A DNA stretch of 53,120 nucleotides from Bacteroidota bacterium (GTDB taxonomy: Bacteria > Bacteroidota > Ignavibacteria > Ignavibacteriales > Melioribacteraceae), in contig JAHJUE010000033.1 in NCBI GenBank assembly GCA_018829205.1, forward strand, positions 1 through 53,120. The letters run 5' to 3'. The position numbers and the translations under genes are program-made. Position 1 is the stretch's first letter. Each line of letters begins with the position of its first letter. The notes under the pieces were generated by a model. It had not been told where the DNA came from. It saw only the letters and a program-made list of their open reading frames with translations, and made no database searches. Below, in pieces: positions 1 to 53,120 of the stretch.

Positions 1-1115
1 ATTTGTTGAATTTTGGTATATGTTAAATATGTCGGGAATCTTAGTTTTAGTTTGTTTTGATTTTATGCACAAATTGGTATGGTTCTCCGCCTGCGCGAGG
101 AATTCTGTTTCAGACTTCGCGATGGATTCTGTTCCATTCTTCGCTTCGGCGGGCAGGCCCGCATTCGCGGGGAAGTTGTTCGGTTCTGCTGGAGCCGTAA
201 TAGCACCGGAGGTGCGGCATATTAGTAGCTATATATAGATTATATTTTATAAAGCTCCGGTAGGAGCGGCATGTTTATTTGTTTAATTTTGGTATATTTT
301 AAATATGCCGGGAATCTTAGTTTTAGTTTGTTTTGATTTTATGCACAAACTGGTATGGTTCCCCGCCTGCGTGATGGATTCTTTTCGCTAAGGCTGGCAA
401 TAGCGACTACGCGGAAAAGTTTGTTTCGCTCCTACGGAACTTTGGGGTTATTTATTTTTTTGTTTTTCTACTAATGTTCGGCTCCGCTGGAGCCGTAATA
501 GCACCGGAGGTGCGGCATATTAGTAGATAAATATAGATTATATTTTATTAAGCTCCGGTAGGAGCGGCACGTTTATTTTTTGAATTTTGGTATGATTGAA
601 ATATGATGAGTATATTAGTTTATATATTTTGTGCACTAACAGGGATGTTTCCCCGCCTTCGCGGTGGTTTCTCATTCCATAATTCGCTTCGGCGGACAGG
701 CCCACCTTCGCGGGGAAGTTGTTCGGTTCTGCTGGAGCCGTAAATAGCACCGGAGGTGCGGCATGTCAGTAGATAAATATAGATTTTTTTTATAAAAGCT
801 CCGGTAGGAGCGGCATGTTAATTTGTTGAATTTTGGTATATGTTAAATATGTCGGGAATCTTAGTTTTAGTTTGTTTTGATTTTATGCACAAATTGGTAT
901 GGTTCTCCGTCTTTGCGATGGATTCTTTTCGCTAAAGCTGGCAATCGCGACTACGCGGGGAAGTTTGTTTCGCTCCTACGGAGCTTTGGGATTATTTTTT
1001 TTGTTTTTCTACTAATGTTCAGCTCCGCTGGAGCCGTAATAGCACCGGAGGTGCGGCATGTCAGTAGATAAATATAGATTTTTTTTATAAAAGCTCCGGT
1101 AGGAGCGGTATGTTT
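1..1115. repeat. Four tandem imperfect copies of a 250-300 bp hairpin-rich unit
   Basis: By eye the units start at 1, 277, 575 and 821, each opening with an ATTTGTT(G/T)AATTTTGGTAT-like word. A decayed fifth start lies near 1116. The first 89 bases of units 1 and 4 (1-89 and 821-909) are identical. Each unit ends with three short perfect hairpins, for example CGGCTCC-GCT-GGAGCCG at 479-495, GCACC-GGA-GGTGC at 501-513 and GCTCC-GGTA-GGAGC at 552-565. The centres alternate between two types (units 1 and 3 versus 2 and 4). Short open frames inside recur only because the DNA recurs (shared ending around SAGAVIAPEVRH), so I do not call them genes. The array begins at the first base and probably continues to the left. 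Confidence 0.85.
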
Positions 1116-1268
1116 ATTTGTTTGTATGGGTATAAGTGGAAATCGCCGTTAAGGTTGGTTGTGTTTGGTTTGTTTTCTTAGGCGGATTGAGAAATGTTAT
1201 GTGAAACTGCTGGGGTTTTATAGTATTTTAATTTGGGTTAATTACACAGATTTAACCCACCCCTTTTA

Positions 1269-1288
1269 TTCCCCTCCCGAGAGGGGAA
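1269..1288. repeat. Perfect 8-bp-stem palindrome downstream of the polysaccharide locus
   Basis: TTCCCCTC-CCGA-GAGGGGAA forms a perfect 8-bp stem with a four-base loop. It lies 46 bases beyond the stop of the last minus-strand polysaccharide gene. There is no T-run after it on either strand, so it is not a standard intrinsic terminator. It could still stop or stabilise the 3' end of the long leftward transcript. The rest of 1116-1333 shows nothing else I can name. Confidence 0.6.
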
Positions 1289-1333
1289 TCAGTTTGAGCT
1301 ATTATTTTAGTAGCAGATAGTTGATTAGTTTTA

Positions 1334-2464
1334 TTATAAGAATAATTTAAGATTGTCGGTATAATAATCATTGTTGTTTTTAAGCCAAGTGATGTATTCG
1401 ATTGTTCCCTTTCTATAAATACTGAACTGATCATCATCCATTTTTATTAATGATTCAATAGTTTCTATATATTTATTTCTATCGTTTAAATTAATATTCC
1501 AGCCTGCTTTGAAATTATCTAATTTGTCCCATGGTGTCGTTCCCGAAGAAAGTACCGGGATTCCGTAAAACAATGATTCAAATATTACATGCCCAAAGTT
1601 TTCACCCAAGGTTGGAAGAAACAATAGATCATATAAAGGATAAATTTTATATAATTCGGAATTAGGAATACTTCCTTTATAAGTAATTTTATTTTTATGG
1701 TTCTCATTTATTTTATTGAGACACTTTTGCCAATATTTATTGCTTTTAATAGGACCATAAATATCTAGTTTATATTCCCCTTTTATTTTATTTAATATTT
1801 CAATTACAAAATAAAGATTCTTTTTTGGTGTTATGCTTGAGATAAAAATTATGTTAAGATTATTTTTTATTTTGCTCCTATTTGGTATAACCTTTGGGAG
1901 ATTAAAATCAGGAATATCGGAAGCAATTTTGACAGCTGCCTTTTCCCCGAAAACTAACTTTATATCATCCGCTTCATAATTATTTGAAGCGTGCCATACA
2001 ACATTTTTATATAAATTTAGAATTTTTGCTATTGTTAAATATATTTTTTTCTTGAATTGTTTTAATGATAAAGCGCCTTTTGACAATTCCCCTCTTGGAG
2101 CAATAATTATTTGTTTACGGGGAATTAAATTAAAAAATAATAACAAGATTACTTTAATTGAAAAACTAAAATCAAAAAGACTATTTAGATAATAAGAATC
2201 GAATTCCGTGCTTGCTATAATTTTCCTTAAACCGACTTTAAAACCGGAATAATAAATTGAACAGTTGGAATTCTTTGTCCATTCATCCGCTTTGATACCT
2301 TCATAAGGTAAATTTTCTAAAATATCTTTATTTCTTGTAATAATTTTAAAACTATAATCATTTGATAATGTATTTAGCAGATTTGATATAGTTCTTACCG
2401 GTCCGCCCGATTTATAACCAGGCAAATAAAACCCGATAAAGGTCAGAATAATTTTTTTGTTCAT
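1334..2464 (-). CDS. Glycosyltransferase family 4 protein
   Basis: A 376-residue GT-B enzyme that should transfer a sugar from a nucleotide donor to a lipid-linked oligosaccharide at the cytoplasmic membrane face. The N-terminus has the glycine-rich acceptor-side pattern FYLPGYKSGGPVRT. The C-terminal donor domain has PTLGENFGHVIFESL, the usual GT4 E-x7-E region, from about residue 285. It is the last gene of the leftward locus. It is clearly paralogous to the GT4 at 21760-22905 (shared YLPG(Y/F)K.GGP, IIAPRGEL-like and GENxGHVIxESL blocks). Donor and linkage cannot be read from the sequence. ATG start at 2462-2464. Confidence 0.85.
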   Translation of the reverse strand: MNKKIILTFIGFYLPGYKSGGPVRTISNLLNTLSNDYSFKIITRNKDILENLPYEGIKADEWTKNSNCSIYYSGFKVGLRKIIASTEFDSYYLNSLFDFSFSIKVILLLFFNLIPRKQIIIAPRGELSKGALSLKQFKKKIYLTIAKILNLYKNVVWHASNNYEADDIKLVFGEKAAVKIASDIPDFNLPKVIPNRSKIKNNLNIIFISSITPKKNLYFVIEILNKIKGEYKLDIYGPIKSNKYWQKCLNKINENHKNKITYKGSIPNSELYKIYPLYDLLFLPTLGENFGHVIFESLFYGIPVLSSGTTPWDKLDNFKAGWNINLNDRNKYIETIESLIKMDDDQFSIYRKGTIEYITWLKNNNDYYTDNLKLFL

Positions 2465-2520
2465 AAAACAACAACCGGATTAAATTTAAAAGTAGATAAT
2501 ATTTCTATTTGCGAGGCTGT

Positions 2521-3870
2521 TTAATCAATAATTCGATTTTTCATTTTTTCAAATGATATAAATAATAAGAAGATATAAATTAAAAACTGGAAACTGCCCA
2601 CACCTACAAACCATGCTTCAAATTGAGCGTTAACAATTAAAGCAATAAGGAAAGCAAAAGGAAGATTATATATATTATTCGAAATAATGTGCTGCTGAAT
2701 AATATTTTTATTTAAATGGTGATTCGTACCTTTTTTATTCCCCTTTATTTTTCTTTCAGATAAAAAGTAATAGAACAAGAAAATACACGGCAATAGAAAT
2801 AGTATTAAACCAATAATACCGGTCTCTTCAATTAGAGCGAGAAAGCTATTCAGTTTTTCTCTTACAAATATTCCATTATCATAATGATTTCCCGCGGCGT
2901 CATTTTTAATGGCGGGATTACTGATTCCGTATCCTAATCCTGTAAATCCGCCGGATATAGCGGCTTCAAAAGAAGATTCCCAATAAGTTAATCTGCTTCC
3001 TAAAATTGAACCAGAGCCTTTCGCCATCCAAGATTCCGCTGAATTTTTAAAGCCGGGGTTAAATACACTTAAAGAGATTAGGGAAATTATTATCATAGCA
3101 GCGGTTATAAAAAAGTATTTATAATTTATTAAGAGAGCCAAAATTATACACATAATAAAAAAGGATAATATTGAAGCGCGGGAATGGGTAATTATAAGAA
3201 GATATAAATTAGCAGCGAGTATAAATGAATAAAATATTAATAAATATTTATTATAGATATTTTTTTTTGATTTATAATTAAAATAATATTTTAATATTTG
3301 TTCAAATATTGAAGGAGAAGTAAAAAGTACAATGGCGCCGAGAGTATTCTGATGTGAGACAAAGCCCATAAATCCTTTTGAGTTTCCCCCTGTCCAGGCA
3401 TTTTGAGGTATATCGAATAATAATGAAATTATTGAGGCAATTAGGACAATTATATTCAGCGGTATTAGGCAGCCGAAATATGTATCCGATATTTTGTTCC
3501 AAAATAATGAGGCAAAATAAGTACCTATTATTAAAAACAATAAATAGAAGCTTCTTAACAATGTAATATGGGGATGTAATGACCAAATTGAAGTTAGCAC
3601 TGACCATACCGGGAATAACAAAACTAAATATAAAATACTTTTGGCAATCCGGCTTAAATTGAATTTGCTAATATCATTAAGGATTACATTTAAGTCATTA
3701 TAAACTGAAATTAAACCCGCAAAAATAATTATTAAAAATCCAAGCGGAGTTAGAACAAACAGATATTCAAAACCGGGGAAGGCTTTTGCAAAAGTACCAA
3801 GAAGCGATAGGAAAAAGACAACTTTTAGTAAGGTATTTTTCTTATAAGACGTATAAAAATTAATATTCAA
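2521..3870 (-). CDS. O-antigen ligase family membrane protein (WaaL/Wzy-like)
   Basis: A 449-residue polytopic membrane protein with about ten hydrophobic segments and a long soluble loop around residues 280-345. The end of that loop (NSFLALIEETGIIGL) and an earlier SRAS motif are typical of the O-antigen ligase/polymerase superfamily. It would either join finished polysaccharide to its lipid or protein acceptor, or polymerise repeat units. Because a second Wzy-like gene lies at 22902-24092, ligase is the better guess here. The only sensible start is TTG at 3868-3870, overlapping the upstream gene by 11 bp. This suggests translational coupling. Confidence 0.72.
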   Translation of the reverse strand: MNINFYTSYKKNTLLKVVFFLSLLGTFAKAFPGFEYLFVLTPLGFLIIIFAGLISVYNDLNVILNDISKFNLSRIAKSILYLVLLFPVWSVLTSIWSLHPHITLLRSFYLLFLIIGTYFASLFWNKISDTYFGCLIPLNIIVLIASIISLLFDIPQNAWTGGNSKGFMGFVSHQNTLGAIVLFTSPSIFEQILKYYFNYKSKKNIYNKYLLIFYSFILAANLYLLIITHSRASILSFFIMCIILALLINYKYFFITAAMIIISLISLSVFNPGFKNSAESWMAKGSGSILGSRLTYWESSFEAAISGGFTGLGYGISNPAIKNDAAGNHYDNGIFVREKLNSFLALIEETGIIGLILFLLPCIFLFYYFLSERKIKGNKKGTNHHLNKNIIQQHIISNNIYNLPFAFLIALIVNAQFEAWFVGVGSFQFLIYIFLLFISFEKMKNRIID

Positions 3871-5023
3871 TTTTATTTCTACTTTTTATTAAAATGTATT
3901 TTAGCAAAAGTATAATTCCGAGTATGCCCCAGGTTAAAAATAGAATAAGCAGGTAGTTATTATTAAGTTCAATTCTAGTGAGGATAAAAAACAGAATTAA
4001 AAACAAAACTATTATTATCATATAAATCACAGATAATTTATACTGAACATTCAGCAATTCTTTTTTGAATAAATATCCGTTCATAGGATAATGGATTATC
4101 GCAAAAATCATAAACCCGGGGAGCATAATATTTATAATATTTTTTAACAGCGTTAGATTTATCGTTTCAGGAAGCATAGTAATTCCAAACGACAAAAATA
4201 AATTTATTATTACCCAATAAATGAACAGTAAGAAAAACAATAATATCATGCCTAATATGATTTTTTTTCTATCCAGAATACCTGCAGGAAGCGTATAAAT
4301 ATATTTTTCAAAGATAACTCCTAAATAAAAAATGGGGGCTGTTAATGTCCAGGCAAATGTATAAGCATTTGCAGTTTCAATATTAAAAAATGTATTAACA
4401 ATAAATTTATCCGCAATAAAAATAAAGGGTGAAACCGAATTTATAATAAACGCTGTAAATCCAATTTTATAAAATGATTTTGAATTACCATTAATAATTC
4501 TTTTATCAATCTTAATTATAAAATAGAGTGAAATTATAGAAGCAATAAATGTCAGCAGTGAAAACGCAATTACTAAATTAATATTTATAAAAGCGGCAAA
4601 AACTATTGTTATATAACTTATAAGAAGTATAGAATAAACAATAAAATATTCTTTAATAAAGTTGTTATACAACAGATAAAACGATGTCAATTCAAATACA
4701 ATAAGTGAAAAACTTACAATAAAGGAATAATAACTGTTTATGTTTTCAATAGAATATAAAATTGAATAAATAAGCGCCAGATTAAGCAGAATGAATAAAA
4801 GTACCTTTATAATCTTAAACCGTTTCTGCGCGTAGGCGTAATTAAAACCAAGTCCCCCTATTACAGCGGCTAGAGAAGCCGTATAGTACATTTTATTAAA
4901 TTCGTTAAACTGCAGTGAATTTGTAATATACGGGAGTATAAAAAAGAATATTTTTATTAGACCTGTTGTGAAGATTAGAACAAATATTTTTTTTATAAAA
5001 TCTGAATTCAGTTTATAAATCAA
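3860..5023 (-). CDS. Polytopic membrane protein, possible polysaccharide flippase-like
   Basis: A 387-residue, extremely hydrophobic protein with roughly eleven to twelve predicted membrane spans and short charged loops. Size and layout resemble Wzx-type oligosaccharide flippases, though it is shorter than usual (about 400-480) and I see no diagnostic motif. It overlaps the ligase-like gene downstream by 11 bp, so the two are probably co-translated. The start is a TTG at 5021-5023 preceded by CCGGAACTAAAA, a passable ribosome-binding site. Another membrane role in export is equally possible; a more typical Wzx lies at 26504-27787. Confidence 0.5.
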   Translation of the reverse strand: MIYKLNSDFIKKIFVLIFTTGLIKIFFFILPYITNSLQFNEFNKMYYTASLAAVIGGLGFNYAYAQKRFKIIKVLLFILLNLALIYSILYSIENINSYYSFIVSFSLIVFELTSFYLLYNNFIKEYFIVYSILLISYITIVFAAFININLVIAFSLLTFIASIISLYFIIKIDKRIINGNSKSFYKIGFTAFIINSVSPFIFIADKFIVNTFFNIETANAYTFAWTLTAPIFYLGVIFEKYIYTLPAGILDRKKIILGMILLFFLLFIYWVIINLFLSFGITMLPETINLTLLKNIINIMLPGFMIFAIIHYPMNGYLFKKELLNVQYKLSVIYMIIIVLFLILFFILTRIELNNNYLLILFLTWGILGIILLLKYILIKSRNKIEY

Positions 5024-5348
5024 TTTTAGTTCCGGTTTTTACACGAAGAAAGGATTTTTATTTGTTTAATTTATGGTGTGAGAATAGAAATGGAAATTCT
5101 GATTGGGAAGAATATACCGGGTAAACGTGTGCTTTACTAATCTGGTAATTTGAATTAGTTTTATTTCTTTGCCACGAAGGCACAAAGACACAAAGGGACT
5201 GAAGAGAAGGATTGATTTTGAGTTTGAGAAGTATAAATTATATAGTTAGAACTAACAATGATGGAAGAGGTTTGGGACTGATATTTGATAGTTTGAATAA
5301 GGTGTTTTTTTATGCCACAAAGGCACGAAGGCACAAAGATTTTAGAAT
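5024..5348. repeat. Intergenic stretch with two copies of a CACRAAGGCACAAAG word array
   Basis: No gene is visible in these 325 bases. Two arrays of the same word are present: about 5168-5196 (GCCACGAAGGCACAAAGACA and on) and about 5314-5339 (GCCACAAAGGCACGAAGGCA and on), in the same orientation. A third copy of the word lies at about 50168-50187 beyond purB, so it is a dispersed repeat. The second copy ends about ten bases from the stop codon of the Wzi-like gene and may form part of its 3' untranslated region. Confidence 0.7.
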
Positions 5349-6980
5349 TTAAAGACCATAAGAAATTAAAAACGAGAACTCATTGAAATTAGTATTGATA
5401 TAATTTCCGTTAATAATTTCTTCCTCTGTTTTATTAATATTATAATTTATTTTTAAATAAAGACTATGCATAAATTCATACGATAATTGAAAACCATATA
5501 AAGAATAATACTTTTTTAATCCCCATAAAAAATTCTGATTTGGTTTATATCTTTCGCCGCCGGGAACAGCTAATTCACCTTTTCTTATATAGCTGTAATA
5601 TAAATCGAAATTTAAACCGCGAATTATTCTTTTTCTTAATTTTAGATATAATTGATCGCTATTTTCACCAATCCAATGACCAAGCTGATAACCGAAATTA
5701 TTATATGTCTGTGCCGGATCAATATGAGAATATACGAAGGGCTGAATTTTCGTATATTCAGCAATTAATTCACTTTCGGGAATTAGTGGATCAATTGTAT
5801 GAAAACCAATATTATAAGCGATTGCGGAAGGATTATCAGGATTACTAATTGTAAGCTCATCAATAAAAACAGATCCGTAAAATTTCGTCTGTATAGAATA
5901 ATTTTTATACCACAAAGACCCGAATATTTGAGCGTTGCCGGCCCTCTCATCAGGTGCTGTTAAATAATGATCCGCTAAACGAAAAGGAATTATTGGAATT
6001 AAATATATTGGTTCCAGTTTATCGCTATAGATAACGGATTCGCCGATTGAAAAATTAAAGTTTTTTAAGGGGGTAAATGAAAACATATGGGTAACAAAAT
6101 ATTTTTCAACATTGGAAAAATGATTTCGGCCTGGATTGATTCTAATTGTTGAAGAATCCAATATCTGCGAATCTAGATAACCGTGTATGTATGAAAACCT
6201 GAACCATTCAACGGGATTAAATTCCAGTTTAAGATAAGGAAACGAAGGCGCTTTTGAGGACATAATTATATTACCGCTTTCACCGGTGCCGTAATAGTTA
6301 AAATCCTTGCCAATGGTAATATTGCCCCAATCCCATGAATAAGTTAAATTCGCGCGGACATAATCAAAATCTAAACTGCCGTCGCTATTATTCTTTTTAT
6401 ATCCATATCCTGTTTCATTTGTGAAATCACGTGAAGCATCATAATAATCTCCGCCTGCCCTATTATCATATAACACTATATCAAAACCAAAATTATCATT
6501 AATATTACCGAACAATTTAAGTCCGTTTGATCTTAATGTAGAATTTTTTCCGTCTGAATAACTAATTGAATAATTAATTACGGGATCCACCGATAAATTA
6601 AAACCGGGAGACTCAAAATTAAATAACCTAAAGCGGCAGTTATTATTAAAACCGAAAGCCAAATTATTATGTTTAATCTGGCTGGTATCAGGAAGCTGCT
6701 TTAACATTTCAGAAGAAAATTCTTTTAAGTAGAAATCCAACTCGGTTTTTTCAAGATGTGAAACTTGGATTTTATCCCGGAGTGCGTTTAACTTGCCTGC
6801 AATATATAAACGTGAGAAAGGCAAAATTTCTTCGTTAGTAGAAATTAGGCCTTTATTTGACATCCTGTTAAGGTAATTATAAACGCTGTTTGTTACCGGT
6901 TCATAATTAACCTGTGAATACAAAGGGATGGCCGCAGAAAGAAATATTATTAATATATAGAAGAATTTTAATAGTTTCAT
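5349..6980 (-). CDS. Wzi-like capsule assembly outer-membrane protein
   Basis: A 543-residue protein with a clear Sec signal peptide (MKLLKFFYILIIFLSAAIPLYSQ, trimmed after about residue 22) and then a mostly beta-strand-like pattern of alternating polar and aromatic residues ending in an aromatic-rich strand. This fits an outer-membrane beta barrel. The early segment on loops and turns (YNYLNRMSNKGL) and the overall length match the capsule assembly Wzi family found beside polysaccharide loci in the Bacteroidota/Chlorobi group. It would hold or organise surface polysaccharide at the outer membrane. It ends 11 bases before the PglF-like gene in the shared minus-strand order. The family assignment is by pattern and context. 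Confidence 0.72.
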   Translation of the reverse strand: MKLLKFFYILIIFLSAAIPLYSQVNYEPVTNSVYNYLNRMSNKGLISTNEEILPFSRLYIAGKLNALRDKIQVSHLEKTELDFYLKEFSSEMLKQLPDTSQIKHNNLAFGFNNNCRFRLFNFESPGFNLSVDPVINYSISYSDGKNSTLRSNGLKLFGNINDNFGFDIVLYDNRAGGDYYDASRDFTNETGYGYKKNNSDGSLDFDYVRANLTYSWDWGNITIGKDFNYYGTGESGNIIMSSKAPSFPYLKLEFNPVEWFRFSYIHGYLDSQILDSSTIRINPGRNHFSNVEKYFVTHMFSFTPLKNFNFSIGESVIYSDKLEPIYLIPIIPFRLADHYLTAPDERAGNAQIFGSLWYKNYSIQTKFYGSVFIDELTISNPDNPSAIAYNIGFHTIDPLIPESELIAEYTKIQPFVYSHIDPAQTYNNFGYQLGHWIGENSDQLYLKLRKRIIRGLNFDLYYSYIRKGELAVPGGERYKPNQNFLWGLKKYYSLYGFQLSYEFMHSLYLKINYNINKTEEEIINGNYINTNFNEFSFLISYGL

Positions 6981-6991
6981 TAGGTGTTATT

Positions 6992-8890
6992 TTAAGCGGG
7001 TTTTACCAATTTCAGATTGGTATTATTAGAAACGTATTCAGGCACTAATTGACGAAGGATTAATCTGATATCATTACCCTCTTCATTTGAATGAAAAATT
7101 AAATTTTCAATAAGCTCGTTTAATTGGGGATGCGTGAAATTAGAAGCGTTTACCGCTTCAAAAATCTTTTCATGCTCTGTTTTTTTATACTCCTCACCTT
7201 CAAGAAATAACTCCTCGAACAATTTTTCACCAGGGCGCAGGCCGGTAATTTCAATATCAATATCTTCATTTAATCTTAACCCGGAAAGTCTTATCATATC
7301 TTTTGCCAGATCGACAATTTTAACAGGTTCACCCATATCGAGCACAAATATTTCCCCGCCTGAATTTAATATGGAAGCCTGAAGAACTAATTGAACCGAT
7401 TCGGGGATTGTCATAAAATATCTCATAATATCGGGATGGGTGATAGTTAAAGGGCCGCCGTCTTTTAACTGGCGGTAGAATGTTCTAATTACACTCCCCC
7501 TGCTTCCCAATACATTTCCGAATCTTACAGCTGAAAAAGCTCTTCCGTAATTTTTTGCCGCTTGAAGGACTATCATTTCAGCGACACGTTTTGTAGCGCC
7601 CATAACGTTTGTAGGATTAACGGCTTTGTCAGATGAAATAAGAATAAATTTATCCACATTAAATTTTACGGAAACATCAACCATATTCTTTGTACCCATA
7701 ATATTATTTAATACAGCTTCAATGGGATTATTTTCCATCAAGGGTACATGTTTATGAGCGGCTGCGTGAAAAACTATCTGCGGTTTATATTTTGAAAAAA
7801 TTCTTGAAAGGCCTTCCGAATCTTTAATATCAACAATTTTTGTTATAATGCTATTAATACGGCAATGTTTCTTAAGCTCCATATCAATTTCGAAAATTGA
7901 ATTTTCACCGTGACCGGTTATTACAATCTGTGCAGGATTAAATCTGCAAACCTGGCGGCATATTTCACTTCCTATTGAACCTCCGGCACCGGAGATTAGC
8001 ACTACCTTTTCTTTAATAGAATCGGCGACTTTATCAAAGTCAATTTCGACTAATTCTCTTCTTAATAAATCTTCTACCTGTACCCTTCTTAATAAATTAA
8101 TTTTTATATCTTTATCGAGAATTTTATCAATAGGAGGAAGCGTTAATACCTCAACATCAAGTTCGGAACAAATTGAATGAATTTCCCTTATTTTTTTACC
8201 AGAAACCATGGGCAAGGCGATTATTATTTTCTGTGCTTTTAATTTAGTTGAAATTTCCGATAAATTAGAAATAGGTCCCAGTATTGGAATACCTTTTATT
8301 TTCAAACCAATTTTAGCTTCGTCATCATCGACAAAAGCTACAACCTTACCATAATCTTTATGGTAAAGTATTTTATTTTGTGTCTGTACTCCGGCATCTC
8401 CGGCGCCGATAATTATCGTATGAATTTGAGGGTTATACCTGTCAAGTCTGTTTTTTGAAGACTCCGCTAGACGCAGACTAAAGCGCGCGGAAGCAACTAT
8501 AATAATTGAAATAAGACTGTCAAGAATCGGCAAGGAATAAGGCATGCCTTCGACTACATCTGTAATAAAATAATTAAACAAATAAAACGCGAATATCTCA
8601 AATAAGATTACAGTAATACAAGCGGCTATTATTCTAGCTAATTCATCAATACTTGCAGACTGCCAGTACCGGTTATAAAACCCGAATTGATAAAATATTA
8701 CAAATTTTAAAACGGTAAGGGACAATGTTATAAATAAAAGATTCTCAAAAGTAATTAGGTTAGATATATTACCATCAGTTCTAATTAACAAGGCTATATA
8801 TGGAGACAACAATAAAATAATTAAGTCAAATGCAATAAAATGCCTGTTGCGGATTTTTCTTGTTATTTTAAATATTTTATTTATCGGCAT
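6992..8890 (-). CDS. pglF: PglF/WbpM-type UDP-GlcNAc 4,6-dehydratase
   Basis: A 632-residue membrane-anchored nucleotide-sugar dehydratase. Residues about 1-140 hold four hydrophobic spans. A CoA-binding-like Rossmann fold (GAGDAG near 163) follows, then the catalytic NAD-binding domain with ISGAGGSIGSE near residue 298. The active site has SDKA and MGATK, the M-x-x-x-K variant that is known for PglF/WbpM/FlaA1 in place of Y-x-x-x-K. It should convert UDP-GlcNAc to the 4-keto-6-deoxy sugar. It overlaps the aminotransferase gene by 14 bp, which matches the PglF-PglE step order of UDP-bacillosamine synthesis. It might also feed the legionaminate branch. Confidence 0.88.
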   Translation of the reverse strand: MPINKIFKITRKIRNRHFIAFDLIILLLSPYIALLIRTDGNISNLITFENLLFITLSLTVLKFVIFYQFGFYNRYWQSASIDELARIIAACITVILFEIFAFYLFNYFITDVVEGMPYSLPILDSLISIIIVASARFSLRLAESSKNRLDRYNPQIHTIIIGAGDAGVQTQNKILYHKDYGKVVAFVDDDEAKIGLKIKGIPILGPISNLSEISTKLKAQKIIIALPMVSGKKIREIHSICSELDVEVLTLPPIDKILDKDIKINLLRRVQVEDLLRRELVEIDFDKVADSIKEKVVLISGAGGSIGSEICRQVCRFNPAQIVITGHGENSIFEIDMELKKHCRINSIITKIVDIKDSEGLSRIFSKYKPQIVFHAAAHKHVPLMENNPIEAVLNNIMGTKNMVDVSVKFNVDKFILISSDKAVNPTNVMGATKRVAEMIVLQAAKNYGRAFSAVRFGNVLGSRGSVIRTFYRQLKDGGPLTITHPDIMRYFMTIPESVQLVLQASILNSGGEIFVLDMGEPVKIVDLAKDMIRLSGLRLNEDIDIEITGLRPGEKLFEELFLEGEEYKKTEHEKIFEAVNASNFTHPQLNELIENLIFHSNEEGNDIRLILRQLVPEYVSNNTNLKLVKPA

Positions 8891-10160
8891 TTTGACCTCT
8901 TGTTAAAATTGAAAAAATTATACCAACGATCCTAGCCAAATCGTCTTCTGATAAATTTGAACCTGAAGGAAGACATAAACCGTCTTCAAACAACTTTTCA
9001 GAAGTACCGTTTGTGAAATTCAAGGCATTTTGGAAAACCGGTTGTTTATGCATTGGTTTCCAAAGCGGACGGGATTCAATATTATATTTCTCTAATTCAA
9101 GTCTAATATTTTCTCTAGAAACTCCATTTGTTTTATTAGAATCTACCAAAAAAGTAGTAAGCCATCTATTTGAAAAATGACCGACCGGTTCATCAAGAAA
9201 AGTTATTCCATCAAACTTAGTAAACTGATCTTTATAAAAATCATAATTTGCTCTTCGCTGCTCTACCCTTTTATCGATTACTTTCATTTGTCCACGCCCG
9301 ATACCGGCAACTATATTACTCATTCTATAATTATAACCGATTTGAGAATGCTGATAATGCGGAGCGTTATCGCGTGCTTGGGTAGCGAGGAATCTTGCTT
9401 TAGTAACGAATTCTTCTTTATTAGAAATTAACGCACCACCACCGGAAGTTGTAATAATTTTATTTCCGTTAAATGATAGAATGCCAATATCACTGAAACC
9501 ACCGACATGTTCTCCCAGTGAAATAATCTTTTCACTTGGGTTTAATTCAATTTTATTTTCTTCTGCTTTTAGTTTAGCTAAATCTTCTGAATTAATATTG
9601 ATTTCACGGGACAGGCCATTTTTAGATATGTTTCGCATTTCACGGGATAAATATCTTGATCCAAGTGCTTCGGCGGCATCTTCAATTAAGGGAATTTCAT
9701 ATTTATTTGCTACTTCCATTATATCATTAATGAGAGCAGGCATGCCGTAGAGGTGAACATAAATAATTGCTTTTGGTTCCTTACCTTTTGCTATGCGATC
9801 TTTGACAGCGTCTTCAAGAATGTTTGGATCCATGTTCCAAGTTTTGTTTTCTGAATCTATAAAAATTGGGACGGCTCCTTGATAGGCGATGGGATTAGCA
9901 GTAGCAGAAAAGGTCAAGCTTTGACAGATTACTTCATCATCTTGTTTTACACCAAGCATAATTAGAGCAAGATGAAGTGCAGCTGTACCGGAACTTAAAG
10001 CTGCGGCATGCTTAACGCCTGTATAATTTTGTAAATCTTCTTCAAAACCGTTTACATTTGGACCGAGCGGTGCTATCCAATTTGTATCAAAAGCTTGGTT
10101 TACAAAGTTAAGTTCTTCACCGCCCATGTGGGGGGAAGAGAGCCAGATTTTAGGATTCAT
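8877..10160 (-). CDS. pglE: PglE-like DegT/DnrJ/EryC1 sugar aminotransferase with an in-frame insertion
   Basis: A PLP-dependent aminotransferase of 427 residues, predicted to turn the UDP-4-keto-6-deoxy sugar into the UDP-4-amino sugar. The PLP lysine is in SFNGNKIITTSGGG, at about residue 234 from the chosen start. I chose ATG 10158-10160 (MNPKIWLSSPHMGG) because the longer frame starts with TTG and would overlap the SDR gene. Between LGSRY and GFSDIGILSF, where relatives have a short turn, there are about 45 extra hydrophilic residues (about 172-218, DNA near 9507-9647). The DNA of this insert holds a palindrome, CCCAGTGAAA at 9514-9523 against TTTTCACTTGGG at 9529-9540. The reading frame is intact. 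Confidence 0.87.
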   Translation of the reverse strand: MNPKIWLSSPHMGGEELNFVNQAFDTNWIAPLGPNVNGFEEDLQNYTGVKHAAALSSGTAALHLALIMLGVKQDDEVICQSLTFSATANPIAYQGAVPIFIDSENKTWNMDPNILEDAVKDRIAKGKEPKAIIYVHLYGMPALINDIMEVANKYEIPLIEDAAEALGSRYLSREMRNISKNGLSREININSEDLAKLKAEENKIELNPSEKIISLGEHVGGFSDIGILSFNGNKIITTSGGGALISNKEEFVTKARFLATQARDNAPHYQHSQIGYNYRMSNIVAGIGRGQMKVIDKRVEQRRANYDFYKDQFTKFDGITFLDEPVGHFSNRWLTTFLVDSNKTNGVSRENIRLELEKYNIESRPLWKPMHKQPVFQNALNFTNGTSEKLFEDGLCLPSGSNLSEDDLARIVGIIFSILTRGQNADK

Positions 10161-10176
10161 AAAATATCTCTTAAAA

Positions 10177-10932
10177 TTATATACAAGAAAAACCACCATC
10201 AATTATATAGTTCGAACCAGTAATCCATTTGCTTCTAGAAGAAAGAAGAAATGCAGTAAAGTTCGCAACGTCTTCAGGAGTTCCATATCCTAATGGATAT
10301 CTATTTTCATCTTCAATAATTTTAGAACCCGAAATAACATCTTGTGCACCATCTAACATTTCAGTTCTAACCATACCCGGAGAAATACTGTTTACTCTTA
10401 TTCTGTTTTTGGCTAATTCGATAGAAATTGTCTTAACAATACCAAATAATGCTGATTTAGATGAAGAATAAGCTGCTAAGCCAACTGCAGACTTTGTAAT
10501 GCCACTTATGGATGAAATAAATACTATTGAAGAATCATTATTAATTTTTTTCTTAGAATATAAATTCTGAGTTAGTTCGATTGGCGCAAAGTAATTAATG
10601 TCATATATTAAGTTCAAATTTTTTCGTGAAAGGACTTTGAATGGAATATATTTTAAGATACCAGCAGAATGAACTATACCATCTATACTTGGTGTAGTAT
10701 CTACTATATTTTTTATAAAGCCATTATCTGTTAAATCACCTGAATATGCAATAACTTTTTGGGGAGCTTTGTTTTTGATTTCGTTCAATTTCTCAGTTCT
10801 GCGGCCACAAATAACCAAATTCGAATTAAACTTCAGTAACAATTCGCAAATCGACTTACCAATACCAGAGGTAGCACCGGTAATTAAAAATGTTTTATTG
10901 CTTATTTCTAAAAAATCATTATTCATTCTCAT
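10177..10932 (-). CDS. Short-chain dehydrogenase/reductase (FabG-like)
   Basis: A classical SDR of 251 residues with TGATSGIG at about 18-25 (NAD(P) binding), an NxAG-like HSAG near 88, and the catalytic pair Y155-x-x-x-K159 in YSSSK, preceded by SS. It ends with the usual ITGSNYIIDGG. It overlaps the ACP gene by 4 bp (ATGA). Together with the neighbouring ACP and KASIII genes it suggests reduction of a 3-oxoacyl-ACP to a 3-hydroxyacyl-ACP used to decorate an amino sugar. That substrate is inferred from neighbours; FabG-like SDRs have broad chemistry, so a sugar reductase role is possible. Confidence 0.82.
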   Translation of the reverse strand: MRMNNDFLEISNKTFLITGATSGIGKSICELLLKFNSNLVICGRRTEKLNEIKNKAPQKVIAYSGDLTDNGFIKNIVDTTPSIDGIVHSAGILKYIPFKVLSRKNLNLIYDINYFAPIELTQNLYSKKKINNDSSIVFISSISGITKSAVGLAAYSSSKSALFGIVKTISIELAKNRIRVNSISPGMVRTEMLDGAQDVISGSKIIEDENRYPLGYGTPEDVANFTAFLLSSRSKWITGSNYIIDGGFSCI

Positions 10933-11168
10933 TTGTTAGATTTACTTTTAATCAATTCAAATAATTCATTTACTGTTTTACAAGAAATTAATTCCTCACC
11001 AGTTAAAACCACATCATATTCATTATCTATCATTGCAAGTAAAGTCATCGCCGCTAATGAGTCCCATTGTTCTAAATTATTTTGAAAATCTAAATCAGCA
11101 TCTACAGAATTAGGCTCTACATCTTCAATTGCATATTCAAATTTTCTTAAGAAGTCATTAAGTTCCAC
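10929..11168 (-). CDS. Acyl carrier protein, dedicated to the polysaccharide locus
   Basis: A small acidic protein of 79 residues with the phosphopantetheine attachment motif WDSL (Ser at about 37) followed by a hydrophobic helix. It would carry an acyl thioester between the KASIII upstream and the SDR downstream. The start is a GTG at 11166-11168 with a strong TAGGAGAG ribosome-binding site just upstream. The sequence is divergent from a housekeeping AcpP (which has a DSL in a conserved LGADSLD context), so this looks like a specialised copy. Confidence 0.88.
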   Translation of the reverse strand: MELNDFLRKFEYAIEDVEPNSVDADLDFQNNLEQWDSLAAMTLLAMIDNEYDVVLTGEELISCKTVNELFELIKSKSNK

Positions 11169-11189
11169 TTTTCTCTCCTAAAATTATTA

Positions 11190-12155
11190 TTAATAATATA
11201 TAATACAACCACCCCATGAGTAACCAACACCAAAACCAACTAACATTACTTTATCATTTTTCTTTATTCTATTATTTTTATAAGCATCATTTAAAGCTAA
11301 GGGAATAGTTGAAGATACAGTATTACCAACATTTTCAATGAAGTAATAAAATTTATTTTCACTGATTTTAAGTTTTTTTCTAAGATTTTCTAACATAAAC
11401 TTATTGGCCTGATGAAAAATAAACAGATCAATATCTTCGATTGATAGTTTTGATTTATCCAAAATATTTTTTACAACTAGCGGTACTTTTTCTAAAGTAA
11501 AACTAAATATTTTTGCCCCATTCATGAATAAATAATCATCTTCCGTATTATTTTTTTTAAATTTGAGCCCGCCATTCTTTACTATTAGATTATTAGATCC
11601 TCCTCCATCCGTCCCATAATCAAAATCTTCTATTTTTCCATCTCCATTTGAAATTAATGAAGCGGTAGCAGCATCTCCGAAAATGGATCTATTACTTTTA
11701 TCATCAAATTTAATATGCTTTGAGTATGCCTCCGAAGTTATTAGCAAAACATTGTTTGCTTGATTTGATTGAATTAAAGCTTTGGACAAACCCAAACCAT
11801 AAATATAGCCTGAACATCCAAGATTAAAATCAATTGCACCAATATTTTGTTTTAGACCTAACCTATGCTGAACGACGCATGCAGTAGTTGGTAAATAATA
11901 GTCAGGACTTTGAGTACACAAAATTATGTAATCAATTTCATTTTTACTAACATTATATTCTTCAAATAATTTTAATGAGGCATTAACAGACATATCTGAA
12001 ACTGTTTCATTTTCAGAGCAGATATGCCTTTTAGAAATACCAAGTTTGTTAGTTATTCTTTCAATTGTCCATTCAGGAAACTGTTTTGATAAATCATCAT
12101 TTGTTAGTACATTTTCCGGTAAGTAATAGCTAATAGCTTTAATTGAAATACCCAT
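11190..12155 (-). CDS. 3-oxoacyl-ACP synthase III-like condensing enzyme
   Basis: A thiolase-fold enzyme of 321 residues with the full KASIII triad: Cys114 in LGCSGYIYG, His248 in FHQAN and Asn278 in VGNT. It could condense a short acyl-CoA with malonyl-ACP to give a 3-oxoacyl-ACP, or transfer an acyl group. An AGAGGTATAA ribosome-binding site sits before the ATG at 12153-12155. A 97-base gap separates it from the PglD-like gene. It is placed inside a bacillosamine-type pathway rather than in a fatty-acid operon, with ACP and SDR genes directly following. This points to a tailor-made acyl group for the polysaccharide. Confidence 0.88.
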   Translation of the reverse strand: MGISIKAISYYLPENVLTNDDLSKQFPEWTIERITNKLGISKRHICSENETVSDMSVNASLKLFEEYNVSKNEIDYIILCTQSPDYYLPTTACVVQHRLGLKQNIGAIDFNLGCSGYIYGLGLSKALIQSNQANNVLLITSEAYSKHIKFDDKSNRSIFGDAATASLISNGDGKIEDFDYGTDGGGSNNLIVKNGGLKFKKNNTEDDYLFMNGAKIFSFTLEKVPLVVKNILDKSKLSIEDIDLFIFHQANKFMLENLRKKLKISENKFYYFIENVGNTVSSTIPLALNDAYKNNRIKKNDKVMLVGFGVGYSWGGCIIYY

Positions 12156-12252
12156 TTATACCTCTAATTTAATAACAGAATATTATAATGGTAAGAATTT
12201 TGATATTAGTATAACTTTATTTTCATTTAGGAGAGACCAATAAAATCGTATC

Positions 12253-12897
12253 CTACTCATGAAATTTAATTGGTTTAGCAGGAATTCCAACTGCTGTGCA
12301 GTCCGAAGGAATATTTTTCGCAACAACTGCTCCTGCTCCAATTATTGTTCGGGCACCAATAGTAACTAGATTAATAATCTTTGCACCAGTACCAACATAA
12401 ACCGAATTCTCAATTTTCACTTCACCGGAAATATTAACTGAAGGCATAAAGGCTGAATAGTCATCGATAATAGTATCATGACCAACAGTGCAACTTAAGT
12501 TTAGAATGACATGTTTACCAATACTTATATTTGTAGTAATAACACAACCAGCAGTGATTATAGAACCCTCACCTATTTTTACGTCAGAATCACCAATTTG
12601 AACATTCGGATGAACTATAACAGGGTATTTAATCTTATCGTTTATTATCTGATTCAAAATTTTTGTTTTTGTGGATGGGTTACCTATCGATAATACTAAA
12701 TACAACCCTTCATTGACCATATTGAGTTCAGCAATACCTCCTAGTACAGGATAATTATTAATCATTTTATTTTTCTCAATACCATCATCAAAAAAGCCAA
12801 TAATTTCCCACTCTTGATCGACTTTGTTAATTTGTTCAATCAACATAGCAACTTCTCTACCAAAGCCGCCTGCACCAAATATTGCAATTTTTTTCAT
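12253..12897 (-). CDS. pglD: PglD/NeuD-family sugar N-acyltransferase
   Basis: 214 residues from the chosen start. The N-terminal Rossmann-like part has IFGAGGFGREV, and the C-terminal part is a left-handed beta-helix of hexapeptide repeats (IGEGSIITAGCVI and onward). The likely catalytic His is in TVGHDTI. Family members acylate the 4-amino group of UDP-4-amino sugars in the cytoplasm, usually from acetyl-CoA. I take ATG 12895-12897 (MKKIAIFG) because GAGGTGAG lies just upstream and because the longer reading would overlap the PglC-like gene. With the KASIII-ACP-SDR genes next to it, an acyl-ACP donor is conceivable. Confidence 0.86.
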   Translation of the reverse strand: MKKIAIFGAGGFGREVAMLIEQINKVDQEWEIIGFFDDGIEKNKMINNYPVLGGIAELNMVNEGLYLVLSIGNPSTKTKILNQIINDKIKYPVIVHPNVQIGDSDVKIGEGSIITAGCVITTNISIGKHVILNLSCTVGHDTIIDDYSAFMPSVNISGEVKIENSVYVGTGAKIINLVTIGARTIIGAGAVVAKNIPSDCTAVGIPAKPIKFHE

Positions 12898-12907
12898 TTT
12901 ACTCACC

Positions 12908-13516
12908 TCAGTTTTTACCATTAAATTTCGGAGCCGTCGCCATTCCTTGTGAATTAATACCCTCTCTTTTTAATGTTTTAGCAATTGTTAGAATAATAAT
13001 TTTAATATCCACTAGAAAAGAAATATTATCAACGTACCAAACATCCAGATCAAATTTTTCTTTCCATGATATAGCATTCCTTCCATTTACCTGTGCCCAG
13101 CCGGTTATGCCGGGTTTTACTTCATGTCTTCTTTTTTGTTTTTCATTGTATAACGGTAAATATTCTATTAATAATGGTCTTGGACCTATTAAAGACATAT
13201 CTCCTTTAATTACATTTAATAACTGTGGGAGTTCATCTATAGAAAGTTTTCTAATTAATTTGCCTATAGTTGTTAAGCGCTTTTCATCCGGAAGAAGATT
13301 ACCATCAACATCTTTATTTTCTTTCATTGTCTTAAATTTTATAATATTAAAAATCTTTTCATCTTTGCCGGGACGAGATTGGACGAAAAAAACTTTACCG
13401 CTATTTGCCATAAATAAAGAAAAAATAACAACTAAAAGTAAAGGTAATGTAATTATAAAAACAAAAAAAGAAATCAGTAAATCAAAAAGTCTTTTAAGAT
13501 AGTTTTTATAAATCAT
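12908..13516 (-). CDS. pglC: PglC-like phosphoglycosyl transferase (bacterial sugar transferase)
   Basis: 202 residues. The enzyme should place a phospho-sugar, probably a bacillosamine-type residue, on undecaprenyl phosphate to begin the repeat unit. An N-terminal re-entrant hydrophobic segment (LLISFFVFIITLPLLLVVI) is followed by the PF02397 core: FKTM, the Asp-Glu dyad in SIDELPQL, GDMSLIGPRP and PGITGWAQVNGRNAISW. It ends in FNGKN, just as Campylobacter PglC does from memory. I chose ATG 13514-13516, one base after the preceding stop; the longer frame starts with TTG and overlaps by 20 bp. It matches PglC length well. Confidence 0.9.
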   Translation of the reverse strand: MIYKNYLKRLFDLLISFFVFIITLPLLLVVIFSLFMANSGKVFFVQSRPGKDEKIFNIIKFKTMKENKDVDGNLLPDEKRLTTIGKLIRKLSIDELPQLLNVIKGDMSLIGPRPLLIEYLPLYNEKQKRRHEVKPGITGWAQVNGRNAISWKEKFDLDVWYVDNISFLVDIKIIILTIAKTLKREGINSQGMATAPKFNGKN

Positions 13517-13517
13517 T

Positions 13518-14735
13518 TCAGAATATTTTTTGTTCAAAATGATTCATAATAATGTTGTATGAATGGGCTGCGGTAAAATTTTGGATGAAGTATTTATATC
13601 CATGATCGCCCATCTGTTTACATAAGCTTTTGTCTTTTAGCAGCTTCTCAATATTCTTATTGAAGTCATTCAAGTTACCGCTTTGAGACCAAAAACCGAA
13701 ATTATTCTTTTCAGCAAGCCTACCGATATCAGTTACAATATCAGTTGCCAATAAGACCGGTTTCTCATTCTCCAAATAAGATAAAAGTCTAGAAGGAAAG
13801 TTTGGAATTGTAAATCGTTTATCGAGAAAAATTAGACCGACATCGGCTACTTTAACAATATTATCATATTCAGTTTTGGGAAGTTGATTTAGAATGAGAC
13901 AATTATTTGAGTTATTCTGATTGGACCAATGAAGTAACTTGCTAAACTCTGTGCCAGAACCGACAATTATTAAAAACAAATCGTCATTTTGTTTATTTGA
14001 GTCAAGCACTTGAATAAGAAAATCTATTCCTTGAGGAATGCCAAGGTTACCACCATATAAAAGAATAAGTCTATTCTCCGGTATGTTAAATTTATTTTTT
14101 ATTTTCTCTAGTTGTTGTGGAGAAACGGCACTATTTACAGGAGCCAGACTATTAGGATTTACCTCAACTTTATTCGGAGACAAACTTTTATTGTTCTTCA
14201 ATAAATATTGAACGTTTGCCGGTGACATACAACCTATGTAATCAGAAATTTCATAAAGGACTTTTTCTTTTTTACGAAAATAGTTATGCATTAAACTATT
14301 TTTTCTAATCAAACCCATATCAACAGCATTTTGGGGAAAAATATCTTTTAGTAGAAGATAAGATTTTGTACTATTTCTTTTTTTGATATATTTAACTGAT
14401 TTTTCGAAAGTTATCGGCGGGGTTGAATAAATTATTAAATCAAATTTAATCTCACTTAAATATTTCACTATTCCCCAAAGGAACATAAAATCTAAAAGCA
14501 AAGTTGAGATGCCCTTTTCAATTGTACTGCATTTCTGAATATTTAGCCATTTCATTTTTATTATAGTAATTCCATCAATCCTCAAGAAACTTGATTTCTT
14601 TTTGAGTCTTCTTTCATTTGGGCTAATTATAAAAACATTATGCCCTTCATCTCTGAACTTACGCATTAGATCATTATAGATTCCACGTTCGTTAATATCG
14701 TCTGAAATTACTAATGTTAGGAAGAGAATGTTCAT
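13518..14735 (-). CDS. WbuB-like GT4 glycosyltransferase
   Basis: A GT-B enzyme of 405 residues. It has LLLKDIFPQNAVDMGLI near residues 147-163 and LLYGGNLGIPQGIDFL at the start of the donor domain, patterns I associate with WbuB-type L-FucNAc transferases. The gene lies between the PglC-like initiator and the L-FucNAc synthesis genes. That context supports the second step of repeat-unit assembly, with L-FucNAc or its amidino derivative added to the first sugar. The typical GT4 EX7E region is weak here (FPSRLLSYLENEKPVL). Donor identity is inference. Confidence 0.8.
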   Translation of the reverse strand: MNILFLTLVISDDINERGIYNDLMRKFRDEGHNVFIISPNERRLKKKSSFLRIDGITIIKMKWLNIQKCSTIEKGISTLLLDFMFLWGIVKYLSEIKFDLIIYSTPPITFEKSVKYIKKRNSTKSYLLLKDIFPQNAVDMGLIRKNSLMHNYFRKKEKVLYEISDYIGCMSPANVQYLLKNNKSLSPNKVEVNPNSLAPVNSAVSPQQLEKIKNKFNIPENRLILLYGGNLGIPQGIDFLIQVLDSNKQNDDLFLIIVGSGTEFSKLLHWSNQNNSNNCLILNQLPKTEYDNIVKVADVGLIFLDKRFTIPNFPSRLLSYLENEKPVLLATDIVTDIGRLAEKNNFGFWSQSGNLNDFNKNIEKLLKDKSLCKQMGDHGYKYFIQNFTAAHSYNIIMNHFEQKIF

Positions 14736-14857
14736 ATTCTGGTTATCAGTAACTTGTGATCCGTGATTAGTAATTTAGTTAATGGGAGAATTTGTAGATT
14801 CCCGCTTAATGATTGCGGGAATGACAAATGATAATTTAAGTAATAAAAGAGAATAAG
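14736..14857. repeat. Intergenic hairpin TTCCCGC/GCGGGAA with word repeats
   Basis: Between the WbuB-like and FnlC genes, 14799-14821 reads TTCCCGC-ttaatgatt-GCGGGAA, a perfect 7-bp stem with a 9-base loop. Hairpins of the type gattcccgc...gcgggaatgac are a common dispersed repeat in many bacteria. To the left is a short array of the word GTGATYMGTRATTAGTAATT (about 14740-14780). It looks like a repeat inserted into an otherwise tight operon, possibly shaping mRNA processing. Confidence 0.6.
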
Positions 14858-15988
14858 TTATTTTGACCAAACGACACGATTAACGTAATCCGTATAAGAT
14901 AAAATAATTCTTAAAACTTTATCCGATACGTTTGGCATCGAATAGTCAGATACTGGTCTTAATGTACGTTCATTATTTCTTTTTTGAGTTTCAAGAACTT
15001 TAATGGTTTGCAATATTCGATCTTCATTAAACCCTGTGAACATAACAGAAGCTTCTTCAAATGCTTCGGGGCGTTCATGATTTTCACGTAAATTTATAGC
15101 TGGGAAATTTAGGATTGAAGATTCTTCCGAGATTGTTCCGCTATCGGAAATGGAAACGAAAGCATTGAATTGCAAATTGTTGTAATCTGAAAAACCAAGA
15201 GGTTTTAATAATATTATTTTCTCATCAAGAATGGAGTTCTTTTTATCAATCATTTTACGAGTACGCGGGTGTGTAGAAACAATAATTGGAAATTGATATT
15301 TCTTGACTAGTAGATTTAAAATATTTATAAATTTGTCGAAATTAATGGAATCTATATTTTCCTCACGATGCGCAGAAACAAGGAAATAGCCTTCATGGTT
15401 CAGCTTTAAGCGATCAAGGATAGTGGAAGATTTTATTTTGGGCATATAGTAATTAATGACTTCGAACATAGGACTGCCGGTTTTAATAATTCTATCGTTT
15501 GGAAATCCTTCTTTCAATAAATATTCACGGGCAATACTGCTATATGTGAGATTAATATCACTTACATGATCAACTATCTTTCGATTTATTTCTTCGGGAA
15601 CTCTTTGATCAAAACAACGATTACCGGCTTCCATGTGGAATACCGGGATTTTCCTTCTTTTGGCAGGGATAGAAGCTAGACAACTATTGGTATCACCTAA
15701 AATCAGAAGCGCATCAGGTGATTCGCTTTCTAATATTGGATCTATTTTAATAAAAATTTGACCAATAGTTTCGGAAGCGTTTTTGCCTGCTGCTTCGAGA
15801 AAATAATCGGGTTTGCGCAATTCTAAATCTTCAAAGAAAATTTGATTAAGCTCGTAATCATAATTTTGACCGGTATGAACAAGGATGTGTTCAATTGCTT
15901 CTGATTGATCGAGTTTGGCTATAACTCTGGATAAACGAATTATTTCTGGGCGTGTACCGACAACGGTGAGGACTTTTAATCTATTCAT
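14858..15988 (-). CDS. fnlC: FnlC/CapG-type UDP-sugar 2-epimerase (UDP-L-FucNAc synthesis)
   Basis: A GT-B-fold epimerase of 376 residues of the non-hydrolysing UDP-GlcNAc 2-epimerase family. It has VVGTRPEIIRLSRVI at the N-terminus, ILGDTNS, HMEAGNRCFDQRVPEEINR and SAHREENID, the sub-pattern that separates FnlC/CapG/WbjD from housekeeping WecB. It should catalyse the last step, C-2 epimerisation to UDP-L-FucNAc. The FnlB and FnlA genes follow in the upstream direction (16473 and 17609), completing the pathway, with a four-helix-bundle gene wedged between fnlB and fnlC. Confidence 0.88.
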   Translation of the reverse strand: MNRLKVLTVVGTRPEIIRLSRVIAKLDQSEAIEHILVHTGQNYDYELNQIFFEDLELRKPDYFLEAAGKNASETIGQIFIKIDPILESESPDALLILGDTNSCLASIPAKRRKIPVFHMEAGNRCFDQRVPEEINRKIVDHVSDINLTYSSIAREYLLKEGFPNDRIIKTGSPMFEVINYYMPKIKSSTILDRLKLNHEGYFLVSAHREENIDSINFDKFINILNLLVKKYQFPIIVSTHPRTRKMIDKKNSILDEKIILLKPLGFSDYNNLQFNAFVSISDSGTISEESSILNFPAINLRENHERPEAFEEASVMFTGFNEDRILQTIKVLETQKRNNERTLRPVSDYSMPNVSDKVLRIILSYTDYVNRVVWSK

Positions 15989-16010
15989 AGAAACCTTTAA
16001 TTAAAGAAAA

Positions 16011-16479
16011 AAGATAAAAGTAAAAAGTTAAAAGAAAAAGACAAAAGAATAAAAACAAAATTCAAAAGACAAAAGTAAAAAAAAAGATAAAGAATTAAAA
16101 AAATTAGTTTGAGCGTGTTTTATGTACTATCGATCCTAAAATATTTTTTAGCTCTGAGGATTCATTTAGTAAAAATTTTAACTCATCATTTAGTAAATTA
16201 TTCTCATTTATACTTTCGATTATTCTTAACCAATAATTTGATTCACGCATTTCTCTTAATGATATTCGAACCTTATTATTAAAGTCAGCTTTTGATGAAC
16301 CAGCTTGGGATTCTTCGTAATTTGCGCCACTTGAAGTTGAACTTTTTGCTAATTGGTATTTAATAACTTTATACTCCGCGGAGTTTGGTAGTCGTCTAAT
16401 AAATTTTAAGCAATTAACTGCAAAATTAAAAAGTCTTTCATTTAGATCATTAATCATAACTTCTTTTTACTTTTATCTT
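16011..16479. repeat. 17-bp perfect inverted repeat bracketing a four-helix-bundle gene
   Basis: AAGATAAAAGTAAAAAG at 16011-16027 is the exact reverse complement of CTTTTTACTTTTATCTT at 16463-16479. The interior holds the gene at 16104-16457 and more words of the same kind (aaaagacaaaagtaaaa, about 16030-16085). The right arm includes the stop codon of fnlB and supplies its last residues (EDKR then stop). An RNA copy could close into one stem enclosing the small gene. Chance similarity of A-rich DNA is a worry, but 17 exact bases plus the partial extension is more than expected. Confidence 0.6.
16104..16457 (-). CDS. Four-helix-bundle protein (23S rRNA intervening-sequence/S23 type)
   Basis: A helical protein of 117 residues with the family layout: a first helix (LNERLFNFAVNCLKFIRRLP), then LAKSSTSSGANYEESQAGSS in place of the typical QIRRASxSIxxNIAEG, and two further amphipathic helices. 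Such proteins were first seen in 23S rRNA intervening sequences and are common as orphan genes in the FCB group; the molecular role is not established. It separates fnlB and fnlC, which are otherwise a tight trio, and lies inside a 17-bp perfect inverted repeat. Related copies are at 19568-19927 (broken) and 41694-42065. Confidence 0.85.
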   Translation of the reverse strand: MINDLNERLFNFAVNCLKFIRRLPNSAEYKVIKYQLAKSSTSSGANYEESQAGSSKADFNNKVRISLREMRESNYWLRIIESINENNLLNDELKFLLNESSELKNILGSIVHKTRSN

Positions 16480-17606
16480 TTGTCTTCAATTCTCACTTCT
16501 TCAAAGTAAGTGTCGGGTTTATCGGGATTGAAGATTTCGTTGGCCCAAAATAGTGTGATCAGATCTGTATCCCCAGTGTTTGTGATATTATGGGTATAGC
16601 CAGGAGGAATATCGATTGGAGTTATTTTATCTCCGGTTACTTCATATTTTATTATAGAATCGCCTTGTATTTGCCGGAAACAGATTTCCGCTTTACCTTT
16701 AATTACAATAAATTTTTCTGTTTTTGTGTGGTGATAGTGATTTCCTCGTGTAATCCCGGGTTTTGTGGTGGAGACAAAAAATTGTCCAAATTTTTGGGAT
16801 TTTATAAGTTCAGTTAGGTCTCCCCTTTCATCCCGGTTGGTCTTTAATTCATAGGAAAAATTGTCTTCATTAAGATAGCTCAAATAAGTCGAATATAACT
16901 TCTTAGTAAACTCATCAGATACATCTGGTAGTAAGAGGTTTTTTCTGCTTTCTTTAAAAGAAGATATTAGCTCAGCTAATTCACCTAACTTGATTTCATA
17001 AAATGGTTGGACATATAATCTCGATTCAGGACTATGCTGTGGTTTATTATTAATAATACGAATAATGTTTTCAGTAATATCATCGATATATATAAGCTTA
17101 AGGTTAGCATCAGGATCATTAATTTTAATTGGAAGTTCTTTTGCGATATTATTACAAAAAGTTGCTACTACGGAATTATAATTTGGTCGACACCATTTAC
17201 CGAAGACATTAGTTAAACTATATATATAAACTTCATTATCTGTCTTTTTCGCAAAATCGATGAGATATTCTTCGGCAAGCAGCTTACTTTTACCATAGGG
17301 GTTATCCAATTCAGCTTGTGTTGAAGAAGCGAAAATTATTGGTTTATTGAGTTGGTTTGATTGCAAAATATTTACAATAGTTTCAGTTAACCCAAAGTTG
17401 ACCTCTTTATATTCAGAAATATTTTCAGGCCGATTACTTCCCGCAAGATGTACTATCCAATCACACTCGATTATCCCCCTATCTAAATCTTTTATATCGT
17501 TGTCTTTATCAAACTCAAGAAGGTCATATCCTTCTTTCTCATTTAAAATTGTAACAAGATTTTTGCCTATAAAACCATTGGATCCGGTGATGAGAATTTT
17601 TTGCAT
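16473..17606 (-). CDS. fnlB: FnlB/CapF-type bifunctional epimerase-reductase
   Basis: A 377-residue fusion of an N-terminal SDR domain (ITGSNGFIGKN at 5-15) and a C-terminal cupin (GITRGNHYHHTKTEKFIVIKG, whose His and Glu side chains should bind the metal), the signature architecture of CapF/FnlB. It performs the C-3 epimerisation and C-4 reduction on the way to UDP-L-FucNAc. The C-terminus after PDTYFEEV carries a short extra tail, RIEDKR, encoded by the inverted repeat at 16463-16486. This looks like a read-in of repeat DNA and should be harmless. It sits 2 bases from fnlA. Confidence 0.9.
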   Translation of the reverse strand: MQKILITGSNGFIGKNLVTILNEKEGYDLLEFDKDNDIKDLDRGIIECDWIVHLAGSNRPENISEYKEVNFGLTETIVNILQSNQLNKPIIFASSTQAELDNPYGKSKLLAEEYLIDFAKKTDNEVYIYSLTNVFGKWCRPNYNSVVATFCNNIAKELPIKINDPDANLKLIYIDDITENIIRIINNKPQHSPESRLYVQPFYEIKLGELAELISSFKESRKNLLLPDVSDEFTKKLYSTYLSYLNEDNFSYELKTNRDERGDLTELIKSQKFGQFFVSTTKPGITRGNHYHHTKTEKFIVIKGKAEICFRQIQGDSIIKYEVTGDKITPIDIPPGYTHNITNTGDTDLITLFWANEIFNPDKPDTYFEEVRIEDKR

Positions 17607-17608
17607 AT

Positions 17609-18631
17609 TTACTTACCTTTCCAATTTATTAATTCTTTTTTTACAAATGGGAGTTCTAAAAGCATTCTCTTTAATTCTGTCTTAGAAAGTCTATAAGTAT
17701 TATGTGAATTATAATGTTTCAGTCCGTTTTCGGGGAGAACACCTTCAGAGAAGTATTTACTGTAATTTAAGTCCCTATCATCGGGGGATACCTTATAGTA
17801 GTCACCTAAATCTTCAGCAACAAGACACTCTTCATCTGTTAAAAGAGATTCGAAGAGCTTTTCACCATGCCTAGTACCTATTGTTTGAATCTCACTTTTA
17901 GAATCGAATATTTCTAGTAATGTTTCGGCAACATCTCTTACTGTAGAAGCGGGAGCTTTTTGGACAAAAAGATCACCACTGGTTCCATGTTCAAAGGCAT
18001 AAAGAACTAATTCAACCGCATTTTCAAGTGACATCATGAACCGGGTCATTTCAGGATTTGTAATCGTTATCGGTTTATTTCCTTTAATTTGTTGTATGAA
18101 AAGTGGTATGACTGATCCGCGCGATGCCAAAACATTGCCGTACCTAGTGCCAATAAAAACAGTTTTATCTGTAAGTCTTGCCTTTGCTACGAAAACTTTT
18201 TCCATTAATGCTTTTGAAATACCCATCGCATTAATAGGATAAACTGCTTTATCGGTGCTGAGGCAGATAACTTTTTTAACGCCCATTTTGATTGCTGCAT
18301 TTAATACATTATCAGTACCAATAACATTTGTTTCGGTAGCTTCCATCGGAAAAAATTCACTAGATGGAACTTGCTTTAATGCAGCGGCATGGAAGACAAA
18401 ATCTACTCCTTCAAGCGCCCTTTCAATGGACTCATATCTACGAACATCACCTAGAAAAAATTTGATACGCGAATCATTATAAAATTTTCGCATATCGTCC
18501 TGTTTTTTTTCATCACGACTGAAGATTCGAATTTCTTTTATTCCGACGTCATCATTTAGGAAACGATTAAGTACTGCATTACCGAATGAGCCGGTGCCTC
18601 CGGTGATTAAGAGTATTTGATTAGAAAACAT
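17609..18631 (-). CDS. fnlA: FnlA/CapE-type UDP-GlcNAc 4,6-dehydratase/5-epimerase
   Basis: 340 residues, soluble. It has the Rossmann motif TGGTGSFGNAV at about 8-18 and an active site with STDKAVYP and MGISK, the M-x-x-x-K form found in CapE/FnlA/PseB. It should start UDP-L-FucNAc synthesis from UDP-GlcNAc by dehydration and C-5 epimerisation. PseB shares these features, but the CapF and CapG partners next to it decide for FnlA. It lies 14 bases from the HisF-like gene upstream, in the same transcript direction. Confidence 0.9.
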   Translation of the reverse strand: MFSNQILLITGGTGSFGNAVLNRFLNDDVGIKEIRIFSRDEKKQDDMRKFYNDSRIKFFLGDVRRYESIERALEGVDFVFHAAALKQVPSSEFFPMEATETNVIGTDNVLNAAIKMGVKKVICLSTDKAVYPINAMGISKALMEKVFVAKARLTDKTVFIGTRYGNVLASRGSVIPLFIQQIKGNKPITITNPEMTRFMMSLENAVELVLYAFEHGTSGDLFVQKAPASTVRDVAETLLEIFDSKSEIQTIGTRHGEKLFESLLTDEECLVAEDLGDYYKVSPDDRDLNYSKYFSEGVLPENGLKHYNSHNTYRLSKTELKRMLLELPFVKKELINWKGK

Positions 18632-18645
18632 TTTTTTCCTTAAAA

Positions 18646-19419
18646 TTAATGAACATTATCTACTAACATTTCTTTTTCACTTTTGGTCGGATAATTGATT
18701 AATACTGCTCTATATTTACCTTTAAAAACAAATAAACTCCCCGCAGCAACACCAATAATCTTGTATTCGTCAATAACCAATTTAATGTCATCAAAACTAC
18801 CCGCTCCACCAAGTACGGTCATAGGCAAATTTGTAGAGTCTCTCATCATTTTTATTAATCCTAAATCGTAACCTTTCATTGCCCCATCATTATCAATTGA
18901 ATTAATTACAATTTCACCAGCACCGTAATCCTCAAAGTCACGGATCAATTCAAACGGAGATTTTGAGTTACTTCTTGTACCGTTATGTGTAAATACTTCA
19001 TACTTATTGCCAAACATTTTCTTTTTGACATCCATTACTACAACAACACTTTGATTACCAACTTCTTCAGCAATTTCAGCTACTATAGAAGGACGTTGAA
19101 TAGCGATTGAACTTATTGCAATTTTTTCAACACCTAGTCCAAAAATTTTCTGAGCTTGGCCAACAGTTTTTATCCCCCCACCATAACATAACGGCATACG
19201 ACATTCAGCTGCTACATTTTCAATCATTTTATAATTTGGTTCATTATTTTGAACTGTTGCATCAATATCAATCAGCATCAACTCATCGGCTTCTTTTTCG
19301 TTGAAAATTTTAACAGCGTTAATGGGATCACCAACATATTTATGATCTTTGAATTTGACTGTTTTTGTCAATCCTTTGTTATGGACGAGGAGACATGGGA
19401 TTATTCGGGGGTGGAGCAT
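18646..19419 (-). CDS. wbuZ: WbuZ-type HisF paralogue (sugar amidation module 1)
   Basis: A (beta/alpha)8 barrel of 257 residues related to the HisF cyclase, but starting IIPCLLVHNKGLTKT where true HisF has a catalytic Asp (IIPCLDV). The second Asp site (VVVMDVKKK) is kept. There is no other histidine gene nearby. In O-antigen loci such HisF/HisH pairs pass ammonia to a WbpG/WbuX-like synthetase that turns an N-acetyl into an acetamidino group. Its partners are at 19993-20607 and 20604-21749. A broken four-helix-bundle gene separates it from its HisH partner. Confidence 0.85.
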   Translation of the reverse strand: MLHPRIIPCLLVHNKGLTKTVKFKDHKYVGDPINAVKIFNEKEADELMLIDIDATVQNNEPNYKMIENVAAECRMPLCYGGGIKTVGQAQKIFGLGVEKIAISSIAIQRPSIVAEIAEEVGNQSVVVVMDVKKKMFGNKYEVFTHNGTRSNSKSPFELIRDFEDYGAGEIVINSIDNDGAMKGYDLGLIKMMRDSTNLPMTVLGGAGSFDDIKLVIDEYKIIGVAAGSLFVFKGKYRAVLINYPTKSEKEMLVDNVH

Positions 19420-19567
19420 TCGTTTTTTAAGTTTATCGATGAATATTGATTATTTCTTTTTGTTTGAGTGATACTAAGACTCGAGAGAAATTACTAAGAT
19501 GAGAGGTTGTGAAGTTTAGCAAATTTCAATTTACTAAACTTATTATCACCTGAACCTCTAAGAAAAA

Positions 19568-19927
19568 CTAGAAACAAAACTTGCTAGAATTCATTTCCAT
19601 AGAATTTAGCATTGCAATTATTTCTTCATATTCTTTGTCTAGTTCATCAAATGTTTTCTGATCTATGTATTTACAAGCTAAGGAAAAGTCGAGCCAACTT
19701 TGAGTTTCTGATGCTTCTTGCTGTACATCGGTCAACTTATTCTTGAATACTAATTCATATTTTCTTTTTCGCAAAGATTCAGAGATATTTGAACAAACTG
19801 ACCTAGATGCTCTTCTTATTTGATCTGTTAGAGAATATTTTTCTTCCTTTGGAAAACTTTTACTAATCTCAAAAATTTTCATTGCAGCAACAAAAGCTTA
19901 TTGATAGACCTTGATGTCGCGAAAGTG
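19568..19927 (-). pseudogene. Four-helix-bundle (23S-IVS type) gene broken by a premature stop
   Basis: The open part (104 residues, ATG at 19880-19882) begins in the middle of the first helix: MKIFEISKSFPKEEKYSLTD, then QIRRASRSVCSNISES as in the family. Reading on upstream in the same frame gives AAVFA (towards the ATG), a TAA at 19898-19900, and beyond it DIKVYQ, the usual N-terminal segment of these proteins. No in-frame ATG follows upstream. So a nonsense change (probably AAA to TAA) and loss of the start have cut off the first helix. A shortened protein might still be made. It lies between the HisH- and HisF-like genes. Confidence 0.7.
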
Positions 19928-19992
19928 ATTTAACTTAATAGACTTACCCATCAACTAAACTTCTTATCTTCATAACTTCTAAATTTCTTCTT

Positions 19993-20607
19993 TTAGAGAA
20001 GTGCAAAGTTCTTTAAAATCTGTACGCCATTATGATGGCTTTTTTCAGGGTGAAATTGTATGCCGTAGATATTATTCTTTTTAAGACCGGAAACAAAATT
20101 TTGACCGTAGTGAGAATTTGCAATTTGAGTGTCCCTACAATCTGTTGAAAAACAGTATGAATGAAGAAAGTAAAATCTTGGTTCTTTTTCCAAGCCGGCA
20201 AAAAGTACTTCTTCTTCTTTAACGTTTACAATATTCCAACCCATGTGAGGTAAATAAGGTTTGTGATTAAGATTATTTATATCAATTTTTTTTACTTTTG
20301 TCTTAAACCAACCCAAACCAGCCAATTTACCTTCTTCACTGGATTCTGCCATTATTTGCATTCCAACACATATACCAATTACGGGAATTTCTTTTTGTAA
20401 AACGAATTCATCTAATTTTTCGCGCATTCCGGAATTCTGCAATAAATTAATAGCGTGATCGAAAGCACCTACACCTGGTAGTATGATTTTTGACACATTA
20501 TCCAGATCGTCTTTTGTCTTTGCAATTTTAACAGTTATGTTAAGGCGTTTATATACATTAACAAATGCTCTAATATTCCCTAATCCATAGTCAATAATTG
20601 TAATCAT
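19993..20607 (-). CDS. wbuY: WbuY-type HisH paralogue, glutamine amidotransferase (module 1)
   Basis: A class I glutamine amidotransferase of 204 residues with the nucleophile Cys in GICVGMQIM, the His-Glu pair in FHPEKSHHNG, and LPGVGAFDHA near residue 43. It would release ammonia from glutamine and channel it through the HisF-like barrel. It starts in a 4-bp ATGA overlap with the amidotransferase gene, indicating coupled translation. Its HisF partner should directly follow; instead there is a 573-bp gap containing a broken four-helix-bundle gene. Confidence 0.88.
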   Translation of the reverse strand: MITIIDYGLGNIRAFVNVYKRLNITVKIAKTKDDLDNVSKIILPGVGAFDHAINLLQNSGMREKLDEFVLQKEIPVIGICVGMQIMAESSEEGKLAGLGWFKTKVKKIDINNLNHKPYLPHMGWNIVNVKEEEVLFAGLEKEPRFYFLHSYCFSTDCRDTQIANSHYGQNFVSGLKKNNIYGIQFHPEKSHHNGVQILKNFALL

Positions 20608-21749
20608 TTTTTTCTTTTGACCACTTTTTCAACACCCATCAGATGTAATATTTTAGCACCAAAATTAAAAACTGTTTTTTGATTTTTGTAATCCCAGTAA
20701 TATTTTTTCGGCATATTAAAATAACCTCGAAGTTCTTCGCTAGTAATACCAAGTTTTGTAGCGATATAGTTGAACTCGTCCTCTATTTTTTCCGGGTCAT
20801 AGGCAGGTTTACTTAACCTCTCAAGTGCTTCTTCGCGCGTCATTTGACCTGTTAAAATTAGGCTAGAGAATTGAACACGGCGGGTATCAAAACCGAACCT
20901 TTCGGGAAGCCAATAACCTTCATAAAATTTTGTAAAACGGGATTCAAAATGCTTTTGTGGATAGGGTTTCCAATTATATTCCTTTTCAAGTAATTTCATT
21001 GCATCAGATTTGATGTAAGGGATATAGTTTAATGGTTTAACAACTTTTACTCCCTTTAGATATCTAAGGTAAATTTTATGTCTAAAAATTGAACTAAAAG
21101 GATAAGTCTCCATTTGGGATGTACCATATCTTTTTCTAATATCGTTAATTTGCCACATGTCAGTGCCATAATACAGCCAATATAGAGGATATTGCACACA
21201 TTCCGTTGAGAAATTTCCCCCATTTAAGATATATTTTATTTTATATTTCTCAGCAAAGTTATATAAAACGGCGATAAAAGCATGGTCTTGCGGAATATCT
21301 AAATGCGGGACACCGGATTTAAAAAACCCCAATTGAAAATCTCTCATTTCTTCCCAATTAATAACTTCTGTATATAAATCCAAACCTAATTTATCGACAA
21401 GATTATTAATATTATTAACTGCTATTTCTGAGTTCCAGCCCCCATCAACATGAAAAACCAATGGGCGCAAACCAAATTCTTTGACCATAATATGAAGCAA
21501 ATAGGAACTATCAATTCCCCCACTTAAGCCAAGAAGGCAATCAAACTCATTTCCTTTACCTTTTTTCGTTATATCGTACACAATACTCTCTAATTCCCTT
21601 TTGCCTTTTTCATCAGTATGCCAATTTGGCTTTACATTTTTTCCAAAATCATGACAGTGATCACAAATTCCTTTCCCATCGAAAATAATGTGATTATCTG
21701 AAGTATCCATTACACAATTTGTGCAAATTTTATAATTCTGTTTATTCAT
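20604..21749 (-). CDS. wbuX: N-acetyl sugar amidotransferase, WbuX/WbpG/PseA family (module 1)
   Basis: 381 residues from the chosen start. Near the N-terminus are two Cys pairs (CTNCVMD and CDHC) likely to bind zinc. The ATP PP-loop SGGIDSSY follows near residue 91, then conserved NGGNFSTECVQYP. It adenylates and amidates an acetamido sugar to an acetamidino sugar using ammonia from the HisH/HisF pair. ATG 21747-21749 is chosen: it follows the GT stop by 10 bases and has CAGGTCGCT upstream, while the longer frame would overlap the GT gene. With fnlABC next door the likely product is L-FucNAm, as in E. coli O145. Confidence 0.88.
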   Translation of the reverse strand: MNKQNYKICTNCVMDTSDNHIIFDGKGICDHCHDFGKNVKPNWHTDEKGKRELESIVYDITKKGKGNEFDCLLGLSGGIDSSYLLHIMVKEFGLRPLVFHVDGGWNSEIAVNNINNLVDKLGLDLYTEVINWEEMRDFQLGFFKSGVPHLDIPQDHAFIAVLYNFAEKYKIKYILNGGNFSTECVQYPLYWLYYGTDMWQINDIRKRYGTSQMETYPFSSIFRHKIYLRYLKGVKVVKPLNYIPYIKSDAMKLLEKEYNWKPYPQKHFESRFTKFYEGYWLPERFGFDTRRVQFSSLILTGQMTREEALERLSKPAYDPEKIEDEFNYIATKLGITSEELRGYFNMPKKYYWDYKNQKTVFNFGAKILHLMGVEKVVKRKK

Positions 21750-21759
21750 AGCGACCTGA

Positions 21760-22905
21760 TTAATTAAATAAATTTTTTGCATTATTTAAGATATCTTTGT
21801 CATTACCAACCCTTATTGCAAAATTTAAAGCTTTTTTTCGCATTTCAATATAGCTAAGTGGTGATAAAGAATATAGATTATTTATTTTATCAATAAATAG
21901 TTCCGGCTTATCTAATGGAACATCCCACCCCACTCCAGCAATTTCAAGATTTCGCCAAGGAGTAGTATCGGCAATCAATACGGGAGTACCAGCAGAAAGA
22001 GATTCTATTATAACATGTCCATAATTCTCACCTTTTGTTGGGAAAAAAAACAAATCATAATTTTTGAACATATTATTAACCTCATTTGGTTTCAACGACC
22101 CCATATATTCAATCGATTTCTCATTAATTGATTTCATTTTTTTTTTACAAATTGACCAATATTTTTCATCCTCGTGATTTGTACCGTAAATATCAAATTT
22201 AATCGGTATAACAACTGCTTTAATAATATCCAAAGCGTAATTAAGATTTTTTTCTCTTGTTATTCTCGAGAAAAAACAAATTCTTAGAGGCATTTCTGAT
22301 GTTCGCGGCTTATTCTGATTAAATGATCCAGGTAATGCCTTTGGACCTAGATTTTCAGAAATTACAATATTCTTTACTCTATTTTTTAGAACTTTTTTGA
22401 TACTTGTTACTTCATGTTTTGATGTAGCTTGAAATTTTAAATTATCATAAAGCCGAATTGTTTTAGAAAAGAATAAGAATAATCTTTTTTTGTTACTTTT
22501 TACTTCTAAGCACCCCGCTTCTAACTCACCACGTGGCGCTAATAGTATTTTCTCGCGTGGGATTACGCTAAACAATGCCCCTAGCAAAGGTTGTATTGCG
22601 AAAGTAAAACTAAAAAAAGAATTTATATAAATAATGTCATAATTATGATTTCTAATTATTTTAAGTAAATTAAAAAAGTTCAATGATTTTGGCGACGCAT
22701 AAAATATCTTAACATCGTCAAATTTCATCCACTTATCATGTGTTACATTGCTATATGAACTTGAATCTCCTAAGTCTCGATCTGATGTGATAATACTAAA
22801 CTCGTATAAACTATTTAGATGGGATATTAGGTTAAAAATAGATTTTGCCGGACCACCACCTTTAAAACCAGGTAAGTAATAATCCAAAAGAATTAATACT
22901 CTCAT
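21760..22905 (-). CDS. Glycosyltransferase family 4 protein
   Basis: A GT-B enzyme of 381 residues with YLPGFKGGGPAKS at the N-terminus, LLAPRGELEAG near residue 120 and the donor-side PTKGENYGHVIIESLSAGTPVLI from about 285. It is a paralogue of the GT4 at 1334-2464, so the two probably use related donors or acceptors. It overlaps the polymerase-like gene by 4 bp (ATGA) and is followed by the amidotransferase gene. Function beyond sugar transfer in repeat-unit assembly cannot be read. Confidence 0.86.
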   Translation of the reverse strand: MRVLILLDYYLPGFKGGGPAKSIFNLISHLNSLYEFSIITSDRDLGDSSSYSNVTHDKWMKFDDVKIFYASPKSLNFFNLLKIIRNHNYDIIYINSFFSFTFAIQPLLGALFSVIPREKILLAPRGELEAGCLEVKSNKKRLFLFFSKTIRLYDNLKFQATSKHEVTSIKKVLKNRVKNIVISENLGPKALPGSFNQNKPRTSEMPLRICFFSRITREKNLNYALDIIKAVVIPIKFDIYGTNHEDEKYWSICKKKMKSINEKSIEYMGSLKPNEVNNMFKNYDLFFFPTKGENYGHVIIESLSAGTPVLIADTTPWRNLEIAGVGWDVPLDKPELFIDKINNLYSLSPLSYIEMRKKALNFAIRVGNDKDILNNAKNLFN

Positions 22906-24092
22906 TTGCTATATTCCTGTTTCAGATATTTAGAATCATTTCCTTCAGATATCAATCCAATGAATAATAAAAATATCAGATCATAAGGAACCATGACTAC
23001 ACCATAACTAAGCATAATGATGAAAAACATTAATATAACAATACTACGTTGGTAATCCTTAATGATAATTGATCTAGAAAAGAGTTTGACAAAGAAAGCA
23101 AAAAATAGAATGGAAATCAGACCTAATCTTGCGAATAAACCCGACAAAAAAGCTTCAGTGCCACTTAAGTTGTAATCATTAATTAATTTATATGTACCAA
23201 CCCCAGTTAACGGGGCAGAGAGGAATAGATCATATTGTTGATTCATTATAAACGATCTTGCTGAGCCGGATAATTCAGTACCGATCATAGTATCACGATA
23301 TAAATAATTATCAATTTGTGAATTTGAAAAACTCACTTTTTCATATATATTAACAATTTCATCAAATAAAAATATTCCACTTACTGATACCAAAACAATT
23401 AATATCGCATAAAATCTATATAAAGTTCTATTTTGAATCTTAAATATTTGCTTTGAAATCACGAATATGATTAATATTAAAAGACATGCAAGAATTGTCC
23501 GACTTCCTCCAAAAAATATTAAATAACCTGCAACTAGTACAAATAATTTATTTGAGATTTTTTGAAAACTAAAATAATTTTTTACCAAAACTATAATAGC
23601 AATCATCGCACTACCAACAACCGATAAAGGGAATAAACTTACTCTTGCCTGGTATATACCTTCACCATGATTGGGTAGATAACCATAGTTATTAAAGCCA
23701 ATATGATAGGCAAGGACCCCGTATAAAATGGTTATAATAAACATTATATTTATTATATTTATCTTGAGATAATACTTTCGTTCAAAAATAATCAAGATAG
23801 TAGTAGATAATAAAATCATGTTGTAAATCGTCGAAAAATCAAACCTGAGTAGTGAAATAAATATTGCAAAAAACATGAAGTAGTAAAGAAATTTAGTGTA
23901 TTGTATATTTTCGTTTTGTTTTAATATATATTTTATATTTATAAAATTAAATAATAATATGGGACCAACAATTAGCCAATATATAAAAGTAGGTAATTTG
24001 GGAAGTCCTACCCACATATGCGAAAACATCATTAATATCCAATAATAAATAACAAGAATATCAAATTGATTAAGTTTTTTATTATCCTTCAT
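22902..24092 (-). CDS. Wzy-like O-antigen/capsule polymerase
   Basis: A polytopic membrane protein of 396 residues with about ten spans. It has GGSRTILACLLILI near the middle and a long external loop (about residues 250-315) that includes GSARSFIMNQQ and PLTGVGTYKL, the Arg- and Gly-containing patterns of Wzy polymerases and O-antigen ligases. It probably joins lipid-linked repeat units on the outer face of the inner membrane. A flippase gene (26504-27787) and transferases flank it. Such proteins diverge fast and the assignment rests on topology, these motifs and context. Confidence 0.75.
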   Translation of the reverse strand: MKDNKKLNQFDILVIYYWILMMFSHMWVGLPKLPTFIYWLIVGPILLFNFINIKYILKQNENIQYTKFLYYFMFFAIFISLLRFDFSTIYNMILLSTTILIIFERKYYLKINIINIMFIITILYGVLAYHIGFNNYGYLPNHGEGIYQARVSLFPLSVVGSAMIAIIVLVKNYFSFQKISNKLFVLVAGYLIFFGGSRTILACLLILIIFVISKQIFKIQNRTLYRFYAILIVLVSVSGIFLFDEIVNIYEKVSFSNSQIDNYLYRDTMIGTELSGSARSFIMNQQYDLFLSAPLTGVGTYKLINDYNLSGTEAFLSGLFARLGLISILFFAFFVKLFSRSIIIKDYQRSIVILMFFIIMLSYGVVMVPYDLIFLLFIGLISEGNDSKYLKQEYSK

Positions 24093-24093
24093 T

Positions 24094-25230
24094 TTAGATT
24101 GATTTTATAATAGTTAATAATTCATTGAATAGTGTTGTGAAATTCCAATTTGGTTTAATCGATTCAATGGTTTGAATAAATTTCGAAAAATTATCTTCTT
24201 CCTGGAATCTAATAATATTTTTCCTTAGCAAATCAATATCAGTATAGTTAGATACTAAACCAATTTTATTTTTTAAAATAATACTCACTGCATCTCCGTT
24301 TGGTAAGGCCCCAAGGATAGGCAAATTAAGATTTATATATTCAAATATTTTCGAAGGTACACAATATTTGTAATACTCTTTAGATAATGAAACAAATCCA
24401 ATATCAATATTTTCAAGCAGAAAACGATGGTAATCACTTTGGTTAAGTGCATCAATAAAAATCACATCCTGATTACTAGTATACTTAAATTTGTAATTTC
24501 TATGATCTCCTATAAAATACAATTGAATATTGGGTAAATTTGACGCTGCTTTTAATAAAATCTCAGGGCCTTGTGTCTTCTGGAAAACTCCCCCGTAGAC
24601 TATTCTTAGTTTCCCGGATTTATTTTTCTTAATTTTTGGAGCAATATTTGTGTAACCAAAATAAATATTTATTAATCTACTTTTTAAAGAAGGATACTTT
24701 CTTACCAATGCATTTCTATATTCTACCGAAGATGTTATAATTAAATCTGCTGAGCTGAGATACTTACTTTCATTCTTTTCTCTAGAAACATGCCAATATT
24801 CCCCAAATTTCAAATTGTCTATTTGACTATAATTCAAAGGATCATGCAAATTAGCAACATATTTACAGCCTGTTTCTTTTTTTAATAAAGTAGCCAATTT
24901 CAACGGACCAAGTTCTCCACTTGCACTAGCAAAAATTATATCACTTGATTTTACGACATTTTTTAAATATTCGAGAGAATCTTTAACCCACTTATCAAGA
25001 TAATCATCTATTATTCCTATACGTTGCTTAATATTTTCAATACGTAAATTAAAGTTTATTGGATATGAAATTAAGTCTGATTCAAGAATTACTTCTTTTG
25101 ATAAGTAATTAGGAGTTACAATTATGACTTGAAATCCAGACTCGCGTAATAATTCTATTTGTTTGCTCCTAATTAAGCCACCACCAAAATTTCTATTAAA
25201 TAAACGAGCTAAAAAATATATTTTTTTCAT
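24094..25230 (-). CDS. Glycosyltransferase family 4 protein
   Basis: A GT-B enzyme of 378 residues. The N-terminal domain begins IYFLARLFNRNFGGGLIRSKQI. The C-terminal donor domain contains RIVYGGVFQKTQGPEILLKA and SKIFEYINLNLPILGALPNGD, typical of family 4, at about residues 205-330. It overlaps the next gene upstream by 4 bp (ATGA). The donor sugar is unknown. With the polymerase and flippase on either side it belongs to the strain-specific core of the locus. Confidence 0.82.
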   Translation of the reverse strand: MKKIYFLARLFNRNFGGGLIRSKQIELLRESGFQVIIVTPNYLSKEVILESDLISYPINFNLRIENIKQRIGIIDDYLDKWVKDSLEYLKNVVKSSDIIFASASGELGPLKLATLLKKETGCKYVANLHDPLNYSQIDNLKFGEYWHVSREKNESKYLSSADLIITSSVEYRNALVRKYPSLKSRLINIYFGYTNIAPKIKKNKSGKLRIVYGGVFQKTQGPEILLKAASNLPNIQLYFIGDHRNYKFKYTSNQDVIFIDALNQSDYHRFLLENIDIGFVSLSKEYYKYCVPSKIFEYINLNLPILGALPNGDAVSIILKNKIGLVSNYTDIDLLRKNIIRFQEEDNFSKFIQTIESIKPNWNFTTLFNELLTIIKSI

Positions 25231-26507
25231 ATTAGTTTTTTATATATAAAATAATTATTAAGTTTATTTTCAAGTTCAATTATATTATTAAAAGATTGTG
25301 AATTTTTACATGAATATACTCTTTCATCGTAAATAATATGTTTGTATTTTTTATGGAATTGTTCATTGGAATAGAATAGACTGTTAAGATTATAAGAATT
25401 CCTGTCGTACAAAATACTTGAAATAGTTATGATGCCAAGCTCAGCTTCAAAGATATTACTATTCATTTCATTAGAACAATCTGAGAGAAAAACATTTTTT
25501 GAATCAACCTGGCCAATAAATGGTGGATATAAACCATACCTAGATATTAAATCTCTTTCATAAGGATGCAAATATATACCTAAAGTAAGATTATTTCTTA
25601 TTACAAATTTTACTAAAAAACTAATTATCATTAAGCTTAACTTACTTAATTCGTTATCAGTATTTACATTTTCTTTTATTTTATCAATATTTTTTTCCCT
25701 GAAAATACCCATAGATCTTGCCCACTCTCCTGAACTATAGAAACCAATATCATATAATTTTTCTTTCTTTTGAATGTCAAAATAAATAGAAAACAAATTT
25801 TCCCATTTCATTATTGATACATTCTTCGCAATAAGCCAACCTTTATTTATGAGATAATAATACTCTTGAATCTGAAGTTTGCTTGATAAAACAATTGAAA
25901 TGTTTGATAAATAACTATACTTTAAATAAGTGGACAAATTACTATTAGTTGGGATATAGAAGATATTAATATTCTTTGATAAAATAATAGTTAACAAGTA
26001 CGATACAACATTGCTATAATCAAATATATATATTTTTTGGGGTTTATTAATGGCGATAAATAAAAGGAATATTTGCAATTTAAATATTTCATAAAATGGC
26101 AATTTGCAAAACATTAAAAAAGAAAAAATTGATAAATAAACAAGCTTGCCCCATGATTTAAGAAACAATAAGAAATCAACATAATTTTTTATTCTAATTC
26201 CCTTTTTCCAGTGAAAATATGAAAATTTTTCTTCTATATTTTTATTTAAATAATACTGATAAATTTCAACATTTTTTTTTACGTTGGAAGGTTCTATCAA
26301 AACTGATTTGTTTATTTGCAATGATGATAACCTAATCATTGCGGGATATAGGATACTTAGAGAAATTAGCATCAATCTATCTTTTAACCACTTTTCTGGA
26401 GTAGATATTTCCTCATAATTTAGCTTACAAATATTAATGTATCCTTTTAGTATCCTACTATCAGAATTTGATGTAAGTTTATCAAAATATATTTTTAGAA
26501 GTTTCAT
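25227..26507 (-). CDS. Protein of unknown function; possible GT-B (sialyltransferase-like) transferase
   Basis: I do not recognise this 426-residue protein. It has one or two hydrophobic stretches near residues 125-155, then alternating alpha/beta-like sequence. Near the C-terminus are YLHPYERDL (an HP dipeptide of the sort seen in bacterial sialyltransferases) and ELGIITISSILYDRNS, reminiscent of GT-B C-terminal domains in polysialyltransferase-like proteins. A nonulosonate transferase is otherwise missing from this locus, so this is a candidate. It is very AT-rich, overlaps its neighbours by 4 bp on both sides and is surely translated with them. Confidence 0.5.
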   Translation of the reverse strand: MKLLKIYFDKLTSNSDSRILKGYINICKLNYEEISTPEKWLKDRLMLISLSILYPAMIRLSSLQINKSVLIEPSNVKKNVEIYQYYLNKNIEEKFSYFHWKKGIRIKNYVDFLLFLKSWGKLVYLSIFSFLMFCKLPFYEIFKLQIFLLFIAINKPQKIYIFDYSNVVSYLLTIILSKNINIFYIPTNSNLSTYLKYSYLSNISIVLSSKLQIQEYYYLINKGWLIAKNVSIMKWENLFSIYFDIQKKEKLYDIGFYSSGEWARSMGIFREKNIDKIKENVNTDNELSKLSLMIISFLVKFVIRNNLTLGIYLHPYERDLISRYGLYPPFIGQVDSKNVFLSDCSNEMNSNIFEAELGIITISSILYDRNSYNLNSLFYSNEQFHKKYKHIIYDERVYSCKNSQSFNNIIELENKLNNYFIYKKLI

Positions 26508-27787
26508 ATATTTTTATGACGCAAAAAAACAGAACTACTAAACCAAGGCATTTTGTAGACTTTAGTTGAAATTAACCAAACACCTAAAAAAGAAACAAAT
26601 GAAGTAATCGATTGAGAATACGCCGCACCAATCCCACCAAATATTTCGATAAAATACAGTGTTAAAAAATAATTTAATATTAACGAAGGAACAGTTATAA
26701 GAGTTACAAAATATACTTTTTCGACATAAAATATATAATTGACAACTAGCATATGCATACTGTTAAAAATAAATCCAAAAGATATCCAAAAAACATACAA
26801 CTTTGCTCCATTAAAATCCTTGGATACTATCAACGGATAGAAATAATCAATAATTTGTTCATATATAAACGGAATTATCAGTAATACAATAAAAATAATA
26901 TAGGTAAATCTTACGATATTAATTTTTGTAGATTTATTTTCTAATTTTAATTTTTCAAATAACCAGGGTGAAAAAGCTAAATTAAATGAAGTAAATAGAA
27001 TAAGTAATAGACTAGCAATTTGATAACCAAGTGTATACAAACCCGTTTCTTCTAAACTAATCTCATTATTAATGATAATACGACCAAGCATCACACTAAA
27101 TACACCCATGACGTAGTTTGGAATCAAAACGATTCCGAATTTGAAAGCTGATTTAATATAATTAAAGAAGAATTTACCAATAAATACTTTATTTCTGGCC
27201 AAAAGAACAATTGAAAGAAATCCAAAGATAAAAACTGAAATGAATTGTCCAAAAACACGGCCAATCCAATCATATGATAAAAAAACAACCAATATAATAC
27301 TAATTACTATGTTTACTAGTGTATTTGCTATAATTAAATAACCATATTTAAAAACTTTTGATTTAACTTGAAAATCAACCAATAGAATATTTATGATAAC
27401 TTGGAAAAATACAGTTAATAATGCTAATACCTGAAATTCAATAATTATCTGAGTATATTCATAGATAATGTTCGAAAATCCCACGATTAATGAAAGAATA
27501 ATAAAAAAGCTTGCATATATTAAATAAATACAAGATGTAACAAATTTAGAGTATTCAGCATTTGTTAACTTAAAATACTTAACTCCAATTGCTCCGTTTG
27601 TAGACATTCCAATTATGGGTATAAAAACTGCTATCAATACTTGAAACATTGAAAGTTTTCCATAAGAGGATGGAGATAAGTATCTTGTTAAAATTGGTAT
27701 TAAGAAAATTGGTATAGCTGAGTTTATAACATTTGCAACAGAATAAATAAAGGTATTCTTTGACAAATTAATAAATTTTTTAATCAT
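26504..27787 (-). CDS. Wzx-like oligosaccharide flippase
   Basis: A 427-residue membrane protein of the MOP superfamily with about 12 spans. It opens with NTFIYSVANVINSAIPIFLIPILTRYLSP (spans 1-2 region), the familiar start of PST/Wzx exporters, and continues with GKLSMFQVLIAV. It should flip undecaprenyl-linked repeat units across the inner membrane. Its presence with the polymerase at 22902-24092 marks a Wzx/Wzy-dependent pathway. Base composition is strongly AT-biased. ATGA overlap with the following gene. Confidence 0.85.
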   Translation of the reverse strand: MIKKFINLSKNTFIYSVANVINSAIPIFLIPILTRYLSPSSYGKLSMFQVLIAVFIPIIGMSTNGAIGVKYFKLTNAEYSKFVTSCIYLIYASFFIILSLIVGFSNIIYEYTQIIIEFQVLALLTVFFQVIINILLVDFQVKSKVFKYGYLIIANTLVNIVISIILVVFLSYDWIGRVFGQFISVFIFGFLSIVLLARNKVFIGKFFFNYIKSAFKFGIVLIPNYVMGVFSVMLGRIIINNEISLEETGLYTLGYQIASLLLILFTSFNLAFSPWLFEKLKLENKSTKINIVRFTYIIFIVLLIIPFIYEQIIDYFYPLIVSKDFNGAKLYVFWISFGFIFNSMHMLVVNYIFYVEKVYFVTLITVPSLILNYFLTLYFIEIFGGIGAAYSQSITSFVSFLGVWLISTKVYKMPWFSSSVFLRHKNI

Positions 27788-27828
27788 TTTTACCGCATAA
27801 GTATTATTCAGAATTGAATTTTAGCAGA

Positions 27829-28491
27829 TTAGTTCACTTCTTTTTGAATAATAAACATAATTTGTTTTGATCTTTTTCTAGTGGGTTTATTTAGAATAAA
27901 TTTAATTATATTTTTTAAGTAAATTTCAAACAGTAATTTAAATCCATATTGAGTCCATCCACGAGAATTGAATACTTTTGTTTTAACATTTTGAAATTTA
28001 GAAAATGTATACTCAGAGAAGGAATTAACATGTTCATCACCTGGGACAATCACTTCTTTATATGGTACGATAATATATAAGACTTTACATTTTTCTAATA
28101 GTTTTCTGGCTATTTTATAATATTCTGAAAGATGTTCAAATACATTGGATGATATTATAATATCAGAATCAGGAACAATTGATTCGTCACCAGAGAAGAA
28201 CTCTGCAATGGCTCCATAATTTTTTTTCGCCGTTTGTATTGCATTTTCAGATAAGTCAACTCCTATAAGCTTTGCATTTGGAAATCGGTCGTGAAGAATT
28301 TCGAGGGCCTCACCTGAAGCACAACCAAAATCTAGAATTGTGCCATTAAATTCAGTTGGAATTTCTAAGTGTTCAAGTTGTGAAAGAGTAAAAAGTCTAG
28401 TTTGTTCTGTTCCACATTTATTTTCCCAATCACCACTTTTAAAGCGATATTCCCAGTATTCTTTCGTGTTTATGTTCTTGTTCATGTTCAT
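27829..28491 (-). CDS. Class I SAM-dependent methyltransferase
   Basis: 220 residues with motif I ILDFGCASGEALEIL near 47-61, IGVDLSENAI (motif II) and the IISSNVFEHLSEY segment typical of methyltransferase domains 11/25. It may methylate a sugar or chain end of the polysaccharide, which is only inferred from its place. It overlaps the 2-epimerase gene by 4 bp. A second methyltransferase lies two genes on (29620-30393) and has a different N-terminus, so they are not a recent duplicate. Confidence 0.82.
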   Translation of the reverse strand: MNMNKNINTKEYWEYRFKSGDWENKCGTEQTRLFTLSQLEHLEIPTEFNGTILDFGCASGEALEILHDRFPNAKLIGVDLSENAIQTAKKNYGAIAEFFSGDESIVPDSDIIISSNVFEHLSEYYKIARKLLEKCKVLYIIVPYKEVIVPGDEHVNSFSEYTFSKFQNVKTKVFNSRGWTQYGFKLLFEIYLKNIIKFILNKPTRKRSKQIMFIIQKEVN

Positions 28492-29618
28492 GATTTCACC
28501 AGATTTATGAAATGTTTTAGTATTTTTTTTACTGCATCTCCATCACCATAAGGATTTTTTTGAAGACTCATATCTTCATAAAATTTCTTATTTTTTAGTA
28601 ATTTGGTTGTGAAACTAACTATTTTTTGCTTTTCAGTACCTACAAGAATAACAGTCCCTGCTTCAATTCCTTCAGGTCTCTCAGTAGTATTTCGAGTGAC
28701 AAGTACAGGAATACCTAATGATGGTGCCTCTTCTTGAATCCCACCACTGTCTGTTATTATTATTTTACTTTTACTCATGAGGTATACAAATTCAGGATAA
28801 TTCAATGGTTCAATTAAATGTATATTCTTTTTACCCTTTAGTAATTTCTTAACTGGGATATAAACATTTGGATTAAGATGAACAGGATAAATAATAGAAA
28901 CATTTGATAATTCACTAATTTCTAGAAGTGCCAAACATAAATTTTTGATACCATCGCCGAAATTTTCTCTTCTGTGACCAGTTACAAGAATTAAATTTTC
29001 AGAATTGTTTAGATATTTATTAATATTATAATTTTTATATATCCTATTTATATAAATCTTAGATAAGGCAATATTTAATGCATCAATAACTGTATTACCT
29101 GTTACTTTTATTTTTTCTTTATCTATTCCTTCCTTCAATAAATTTTTTTTTGCTTTGAGAGTAGGTGCAAAGTGATAATCAGCCAATTTTGCTGTAAGAG
29201 TCCTGTTTATTTCTTCAGGAAAAGGAGAAAATTTGTTAAAGGTTCTCAAACCTGCTTCTATATGGCATATTTTAATATTGTGATAATAAGCACATAAGCT
29301 TGAAACAAAAGAAGTTGTTGTATCACCGTGAACAAATATATAATCTGGTAAAAATTCTAATAGAACCAAGTCAAGATTATTAATTATTTCTGAAGTAAGA
29401 AAAGACAATGACTGATTTTTTTTCATCAAATCAAGATCATAATCTGGACTAATATCAAAAAAATCCAGCACTTGATCAAGCATCTGCCTATGTTGAGCCG
29501 TTACGCAAACCTTAGTAACAAAAATACTGCTTTGTTTTTTCATTTCTATTATTAAAGGAGCCATTTTAATAGCTTCTGGCCGTGTGCCAAAAACAAATAG
29601 AATTTTTGATTTGACCAT
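28488..29618 (-). CDS. wecB: UDP-GlcNAc 2-epimerase, non-hydrolysing (WecB-like)
   Basis: 376 residues. VFGTRPEAIKMAPLI at the N-terminus, VHGDTTTSFVSSL, HIEAGLRTFN and DSGGIQEEAPSLGIPVLV identify WecB-type epimerases that convert UDP-GlcNAc to UDP-ManNAc. ATG 29616-29618 is chosen because it lies one base after the stop of the preceding gene, whereas the longer frame uses TTG. With the nucleotide-sugar dehydrogenase at 40080-41534 it could give UDP-ManNAcA. Confidence 0.9.
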   Translation of the reverse strand: MVKSKILFVFGTRPEAIKMAPLIIEMKKQSSIFVTKVCVTAQHRQMLDQVLDFFDISPDYDLDLMKKNQSLSFLTSEIINNLDLVLLEFLPDYIFVHGDTTTSFVSSLCAYYHNIKICHIEAGLRTFNKFSPFPEEINRTLTAKLADYHFAPTLKAKKNLLKEGIDKEKIKVTGNTVIDALNIALSKIYINRIYKNYNINKYLNNSENLILVTGHRRENFGDGIKNLCLALLEISELSNVSIIYPVHLNPNVYIPVKKLLKGKKNIHLIEPLNYPEFVYLMSKSKIIITDSGGIQEEAPSLGIPVLVTRNTTERPEGIEAGTVILVGTEKQKIVSFTTKLLKNKKFYEDMSLQKNPYGDGDAVKKILKHFINLVKS

Positions 29619-29619
29619 T

Positions 29620-30393
29620 TTATTTTTTCTCAATGATCAAAAACTTCCAAGGTTGCAAAATATATATGTTCAATTGAATTCCATTAATTGATGTAGTTAA
29701 GTCATCAGGTCTTTTCCCAACAAAATTATCTGAATTTCCGAAAGCTGATGGATCATAATCCAAATCATCTTCGAATGAAAAATCCATTTTAAAAGATATG
29801 TTTTCTAATAATTCTTGAATGTAACCCTCAGAATATATATTATAATAATGATAATTTATTGGTTCTCCATTCAGATCATAACTTTCCGGCTGTTCTACCT
29901 GTTTTATTCGAAAAGAACTGGCTCCAATTAATGTTCTAATTATGATATATTTTTTGCTTACTCGGATTAATTCTTCTAGCGGTTTTTGTATGGAAGGAAG
30001 ATGCAAAAATACGTTATTACAAATAACAATATCTGATTTGTTATCATCAACCGGAATATTAAAAATATCACCAACCTTAAAGTCTGTTTTAGATCGCAAT
30101 GAATTGCTATTTACTTTTAGAGAAAAAGCTTCTTTTGCTCTTTCAATATAATATGCTGTTTGGTCTATTCCAGTGTAACTAAAATTAGTTTTTATAATTT
30201 TATCAAGACTTCTTAAATAGTGTCCTGCACCACATCCAACATCTAATATTCTGTCATTTTCTTGAATAATCTCATTTACTTTTTTTGCAAGAGACTTACT
30301 CGATTCCATCTCAGGTAACTCACCAATTGCTCTTTTATAAAATAAATCTCCATATTCTTTATCCTTATCCCAAACACGCCAGTTTTCTTTCAT
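29620..30393 (-). CDS. Class I SAM-dependent methyltransferase
   Basis: 257 residues with the SAM motif ILDVGCGAGHYLRSL near 49-63, YTGIDQTAYYIERAKEAF and DIVICNNVFLHLPSIQKPLEEL. The N-terminus (WRVWDKDKEYGDLFYKRAIGELPEM) resembles methyltransferases in surface-polysaccharide clusters. The substrate is unknown: a sugar O- or N-methylation, or chain capping, would fit. The gene directly follows the second amidation module. Confidence 0.8.
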   Translation of the reverse strand: MKENWRVWDKDKEYGDLFYKRAIGELPEMESSKSLAKKVNEIIQENDRILDVGCGAGHYLRSLDKIIKTNFSYTGIDQTAYYIERAKEAFSLKVNSNSLRSKTDFKVGDIFNIPVDDNKSDIVICNNVFLHLPSIQKPLEELIRVSKKYIIIRTLIGASSFRIKQVEQPESYDLNGEPINYHYYNIYSEGYIQELLENISFKMDFSFEDDLDYDPSAFGNSDNFVGKRPDDLTTSINGIQLNIYILQPWKFLIIEKK

Positions 30394-30422
30394 TTTTGCC
30401 TCAATTTTAATTATTAATAAAT

Positions 30423-31661
30423 TTATTTATTGTCATCAACCCCATCACTATTCACAGTATGCCTTAGCTTCCACACACCATTAACTATAGTCCAAAGGTG
30501 TGGAGATCTAAATTTATCAGTTAATTCATTTCTAAAATAATCTCCGTCCATTCCAATATATTCCATAATTTCATTGAAATATTTATCAGGAAATTCACCA
30601 TCAAACCTTTTAACCAAAGCCTGTCCTTCTTCCCTAGTAATGTGCTTATTTCTAATTTCCTGAGAAGCATCGTAAGTTGCTCTACCAATACCAAATTTTA
30701 TAAATGTTGTATAATAATGTAAATCATCTATCTTATCATCAATACTATTATATTTACTATACGTGCCTTGTGTTCTAAAAGGACGTGCTTTAAAACCTGT
30801 ATTTTCAACAGCATAATAATAAACTTCTTGTGGTGTCCATTTTAAGTAATATCCTAAATAATGCACATCAATATTTTTATCTTCCAATTCATTTTCAGTT
30901 GGTGGTAAAAATGCCATAAGATCAGAAAGTCTCACTTCATATGTTTCTTGAATTTCTTTAATTGAAACACCACCCAAATAAATTTCATCGAGGTTTTTAA
31001 AACTGAAATAACTCTTATCCCTTAGTGAAGTCATATTATCAGCGATAGGGTTACCATATTCAGCTTCATTTTCACCATAGAATACAAGAGGTATATCAAA
31101 CTTAGCTGCCAATCTTGGTCCAAGATTTTTCTGTCCTAAAATGAATGTTTGAAAAGGATGGAATAGGTTTTCAATGGATAATTTTGTCAATAGTTTCATT
31201 ACCTTTCCATTCCGCCTAAATGAAATATTATCTAAACCACCAATATCGATCCAGTTTTTCCAATTTTCATAACCATAGTCCGTATACATTATAGGCGGCC
31301 AAGTAACAGTTAAAGGATTCATACCATATTTATACTTTAACACATGTGCTTGAAAAGCACTATCCTTTCCGCCGCTACCTGGGACTAAACAATCGTAATA
31401 ACCGTCATTTCTTCTATACTTATCCAACAATTCCAATAATCGCTCTTCTCTTTCTTCCCAATCAATTTTTTCTTTAATTTCTGCATTTCTACATGCATCA
31501 CATATACCTTCCTCATCAAAATTAAGAGTTACTTTTTTACTATTGATTGTATGTTTAAATTCAGCAGTGGAAGCAGGGCGCTGATTAGACATAACACATT
31601 TTTTGCAGAATTTAACTTCTTCTGGTAATCCATAATAAGCCTCTAATTTTTTCGATTGCAT
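30423..31661 (-). CDS. N-acetyl sugar amidotransferase, WbpG/PseA-like (module 2)
   Basis: 412 residues. Two Cys pairs (CKKCVMSNQRP and CDAC) lie in the first 60 residues, followed by the PP-loop PGSGGKDSAFQ and FYGENEAEYGNP. It should be the ATP-dependent amidotransferase that makes an acetamidino sugar with HisH2/HisF2. ATG 31659-31661 is chosen: it lies one base after the HisH2 stop, and the longer frame overlaps HisH2. The sequence is distinct from WbuX in module 1, and the next genes are a legionaminate-type set, so an amidinated nonulosonate precursor is likely. Confidence 0.85.
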   Translation of the reverse strand: MQSKKLEAYYGLPEEVKFCKKCVMSNQRPASTAEFKHTINSKKVTLNFDEEGICDACRNAEIKEKIDWEEREERLLELLDKYRRNDGYYDCLVPGSGGKDSAFQAHVLKYKYGMNPLTVTWPPIMYTDYGYENWKNWIDIGGLDNISFRRNGKVMKLLTKLSIENLFHPFQTFILGQKNLGPRLAAKFDIPLVFYGENEAEYGNPIADNMTSLRDKSYFSFKNLDEIYLGGVSIKEIQETYEVRLSDLMAFLPPTENELEDKNIDVHYLGYYLKWTPQEVYYYAVENTGFKARPFRTQGTYSKYNSIDDKIDDLHYYTTFIKFGIGRATYDASQEIRNKHITREEGQALVKRFDGEFPDKYFNEIMEYIGMDGDYFRNELTDKFRSPHLWTIVNGVWKLRHTVNSDGVDDNK

Positions 31662-31662
31662 A

Positions 31663-32319
31663 TCAATCCTTTTGGTTAATACTATTTGCAAAATTATTAT
31701 AAATTTTTATTCCTTCATAAGCGCTTTTTTCCGGATGAAATTGTGAGGCAAATACATTGTCTTTTTCAATACTAGAACAATATTTTATCCCTTCGTATTC
31801 AGTATAAGTAAGTGTTATAGAGTCATCTTCAGTTTCTACAAAATAAGAATGGACAAAATACATAAATTCATTATTATTGATCCCGTTTAATAATGATCTC
31901 TTCCACTTTTGTGAATTATATGGATGAATTTGGTTCCAGCCAATTTGTGGAACTTTGATTTTAGATTTTGTAGAACTAACCGTTGGAAATTTTTTAACCT
32001 GACCAGGAAAAACATTTAATCCTTTTGTATTCCCAAATTCTTCACTTCCGGAAAAAAGTAATTGGAATCCTAAACAAATTCCCATAAATGGTTTTTCATT
32101 TTCAAGTATTTTTTTTAACGTTTCAATGAGATTCAATTTGTTCAAGTTATTCATTGCTTCGGGGAAAGCACCAACCCCGGGTAAAATTACCGCATCTGAA
32201 TTTTCAATTTCGGTTTGCTTTGAAGTAATTATTGGATTTAGGCCGACATTTCTGCATGCTTGCTCAACACTAAATAAATTCCCCATATGATAGTCAATTA
32301 TAGCTACGTTATTATTCAT
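31663..32319 (-). CDS. HisH-like glutamine amidotransferase (module 2)
   Basis: A class I glutaminase subunit of 218 residues with LPGVGAFPEAM, the nucleophile Cys in GICLGFQLLF and the HPE of FHPEKSAYEG. Partner of the HisF-like protein immediately upstream, which it overlaps by 8 bp. Together they supply ammonia to the amidotransferase at 30423-31661. No other histidine genes are near, so an authentic histidine role is unlikely. Confidence 0.88.
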   Translation of the reverse strand: MNNNVAIIDYHMGNLFSVEQACRNVGLNPIITSKQTEIENSDAVILPGVGAFPEAMNNLNKLNLIETLKKILENEKPFMGICLGFQLLFSGSEEFGNTKGLNVFPGQVKKFPTVSSTKSKIKVPQIGWNQIHPYNSQKWKRSLLNGINNNEFMYFVHSYFVETEDDSITLTYTEYEGIKYCSSIEKDNVFASQFHPEKSAYEGIKIYNNFANSINQKD

Positions 32320-33175
32320 TGGTATTCTCCATTAAGAATCTGCATCCAATGCCTTTTGCATTCAAATAGTCTTTAATCTCAAATAGGCTAACCGGGTTGA
32401 TTTTTTTAAAAACAGAATTATTTTTTAAGAATTCAAAATTTCCTTCGGACTTTGTTGCTAAAGGATTTTTATTCTTACGAACAAAATCATAATGCAGAAT
32501 TGATGCCAGTGCAACAGCATCAGCTTTACTCTCAACAATAACTTTTTCAATATCTTCTTTTGAACCGGCACCACCATGAGCAATTACAGGAATACTTACA
32601 GAAGTAGTAACATTTTTAATTAAGTCTGAATCAAATCCTAAACCAGTCCCTTCTCTATCTACTGAGGTTAGACAAATTTCACCTGCGCCTAATTCCTCAA
32701 CTTTTTTAGCCCATTCAAGTGCATCAACACCCGTATATTCCCTTCCATTATCTGTATAAGCTAAATACTTTCCCGATTGTTTTATAACTTCTATGGCAAC
32801 TACGATAGTTGAAGAACCAAATACTTTAACAGCTTCCGCAATAAACTTAGGATTATTAATTGCGGCTGTATTTATGCAGATCTTATCGGCTCCGGCACGA
32901 AGCACTCTGTTGATATCTTCAATAGTTCTAAGACCACCACCAACCGTTAATGGAATAAAAGCCATTTTCGCTGTACGAGTAATAATATCATCAAGACTAT
33001 TCCGTTCATAGAGACTAGCAACAACATCTTGATAGAAGAGTTCATCTGCTCCGTTATTATAATAATGTTCCGCGAACTCTTCAGGTGAGCCCAGTACTCT
33101 TAAACCCTCTAGATGAATTCCTTTCACCAGGTTTGGCCCTTTAATATCCAATCGAGCAATTATTCTATGATTCAT
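32312..33175 (-). CDS. HisF-like cyclase subunit (module 2)
   Basis: A (beta/alpha)8 barrel of 287 residues, about 30 longer than histidine HisF because of its C-terminal extension. It keeps the first Asp (IIARLDIKGPNLVKG). At the place of the second catalytic Asp (VVAID in HisF) it has Glu in VVAIEVIKQ, by my alignment, suggesting loss of the histidine-pathway cyclase reaction. It should channel ammonia rather than make imidazole-glycerol phosphate. It overlaps the CMP-sugar synthetase gene by 11 bp. Confidence 0.86.
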   Translation of the reverse strand: MNHRIIARLDIKGPNLVKGIHLEGLRVLGSPEEFAEHYYNNGADELFYQDVVASLYERNSLDDIITRTAKMAFIPLTVGGGLRTIEDINRVLRAGADKICINTAAINNPKFIAEAVKVFGSSTIVVAIEVIKQSGKYLAYTDNGREYTGVDALEWAKKVEELGAGEICLTSVDREGTGLGFDSDLIKNVTTSVSIPVIAHGGAGSKEDIEKVIVESKADAVALASILHYDFVRKNKNPLATKSEGNFEFLKNNSVFKKINPVSLFEIKDYLNAKGIGCRFLMENTNE

Positions 33176-33866
33176 TTATTTTTTCTGTTTTTAACAAATA
33201 ATCTGCATATTGAAAATCCGACATATCATCAATATCTACAGATGAAATTTTATCCATTAAATAGGCAAATGTATTTGTCCCAATAAAACTTTTTTCACTT
33301 AATATAAAATCTGTTTTTGCAAAGTAAATTGCCCCATTTATAGAGTATACTTTCTCAGCATCCTGTCTTCTGGTCAACTGAACTTCTTGAAACAACGGCT
33401 CCAACTTTTTGTCTTTATTTATTTTATACATCCAATATGGATGCTTATCTACTTTGGTAACACTAACACATGATTCAGCATTATTAATACTACATATTTC
33501 GATGCAGTCATCTATATGCTCAATTTTTCTTAATGGAGAAGTTGGTTGAAGAAGGCAAACATAATCATATTTTTGAGGTAAATTATTTATTGCGTGTACT
33601 ACCGGTTCAATACCTGGGGTTTGATCTTGAGCTAATTCTTTTGGTCTAATAAAAGGTACTTCACATCCCAATACTTTTGCAATATTAATGATTTCTTCAT
33701 CTTCCGATGAAAGAATTAATCTATCAATGTATTTCGATTTTTTTGCTTCTTCAATTGTCCAATAGATGAGTGGTTTTCCAGATAAAGGTTTTATATTCTT
33801 TCTTAATATTCCCTTACTACCTCCACGAGCAGGGATTATTGCCAAGATCGTTTTATTAGCAATCAT
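33165..33866 (-). CDS. legF: CMP-nonulosonate cytidylyltransferase (LegF/NeuA-like)
   Basis: 233 residues with the CTP-binding motif IPARGGSKGILRKNIKPL at the N-terminus and LLQPTSPLRKIE near residue 83. It should activate a nonulosonic acid with CTP to the CMP-linked donor used by a transferase. It overlaps the nucleotidyltransferase gene by 4 bp (ATGA). NeuA and LegF/PseF cannot be told apart by motif alone; the LegC and GDP-sugar-type neighbours favour legionaminate or a relative. Confidence 0.86.
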   Translation of the reverse strand: MIANKTILAIIPARGGSKGILRKNIKPLSGKPLIYWTIEEAKKSKYIDRLILSSEDEEIINIAKVLGCEVPFIRPKELAQDQTPGIEPVVHAINNLPQKYDYVCLLQPTSPLRKIEHIDDCIEICSINNAESCVSVTKVDKHPYWMYKINKDKKLEPLFQEVQLTRRQDAEKVYSINGAIYFAKTDFILSEKSFIGTNTFAYLMDKISSVDIDDMSDFQYADYLLKTEKINES

Positions 33867-34927
33867 AATCTAAATTTCTCTACCGCTTTTTTATACTCAA
33901 CCCATTCTCCAGTATCAACCCAAGAGTTTTCACTTATCGGATAAATACCAATCTTGTGGGTTAATTTTATTTTTTCTATTAAATGTGTTATGTGAAAGAA
34001 TTCATCTTTAGGAATATATTTCAGAACCTCAGGTTTGAGAACGTACATACCTGTATTTACTAAGAGATCATATTCCGGTTTTTCTTTTATGTTTACAAGT
34101 TGGCCACCGTTCTCAATTTCGCATATACCGTAAGGTATATTATAATGCTTTAATGAAGTAACAATTGTTATATCATTATTCTCAATAATATGATGCTCTA
34201 AAATATCCGTATAATCTGCTTCTATAATTATATCACAATTAGTTAGAATAATATTCTTTTTAATTCTGCCATCAAGTTTTTTAAGAGCACCTATTGTTCC
34301 TAACGGTATTTCCTCATCAATATAATTGATTTTATAGCTTGGTTGTATTTCTTCAAAATAGGATTTTATTATTTTGGCTTTGTGGTTAACGGATACATAA
34401 AATTCATCATTTCCGTAATCTGTGAACTTTTCAATTATTATTTCAAGTATTGATTTATCACCTATAGGAATAAGTGGTTTCGGAAGAATCTTAGTAAATG
34501 GATCTAGTCTTGTCCCCTTACCACCTGCCATTATTACAACTTCAGCATCAAGTTGTTTTTTTGTTTTGCGAACCGTTTTCTCATCAAACAATTTATCCCA
34601 TACAAGAAATTCGACTATTGCATGATCATCATTAACTACGGGTACATGCGAAATCTCTCGTTTGCGTATTTCTTTCTTAATAAAATCTATATTATAATTA
34701 TGCCGAACAAAGAATGTGCCTTTGAAACAAACCTTCTCTATTTCTATAGATAAATCACCATCTTTTAGAATCCAGCGTCTGATATCACCATCTGTAACAG
34801 AACCGATGAGTTTATTGTTTTCATCAACTACAAAAAGAATTTTTTCTAAATTTTTATCAAGCTGCTTAATAGCATCTTTTGCAGTTGCCGTTTTGTTAAT
34901 AATAATATTTGCGAATTGTTTATTCAT
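33863..34927 (-). CDS. CBS-domain sugar-phosphate nucleotidyltransferase (PtmE-like)
   Basis: 354 residues. Two CBS-like repeats fill about residues 5-120 (for example LDKNLEKILFVVDENNKLIG). A NTP_transferase domain begins at MAGGKGTRLDPFTKILPKPLIPIG near residue 132. In Campylobacter the related PtmE makes GDP-GlcN from GlcN-1-P for the GDP-linked legionaminate route, so this gene may provide the GDP-sugar precursor here. Other CBS nucleotidyltransferases make different NDP-sugars, and the base specificity cannot be read from this sequence. Confidence 0.8.
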   Translation of the reverse strand: MNKQFANIIINKTATAKDAIKQLDKNLEKILFVVDENNKLIGSVTDGDIRRWILKDGDLSIEIEKVCFKGTFFVRHNYNIDFIKKEIRKREISHVPVVNDDHAIVEFLVWDKLFDEKTVRKTKKQLDAEVVIMAGGKGTRLDPFTKILPKPLIPIGDKSILEIIIEKFTDYGNDEFYVSVNHKAKIIKSYFEEIQPSYKINYIDEEIPLGTIGALKKLDGRIKKNIILTNCDIIIEADYTDILEHHIIENNDITIVTSLKHYNIPYGICEIENGGQLVNIKEKPEYDLLVNTGMYVLKPEVLKYIPKDEFFHITHLIEKIKLTHKIGIYPISENSWVDTGEWVEYKKAVEKFRL

Positions 34928-34939
34928 AACAAATGGATA

Positions 34940-36082
34940 TTAGTCGAGAAGAAAATTACTTTTAAGTATAGAAATAATTTTATCAGAGGTATTACCCTCA
35001 CCGTAGATGTTTTTCTTGTTTAACTCAGGCATTTCTTTTATTTGTTCAATTTTTTTTTTTATTGCAGTAGCGTCAATTGGAGTATCAATTATGTTTCCCC
35101 CCCGGTCACGTCCTTTCTGACGATCTCCGATATTTATTACATATTTCCCAAAAGAAGCCGCTTCAATAATCCCGCTAGAGGAATTCCCTATCACTGCATA
35201 ACAATGTTTCATACAAGAGTAATATTTTAAAGGACCAAGTGCATCAAAAACAAAAACATTTTTATTAGTTTCACTAAACTTTATCAATTCCCTTCTTAAA
35301 AATTCATTTGTAGTGTCATTATTGGGTAGTGTAATCAAAGTTTGGTATTCAGATAACTCAACTGCTTTAATAAATTCTTTTACTAGTCTATAGTTTGCAT
35401 TTATATTAATAGTTTCAGGATGAATTGTTGCAAGAAGTGTTGGTTTTGTAAAATCTATCTCAAGTTCTTTTTTCAATTCATCAATAGATAATAATTGCAT
35501 ATCCTTAATATTATCTAACGCAAGTGCACCAACGTTATAAACAAACTCATCCGAACCAATTAAGCTCGTTACTTTCTTAGCGTGATTTTCTGTTGAAGTA
35601 AAATGATATTTTGATATTAATGTAATAGCATGCCTAAATTTATCATCAATTGCACCGAGTGTGCTTTCCCCACCGTGTAAATGAGCAACCTGAATGTTAA
35701 AAGGAACTGAAGCTGAAACAGCCGCAAACATTTCAAATCTATCACCTAAAGCAAAAATTAATTCATAACTTTCTTTTTCATAGATATGGGCAAATTCTTT
35801 TATTGTATTACCCATACTAATAGCTATAGATTTAGAAGTAAAATCTGATTCTAGAGCTTTTACTATGTAACTTGCTTTAAATCCATCATTTTCAATAAAG
35901 TCAATTGTTCTTCCGAATTCTTCGTAAGGATGTGAACCAAAGGCAATAATATGAAGATCAAAATATTTTTCCGAAAATATTTTTTTTATAAGCGGCAGAT
36001 AAATACTGTAATCTGATCTTCCCGCAGTTAACAATGCAATTTTTATTTTAGATTCTTTCTTTGTCAAAGGATTTCTTTTCAT
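34940..36082 (-). CDS. legG: Hydrolysing NDP-GlcNAc 2-epimerase (LegG/NeuC-like)
   Basis: 380 residues with LLTAGRSDYSIYLPLI at the N-terminus, HLHGGESTLGAIDDKFRHAI near 138 and GNSSSGIIEAASFGKYVINIG, the sub-pattern of NeuC/LegG hydrolysing epimerases rather than WecB. It should release the 2-epimerised free amino sugar (6-deoxy-ManNAc4NAc in legionaminate synthesis) that the synthase next door condenses with PEP. Two bases separate it from the synthase gene. Confidence 0.88.
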   Translation of the reverse strand: MKRNPLTKKESKIKIALLTAGRSDYSIYLPLIKKIFSEKYFDLHIIAFGSHPYEEFGRTIDFIENDGFKASYIVKALESDFTSKSIAISMGNTIKEFAHIYEKESYELIFALGDRFEMFAAVSASVPFNIQVAHLHGGESTLGAIDDKFRHAITLISKYHFTSTENHAKKVTSLIGSDEFVYNVGALALDNIKDMQLLSIDELKKELEIDFTKPTLLATIHPETININANYRLVKEFIKAVELSEYQTLITLPNNDTTNEFLRRELIKFSETNKNVFVFDALGPLKYYSCMKHCYAVIGNSSSGIIEAASFGKYVINIGDRQKGRDRGGNIIDTPIDATAIKKKIEQIKEMPELNKKNIYGEGNTSDKIISILKSNFLLD

Positions 36083-36084
36083 TC

Positions 36085-37089
36085 TTATAATTCAATCAAA
36101 TCATCTAGTGCAAAATTTCTATTGGCGGTTTTTCCGATCACTTCTTCCCACCTCATCGGTGATATTCCATTACCCGGTCTTTTAATACCCATATTCTCTA
36201 CAGTAAATCTTTCACCATTTTTGATATCTTTAATAGCAACCAGACTTTTTCTGGCAATTAATTTATTTTTTAATTCTGACGGGGAAGGTTTTTTAATACC
36301 GTTTCCTAAAGCTTTTTCGATGTTTCTAATAGCAGAAACCATTTGTTCTAACTCACTAGGTTCCATTGATGCCTTATGATCAGGTCCTTCCATATTCTTA
36401 TCTAAAGTAAAGTGTTTCTCAATAACTTTAGCACCAAGTGCAACTGCTGCAATCGCTACTTCAATACCCTGTGTATGATCTGAATAACCGACCTTTACAT
36501 GAAAAGCTTTTTTGATTGTTAACATTGCTGTTAGGTTTACATCTTCAAACTGTGTGGGATATTCGGTATTACAATGAAGAACTGTAATATTTTTTAAGTC
36601 TGTTCCGTTTCCGGTAAGAACATCAAGTGCATCTTCAATTTCACCAAGATCTGTCATACCGGTTGACAGAATAACATTTTTTTTAAGTTTTCCAATTTTT
36701 TTCAAATAAGATAAATTAGTAATCTCACCAGAAGGAATCTTAAAAATTACTAAGCCAAGTTCATTCAATAAATCGATGCTTTCAAGATCGAAAGGAGAAG
36801 ACAGAAATTGAATACCTATTTTGCTGCAATATTCAATCAGCTTTTTATGGTCATCAACAGATAATTCCAACTTTTTGATCATTTCATATTGTGATTCAGA
36901 TACGTCAGTAGTCTGTTTTTGATATTCTGCTTTTTCAGCTTTTATGGAAACTAGCTTATCAGCTTTAAAAGATTGGAATTTAACAGCATCAGAACCTGCT
37001 TCTTTAGCAGCATCAATTAACTTAAATGCTAGTTCAATAGAACCATTATGATTGACACCAGCTTCGGCTATAATAAATGTTTTGCTCAT
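36085..37089 (-). CDS. legI: N-acetylneuraminate/legionaminate synthase (LegI/NeuB-like)
   Basis: 334 residues. An aldolase-type TIM barrel (FIIAEAGVNHNGSIELA at 4-20; SDAVKFQSFKADKLVS) is followed by a C-terminal SAF antifreeze-like domain (KSLVAIKDIKNGERFT). It condenses PEP with a 6-carbon amino sugar to form a nonulosonic acid. The neighbours (LegC/H/G-like) point to legionaminate or an isomer; pseudaminate would need PseB/C/H/G relatives instead. Same direction and close spacing as the flanking genes. Confidence 0.9.
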   Translation of the reverse strand: MSKTFIIAEAGVNHNGSIELAFKLIDAAKEAGSDAVKFQSFKADKLVSIKAEKAEYQKQTTDVSESQYEMIKKLELSVDDHKKLIEYCSKIGIQFLSSPFDLESIDLLNELGLVIFKIPSGEITNLSYLKKIGKLKKNVILSTGMTDLGEIEDALDVLTGNGTDLKNITVLHCNTEYPTQFEDVNLTAMLTIKKAFHVKVGYSDHTQGIEVAIAAVALGAKVIEKHFTLDKNMEGPDHKASMEPSELEQMVSAIRNIEKALGNGIKKPSPSELKNKLIARKSLVAIKDIKNGERFTVENMGIKRPGNGISPMRWEEVIGKTANRNFALDDLIEL

Positions 37090-37091
37090 AA

Positions 37092-37730
37092 TTAAATATC
37101 TTTTATTAAACTCGCAGGGTTGCCCCTGTAAATTCCCTTTTTAGTAATAGATTTTAATACGGTACTGCCGGCAGAAATAATTGTATTAGCCGGAATATTT
37201 ATTTGTTGAATTATGTTTGAACCCGTTCCAATTAAAACATCGTTGCCGATATTTACTTCACCAGATAAGGTAACTCCGGGAGCGATATGAGTGAAATCAC
37301 CAATCGCACAATCGTGATCAATTGAGGCATTCGTATTAACAATTGAGCATTCGCCTATTGATGAACCACTGTTTATTGTTACCCCATCCATAACCACAGT
37401 ACCGTTTCCAATAGAAACATCTTCATTTATTATTGCATTCAGCGATACAATTGCCGGTAAGTTAAAACTAATATTTTTACAATTATCAGCTATTTTTCTT
37501 CGAGGTCCTGCGGATTTAATTTGTCCTAATCCAATAACTGCATTATTAACGCCATCTTTGAAAATAGAATTTAGTTTATCATCATTTCCTAAATATGACA
37601 CACCTAAAATTTCACCCTTATTCTCCGGATCAGTATAACCCACGATATCATATTGATTTAATTTCTTGAGAATCGAAATAATTACTTTCGCGTGTCCACC
37701 TCCGCCGATAACAACAATTTTTTCTTTCAT
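37092..37730 (-). CDS. legH: NeuD/LegH-like sugar N-acyltransferase
   Basis: 212 residues. VIGGGGHAKVI Rossmann-like start (4-14), then a left-handed beta-helix (NEDVSIGNGTVVMDGVTI and on). The likely catalytic His is in ASIDHDCAIGDF. A relative of the PglD-like protein at 12253 but clearly distinct. It should acetylate the 4-amino group made by the LegC-like aminotransferase upstream, which it overlaps by 4 bp (ATGA). Confidence 0.85.
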   Translation of the reverse strand: MKEKIVVIGGGGHAKVIISILKKLNQYDIVGYTDPENKGEILGVSYLGNDDKLNSIFKDGVNNAVIGLGQIKSAGPRRKIADNCKNISFNLPAIVSLNAIINEDVSIGNGTVVMDGVTINSGSSIGECSIVNTNASIDHDCAIGDFTHIAPGVTLSGEVNIGNDVLIGTGSNIIQQINIPANTIISAGSTVLKSITKKGIYRGNPASLIKDI

Positions 37731-38896
37731 TGCTTTCTGTAACCACTTGGTATATTAACAATTCTATCTTCGAGCCAATCTGAATTATCAAGATTACCTG
37801 TTTGACAATCTTTATACATATCCAACTTATTCATCAAACGCCAAATTGGTCGTGTTATTACTCCGTTTGAGTTTGTTTCTTCTAGAAAATAATCACGTTC
37901 TTTTCTATTTTCTAATTGGATGCAATTTAACCAGTAGTTGGAAGAAGAACCAGCTTGTTCCGAGATGAATTCAATGGTTGAATGATTGAATGATTGATAT
38001 GATTGAAAAAATCCTCTGTATTTTTCTGCGGTTTGGCGTTTGTTTTCTATGATTTCATTTAAATTTTCCATTTGTGCTACGCCAATTGCTGCGGTTACGT
38101 TTGTCATACGATAATTGTAACCAACTTCATCGTGGATGTATTCCCATTTATGCGGTACTTTTGCCGTTGTTGTAATGTGTTTTGCTTTCTTTGCGAATTC
38201 TTCATCATCAGTAAAAATCATTCCTCCACCGCCGGTGGTTATGGTTTTATTTCCGTTATAACTTAGTACTCCAGCTAAACCAAAGGTACCGGTATGTTTA
38301 CCTTTATACAGTGAGCCGAGTGATTCAGCAGAATCTTCGATTACAGGAATGTTGTATTTATTCGCGACTTCAACAATTTCATTTATTCTGCAAGGGAAAC
38401 CGAAAGTGTGCATGGGAACAATAGCCGAGATTGACTGATTGGTTGATTGGTTGATTGTTCGTTTATTAATCTTATCATAATTTGTATTCTTGCTTAACCA
38501 ATATGCTAGTTTTTCGGGGGACATGCCCATTGTGTCTTTGTCTACATCAATAAAGACCGGTTTGGCACCGCAGTGTGAGATTGCGTTTACAGTTGCGACG
38601 AAGGTTAATGATTGAGTTATTACTTCATCGTCAGGTTTTACTCCGGCAATTTGTAAGGCAATTTGTAATGCTGCCGTTCCGTTTACAACTGCGACTGCGT
38701 ATTTAGAGCCGGTATATTTAGAAGTCATTTCTTCAAATTGTGTTACATATTTTCCAACGTAAGAAACAAAAGTTGAATCGATGCAATCATTCATATATTT
38801 TTTTTCATTACCAAAGAAAACAGGTTCATGAAGAATAATAGGATTTTTATTTGGGTAAAGAGATTTTATAAAATCTATAGTTTTATCATGTATCAT
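37727..38896 (-). CDS. legC: LegC-family aminotransferase with word-repeat peptides
   Basis: A DegT-type PLP aminotransferase of 389 residues with Lys at about 217 in SYNGNKTITTGGGG. The long LegC-type N-terminus (PIILHEPVFFGNEKKYMNDCID) separates it from PglE. It should aminate the 4-keto sugar for legionaminate synthesis. Two parts are made of the same word as the intergenic arrays: about residues 146-156 (RTINQSTNQSI, DNA 38431-38460) and a stretch around SYQSFNHST (DNA 37974-38006). Both keep the frame and fall in surface positions of relatives by my reading. I expect an active enzyme. Confidence 0.87.
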   Translation of the reverse strand: MIHDKTIDFIKSLYPNKNPIILHEPVFFGNEKKYMNDCIDSTFVSYVGKYVTQFEEMTSKYTGSKYAVAVVNGTAALQIALQIAGVKPDDEVITQSLTFVATVNAISHCGAKPVFIDVDKDTMGMSPEKLAYWLSKNTNYDKINKRTINQSTNQSISAIVPMHTFGFPCRINEIVEVANKYNIPVIEDSAESLGSLYKGKHTGTFGLAGVLSYNGNKTITTGGGGMIFTDDEEFAKKAKHITTTAKVPHKWEYIHDEVGYNYRMTNVTAAIGVAQMENLNEIIENKRQTAEKYRGFFQSYQSFNHSTIEFISEQAGSSSNYWLNCIQLENRKERDYFLEETNSNGVITRPIWRLMNKLDMYKDCQTGNLDNSDWLEDRIVNIPSGYRKQ

Positions 38897-38899
38897 TAA

Positions 38900-39874
38900 T
38901 TATATGTTCCTATAATTTTTCGAATATGGATCAGAAATTACATCATTTTTAAGTAAATCATAGATTTCTCTAAGACCATGGGGAACTGTTTTAGTAATTT
39001 GAAATCCTAATTCATTTTTAATTTTAGAAAAATCTACACGATAATCACGTGGGTCTTCATCTTTATGAACATATTTAATATTCGCATTAGGAACTATTTT
39101 CAAAATTTCATCAGCAATCATTTTCTTCTGATAGTTTTCTGTTGTATCCCCGACACCAAAGACATTTTGTTTAACTTTGTTTGTCTCAGCCTCAAGTATA
39201 GTAACACAAGAACGGGCTAAATCTTCAACATGACAATATGGTCTCCAAAATTGTTCACCAAAGATTAATAATTCCTTATCAAAAGCAATTTCTCTAATAA
39301 ATTCATTTACAGTTAAGTCAAATCTCATTCTAGGAGATAGGCCATAAACAGTTGAAAATCGAAGGGCCGTTGGAACAAATGTATCTCTAATAGAATTAGA
39401 CAAAAGATAATTCTCAAATTTTACTTTTAACTCAGCGTAAAGTGAAACAGGGTTCAACTTCGAATATTCATTTAAGAAAACATCTCCTTCCATTTTTCCG
39501 TAATTACTGCAAGTTGATGCAAAAATAAAATGTTCAATTTCAGTGTGCTCATTACAAAAGTCATAAAGATATTTTGACGCTTTCCAATTAATTTCATTTG
39601 CAAGTTCTGGCTGATTTGAACAAGCAGGATCACCAACAATTGCAGCTAAATGTACTACATCCGTCACATTAAAAAGTACTTGCTGCACAGTAACTTTATT
39701 TCTAATGTCCCCCTTAATAAATTCAAATCTAGGATTATTATAAATACTTATCAATGACTCACCGCCAAAAAATAATTCGTCTAAGACCTTGACTTTATAT
39801 CCTTTTTCTAAGAGTTGGCGAACAAGAACACTACCAATATAACCTGCACCACCAGTAACTAGAATATTCTTCAT
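38900..39874 (-). CDS. NAD-dependent epimerase/dehydratase (extended SDR)
   Basis: 324 residues with VTGGAGYIGSVLVRQ at 5-19, HLAAIVGDPAC near 72, STCSNYG near 117 and Y-x-x-x-K in YAELK. It lacks the TDE motif that NDP-sugar 4,6-dehydratases use, so an epimerase or reductase role is more likely than that of LegB. It is the first gene of the tight leftward block 36085-39874 and is 3 bases from the LegC-like gene. If the GDP-sugar route is used here, a dehydratase must come from elsewhere. Confidence 0.72.
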   Translation of the reverse strand: MKNILVTGGAGYIGSVLVRQLLEKGYKVKVLDELFFGGESLISIYNNPRFEFIKGDIRNKVTVQQVLFNVTDVVHLAAIVGDPACSNQPELANEINWKASKYLYDFCNEHTEIEHFIFASTCSNYGKMEGDVFLNEYSKLNPVSLYAELKVKFENYLLSNSIRDTFVPTALRFSTVYGLSPRMRFDLTVNEFIREIAFDKELLIFGEQFWRPYCHVEDLARSCVTILEAETNKVKQNVFGVGDTTENYQKKMIADEILKIVPNANIKYVHKDEDPRDYRVDFSKIKNELGFQITKTVPHGLREIYDLLKNDVISDPYSKNYRNI

Positions 39875-40079
39875 AATTATTCCTATTTAGTCATTAATTA
39901 AATCTCAAAATAAATACTTTATACTAATAAATTCATACTGTATAATTAAAAAATTATCAACCTTCACTGAACATGGATAAAAAAGAAAAGAATAAAGGAT
40001 AAATGATAAATTTTTATTTGTCTTGCTTCTTGTGTCTCACATCTTGTGTCTTGATACTTGATACTTGTGTCTTGCATGG
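39875..40079. repeat. Intergenic array of CTTGTGTCTTGATACTTG words, left arm of an inverted pair
   Basis: The 205 bases between the SDR and the dehydrogenase hold no gene. At 40021-40078 is an array of TCTTGTGTCTCACATC and CTTGATACTTG words, up to the stop codon of the dehydrogenase gene. Bases 40028-40064 match the reverse complement of 43320-43356 with only two differences in 37. The rest (39875-40020) is plain AT-rich DNA. Confidence 0.75.
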
Positions 40080-41534
40080 TTACGCTTTAAATACTTTACC
40101 GTTAGATAGTCCTTGTATTTTAAGCGCGTTTCTGGAATCAACGATTAATTTTGAATGTTTGTAAATAAATTTATAATCGAATTCATCGTGATCAGTACTT
40201 AACAGTATCAAATCGTAAGAAGCGAGATTTTTAGAAGTTAATTTTACGGATTTCATTTTAAAGTTATAATGTCTTGATTTAGGAAGTTCGGGTACATAAG
40301 GATCGTGGTAATAAACTTCAGCGCCTTTCTCTCTTAATATTTCGATTAATTTAAGCGAAGGCGATTCGCGCATATCGTCTATATTTTTTTTATACGAAGC
40401 GCCGAGTATCAGCACCTTAGAACCATTGATTGATTTTTTATGTTTATTGAGAGCCTCAATTGATTTTTCAATTACATAGTAAGGCATATTAGTATTTATT
40501 TCGCCGGCGAGTTCAATAAATTTTGTATTTATATCATACTCGCGCGCTTTCCATGAAAGATAAAAAGGATCGATTGAAATGCAATGTCCGCCTAATCCGG
40601 GTCCTGGATAAAAAGCATTATAACCGAAAGGTTTAGTCTTAGCCGCTTCAATTACCTCCCATATATCGATGCCCATTCTTTCGAAAACGACTTTAAGTTC
40701 ATTAACAAGGGCGATATTAACCGAGCGGTAAATGTTCTCAAGAAGTTTTGTCGCTTCCGCAGTTTTGGGAGAAGATACGGGAATTGATTGGATGATTGCC
40801 TGATTGTAAAGCTCACAAGCAACTTCAGTACAAGTTTTAGTAACTCCCCCGACAACTTTAGGGATTGTAGTAGTTGAATAATCGGGGTTGTTCGGGTCTT
40901 CGCGTTCGGGGCTGAAGGCTAGGAAGAAGTCTTTGCCGACTTTTAGTTTACTATTTATTGAAGATCTATTCTTACTGCTATTCAATTTGTCATTTGTTGT
41001 CATTAGGTCATTCTTAGTTTGCAATGAATGACTATCAGTGACAGCGCCAGCTGATTGATTATTAAATGAAGCATTTTCAAATAACGGAAGCAGAATCTCT
41101 TCTGTAGTACCCGGGTAAGTCGTAGACTCCAGAGTAACGAGTTGTCCTTTTCGTAAATATTTTGCCACTGTTTCCGCGGTGGATACAATATAACTCATAT
41201 CCGGTTCACGGTGTTCGTTTAAAGGTGTCGGGACGCATATTATTACGGCATCGCAATCAGTTAGAAACGAAAAATCGGAAGTAGCTTTGAACTTTTTTCC
41301 GGAGACCGCAGTCCGTATGCCGGAAGCCGGGATATGTTTAATATAAGACTTGCCTGAATTCAGAAGTGGGATTTTCTTTTCATCTATATCAAATCCTATT
41401 ACATTAAATCCTTTGGACGCGAATGCGAGTCCTAGAGGCAGTCCGACATAACCAAGTCCGATAACGCCTATAATAGCGGTATGAGATTTGAATTTATTGA
41501 TCAAGGCTTCTGAGGGGTGTAATTTTTTTTTCAT
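40080..41534 (-). CDS. Nucleotide-sugar dehydrogenase (WbpA/WecC-like UDP-GlcNAc/ManNAc 6-dehydrogenase) with an in-frame insertion
   Basis: 484 residues. NAD binding at GLGYVGLPL (about 26-34), SGKSYIKHIPA as in UDP-HexNAc 6-dehydrogenases, and the catalytic Cys318 in GGHCISIDPF. It oxidises C-6 of a UDP-HexNAc to the uronic acid; with WecB next in the locus UDP-ManNAcA is a fair guess. Residues about 154-196 (FNNQSAGAVTDSHS and on) are an extra, hydrophilic block where relatives go directly from the TTEE helix to LKVGKDFFLAFSPE. Its DNA contains the palindrome GTCATTC (41007-41013) / GAATGAC (41026-41032). No Shine-Dalgarno; the start follows directly on a repeat array. Confidence 0.88.
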   Translation of the reverse strand: MKKKLHPSEALINKFKSHTAIIGVIGLGYVGLPLGLAFASKGFNVIGFDIDEKKIPLLNSGKSYIKHIPASGIRTAVSGKKFKATSDFSFLTDCDAVIICVPTPLNEHREPDMSYIVSTAETVAKYLRKGQLVTLESTTYPGTTEEILLPLFENASFNNQSAGAVTDSHSLQTKNDLMTTNDKLNSSKNRSSINSKLKVGKDFFLAFSPEREDPNNPDYSTTTIPKVVGGVTKTCTEVACELYNQAIIQSIPVSSPKTAEATKLLENIYRSVNIALVNELKVVFERMGIDIWEVIEAAKTKPFGYNAFYPGPGLGGHCISIDPFYLSWKAREYDINTKFIELAGEINTNMPYYVIEKSIEALNKHKKSINGSKVLILGASYKKNIDDMRESPSLKLIEILREKGAEVYYHDPYVPELPKSRHYNFKMKSVKLTSKNLASYDLILLSTDHDEFDYKFIYKHSKLIVDSRNALKIQGLSNGKVFKA

Positions 41535-41640
41535 TTGTTAGTTTTTAGTTGATTAGTTCTTAGTTGCTTAGTTCTTAGTTCTTAGTTGATTAGTTCTTGG
41601 TTGCTTAGTTCTTAGTTGATTAGTTCTTGGTTGCCCTCCT
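41535..41640. repeat. TTAGTTCTTAGTTGATTAG word array before the dehydrogenase start
   Basis: Some 100 bases of degenerate tandem words (TTAGTTGATTAGTTCTTGGT and variants) begin within a few bases of the dehydrogenase start codon. The leader and the ribosome-binding region of that gene are therefore made of repeat. The same words in opposite orientation follow the four-helix-bundle gene at 42109-42162, so the array acts as the left arm of an inverted pair around 41694-42065. More copies of the opposite orientation lie at 43522-43615. Confidence 0.8.
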
Positions 41641-41693
41641 TCGCCGCTTTTTAATTTACAAAACATTGTGCTAAAGTGGCTACTGAGGGTTCA

Positions 41694-42065
41694 TTAGTTT
41701 TTAGTGGTTGATTTTAGATATTTTATAAATCCGCCAATAAGTTTTTTTATTTCACTTGCAGAGTTATATAATTTACTAAATGTTTCATTATCAATATGCT
41801 TTTGATCAAGGAGAATATATAATAGTGACTGTACTTCAGAAGATGAACGGTAAGAATAATTTAAGAAATTTATAAATGCTTTAGTAGAACCCGAATCAAA
41901 ACCTTCTGCTATGTTGTTCATTATTGATACAGAAGCTCTTTGAATTTGATCCTTTAATCCATAATCAAATTTTAATTTTGAAGTTTTTGTTAGATCATAA
42001 ATTTGATTTGTAAGTATCCTTGCCTGTTTCCATGATTCAATATCTTCGAATTTTTTAATATTCAT
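41694..42065 (-). CDS. Four-helix-bundle protein (23S rRNA intervening-sequence/S23 type)
   Basis: 123 residues. It starts with the standard FEDIESWKQARILTNQIYDLTK (helix 1), goes on with YGLKDQIQRASVSIMNNIAEGFD, the best-conserved family signature, and ends in two more helices. It is the most typical of the three copies in this window (others 16104-16457 and the broken 19568-19927). The upstream 17 bases show no Shine-Dalgarno. Inverted arrays of the TTAGTTCTTAG word flank it. Function of the family is not established; members of rRNA intervening sequences may act on RNA, and relatives serve retroelements. Confidence 0.88.
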   Translation of the reverse strand: MNIKKFEDIESWKQARILTNQIYDLTKTSKLKFDYGLKDQIQRASVSIMNNIAEGFDSGSTKAFINFLNYSYRSSSEVQSLLYILLDQKHIDNETFSKLYNSASEIKKLIGGFIKYLKSTTKN

Positions 42066-42368
42066 TTATAATTGCTTATTAGAATATATTTATGTCCAGT
42101 CAACTCCGAAATAAGAAACTAAGAAACTACGAACTAAAGAACTAGGCAACTACGAACTAAAAAAAAAGCTCCGCTACGGTCAATTACATTGACTGGAAAT
42201 AATTTTAGATGGAATTAGACTAACACCCTTGTGGTGATGGGGTAAAACAATGTGTGGCAAAATTATTTATTTCTCCATAATAGTCTGTGTTTTCTATCAC
42301 ATGCTATATTACGAAATAAACCGGAATCGGATAAACAATCTAATATAATTTAAATAATTAACAAATAT
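42066..42368. repeat. Intergenic stretch with the opposite-orientation CTAAGAACTACGAAC word array
   Basis: At 42109-42162 lies GAAATAAGAAACTAAGAAAC and on, the reverse complement of the words at 41535-41636. Between 42163 and 42183 a short piece (AAGCTCCGCTACGGT) recalls the hairpins in the left-edge array. I see no gene and no recognisable control element in the remaining AT-rich bases to 42368. Confidence 0.7.
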
Positions 42369-43286
42369 TTATTTATTAAACTTTAACAAGAAAGAGTCCT
42401 TTTCATCATCCTCGTCAGTTTTTAATTTTGAAGAAGATTTAAAGAGATCGATCATATTTTGTTTATCGAGATTTATATTAATTTCTTTTTCCTCGCGCAC
42501 ACGATGCTGATTAATAAAGGCCGAAAATGCTCTGCCTTTATTTTCTTTAATTTCTTTTCTTACTTCTTCCTGAATTCCAAGCGCGATTTTAAGAGCCTCA
42601 ATTTTTTTCTCTCTTACCGATAATGTATTAACCGCCTCTTCGAATTCGGCTTTTTCAAGATGTTTTCTTACAATTAATTTTTCTTCTGATATATTATTAA
42701 GATTATGCCCGGAAGATTCTTTATAATCCTCGAGCAGTTCATTATTAATTTTTGAAGAAGAATGAAGCAGTTCTTCCTGATCTATAAAATTTTCATCGAA
42801 GGCGTAAATTGCTTCGGCGAATATTTTATCATTCTGATTCTGCGCCTCAGCCGCGCGCATATTAATGCTGAACACTTCATTATAACTGGTTTCATAATCC
42901 TTGCTCATTAGAGAAGTATAACCGACCTGCTGGATTTTGAATCTGAAATTTTCGGGATCGAGATCAAATTTAAGATGACGAAGATCTTTAATTGCGAATA
43001 CGGGATCGAAATAGATAAGTTCCATATTATCACGGACTTTTATAAAATAGCCGTACTTGGTTGAATAAGCGTCAAGTTTGGAAACATTTGTAAGGAGTCT
43101 ATATACAATAAGATTTTTAGGGGCGGGATCTTTAATAAATTCGCATACCTCGAAATAATCGATAGTACGCGGATGTTTAATCTTCTCATTTTTAAATATA
43201 ATTTTAAAGTTATCCTTAAAATCAAATTTGTTTTGAGAATAAATTATAACGTCGTTTTTTTTAACTTCAAGAGTTTCTAGTAGCAT
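42369..43286 (-). CDS. Hypothetical protein, helical and charged in its C-terminal half
   Basis: I do not recognise this 305-residue protein. The N-terminal half (to about 165) alternates beta- and alpha-like sequence (VIIYSQNKFDFKDNFKIIF, GYFIKVRDNMELIYFDPVFA). The second half is rich in Glu, Lys and Asn and likely forms long helices or a coiled coil (KHLEKAEFEEAVNTLSVREK). No signal peptide or membrane span. I take ATG 43284-43286 since the longer frame begins with TTG in a 16-bp palindrome (43301-43316). It stands alone between repeat arrays and the 4-helix gene. Codon use looks less AT-extreme than the polysaccharide core. Confidence 0.6.
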   Translation of the reverse strand: MLLETLEVKKNDVIIYSQNKFDFKDNFKIIFKNEKIKHPRTIDYFEVCEFIKDPAPKNLIVYRLLTNVSKLDAYSTKYGYFIKVRDNMELIYFDPVFAIKDLRHLKFDLDPENFRFKIQQVGYTSLMSKDYETSYNEVFSINMRAAEAQNQNDKIFAEAIYAFDENFIDQEELLHSSSKINNELLEDYKESSGHNLNNISEEKLIVRKHLEKAEFEEAVNTLSVREKKIEALKIALGIQEEVRKEIKENKGRAFSAFINQHRVREEKEININLDKQNMIDLFKSSSKLKTDEDDEKDSFLLKFNK

Positions 43287-43300
43287 TTTTTTTAGTATCA

Positions 43301-43770
43301 ATCCGCCGCGGCGGATAAAGTATCAAGTATCAAGACATGAGATGTGAGACACAAGATGTGAGACACAAGATTGAGACACAAGATGTGAGACACAAGATTG
43401 AGACACAAGATGTGAGACACAAGATGTGAGACACAAGACACAAGATTTAAATAATAAATTAATTTTAATTTAAAATACAAAGTATAAAGAACAAAGATAA
43501 AAGGATCAAAGGACAAAGAACAAAGATCAAAGAACTAAGAACTAAGCAACTAAGCAACTAAGAACTAAGCAACTAAGAACTAACCAACTAAGAACTAAGC
43601 AACTAAGAACCAAAGCCCCTGGCGAACAAATCACCAATCAACCAATCAGTCTCCGGCGTACAGGTCAGCAAAGGATAAAGAAAAACTATCTACTTACTTC
43701 TGGCTTCTGATCCGCCGCGGCGGACTGGCTTCTGAATTCTGGATTCTGACTTCTGACTTCTGAATTCTGC
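43301..43770. repeat. Composite of five word arrays and a 16-bp palindrome
   Basis: In order: the perfect palindrome ATCCGCCGCGGCGGAT (43301-43316); the tandem GAGACACAAGATGT array (43320-43446), whose first 37 bases pair with 40028-40064; AAAGAACAAAG words (about 43475-43525); AACTAAGAACTAAGCAACTA words (43522-43615); TCACCAATCAACCAATCAG (43631-43649); and TCTGACTTCTGAATTCTG words (43697-43768) with a second GCCGCGGCGG core at about 43714. The last array ends at the stop codon of the phosphorylase gene. No gene is visible. Confidence 0.85.
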
Positions 43771-46338
43771 CTACTGTTCCCCCGCCCATTTAATTAGGCC
43801 TAATTCAAAAGGATTAATTAGAAGTTCATGATTTGGGAGTACTCTTAATGTAAACCCGAATTGTCCCGTTGTATCGCAGGGAATTTCACCTTTGTATTTA
43901 AATATATTATCTTTTTTCGAAACATATTTCATTTTAGTAAAATTATTTCCCTGTTCACCGCCGTCGACTTTACCGTAATAAATCTGAACGTCAATATCTT
44001 TTTGAGTTAAATCGGTTAGATTTAATTCGGCGGTAATTGTATAATTTTCACCGACCATAAATTCGCCGTTTTTTTCATCCTTTGTAATATTAATGAAATT
44101 AATTTTATTCCAATTATTAATTAGATTTAATTTCCACGCGGAGAATTCTTTAGTTTTTTTCCAATCGTCCTTCATTATTTCTTTTCTGGTTTCATAAGAT
44201 TTAATATAAAACTTATGGAAATATTCTTCCACCATTCTATTGGTATTAAATTCAGGTCCGAGTTTCTTCATAGAATTTTTCATCATAGTAATCCATTTAC
44301 GCGGAAGTTTATCATCGGAGCGGTCATAAAAAGCGGGCACAATTTCTTTTTCAAGCGTATCATAAATTACACGTGATTCAATTTCATCCTGATAATCGAG
44401 ATCGTCATATTCTTCACGATTGCCTATTGTCCATCCAACATTAGGATCATATCCTTCATCCCACCAGCCGTCGAGCACGCTGAAATTAAGTCCCCCGTTA
44501 GCGATAACCTTCATACCTGAAGTACCGCTAGCTTCGAGTGGGCGTCGGGGATTATTAAGCCAAACGTCGCAGCCTTCGACCATATAACGTGCGATATTCA
44601 TATCGTAATTTTCGAGGAATACAACTTTTTTACGGAGGTGATCATCCTTTGCCATCTGCACAATTTCCTGGATTAACGCTTTCCCCTCTTCATCTTTAGG
44701 ATGCGCTTTTCCGGCGATAATTAATTGCACGGGGAAATCGGCGTTATACATAATACTTGCGAGTCGTTCGATATCTTTAAAGATTAATGTAGCTCTTTTG
44801 TAGGTAGCGAATCTACGCGCGAAACCGATAGTAAGAGCCGAAGCGTTAAGCACTTCTTTAGCGGCGTTTATATCTCCGATTGAACCGCCTCTCTGCATAA
44901 TCTGTTTTTTTAATCTTCCTCTAGCGAAAGCCACCAGACGTTCTCTTCTTCTTTCATGAGTTCTCCAAAGCTCTTCATCGGGAATTTCGTCTATTCTTCT
45001 TGCGGCATCTTTAAAATGATTAGGATCAAGATATTTATCGCCTAGATAACGCTGGAGAAGTTCATTCATTTCATTGGATAAATGGGAAGCCGTATGAATT
45101 CCGTTGGTAACATGATCGATAGGAATTTCATTAAAAGGAATACCTTTAAATCCGCCCACCCACATTTTTTTAGAAACGAGAGCGTGAAGTTTACTAACGC
45201 CGTTTACAAATCCGGCCATATTCATAGCGAGATGCGCCATATTAAAATTAGCCGGCGCTTTATCTTTAATTAAAGAGCCCAGACTATAGAATTCTTTATC
45301 GCTTATATTTAATTCATGTTTATAATAATTGCCGAAGTATCTTTCAATAAGCTCATTTGGGAATACGTCGATGCCAGCGGGCACGGGAGTATGGGTGGTA
45401 AATATATTGGAGAATTTTCCCGCGGTTTTAGCTTCGTAATAAGTTAGTCCGTGATTCTTAATTAATACGCGGATACGTTCAAGGGCCAGGAAGGCCGAAT
45501 GCCCTTCATTCATATGACATACAAGCGGTTTAATATCCATTGCATGCAGGGCGCGTATACCGCCGATACCGAGCACGATTTCCTGCTGTATTCTAGTTTC
45601 GATATTACCGCCGTAAAGAGTGCGCGTAATTTTTTTATCCTCGTCAATGTTTTCAGGTACATTAGTATCAAGAAGGAAAAGAGGAACTCTTCCGACTTGA
45701 ATTTTCCATATCTGGAAGAACACTTTTCTACCGGGGAAATCGAGATCAATTTTTAACGGATTATTTTCGGCATCGAGCACAAGCGTCATAGGCTGATTAT
45801 AAAAATCGGTAATATCATATCTTTCCTGCTGCCATCCGTCGCTTGTTAAATACTGCTGGAAATAACCTTCTTTATAACAAAGTCCAACTCCCACAAGCGG
45901 GATTCCCAGATCGCTTGCAGATTTCATATGATCGCCTGAAAGGACTCCAAGTCCGCCCGAATAAATCTGCAGGCATTCAGTTAGTCCGAACTCAGCCGAG
46001 AAGTAAGCTATATAGGGCGGAGAGGACTGTGTTTTATAATTTTTCTGGTACCATGTAACTTCGGCCATATAAACCTGGAAACTGACAAATACTCTATGCA
46101 TATGAGAAACGAAACCATCGTCGTGCGCAACTTCATCCAATCTAGCCTGGTTAATTTTCCCGAGCATTAGCACGGGGTTATGCTGGGTTTCTTCCCATAA
46201 ATCCATATCTAATCTGCGGAATAATTCAATCGCGTCCTGGTTCCACGACCAGTAAAGGTTCCCGGCAATTTCTCTAAGCGGTTCAAGTTTTTCAGGAAGA
46301 GAAGGAATAATATTAAAGTTCCCGATAAAATTTATCAT
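43771..46338 (-). CDS. glgP: Alpha-glucan (glycogen) phosphorylase
   Basis: 855 residues, the length of the shorter GlgP family (alpha-glucan family phosphorylases). N-terminal LPEKLEPLREIAGNLYWSWN, then YFSAEFGLTECLQIYSGGLGVLSGDH near 110-135. The PLP-lysine region is ASGTSGMKVIANGGLNFSVLDGWW. It removes glucose-1-phosphate from the non-reducing ends of glycogen in the cytoplasm. The C-terminal 120 residues look like an extra beta-rich domain. A GGAGATAAAA-like ribosome site lies 10 bases before the ATG. Divergent from plsY, single gene. The stop is followed after one base by a word array. Confidence 0.93.
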   Translation of the reverse strand: MINFIGNFNIIPSLPEKLEPLREIAGNLYWSWNQDAIELFRRLDMDLWEETQHNPVLMLGKINQARLDEVAHDDGFVSHMHRVFVSFQVYMAEVTWYQKNYKTQSSPPYIAYFSAEFGLTECLQIYSGGLGVLSGDHMKSASDLGIPLVGVGLCYKEGYFQQYLTSDGWQQERYDITDFYNQPMTLVLDAENNPLKIDLDFPGRKVFFQIWKIQVGRVPLFLLDTNVPENIDEDKKITRTLYGGNIETRIQQEIVLGIGGIRALHAMDIKPLVCHMNEGHSAFLALERIRVLIKNHGLTYYEAKTAGKFSNIFTTHTPVPAGIDVFPNELIERYFGNYYKHELNISDKEFYSLGSLIKDKAPANFNMAHLAMNMAGFVNGVSKLHALVSKKMWVGGFKGIPFNEIPIDHVTNGIHTASHLSNEMNELLQRYLGDKYLDPNHFKDAARRIDEIPDEELWRTHERRRERLVAFARGRLKKQIMQRGGSIGDINAAKEVLNASALTIGFARRFATYKRATLIFKDIERLASIMYNADFPVQLIIAGKAHPKDEEGKALIQEIVQMAKDDHLRKKVVFLENYDMNIARYMVEGCDVWLNNPRRPLEASGTSGMKVIANGGLNFSVLDGWWDEGYDPNVGWTIGNREEYDDLDYQDEIESRVIYDTLEKEIVPAFYDRSDDKLPRKWITMMKNSMKKLGPEFNTNRMVEEYFHKFYIKSYETRKEIMKDDWKKTKEFSAWKLNLINNWNKINFINITKDEKNGEFMVGENYTITAELNLTDLTQKDIDVQIYYGKVDGGEQGNNFTKMKYVSKKDNIFKYKGEIPCDTTGQFGFTLRVLPNHELLINPFELGLIKWAGEQ

Positions 46339-46989
46339 TACGTTTTATCTCCGAATAATTTTTATTTCAAATATAATTTAAACTAATATCCTATTTATAG
46401 TGAAATATTCTTAAATGCAAGGTTGCGTTTTATTATTTTTTTTAAATTGAGATATCTTGGGTTGGGGTATTATATAATTGCAAGATTGCAAAATTGCAGA
46501 TTGAATGATTGGGTGATTGGGTGATATTAATAAAGCTTTGCGATCTTTGCGTAGTTTCAGCTTTGCGATCTCTGCGTGAAATTTTCTCGCAAAGGCCGCA
46601 AAGGATTTCGCAAAGTACGCAGAGAATTAATTTCGAAATATATTAGGTCAAGGTTGGATGTTGCGGGTTTTTAGGTTGCAAGTTTCAGGTTGCAGGTTAC
46701 ATATTGATAAATTCCATTTTCTGATCCACCGCGGCGGACTGGATTCTGACTTCTGGATTCTGACTTCTGGATTCTGGATTCTGGATTCTGACTTCTAAAT
46801 TCTGACTTCTGGATTCTGACTTCTGACTTCTGATCCGCAGAGGCGGACTGACTACTTACTACTGCCTACTTACTACTGCCTACTGACTACTGCCTACTGT
46901 CTACTGCCTACTTAATACTAACTTCTTCTCTTTGACAGGAAAAAATCATATTTTACCATCCAATAATTTCTAATTAATATAGAAAGATC
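46339..46989. repeat. Divergent intergenic region with several inverted word arrays
   Basis: 651 bases between glgP and plsY, no gene visible. 46339-46480 is plain AT-rich DNA, presumably the glgP promoter. Then come GCAAGATTGCAAAATTGCAG and ATTGAATGATTGGGTGATTGG words (46489-46525), an inverted pair of CTTTGCGATCTTTGCG / CGCAAAGGCCGCAAAGG words (46541-46628), AGGTTGCAGGTT words (46667-46700), and long TTCTGGATTCTGACTTCTGG and CTACTGCCTACTTACTACTG arrays (46720-46915) with imperfect CCGCGGCGGA cores. Confidence 0.8.
46932..46959 (+). promoter_or_regulatory. Possible promoter of plsY-htrA-purB
   Basis: TTGACA at 46932-46937, a 16-base spacer, then TACCAT (46954-46959), four of six matches to TATAAT. 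The ATG of plsY is 30 bases further on. The -35 box is perfect but the -10 is weak, so this is only a candidate. It lies just beyond the end of the CTACTG word array, the only non-repeat DNA before the gene. Confidence 0.35.
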
Positions 46990-47628
46990 ATGAATTATTT
47001 AATCGCAATTTTGACGGGATATTTACTAGGCTCATTCCCGACCGCCTATGTATTATTAAAAAAGTATAAACAAATCGATATCAGGCAATCCGGCTCGCAG
47101 AATGTCGGGGCGTTAAATTCTTATGAAGTATCGGAATCAAAATTAATAGGTTTAAGCGTATTATTAATCGACGCTTTAAAAGGATTTTTGACGGTACTTA
47201 TATTAAAACTTTTATTCCCGGATGAATTTATATATCCCGCGATGGGATTAACCGCGGCTGTATTCGCGCATTGTTATTCGCCATGGATAAAATTTAAAGG
47301 CGGAAGAGGATTAGCAACCGCGGCCGGCGGCGCGGCATATTTAGCTCCGGTTATATTATTGTTATGGTGTATATTATGGGTGATCGCTTATATATTCAGG
47401 AGAGATATACATATCGGCAATATAATGGCGACGGTTTTATTGATAGCGTTAGTAATTTCATCGGGAGATATATTATTAAAATACTCGTTTCCACCCGCTG
47501 AAAATGAAATTGAGTTTATAATACCTGTAGCCCTTATGCTCTTTATAATATTTATTAAACACCGGAAACCTTTAATGGAATGGATTGGTAAACACAAGGT
47601 AAAAAAAAGGGATATTAATAATGAATAA
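46990..47628 (+). CDS. plsY: Glycerol-3-phosphate acyltransferase PlsY
   Basis: 212 residues with five to six membrane spans. It transfers the acyl group from acyl-phosphate to glycerol-3-phosphate, the first step in phospholipid synthesis. GSFPTAY in the first span, the glycine-rich loop GSQNVGALN (usually GSGNxGATN) and KGGRGLATAAGG support the family. The loop departs from the usual one at two places (Gly to Gln, Thr to Leu), which may be a clade feature. Its 3' end overlaps the htrA-like gene by 8 bp. First gene of a plus-strand operon with an htrA-like gene and purB. Confidence 0.9.
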   Translation: MNYLIAILTGYLLGSFPTAYVLLKKYKQIDIRQSGSQNVGALNSYEVSESKLIGLSVLLIDALKGFLTVLILKLLFPDEFIYPAMGLTAAVFAHCYSPWIKFKGGRGLATAAGGAAYLAPVILLLWCILWVIAYIFRRDIHIGNIMATVLLIALVISSGDILLKYSFPPAENEIEFIIPVALMLFIIFIKHRKPLMEWIGKHKVKKRDINNE

Positions 47629-48826
47629 ATCAAAGGCTGTTATATTATCATCATTCACTACATTAATAATCGCGGCTGCTACTTTTTCATATATTTATTT
47701 TAATACCAATAAAGCTGTCCCGCATATTGAACCCGTACTAGAAGGACAAAGTGATTTTTCAGTTATTCAAAGCAGGGATTTATTCCAGGAAAATCAGGAA
47801 GCCAACGACGAGATAAGCAATTCAAGACATAATATTATAACGAAGACAGTTAAAAGAATCAGTCCCGCGATAGTAGGAATTAATGTAACCGAAATAAGGC
47901 AATACAGGAATCCATGGAGTATGGACCCATTCTGGCGCCAGTTTTTCGGCGACCAGGTATACAACAGGGAAATTCAGGGATTAGGATCGGGTACAATAAT
48001 ATCCAAGGACGGGTATATATTAACTAACGATCACGTTGCAGGCAACGGGGTAAAAATTATTATAACAATGACAGACGGCACGCAGCATGAAGCGAAAATA
48101 ATAGGCACGGATCAGACATCGGATATTACATTATTAAAAATCGACGTTGACAATCTCCCCTTTGTGGAACTAGGCGATTCGGATGATATAATGATCGGCG
48201 AATGGGTTATAGCATTAGGCAATCCTTTCGGTTTGTTCGCGGTAAACGATAAACCTACAGTTACGGTGGGAGTAATAAGCGCGACGGGTATGAATCTGGG
48301 CGCCAAGGAAAACAGGTATTATTTAAGCATGCTGCAGACCGACGCGGCGATTAATAGCGGCAACAGCGGCGGGGCGCTTGTTAACAGCGTGGGACAATTG
48401 ATTGGCATGAACACATTAATTTATACGGCTCAAGGTTCAAGCGGAAACGTGGGGGTTGGATTCGCTATTCCCGTCAATAAAATAAAAAGAATTATTAATG
48501 AATTAAAAAGAAAAGGCAAGGTCGACAGGGATTTCTGGACAGGGTTAAGAGTGCAGACAATTGACGACGGCATAGCGAAATATTACAATCTTAAAAATAC
48601 ACGCGGGGTAATTATAACCAACGTGGAAGCGGGTTCGCCGGCAGACAAAGCGGGACTTGAAACAACGGACGTTATAAAAAAGGTAAATGATTTTAACGTA
48701 AGCGATTATAATTCAATGGCGAATATACTTCAGGAATTTATGACCAACGACGTATTAAATATGAAAATAATAAGGAACAATAAAGAACTAAATTTAAAAA
48801 TGAAATTAGAGAGACGAAATGATTGA
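47621..48826 (+). CDS. HtrA/DegP-like trypsin-type serine protease with one PDZ domain
   Basis: 401 residues. A single N-terminal membrane span (about 7-28) is followed by a trypsin-like domain with the triad His in TNDHVAG, Asp in TSDITLLKID and Ser in NSGNSGGALV, and by one PDZ domain (about 300-395, RGVIITNVEAGSPADKAGL). It should work as an envelope quality-control protease and chaperone, tethered to the inner membrane and facing the periplasm, like DegS in layout. It overlaps plsY (8 bp) and purB (8 bp). Confidence 0.92.
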   Translation: MNKSKAVILSSFTTLIIAAATFSYIYFNTNKAVPHIEPVLEGQSDFSVIQSRDLFQENQEANDEISNSRHNIITKTVKRISPAIVGINVTEIRQYRNPWSMDPFWRQFFGDQVYNREIQGLGSGTIISKDGYILTNDHVAGNGVKIIITMTDGTQHEAKIIGTDQTSDITLLKIDVDNLPFVELGDSDDIMIGEWVIALGNPFGLFAVNDKPTVTVGVISATGMNLGAKENRYYLSMLQTDAAINSGNSGGALVNSVGQLIGMNTLIYTAQGSSGNVGVGFAIPVNKIKRIINELKRKGKVDRDFWTGLRVQTIDDGIAKYYNLKNTRGVIITNVEAGSPADKAGLETTDVIKKVNDFNVSDYNSMANILQEFMTNDVLNMKIIRNNKELNLKMKLERRND

Positions 48827-50120
48827 AAGATATACACGCCCAGCGATGGGAAAAATATTCGAGGATCAATTTAAGTTTTCCACATGGCTTAAGATTGAAA
48901 TTCTGGCCTGCGAAGCCAGAGCGGAAATGAGAGATATTCCTAAAGAAGACGTAGAGATAATTAAAAAGAAAGCGGACTTTGACGTTAAAAAAGTTTTAGA
49001 AATTGAAGAAACAACCAAACACGACGTAATAGCATTTTTAACGAACGTGGCCGAATATGTTGGTCCAGAATCGCGGCATATACATTACGGAATGACGTCT
49101 TCGGATATATTGGACACCACTCTCGCCTACCAGATGAAAACCGCGGGTGAAATGTTATTAAAGGATTTAATCGTGTTTAAGGATGCATTAAAACGCAGAG
49201 CTGTTGAGCATAAAAATACAGTATGCGTCGGCAGGAGTCACGGCATACACGCCGAGCCGACGTCGATAGGATTAAAATTCGCTTTATGGTTTGAAGAAGC
49301 CAAAAGAAATATAAAAAGGCTTGAAGCGGCGATTGATGTAATTGCCGTCGGGCAGATATCGGGGGCGGTAGGAACATTCGAACATCTCTCCCCCAAGGTT
49401 GAAGAATACGTTTGCGCTAAAATGGGATTAAAACCAGCGCCGGTATCGACGCAGGTAATTCAAAGGGACAGGCACGCGGAGTTTATAAATACGCTTGCAA
49501 TTTTAGGCGCTTCGCTCGAAAAAATAGCCGTTGAAATAAGGCACCTGCAGAGAACCGAGGTACTTGAAGCCGAGGAATATTTTTCCAAGGGACAAAAAGG
49601 ATCATCTGCAATGCCGCATAAAAGGAATCCGATTGTAAGCGAAAGAGTAACGGGATTAGCAAGACTGCTTAGGGGCAACGCCACCGCGGCGCTTGAAAAT
49701 GTGGCGCTGTGGCATGAAAGGGATATTTCCCATTCGTCGGTGGAAAGAATAATTGTCCCCGACAGCTGTATTATAATGGATTATATGTTAAGCTTAATGA
49801 CAAAACTTGTGGATAATCTTCTTATATATCCGGAAAATTCGCTGAAGAATTTGAATTTAACCCGGGGATTAATATTCTCGCAGACAGTTCTTCTGATGCT
49901 TGTAAACAAAGGCGCATCGAGGGAGGACGCGTATAGGATGGTTCAGACGCCGGCAATGGATGTATGGGCGGATGAAAATAAGAATCTAAAAGACGAACTG
50001 CATAAATCCGAAGAAGTAAAAAAGTTATTAAGTAAGGAAGAGATTGAAGAAATATTTGATCCGAAAAAGATGCTGAAGAATGTGGATTATATATTTGCGA
50101 GGTCGGTAGAAAAAGATTAA
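48819..50120 (+). CDS. purB: Adenylosuccinate lyase
   Basis: 433 residues, all helical fumarase/aspartase fold. Signature GSSAMPHKRNP around residues 265-275; HYGMTSSDILDT and VGRSHGIHAEPTS provide the other active-site regions. It releases fumarate from SAICAR and from adenylosuccinate in purine synthesis. It overlaps the protease gene by 8 bp, so the operon plsY-htrA-purB should be translated in a coupled way. No hairpin terminator is evident; the stop is followed by a run of nine T and then repeat words. Confidence 0.95.
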   Translation: MIERYTRPAMGKIFEDQFKFSTWLKIEILACEARAEMRDIPKEDVEIIKKKADFDVKKVLEIEETTKHDVIAFLTNVAEYVGPESRHIHYGMTSSDILDTTLAYQMKTAGEMLLKDLIVFKDALKRRAVEHKNTVCVGRSHGIHAEPTSIGLKFALWFEEAKRNIKRLEAAIDVIAVGQISGAVGTFEHLSPKVEEYVCAKMGLKPAPVSTQVIQRDRHAEFINTLAILGASLEKIAVEIRHLQRTEVLEAEEYFSKGQKGSSAMPHKRNPIVSERVTGLARLLRGNATAALENVALWHERDISHSSVERIIVPDSCIIMDYMLSLMTKLVDNLLIYPENSLKNLNLTRGLIFSQTVLLMLVNKGASREDAYRMVQTPAMDVWADENKNLKDELHKSEEVKKLLSKEEIEEIFDPKKMLKNVDYIFARSVEKD

Positions 50121-50530
50121 TTTTTTTTTCTTAGTGTTCTTTGTGTTCTTAGCGGTGTAAAAAACTTTGCCACGAAGGCACAAAGGCTCTAAGCAGCACT
50201 AAGGGTTTAAAAAATGAATTTACGAATTCCCTGCTTTTATTAAAGAGTTATTAAAATTAATTAAATAACCAATTCGTAAACATATAAGTTTAAGTTGATT
50301 CAATATCTTTGCGGTCTTTGCGAGAAACATTTCACGCAAAGGACGCAGAGAATTACGCAAAGGACGCAAAGTCCTTGATTTTTTTTAGTTGCAGGTTTCA
50401 GGTTGCAGGTTACAGGTTTTTTCGAATGGTGTTTAATTTTAGATAAATTATAACCTTCTTCAAATAAGCTGCAGATACTTATAATTACCTTTATTTTGGA
50501 AATATTTTGCACTTTTTTCTCATTTATCAC
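50121..50530. repeat. Inverted CTTTGTG and CTTTGCG word arrays between purB and groES
   Basis: No gene is visible. At 50136-50206 CTTAGTGTTCTTTGTGTTCTTAG faces GCCACGAAGGCACAAAGGC; at 50307-50374 ATCTTTGCGGTCTTTGCGAG faces CGCAAAGGACGCAGAG and a second ACGCAAAGGACGCAAAG. Each pair lies back to back with a small gap and would fold into a long imperfect hairpin. From about 50388 there are TTGCAGGTTTCAGG words, also seen at 46667-46700. The remaining stretch is unremarkable AT-rich DNA. Confidence 0.75.
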
Positions 50531-50559
50531 TTGACAAACAGTCCCCTTTAATATATATT
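50531..50559 (+). promoter_or_regulatory. Sigma70-type promoter of groES-groEL
   Basis: A perfect -35 box TTGACA (50531-50536), a 17-base spacer and TATATT as the -10 box (50554-50559). The -10 box touches the left arm of the CIRCE operator, so a bound HrcA repressor would cover the start site. Unlike Bacteroidetes promoters (TTTG / TAxxTTTG), this is the classical type. Confidence 0.8.
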
Positions 50560-50584
50560 AGCACTCAATGTTTTAGAGTGCTAG
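50558..50584 (+). promoter_or_regulatory. CIRCE operator for HrcA
   Basis: TTAGCACTC (50558-50566), nine bases, GAGTGCTAG (50576-50584). This matches the known CIRCE consensus TTAGCACTC-N9-GAGTGCTAA except for the last base. HrcA would repress groES-groEL until heat or unfolded protein removes it. No hrcA gene is in the window. Confidence 0.95.
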
Positions 50585-50640
50585 TTATAAAAGCGCTTTC
50601 AATTTTACACAAAATCAAAAATCTAATAACGGAGGATAAA

Positions 50641-50937
50641 ATGGCGAAATTCAGTATTCAGCCCTTGGCTGACAGAGTAATAGTAAAACCGCAGGAAGCG
50701 GAAGAAACAACAAAAGGCGGTATTATTTTACCGGATACTGCAAAAGAAAAACCTATGCAGGGTGATATTGTTGCCGTAGGCGACGGAAAAGTTACCGAAG
50801 AAGGTAAAAAAGTAGAATTAACTGTTAAAGTCGGCGATAAGGTACTTTACGGAAAATATTCAGGTACTGAAATTACAATTGAAGGGAATGAATATTTGAT
50901 TATGCGTGAAAGCGACATTTTTGGAATTGTAAAATAA
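50641..50937 (+). CDS. groES: Co-chaperonin GroES (Cpn10)
   Basis: 98 residues from ATG 50641 with ACGGAGGATAAA before it; a longer in-frame start at 50578 lies inside the CIRCE element and can be excluded. [12 protein letters not shown] at the N-terminus, the mobile loop [17 protein letters not shown] and a C-terminal [13 protein letters not shown] are typical. It caps the GroEL ring and helps release folded substrate. It precedes groEL by 31 bases. Confidence 0.97.
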
Positions 50938-50965
50938 TTTTGTGAAATAGGAAAAAGGAGAATAA

Positions 50966-52612
<1,647 letters not shown>

Positions 52613-52679
52613 TTAGAATTCAGAATTCAGAATACAGAAGTCAGAATACAGAAGTCAGAATACAGAAGTCAGAATACAG
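52613..52679. repeat. CAGAAGTCAGAATACAG word array after groEL
   Basis: Degenerate tandem words GAATTCAGAATACAGAAGTC begin three bases beyond the groEL stop and run up to the terminator. The same words in the same orientation relative to the gene follow the glgP stop (43697-43768, read on the minus strand). They therefore belong to the 3' untranslated regions of both transcripts. Confidence 0.8.
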
Positions 52680-52680
52680 A

Positions 52681-52709
52681 AGCGGTCTTTAGGGGCCGCT
52701 TTTTTTTTG
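52681..52709 (+). terminator. Rho-independent terminator of groES-groEL
   Basis: AGCGGTC-tttagg-GGCCGCT, a 7-bp stem with one G-T pair, followed by a run of nine T (52701-52709 counting the last stem base). It is downstream of groEL by 68 bases. Confidence 0.85.
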
Positions 52710-52969
52710 AGCAGGAATTCAGGAGCCAGAATTTAGGAGTCAGAATTCAGAATATAGAAGCTAGAATTCAGAAGCGGTTTTTTGGGCTGCATTATTTTAT
52801 CGAATTTTTGAATAAATACTAATTTAGAATTGCAAAACATATTATAAATAATATTTATAAACAGAATTTTATTAACCGTTTTTGATTTGAATTTAATTCT
52901 AAGAAAGATTGTTCAGATTGATTTTAAGATAAGAGCTAACTAACAACAGGGGTCGTCAGATTAAATAAT
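52710..52969. repeat. Decayed second copy of the word array and terminator, then AT-rich DNA
   Basis: At about 52713-52802 the sequence repeats the arrangement just before it: words of the type CAGGAATTCAGGAGCCAGAA, then AGCGGTTTTTTGGGCTGCATTATTTT in a weaker, incomplete hairpin form. From about 52803 to 52969 I see only AT-rich DNA without a gene or motif I can name. The transposase frame first becomes recognisable around 52970. Confidence 0.55.
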
Positions 52970-53120
52970 GACTACTACAATTTAGGTGCGCAAGACACCT
53001 ATTATGTTGGGAATCTAAAAGGAGTTGGCAGAATCTACCAGCAAACCTTTATTGATACTTTTTCAAGAGTGTCTCATGTTAAGCTCTACGACCGCAAGAG
53101 CGCACTTGTAGCCGCCGATC
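52970..53120 (+). mobile_element. IS481-like transposase, 5' truncated, running off the right edge
   Basis: In the frame that is open from the stop at 52937-52939 the peptide reads DYYNLGAQDTYYVGNLKG and then VGRIYQQTFIDTFSRV, ending SALVAAD at the window edge. This matches the start of the integrase catalytic core of IS481-type transposases (LGAQDTYYVG, with the first catalytic Asp). The N-terminal helix-turn-helix half, which should be about 120 residues, is missing upstream, and no start codon is seen in frame. It is thus an end-deleted copy or one with a frameshift further left. The rest lies outside the window. Confidence 0.72.

Follow-up and report, generated by a model that had tools for sequence, protein, structure and literature searches.

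On the minus strand of the window (the whole 53,120-nucleotide stretch analysed here), a run of genes in the order PglC-PglD-KAS-ACP-SDR-PglE-PglF was found adjoining FnlA-, FnlB- and FnlC-like genes (Table 1). A KASIII-type ketosynthase (KAS), an acyl carrier protein (ACP) and an SDR thus form a trio placed between PglD-like and PglE-like genes, all on the same strand. This is the anatomy claimed by the first-pass annotation, including intact catalytic residues in the trio, and both profiles and alignments agreed with it. The intergenic gaps are 97 nt (PglD-KAS), 21 nt (KAS-ACP) and 16 nt (SDR-PglE), the stop codon of the ACP overlaps the start codon of the SDR (ATGA), and AGGAGAG precedes the GTG start of the ACP. 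This tight layout of the trio, together with its kept residues, is not a matter of chance. Scans for promoter-like sites (57 vs 62.4 in shuffles, no excess) and terminator-like sites (8 vs 6.1 in shuffles) were uninformative.

Table 1. Genes of the run and of the adjoining sugar pathway. Profile scores for the PglE-like protein were obtained with a query that began at 10166, two codons ahead of the ATG at 10160.
Product	Position	Strand	Profile match or remark
PglF-type UDP-GlcNAc 4,6-dehydratase, long form with CoA_binding_3 part	6992..8890	-	PF02719 1.7e-117
PglE/LegC-type DegT aminotransferase	8877..10160	-	PF01041 3.2e-91; TIGR04181 381 bits, under cut-off 420
SDR, proposed 3-oxoacyl-ACP reductase	10177..10932	-	PF13561 (adh_short_C2) 1.1e-44
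Dedicated ACP, GTG start	10929..11168	-	PF00550 (PP-binding) 1.3e-7
KASIII-type ketosynthase, branch of polysaccharide loci	11190..12155	-	ACP_syn_III_C 4e-32
PglD-like left-handed beta-helix sugar N-acyltransferase	12253..12897, ATG at 12897	-	PglD_N 2.5e-16; TIGR03570
PglC-like phosphosugar transferase, proposed repeat starter	12908..13537	-	PF02397 2.8e-62
Glycosyltransferase family 4, WbuB-type by context	13518..14735	-	PF00534 1.5e-17; context as described in PMC6519341
FnlC-like UDP-sugar 2-epimerase	14858..15988	-	PF02350 8.9e-93; wecB model 237 bits, cut-off 210
FnlB-like reductase	16473..17606	-	NF047837 442 bits, under cut-off 500
FnlA-like 4,6-dehydratase/5-epimerase	17609..18631	-	TIGR04130 511 bits, under cut-off 730

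The triad of the KASIII (Cys114-His248-Asn278) was invariant in 15/15 aligned rows, window included, and was kept in 82/82 rows of a larger alignment (window row counted). The protein scored above the NCBIfam cut-off for the KAS III subfamily PRK09352 (289 bits vs 249) and below that of TIGR00747 fabH (273.5 vs 292.1). Judged by triad and profile, it belongs to the KASIII/FabH superfamily, and condensing activity is predicted. In the ACP, Ser37, the 4'-phosphopantetheine site of the PP-binding domain, was kept in 77/77 rows (window row counted), and the PF00550 score was 32.2 bits (cut-off 20.8). Its score against the housekeeping ACP model TIGR00517 was far under the cut-off (21.4 vs 70.45), indicating that it is not of the housekeeping type. 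In the SDR, Ser141 was kept in 74/74 rows and Asn113, Tyr155 and Lys159 in 73/74 each (window row counted). No FabG-type model among the best 25 of 232 families was matched above its cut-off, with 3-oxoacyl-ACP reductase models giving 112-132 bits against cut-offs of 222-339. The protein is a classical SDR, to which a FabG-like role is given by proposal only.

Spread and neighbourhood of the ketosynthase branch

The branch of the trio KASIII was present in 18/395 genomes of the phylum at ≥50% identity, and in 2/79 of the family, and it is patchily distributed in polysaccharide loci. At least 591 stretches carrying it were found in Bacteroidota. From 80 named loci listed, 59 had 4 kb on each side of the branch KAS; within that distance an ACP was found in all of them (59/59), an SDR in 49/59, and PglD-type and DegT genes in 31/59 each. 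Across the 80, 13 were without an SDR call within 4 kb of the KAS, some being on short contigs. The Flavobacterium psychrophilum locus discussed below was absent among the 80 named loci listed.

In control loci of housekeeping FabH, PglD-type and DegT genes were found in 0/20 each, and an SDR lay within 4 kb of the KAS in 19/20. The corresponding ACP count (0/20) is not evidence, because the profile used was derived from cassette ACPs and misses the housekeeping ACP; on contig C13 of the window's own genome, housekeeping FabH and ACP are ~2.4 kb apart. Since fab clusters pair KAS and SDR too, the trio is not informative in itself; the information lies in its setting among sugar genes and in the distinctness of its KAS branch. 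In this sense the earlier suggestion of a fatty-acid-type trio tied to sugar genes was borne out, the branch KAS recurring with ACP, SDR, aminotransferase and PglD-type genes. Pedobacter sp. Leaf194 (L152) carries nearly the same run as the window (FnlA-FnlB-FnlC-GT-PglC-PglD-ACP-SDR-KAS-PglE-PglF), and its PglD is 61-62% identical to that of the window. At the level of sequence it is established which genes are present and in what order, that their catalytic residues are intact and that the set recurs.

Proposed pathway and published precedents

We consider it likely that the trio acts as a mini fatty-acid synthase and makes a short 3-hydroxyacyl-ACP, that the PglD-like enzyme puts this acyl group on UDP-Qui2NAc4N, and that the PglC-like enzyme starts the repeat with the product. 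The KASIII would condense acetyl-CoA with malonyl-ACP (malonyl loading by a housekeeping FabD being assumed), and the SDR would reduce acetoacetyl-ACP to 3-hydroxybutanoyl-ACP, the most likely product. The PglF- and PglE-like enzymes would make UDP-Qui2NAc4N, and the PglD-like enzyme would acylate its 4-amino group to give UDP-QuiNAc4NHb, a 3-hydroxybutanoyl group being predicted because the run has one ketosynthase. The PglC-like enzyme would then transfer the sugar phosphate to the lipid carrier as the first sugar of the repeat, to which the family-4 glycosyltransferase would add an L-FucNAc-type sugar. We infer every substrate, the ACP donor step, the chain length and the first position in the repeat. 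If such readings hold, unusual acyl groups on surface sugars may be predictable from sequence in Bacteroidota, where the trio KAS branch is common. The same four enzyme types, with the same proposed roles, constitute the Campylobacter jejuni PglF-PglE-PglD-PglC pathway, in which the group is acetyl and the product N,N'-diacetylbacillosamine, whereas a hydroxyacyl is proposed here. Roles of PglE, PglF and PglD are also given in PMC6519341.

The hydroxyacyl cassette reading is not new, being in print for F. psychrophilum (PMC6519341), and the window cassette adds a good example to those known instead of revealing a new system. In F. psychrophilum, 3,5-dihydroxyhexanoyl on Qui2NAc4N was solved by NMR and linked to the wfpA-G locus; wfpC-G, whose locus also includes fnl, pglE and pglF, were proposed as the source of 3,5-dihydroxyhexanoyl-ACP, and acyl transfer from the ACP by a PglD homolog is a prediction of the Discussion (PMC6519341). 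As described there, the two loci share an ACP, ketosynthase, ketoreductase and PglD homolog amid fnl, a PglC homolog, pglE and pglF, as well as a product on C-4 of Qui2NAc4N and a PglC homolog named as repeat starter. In contrast, the dihydroxy acid of F. psychrophilum is C6 and two ketosynthases are encoded there, while one ketosynthase is present in the window run and a C4 acid is predicted. The trio fits a Wfp-type R-group cassette by gene content, as compared with the text of that paper, but where the Wfp type has two different ketosynthases the window run has a single KAS.

In Pseudomonas syringae, vioS/vioR/acp/vioB are associated with 3-hydroxybutanoyl viosamine; vioR and vioB mutants are without modified viosamine, and the roles of vioS and acp were assigned by homology only (PMC3927599). 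This island, likened here by description, shares with the present proposal a 3-hydroxybutanoyl amide carried by a 4-amino sugar and, in gene content, a KASIII, an ACP, a reductase and an acyltransferase, with one KAS among its seven genes. It differs in that dTDP-viosamine serves flagellin, at the chain end, whereas the first sugar of a polysaccharide is proposed here. The near-identical published proposals for wfpC-G and for vioS/vioR/acp/vioB (PMC6519341, PMC3927599) lend backing to the hydroxyacyl-sugar reading of the first-pass annotation, which as a whole is supported in part. Consecutive vioA, KASIII, ACP, SDR and PglD-like genes were also found in the flagellin region of Burkholderia glumae pBGF3 (NZ_DQ996271.1), where the KASIII is 45.5% identical and the PglD-like protein has the G-H-D motif. 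This set differs from the window in adjoining flagellin and fliD, and another KAS-like reading in that region is broken across two overlapping frames.

The sugar predicted here, D-QuiNAc4NHb, is that to which the Acinetobacter baumannii qhbCB/gdr module is assigned. QuiNAc4NHb was assigned to 22/237 Acinetobacter K loci and its module given as qhbCB/gdr only, with no KAS or ACP named alongside (PMC9676051; qhb genes also PMC3628348); the main text of PMC9676051 does not contain 'acyl carrier'. The related QhbA/WeeI acyltransferases (WeeI 4m9c) belong to the same family as the PglD-like protein.

Donor, destination and length of the acyl group

The PglD-like protein scored 203 bits against the NeuD/PglB/VioB family TIGR03570 (cut-off 160.8), and its catalytic His (His140 from the ATG, His142 in alignment numbering) lies in a G-H-D motif. 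A structure model (pLDDT 96.7) gave VioB, PglB, PerB and PglD as best matches (Z 23.6-31.2). A solved beta-helix N-acyltransferase with 3-hydroxybutyryl-CoA bound, AntD (3vbj), gave Z 20.6, which counts in favour of the hydroxyacyl reading; the absence of LpxD, an acyl-ACP user, among the 50 rows listed in the structure comparison excludes nothing. Its PglD_N part, beta helix and catalytic His place the protein, as judged from sequence and model, in the PglD/NeuD sugar N-acyltransferase family. Its predicted use of an ACP-bound acyl group is the weak step of the proposal.

It is unlikely that the protein is instead a standard acetyl-CoA-dependent enzyme of N,N'-diacetylbacillosamine synthesis, with the trio product used elsewhere or unused, as the trio sits between pglD and pglE in one closely packed run and its residues are intact and conserved. 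Several observations nevertheless favour this alternative. The nearest solved structures to the model are mostly CoA-dependent acetyltransferases. Three PglDs 56-59% identical (L096, L097, L098) had no ACP, KAS or SDR call in 16-kb stretches, their genomes were without a KAS of the trio branch (best E 2.5e-45 to 1.7e-55), and one of them sits in an Fnl-PglC-PglD-PglE-PglF context too. Four cassette-linked PglDs share a residue missing from these three only at alignment positions 4, 28 and 86, all of them away from the active site, around which nothing divides the two sets cleanly. In a search for an alternative acyl supply, the reading frames of six cassette-free loci were listed along with the opening 60 residues of each; in L097 and L101, the frames separating the PglD gene from that of the aminotransferase resemble short membrane proteins by eye.

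Also against the acetyl-CoA alternative, D-H-D PglDs and the window's second PglD-like protein (37092-37730; motif D-H-D, like PerB and PglB) form another group. This group of 8 tree rows (support 91, not starred), all 8 carrying D or E ahead of the His, includes D-H-D PglDs beside PglC- and DegT-type genes (L121, L133, L134, L135); in five solved family members the residue is D, D, S, A or E. The G-H-D motif of the trio-linked protein differs from the D-H-D acetyl types, and close cassette-free relatives exist. G before the catalytic His occurred in 36/39 cassette-linked PglDs (an ACP called ≤5 kb away; three rows by KAS alone), which came mostly from loci picked by KAS, the two groups not being sampled alike. 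It is no proof of an ACP donor, being found also in 22/36 cassette-free rows, and with only 4 independent pairs on starred branches it supports no conclusion. The tree held 75/90 rows, near-identical Flavobacterium rows being reduced to 3; duplicates and frames over 300 aa had been omitted earlier. Delivery of the hydroxyacyl to the nonulosonic (legionaminic-type) acid of the 33-39 kb genes, as an N-7 hydroxybutanoyl, appears highly improbable. The window does hold a legionaminic-type set in which a separate PglD-like protein is encoded, and Leg5Ac7(3-hydroxybutanoyl) was predicted from Acinetobacter gene modules (PMC9676051), but this set lies ~25 kb from the trio and its acyltransferase is the D-H-D protein described above. 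An acyl group that is longer or has another primer, e.g. 3,5-dihydroxyhexanoyl via two rounds or a second KAS encoded on contig C12, is quite unlikely given the single KAS in the window run. The C6 group of F. psychrophilum uses two ketosynthases (PMC6519341), a second KAS lay within 4 kb in 37/80 named loci listed, and a further KAS, 38% identical, is encoded in the window's own genome (C12:102491-103453); however, the latter lies amid acyltransferase, patatin, PAP2 and glycosyltransferase genes with no PglD-type call nearby.

We put forward only tentatively, as a reading less likely than not, that KAS-ACP-KR is a mobile plug-in cassette swapped among Bacteroidota surface-polysaccharide loci, in which KAS number would set acyl length (one giving 3-hydroxybutanoyl, two 3,5-dihydroxyhexanoyl) and relatives of one PglD would draw on CoA donors in some cases and ACP donors in others. 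If true, a minimal, polyketide-like code that can be read would tune the surface antigens. Loci with one or two ketosynthases, and PglDs with or without the cassette, make chain length and donor choice testable. KAS number followed the PglD tree weakly (10 changes, a value as low being reached in 21 and 23 of 500 shuffles), and reading chain length by KAS number from this tree was rejected on the grounds of weak clustering and of short contigs that may hide a second KAS. In favour of the main proposal, the window PglD grouped in a cassette-only PglD tree, on a starred branch with support 98, with three PglDs whose loci show one KAS, although in one of these loci (L149) the sequence ahead of PglD is just 691 bases long.

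A ketosynthase–ACP–reductase trio within a polysaccharide gene run

Family matches place the KASIII, ACP and SDR genes in a minus-strand run that follows FnlA-, FnlB- and FnlC-like genes, in the order family-4 glycosyltransferase, PglC-like transferase, PglD-like acyltransferase, KASIII, ACP, SDR, PglE/LegC-type aminotransferase and PglF-type dehydratase. The genes are closely spaced, with gaps of 97 nt (PglD-KAS), 21 nt (KAS-ACP) and 16 nt (SDR-PglE); the ACP stop overlaps the SDR start (ATGA), and the ACP begins with GTG preceded by AGGAGAG. All catalytic residues named in the first-pass annotation were present (KAS Cys114, His248 and Asn278; ACP Ser37; SDR Ser141, Tyr155 and Lys159). Counting the window's own proteins, the KAS triad was kept in 82/82 relatives, the phosphopantetheine-site serine of the ACP in 77/77, and the SDR serine in 74/74, with its tyrosine and lysine each in 73/74.

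Features of the window and of related loci
Feature	Position	Strand	Remarks
FnlA-, FnlB-, FnlC-like genes	18631-14858	minus	family matches
117-aa frame	16104-16457	minus	between FnlB- and FnlC-like genes
PglC-like	12908-13537	minus	family match
PglD-like	12253-12897	minus	family match
KASIII	11190-12155	minus	family match
ACP	10929-11168	minus	family match
SDR	10177-10932	minus	family match
PglE-like	8877-10160	minus	family match
Wzi-type capsule assembly protein, two Wzy_C proteins, flippase-type protein	5349-6980, 2521-3870, 22902-24092, 26504-27787
Amidotransferase sets (WbuX family)	18646-21782; 30423-33175		HisH- and HisF-like genes in each, named by eye
Legionaminic-type genes	33165-39874
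Other FabH, own genome	C13:14600-15556
ACP near other FabH	C13:12000-12200
Third KAS, own genome	G000:C12:102491-103453 (L052:8471-9457)		contig C12
Short membrane-like frames, two cassette-free loci	L097 8138-9094; L101 7224-8224		two between PglD and aminotransferase

The trio is additional to the housekeeping set of the genome, which has another FabH close to an ACP on contig C13. The trio ACP scored below the curated cut-off of housekeeping ACP models, and its SDR below those of the FabG-type models among the best 25 of 232 families. A third KAS, 38% identical to the window KASIII, adjoins acyltransferase, patatin, PAP2 and family-2 glycosyltransferase genes.

The first-pass proposal that the trio serves to acylate a 4-amino sugar is sound in kind and also already known in kind, because precedents are published. 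The F. psychrophilum O-polysaccharide locus holds fnl genes, pglE, pglF and a PglC homologue as starter, together with WfpG (homologous to PglD), the ACP WfpD, the two ketosynthases WfpC and WfpE, and the reductase WfpF; WfpG is predicted to transfer 3,5-dihydroxyhexanoyl from the ACP to UDP-Qui2NAc4N, and the sugar structure is known from NMR (PMC6519341). In P. syringae, vioS, vioR, acp and vioB are proposed for the 3-hydroxybutanoyl amide of viosamine; vioR and vioB mutants were without the sugar, and homology is the basis given for vioS and acp (PMC3927599). A qhbCB/gdr module, found in 22/237 Acinetobacter K loci, is assigned to D-QuiNAc4NHb (PMC9676051). The trio in this polysaccharide run is real, well conserved and of a kind already known, and the value of the finding lies in prediction rather than surprise. 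The product of the locus may be a capsule, not an O-antigen, since Wzi-type, Wzy_C and flippase-type proteins are encoded in the window.

Distribution of the KAS branch and nearest loci

With the window KASIII as query, 391/395 genomes of the phylum matched at 1e-20, and 18/395 (own genome counted) held a copy at least 50% identical. Below these, the next best was 43%, and others among the matches listed were 30–42%. Within the family the branch occurred in 2/79 genomes, our own and one other (51%); a third reached the 1e-60 threshold, yet at only 39% identity. A scan of named genomes gave at least 591 matching stretches, of which 80 loci were retained; titles among the matches listed were mostly Bacteroidota, a small number being Spirochaetia, Anaerolineae, Geobacteraceae and Terriglobia.

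Neighbourhoods were counted in the 59 retained loci with 4 kb on either side of the KAS. Within that distance all 59 had an ACP, 49 an SDR, 31 a PglD-type gene, 31 a DegT, 30 a second KAS and 10 a PglC-type gene. At 20 housekeeping FabH loci, used as control, PglD-type, DegT, PglC-type and second KAS genes were each found in 0/20 and an SDR in 19/20; the control ACP count was unusable because the profile misses housekeeping ACP. At four loci (L039, L043, L044 and L045) the branch adjoins hexapeptide transferase-like genes, with an SDR in three and no DegT call, perhaps reflecting another sugar or another use.

The closest complete match, Pedobacter sp. Leaf194 (L152; L035, a contig equal in length, matches in the same way), reads FnlA-FnlB-FnlC-GT-PglC-PglD-ACP-SDR-KAS-PglE-PglF. 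A Pedobacter MAG carries PglC-PglD-ACP-SDR-KAS-DegT, its PglD being 64% identical to that of the window. On a Burkholderia glumae plasmid, vioA, KASIII (45.5%), ACP, SDR and a PglD-like protein with a G-H-D motif stand in series adjoining flagellin genes; a second KAS-like reading, broken across frames, separates the ACP from the SDR.

Acyl donor and chain length

Profile scores assign the PglD-like protein to the NeuD/PglB/VioB family. Its model (pLDDT 96.7) best matched VioB, PglB, PerB and PglD, with AntD bound to 3-hydroxybutyryl-CoA lower in the ranking. Glycine precedes the catalytic histidine, as in 36/39 cassette-linked PglDs (those with an ACP or, for three, only a KAS called within 5 kb). 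PerB, PglB and the second PglD-like protein encoded in the window have D at this position, VioB has S, WeeI A and Pcryo_0637 E; of the five with solved structures, all but WeeI carry acetyltransferase in their titles. In the PglD tree the window protein fell in a starred set comprising 25 rows, of which 16 were cassette-linked and 9 were not, and a separate 8-row group with D or E before the histidine (support 91) had one member cassette-linked by position.

Counting against use of the ACP, no cassette was called in the 16-kb stretches around three PglDs that are 56–59% identical to the PglD-like protein of the run, and one of the three (L096) lies in the same Fnl-PglC-PglD-PglE-PglF context. 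Under a strict rule, only positions 4, 28 and 86 discriminated four cassette-linked PglDs from these three. There are two readings: the cassette-free enzymes draw on hydroxybutanoyl-CoA or a different donor, or the donor is unreadable from PglD sequence. Use of the trio's ACP-bound acyl group by the PglD-like protein of the run is therefore predicted with moderate confidence. At two cassette-free loci, two short membrane-like frames lie between PglD and aminotransferase.

The simplest predicted product of the trio is 3-hydroxybutanoyl, since it has one ketosynthase and one reductase. According to the same reports, two ketosynthases accompany C6 in F. psychrophilum (PMC6519341) and one accompanies C4 in P. 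syringae (PMC3927599). That ketosynthase number sets chain length is offered as a hypothesis, as KAS number clusters weakly on the PglD tree.

Genes for other probable sugar pathways in the window

The legionaminic-type nonulosonic acid genes include a LegC-family aminotransferase (535 bits against a cut-off of 420), a NeuB-type synthase, a NeuC-type epimerase, a D-H-D-type PglD-like protein and a cytidylyltransferase-like protein. Two separate sets, each with an N-acetyl sugar amidotransferase of the WbuX family, are present, one adjoining the Fnl genes and the other near the legionaminic-type genes; they may direct the synthesis of two amidino sugars. At locus L050 the Fnl genes likewise adjoin a set resembling the Fnl-linked one.
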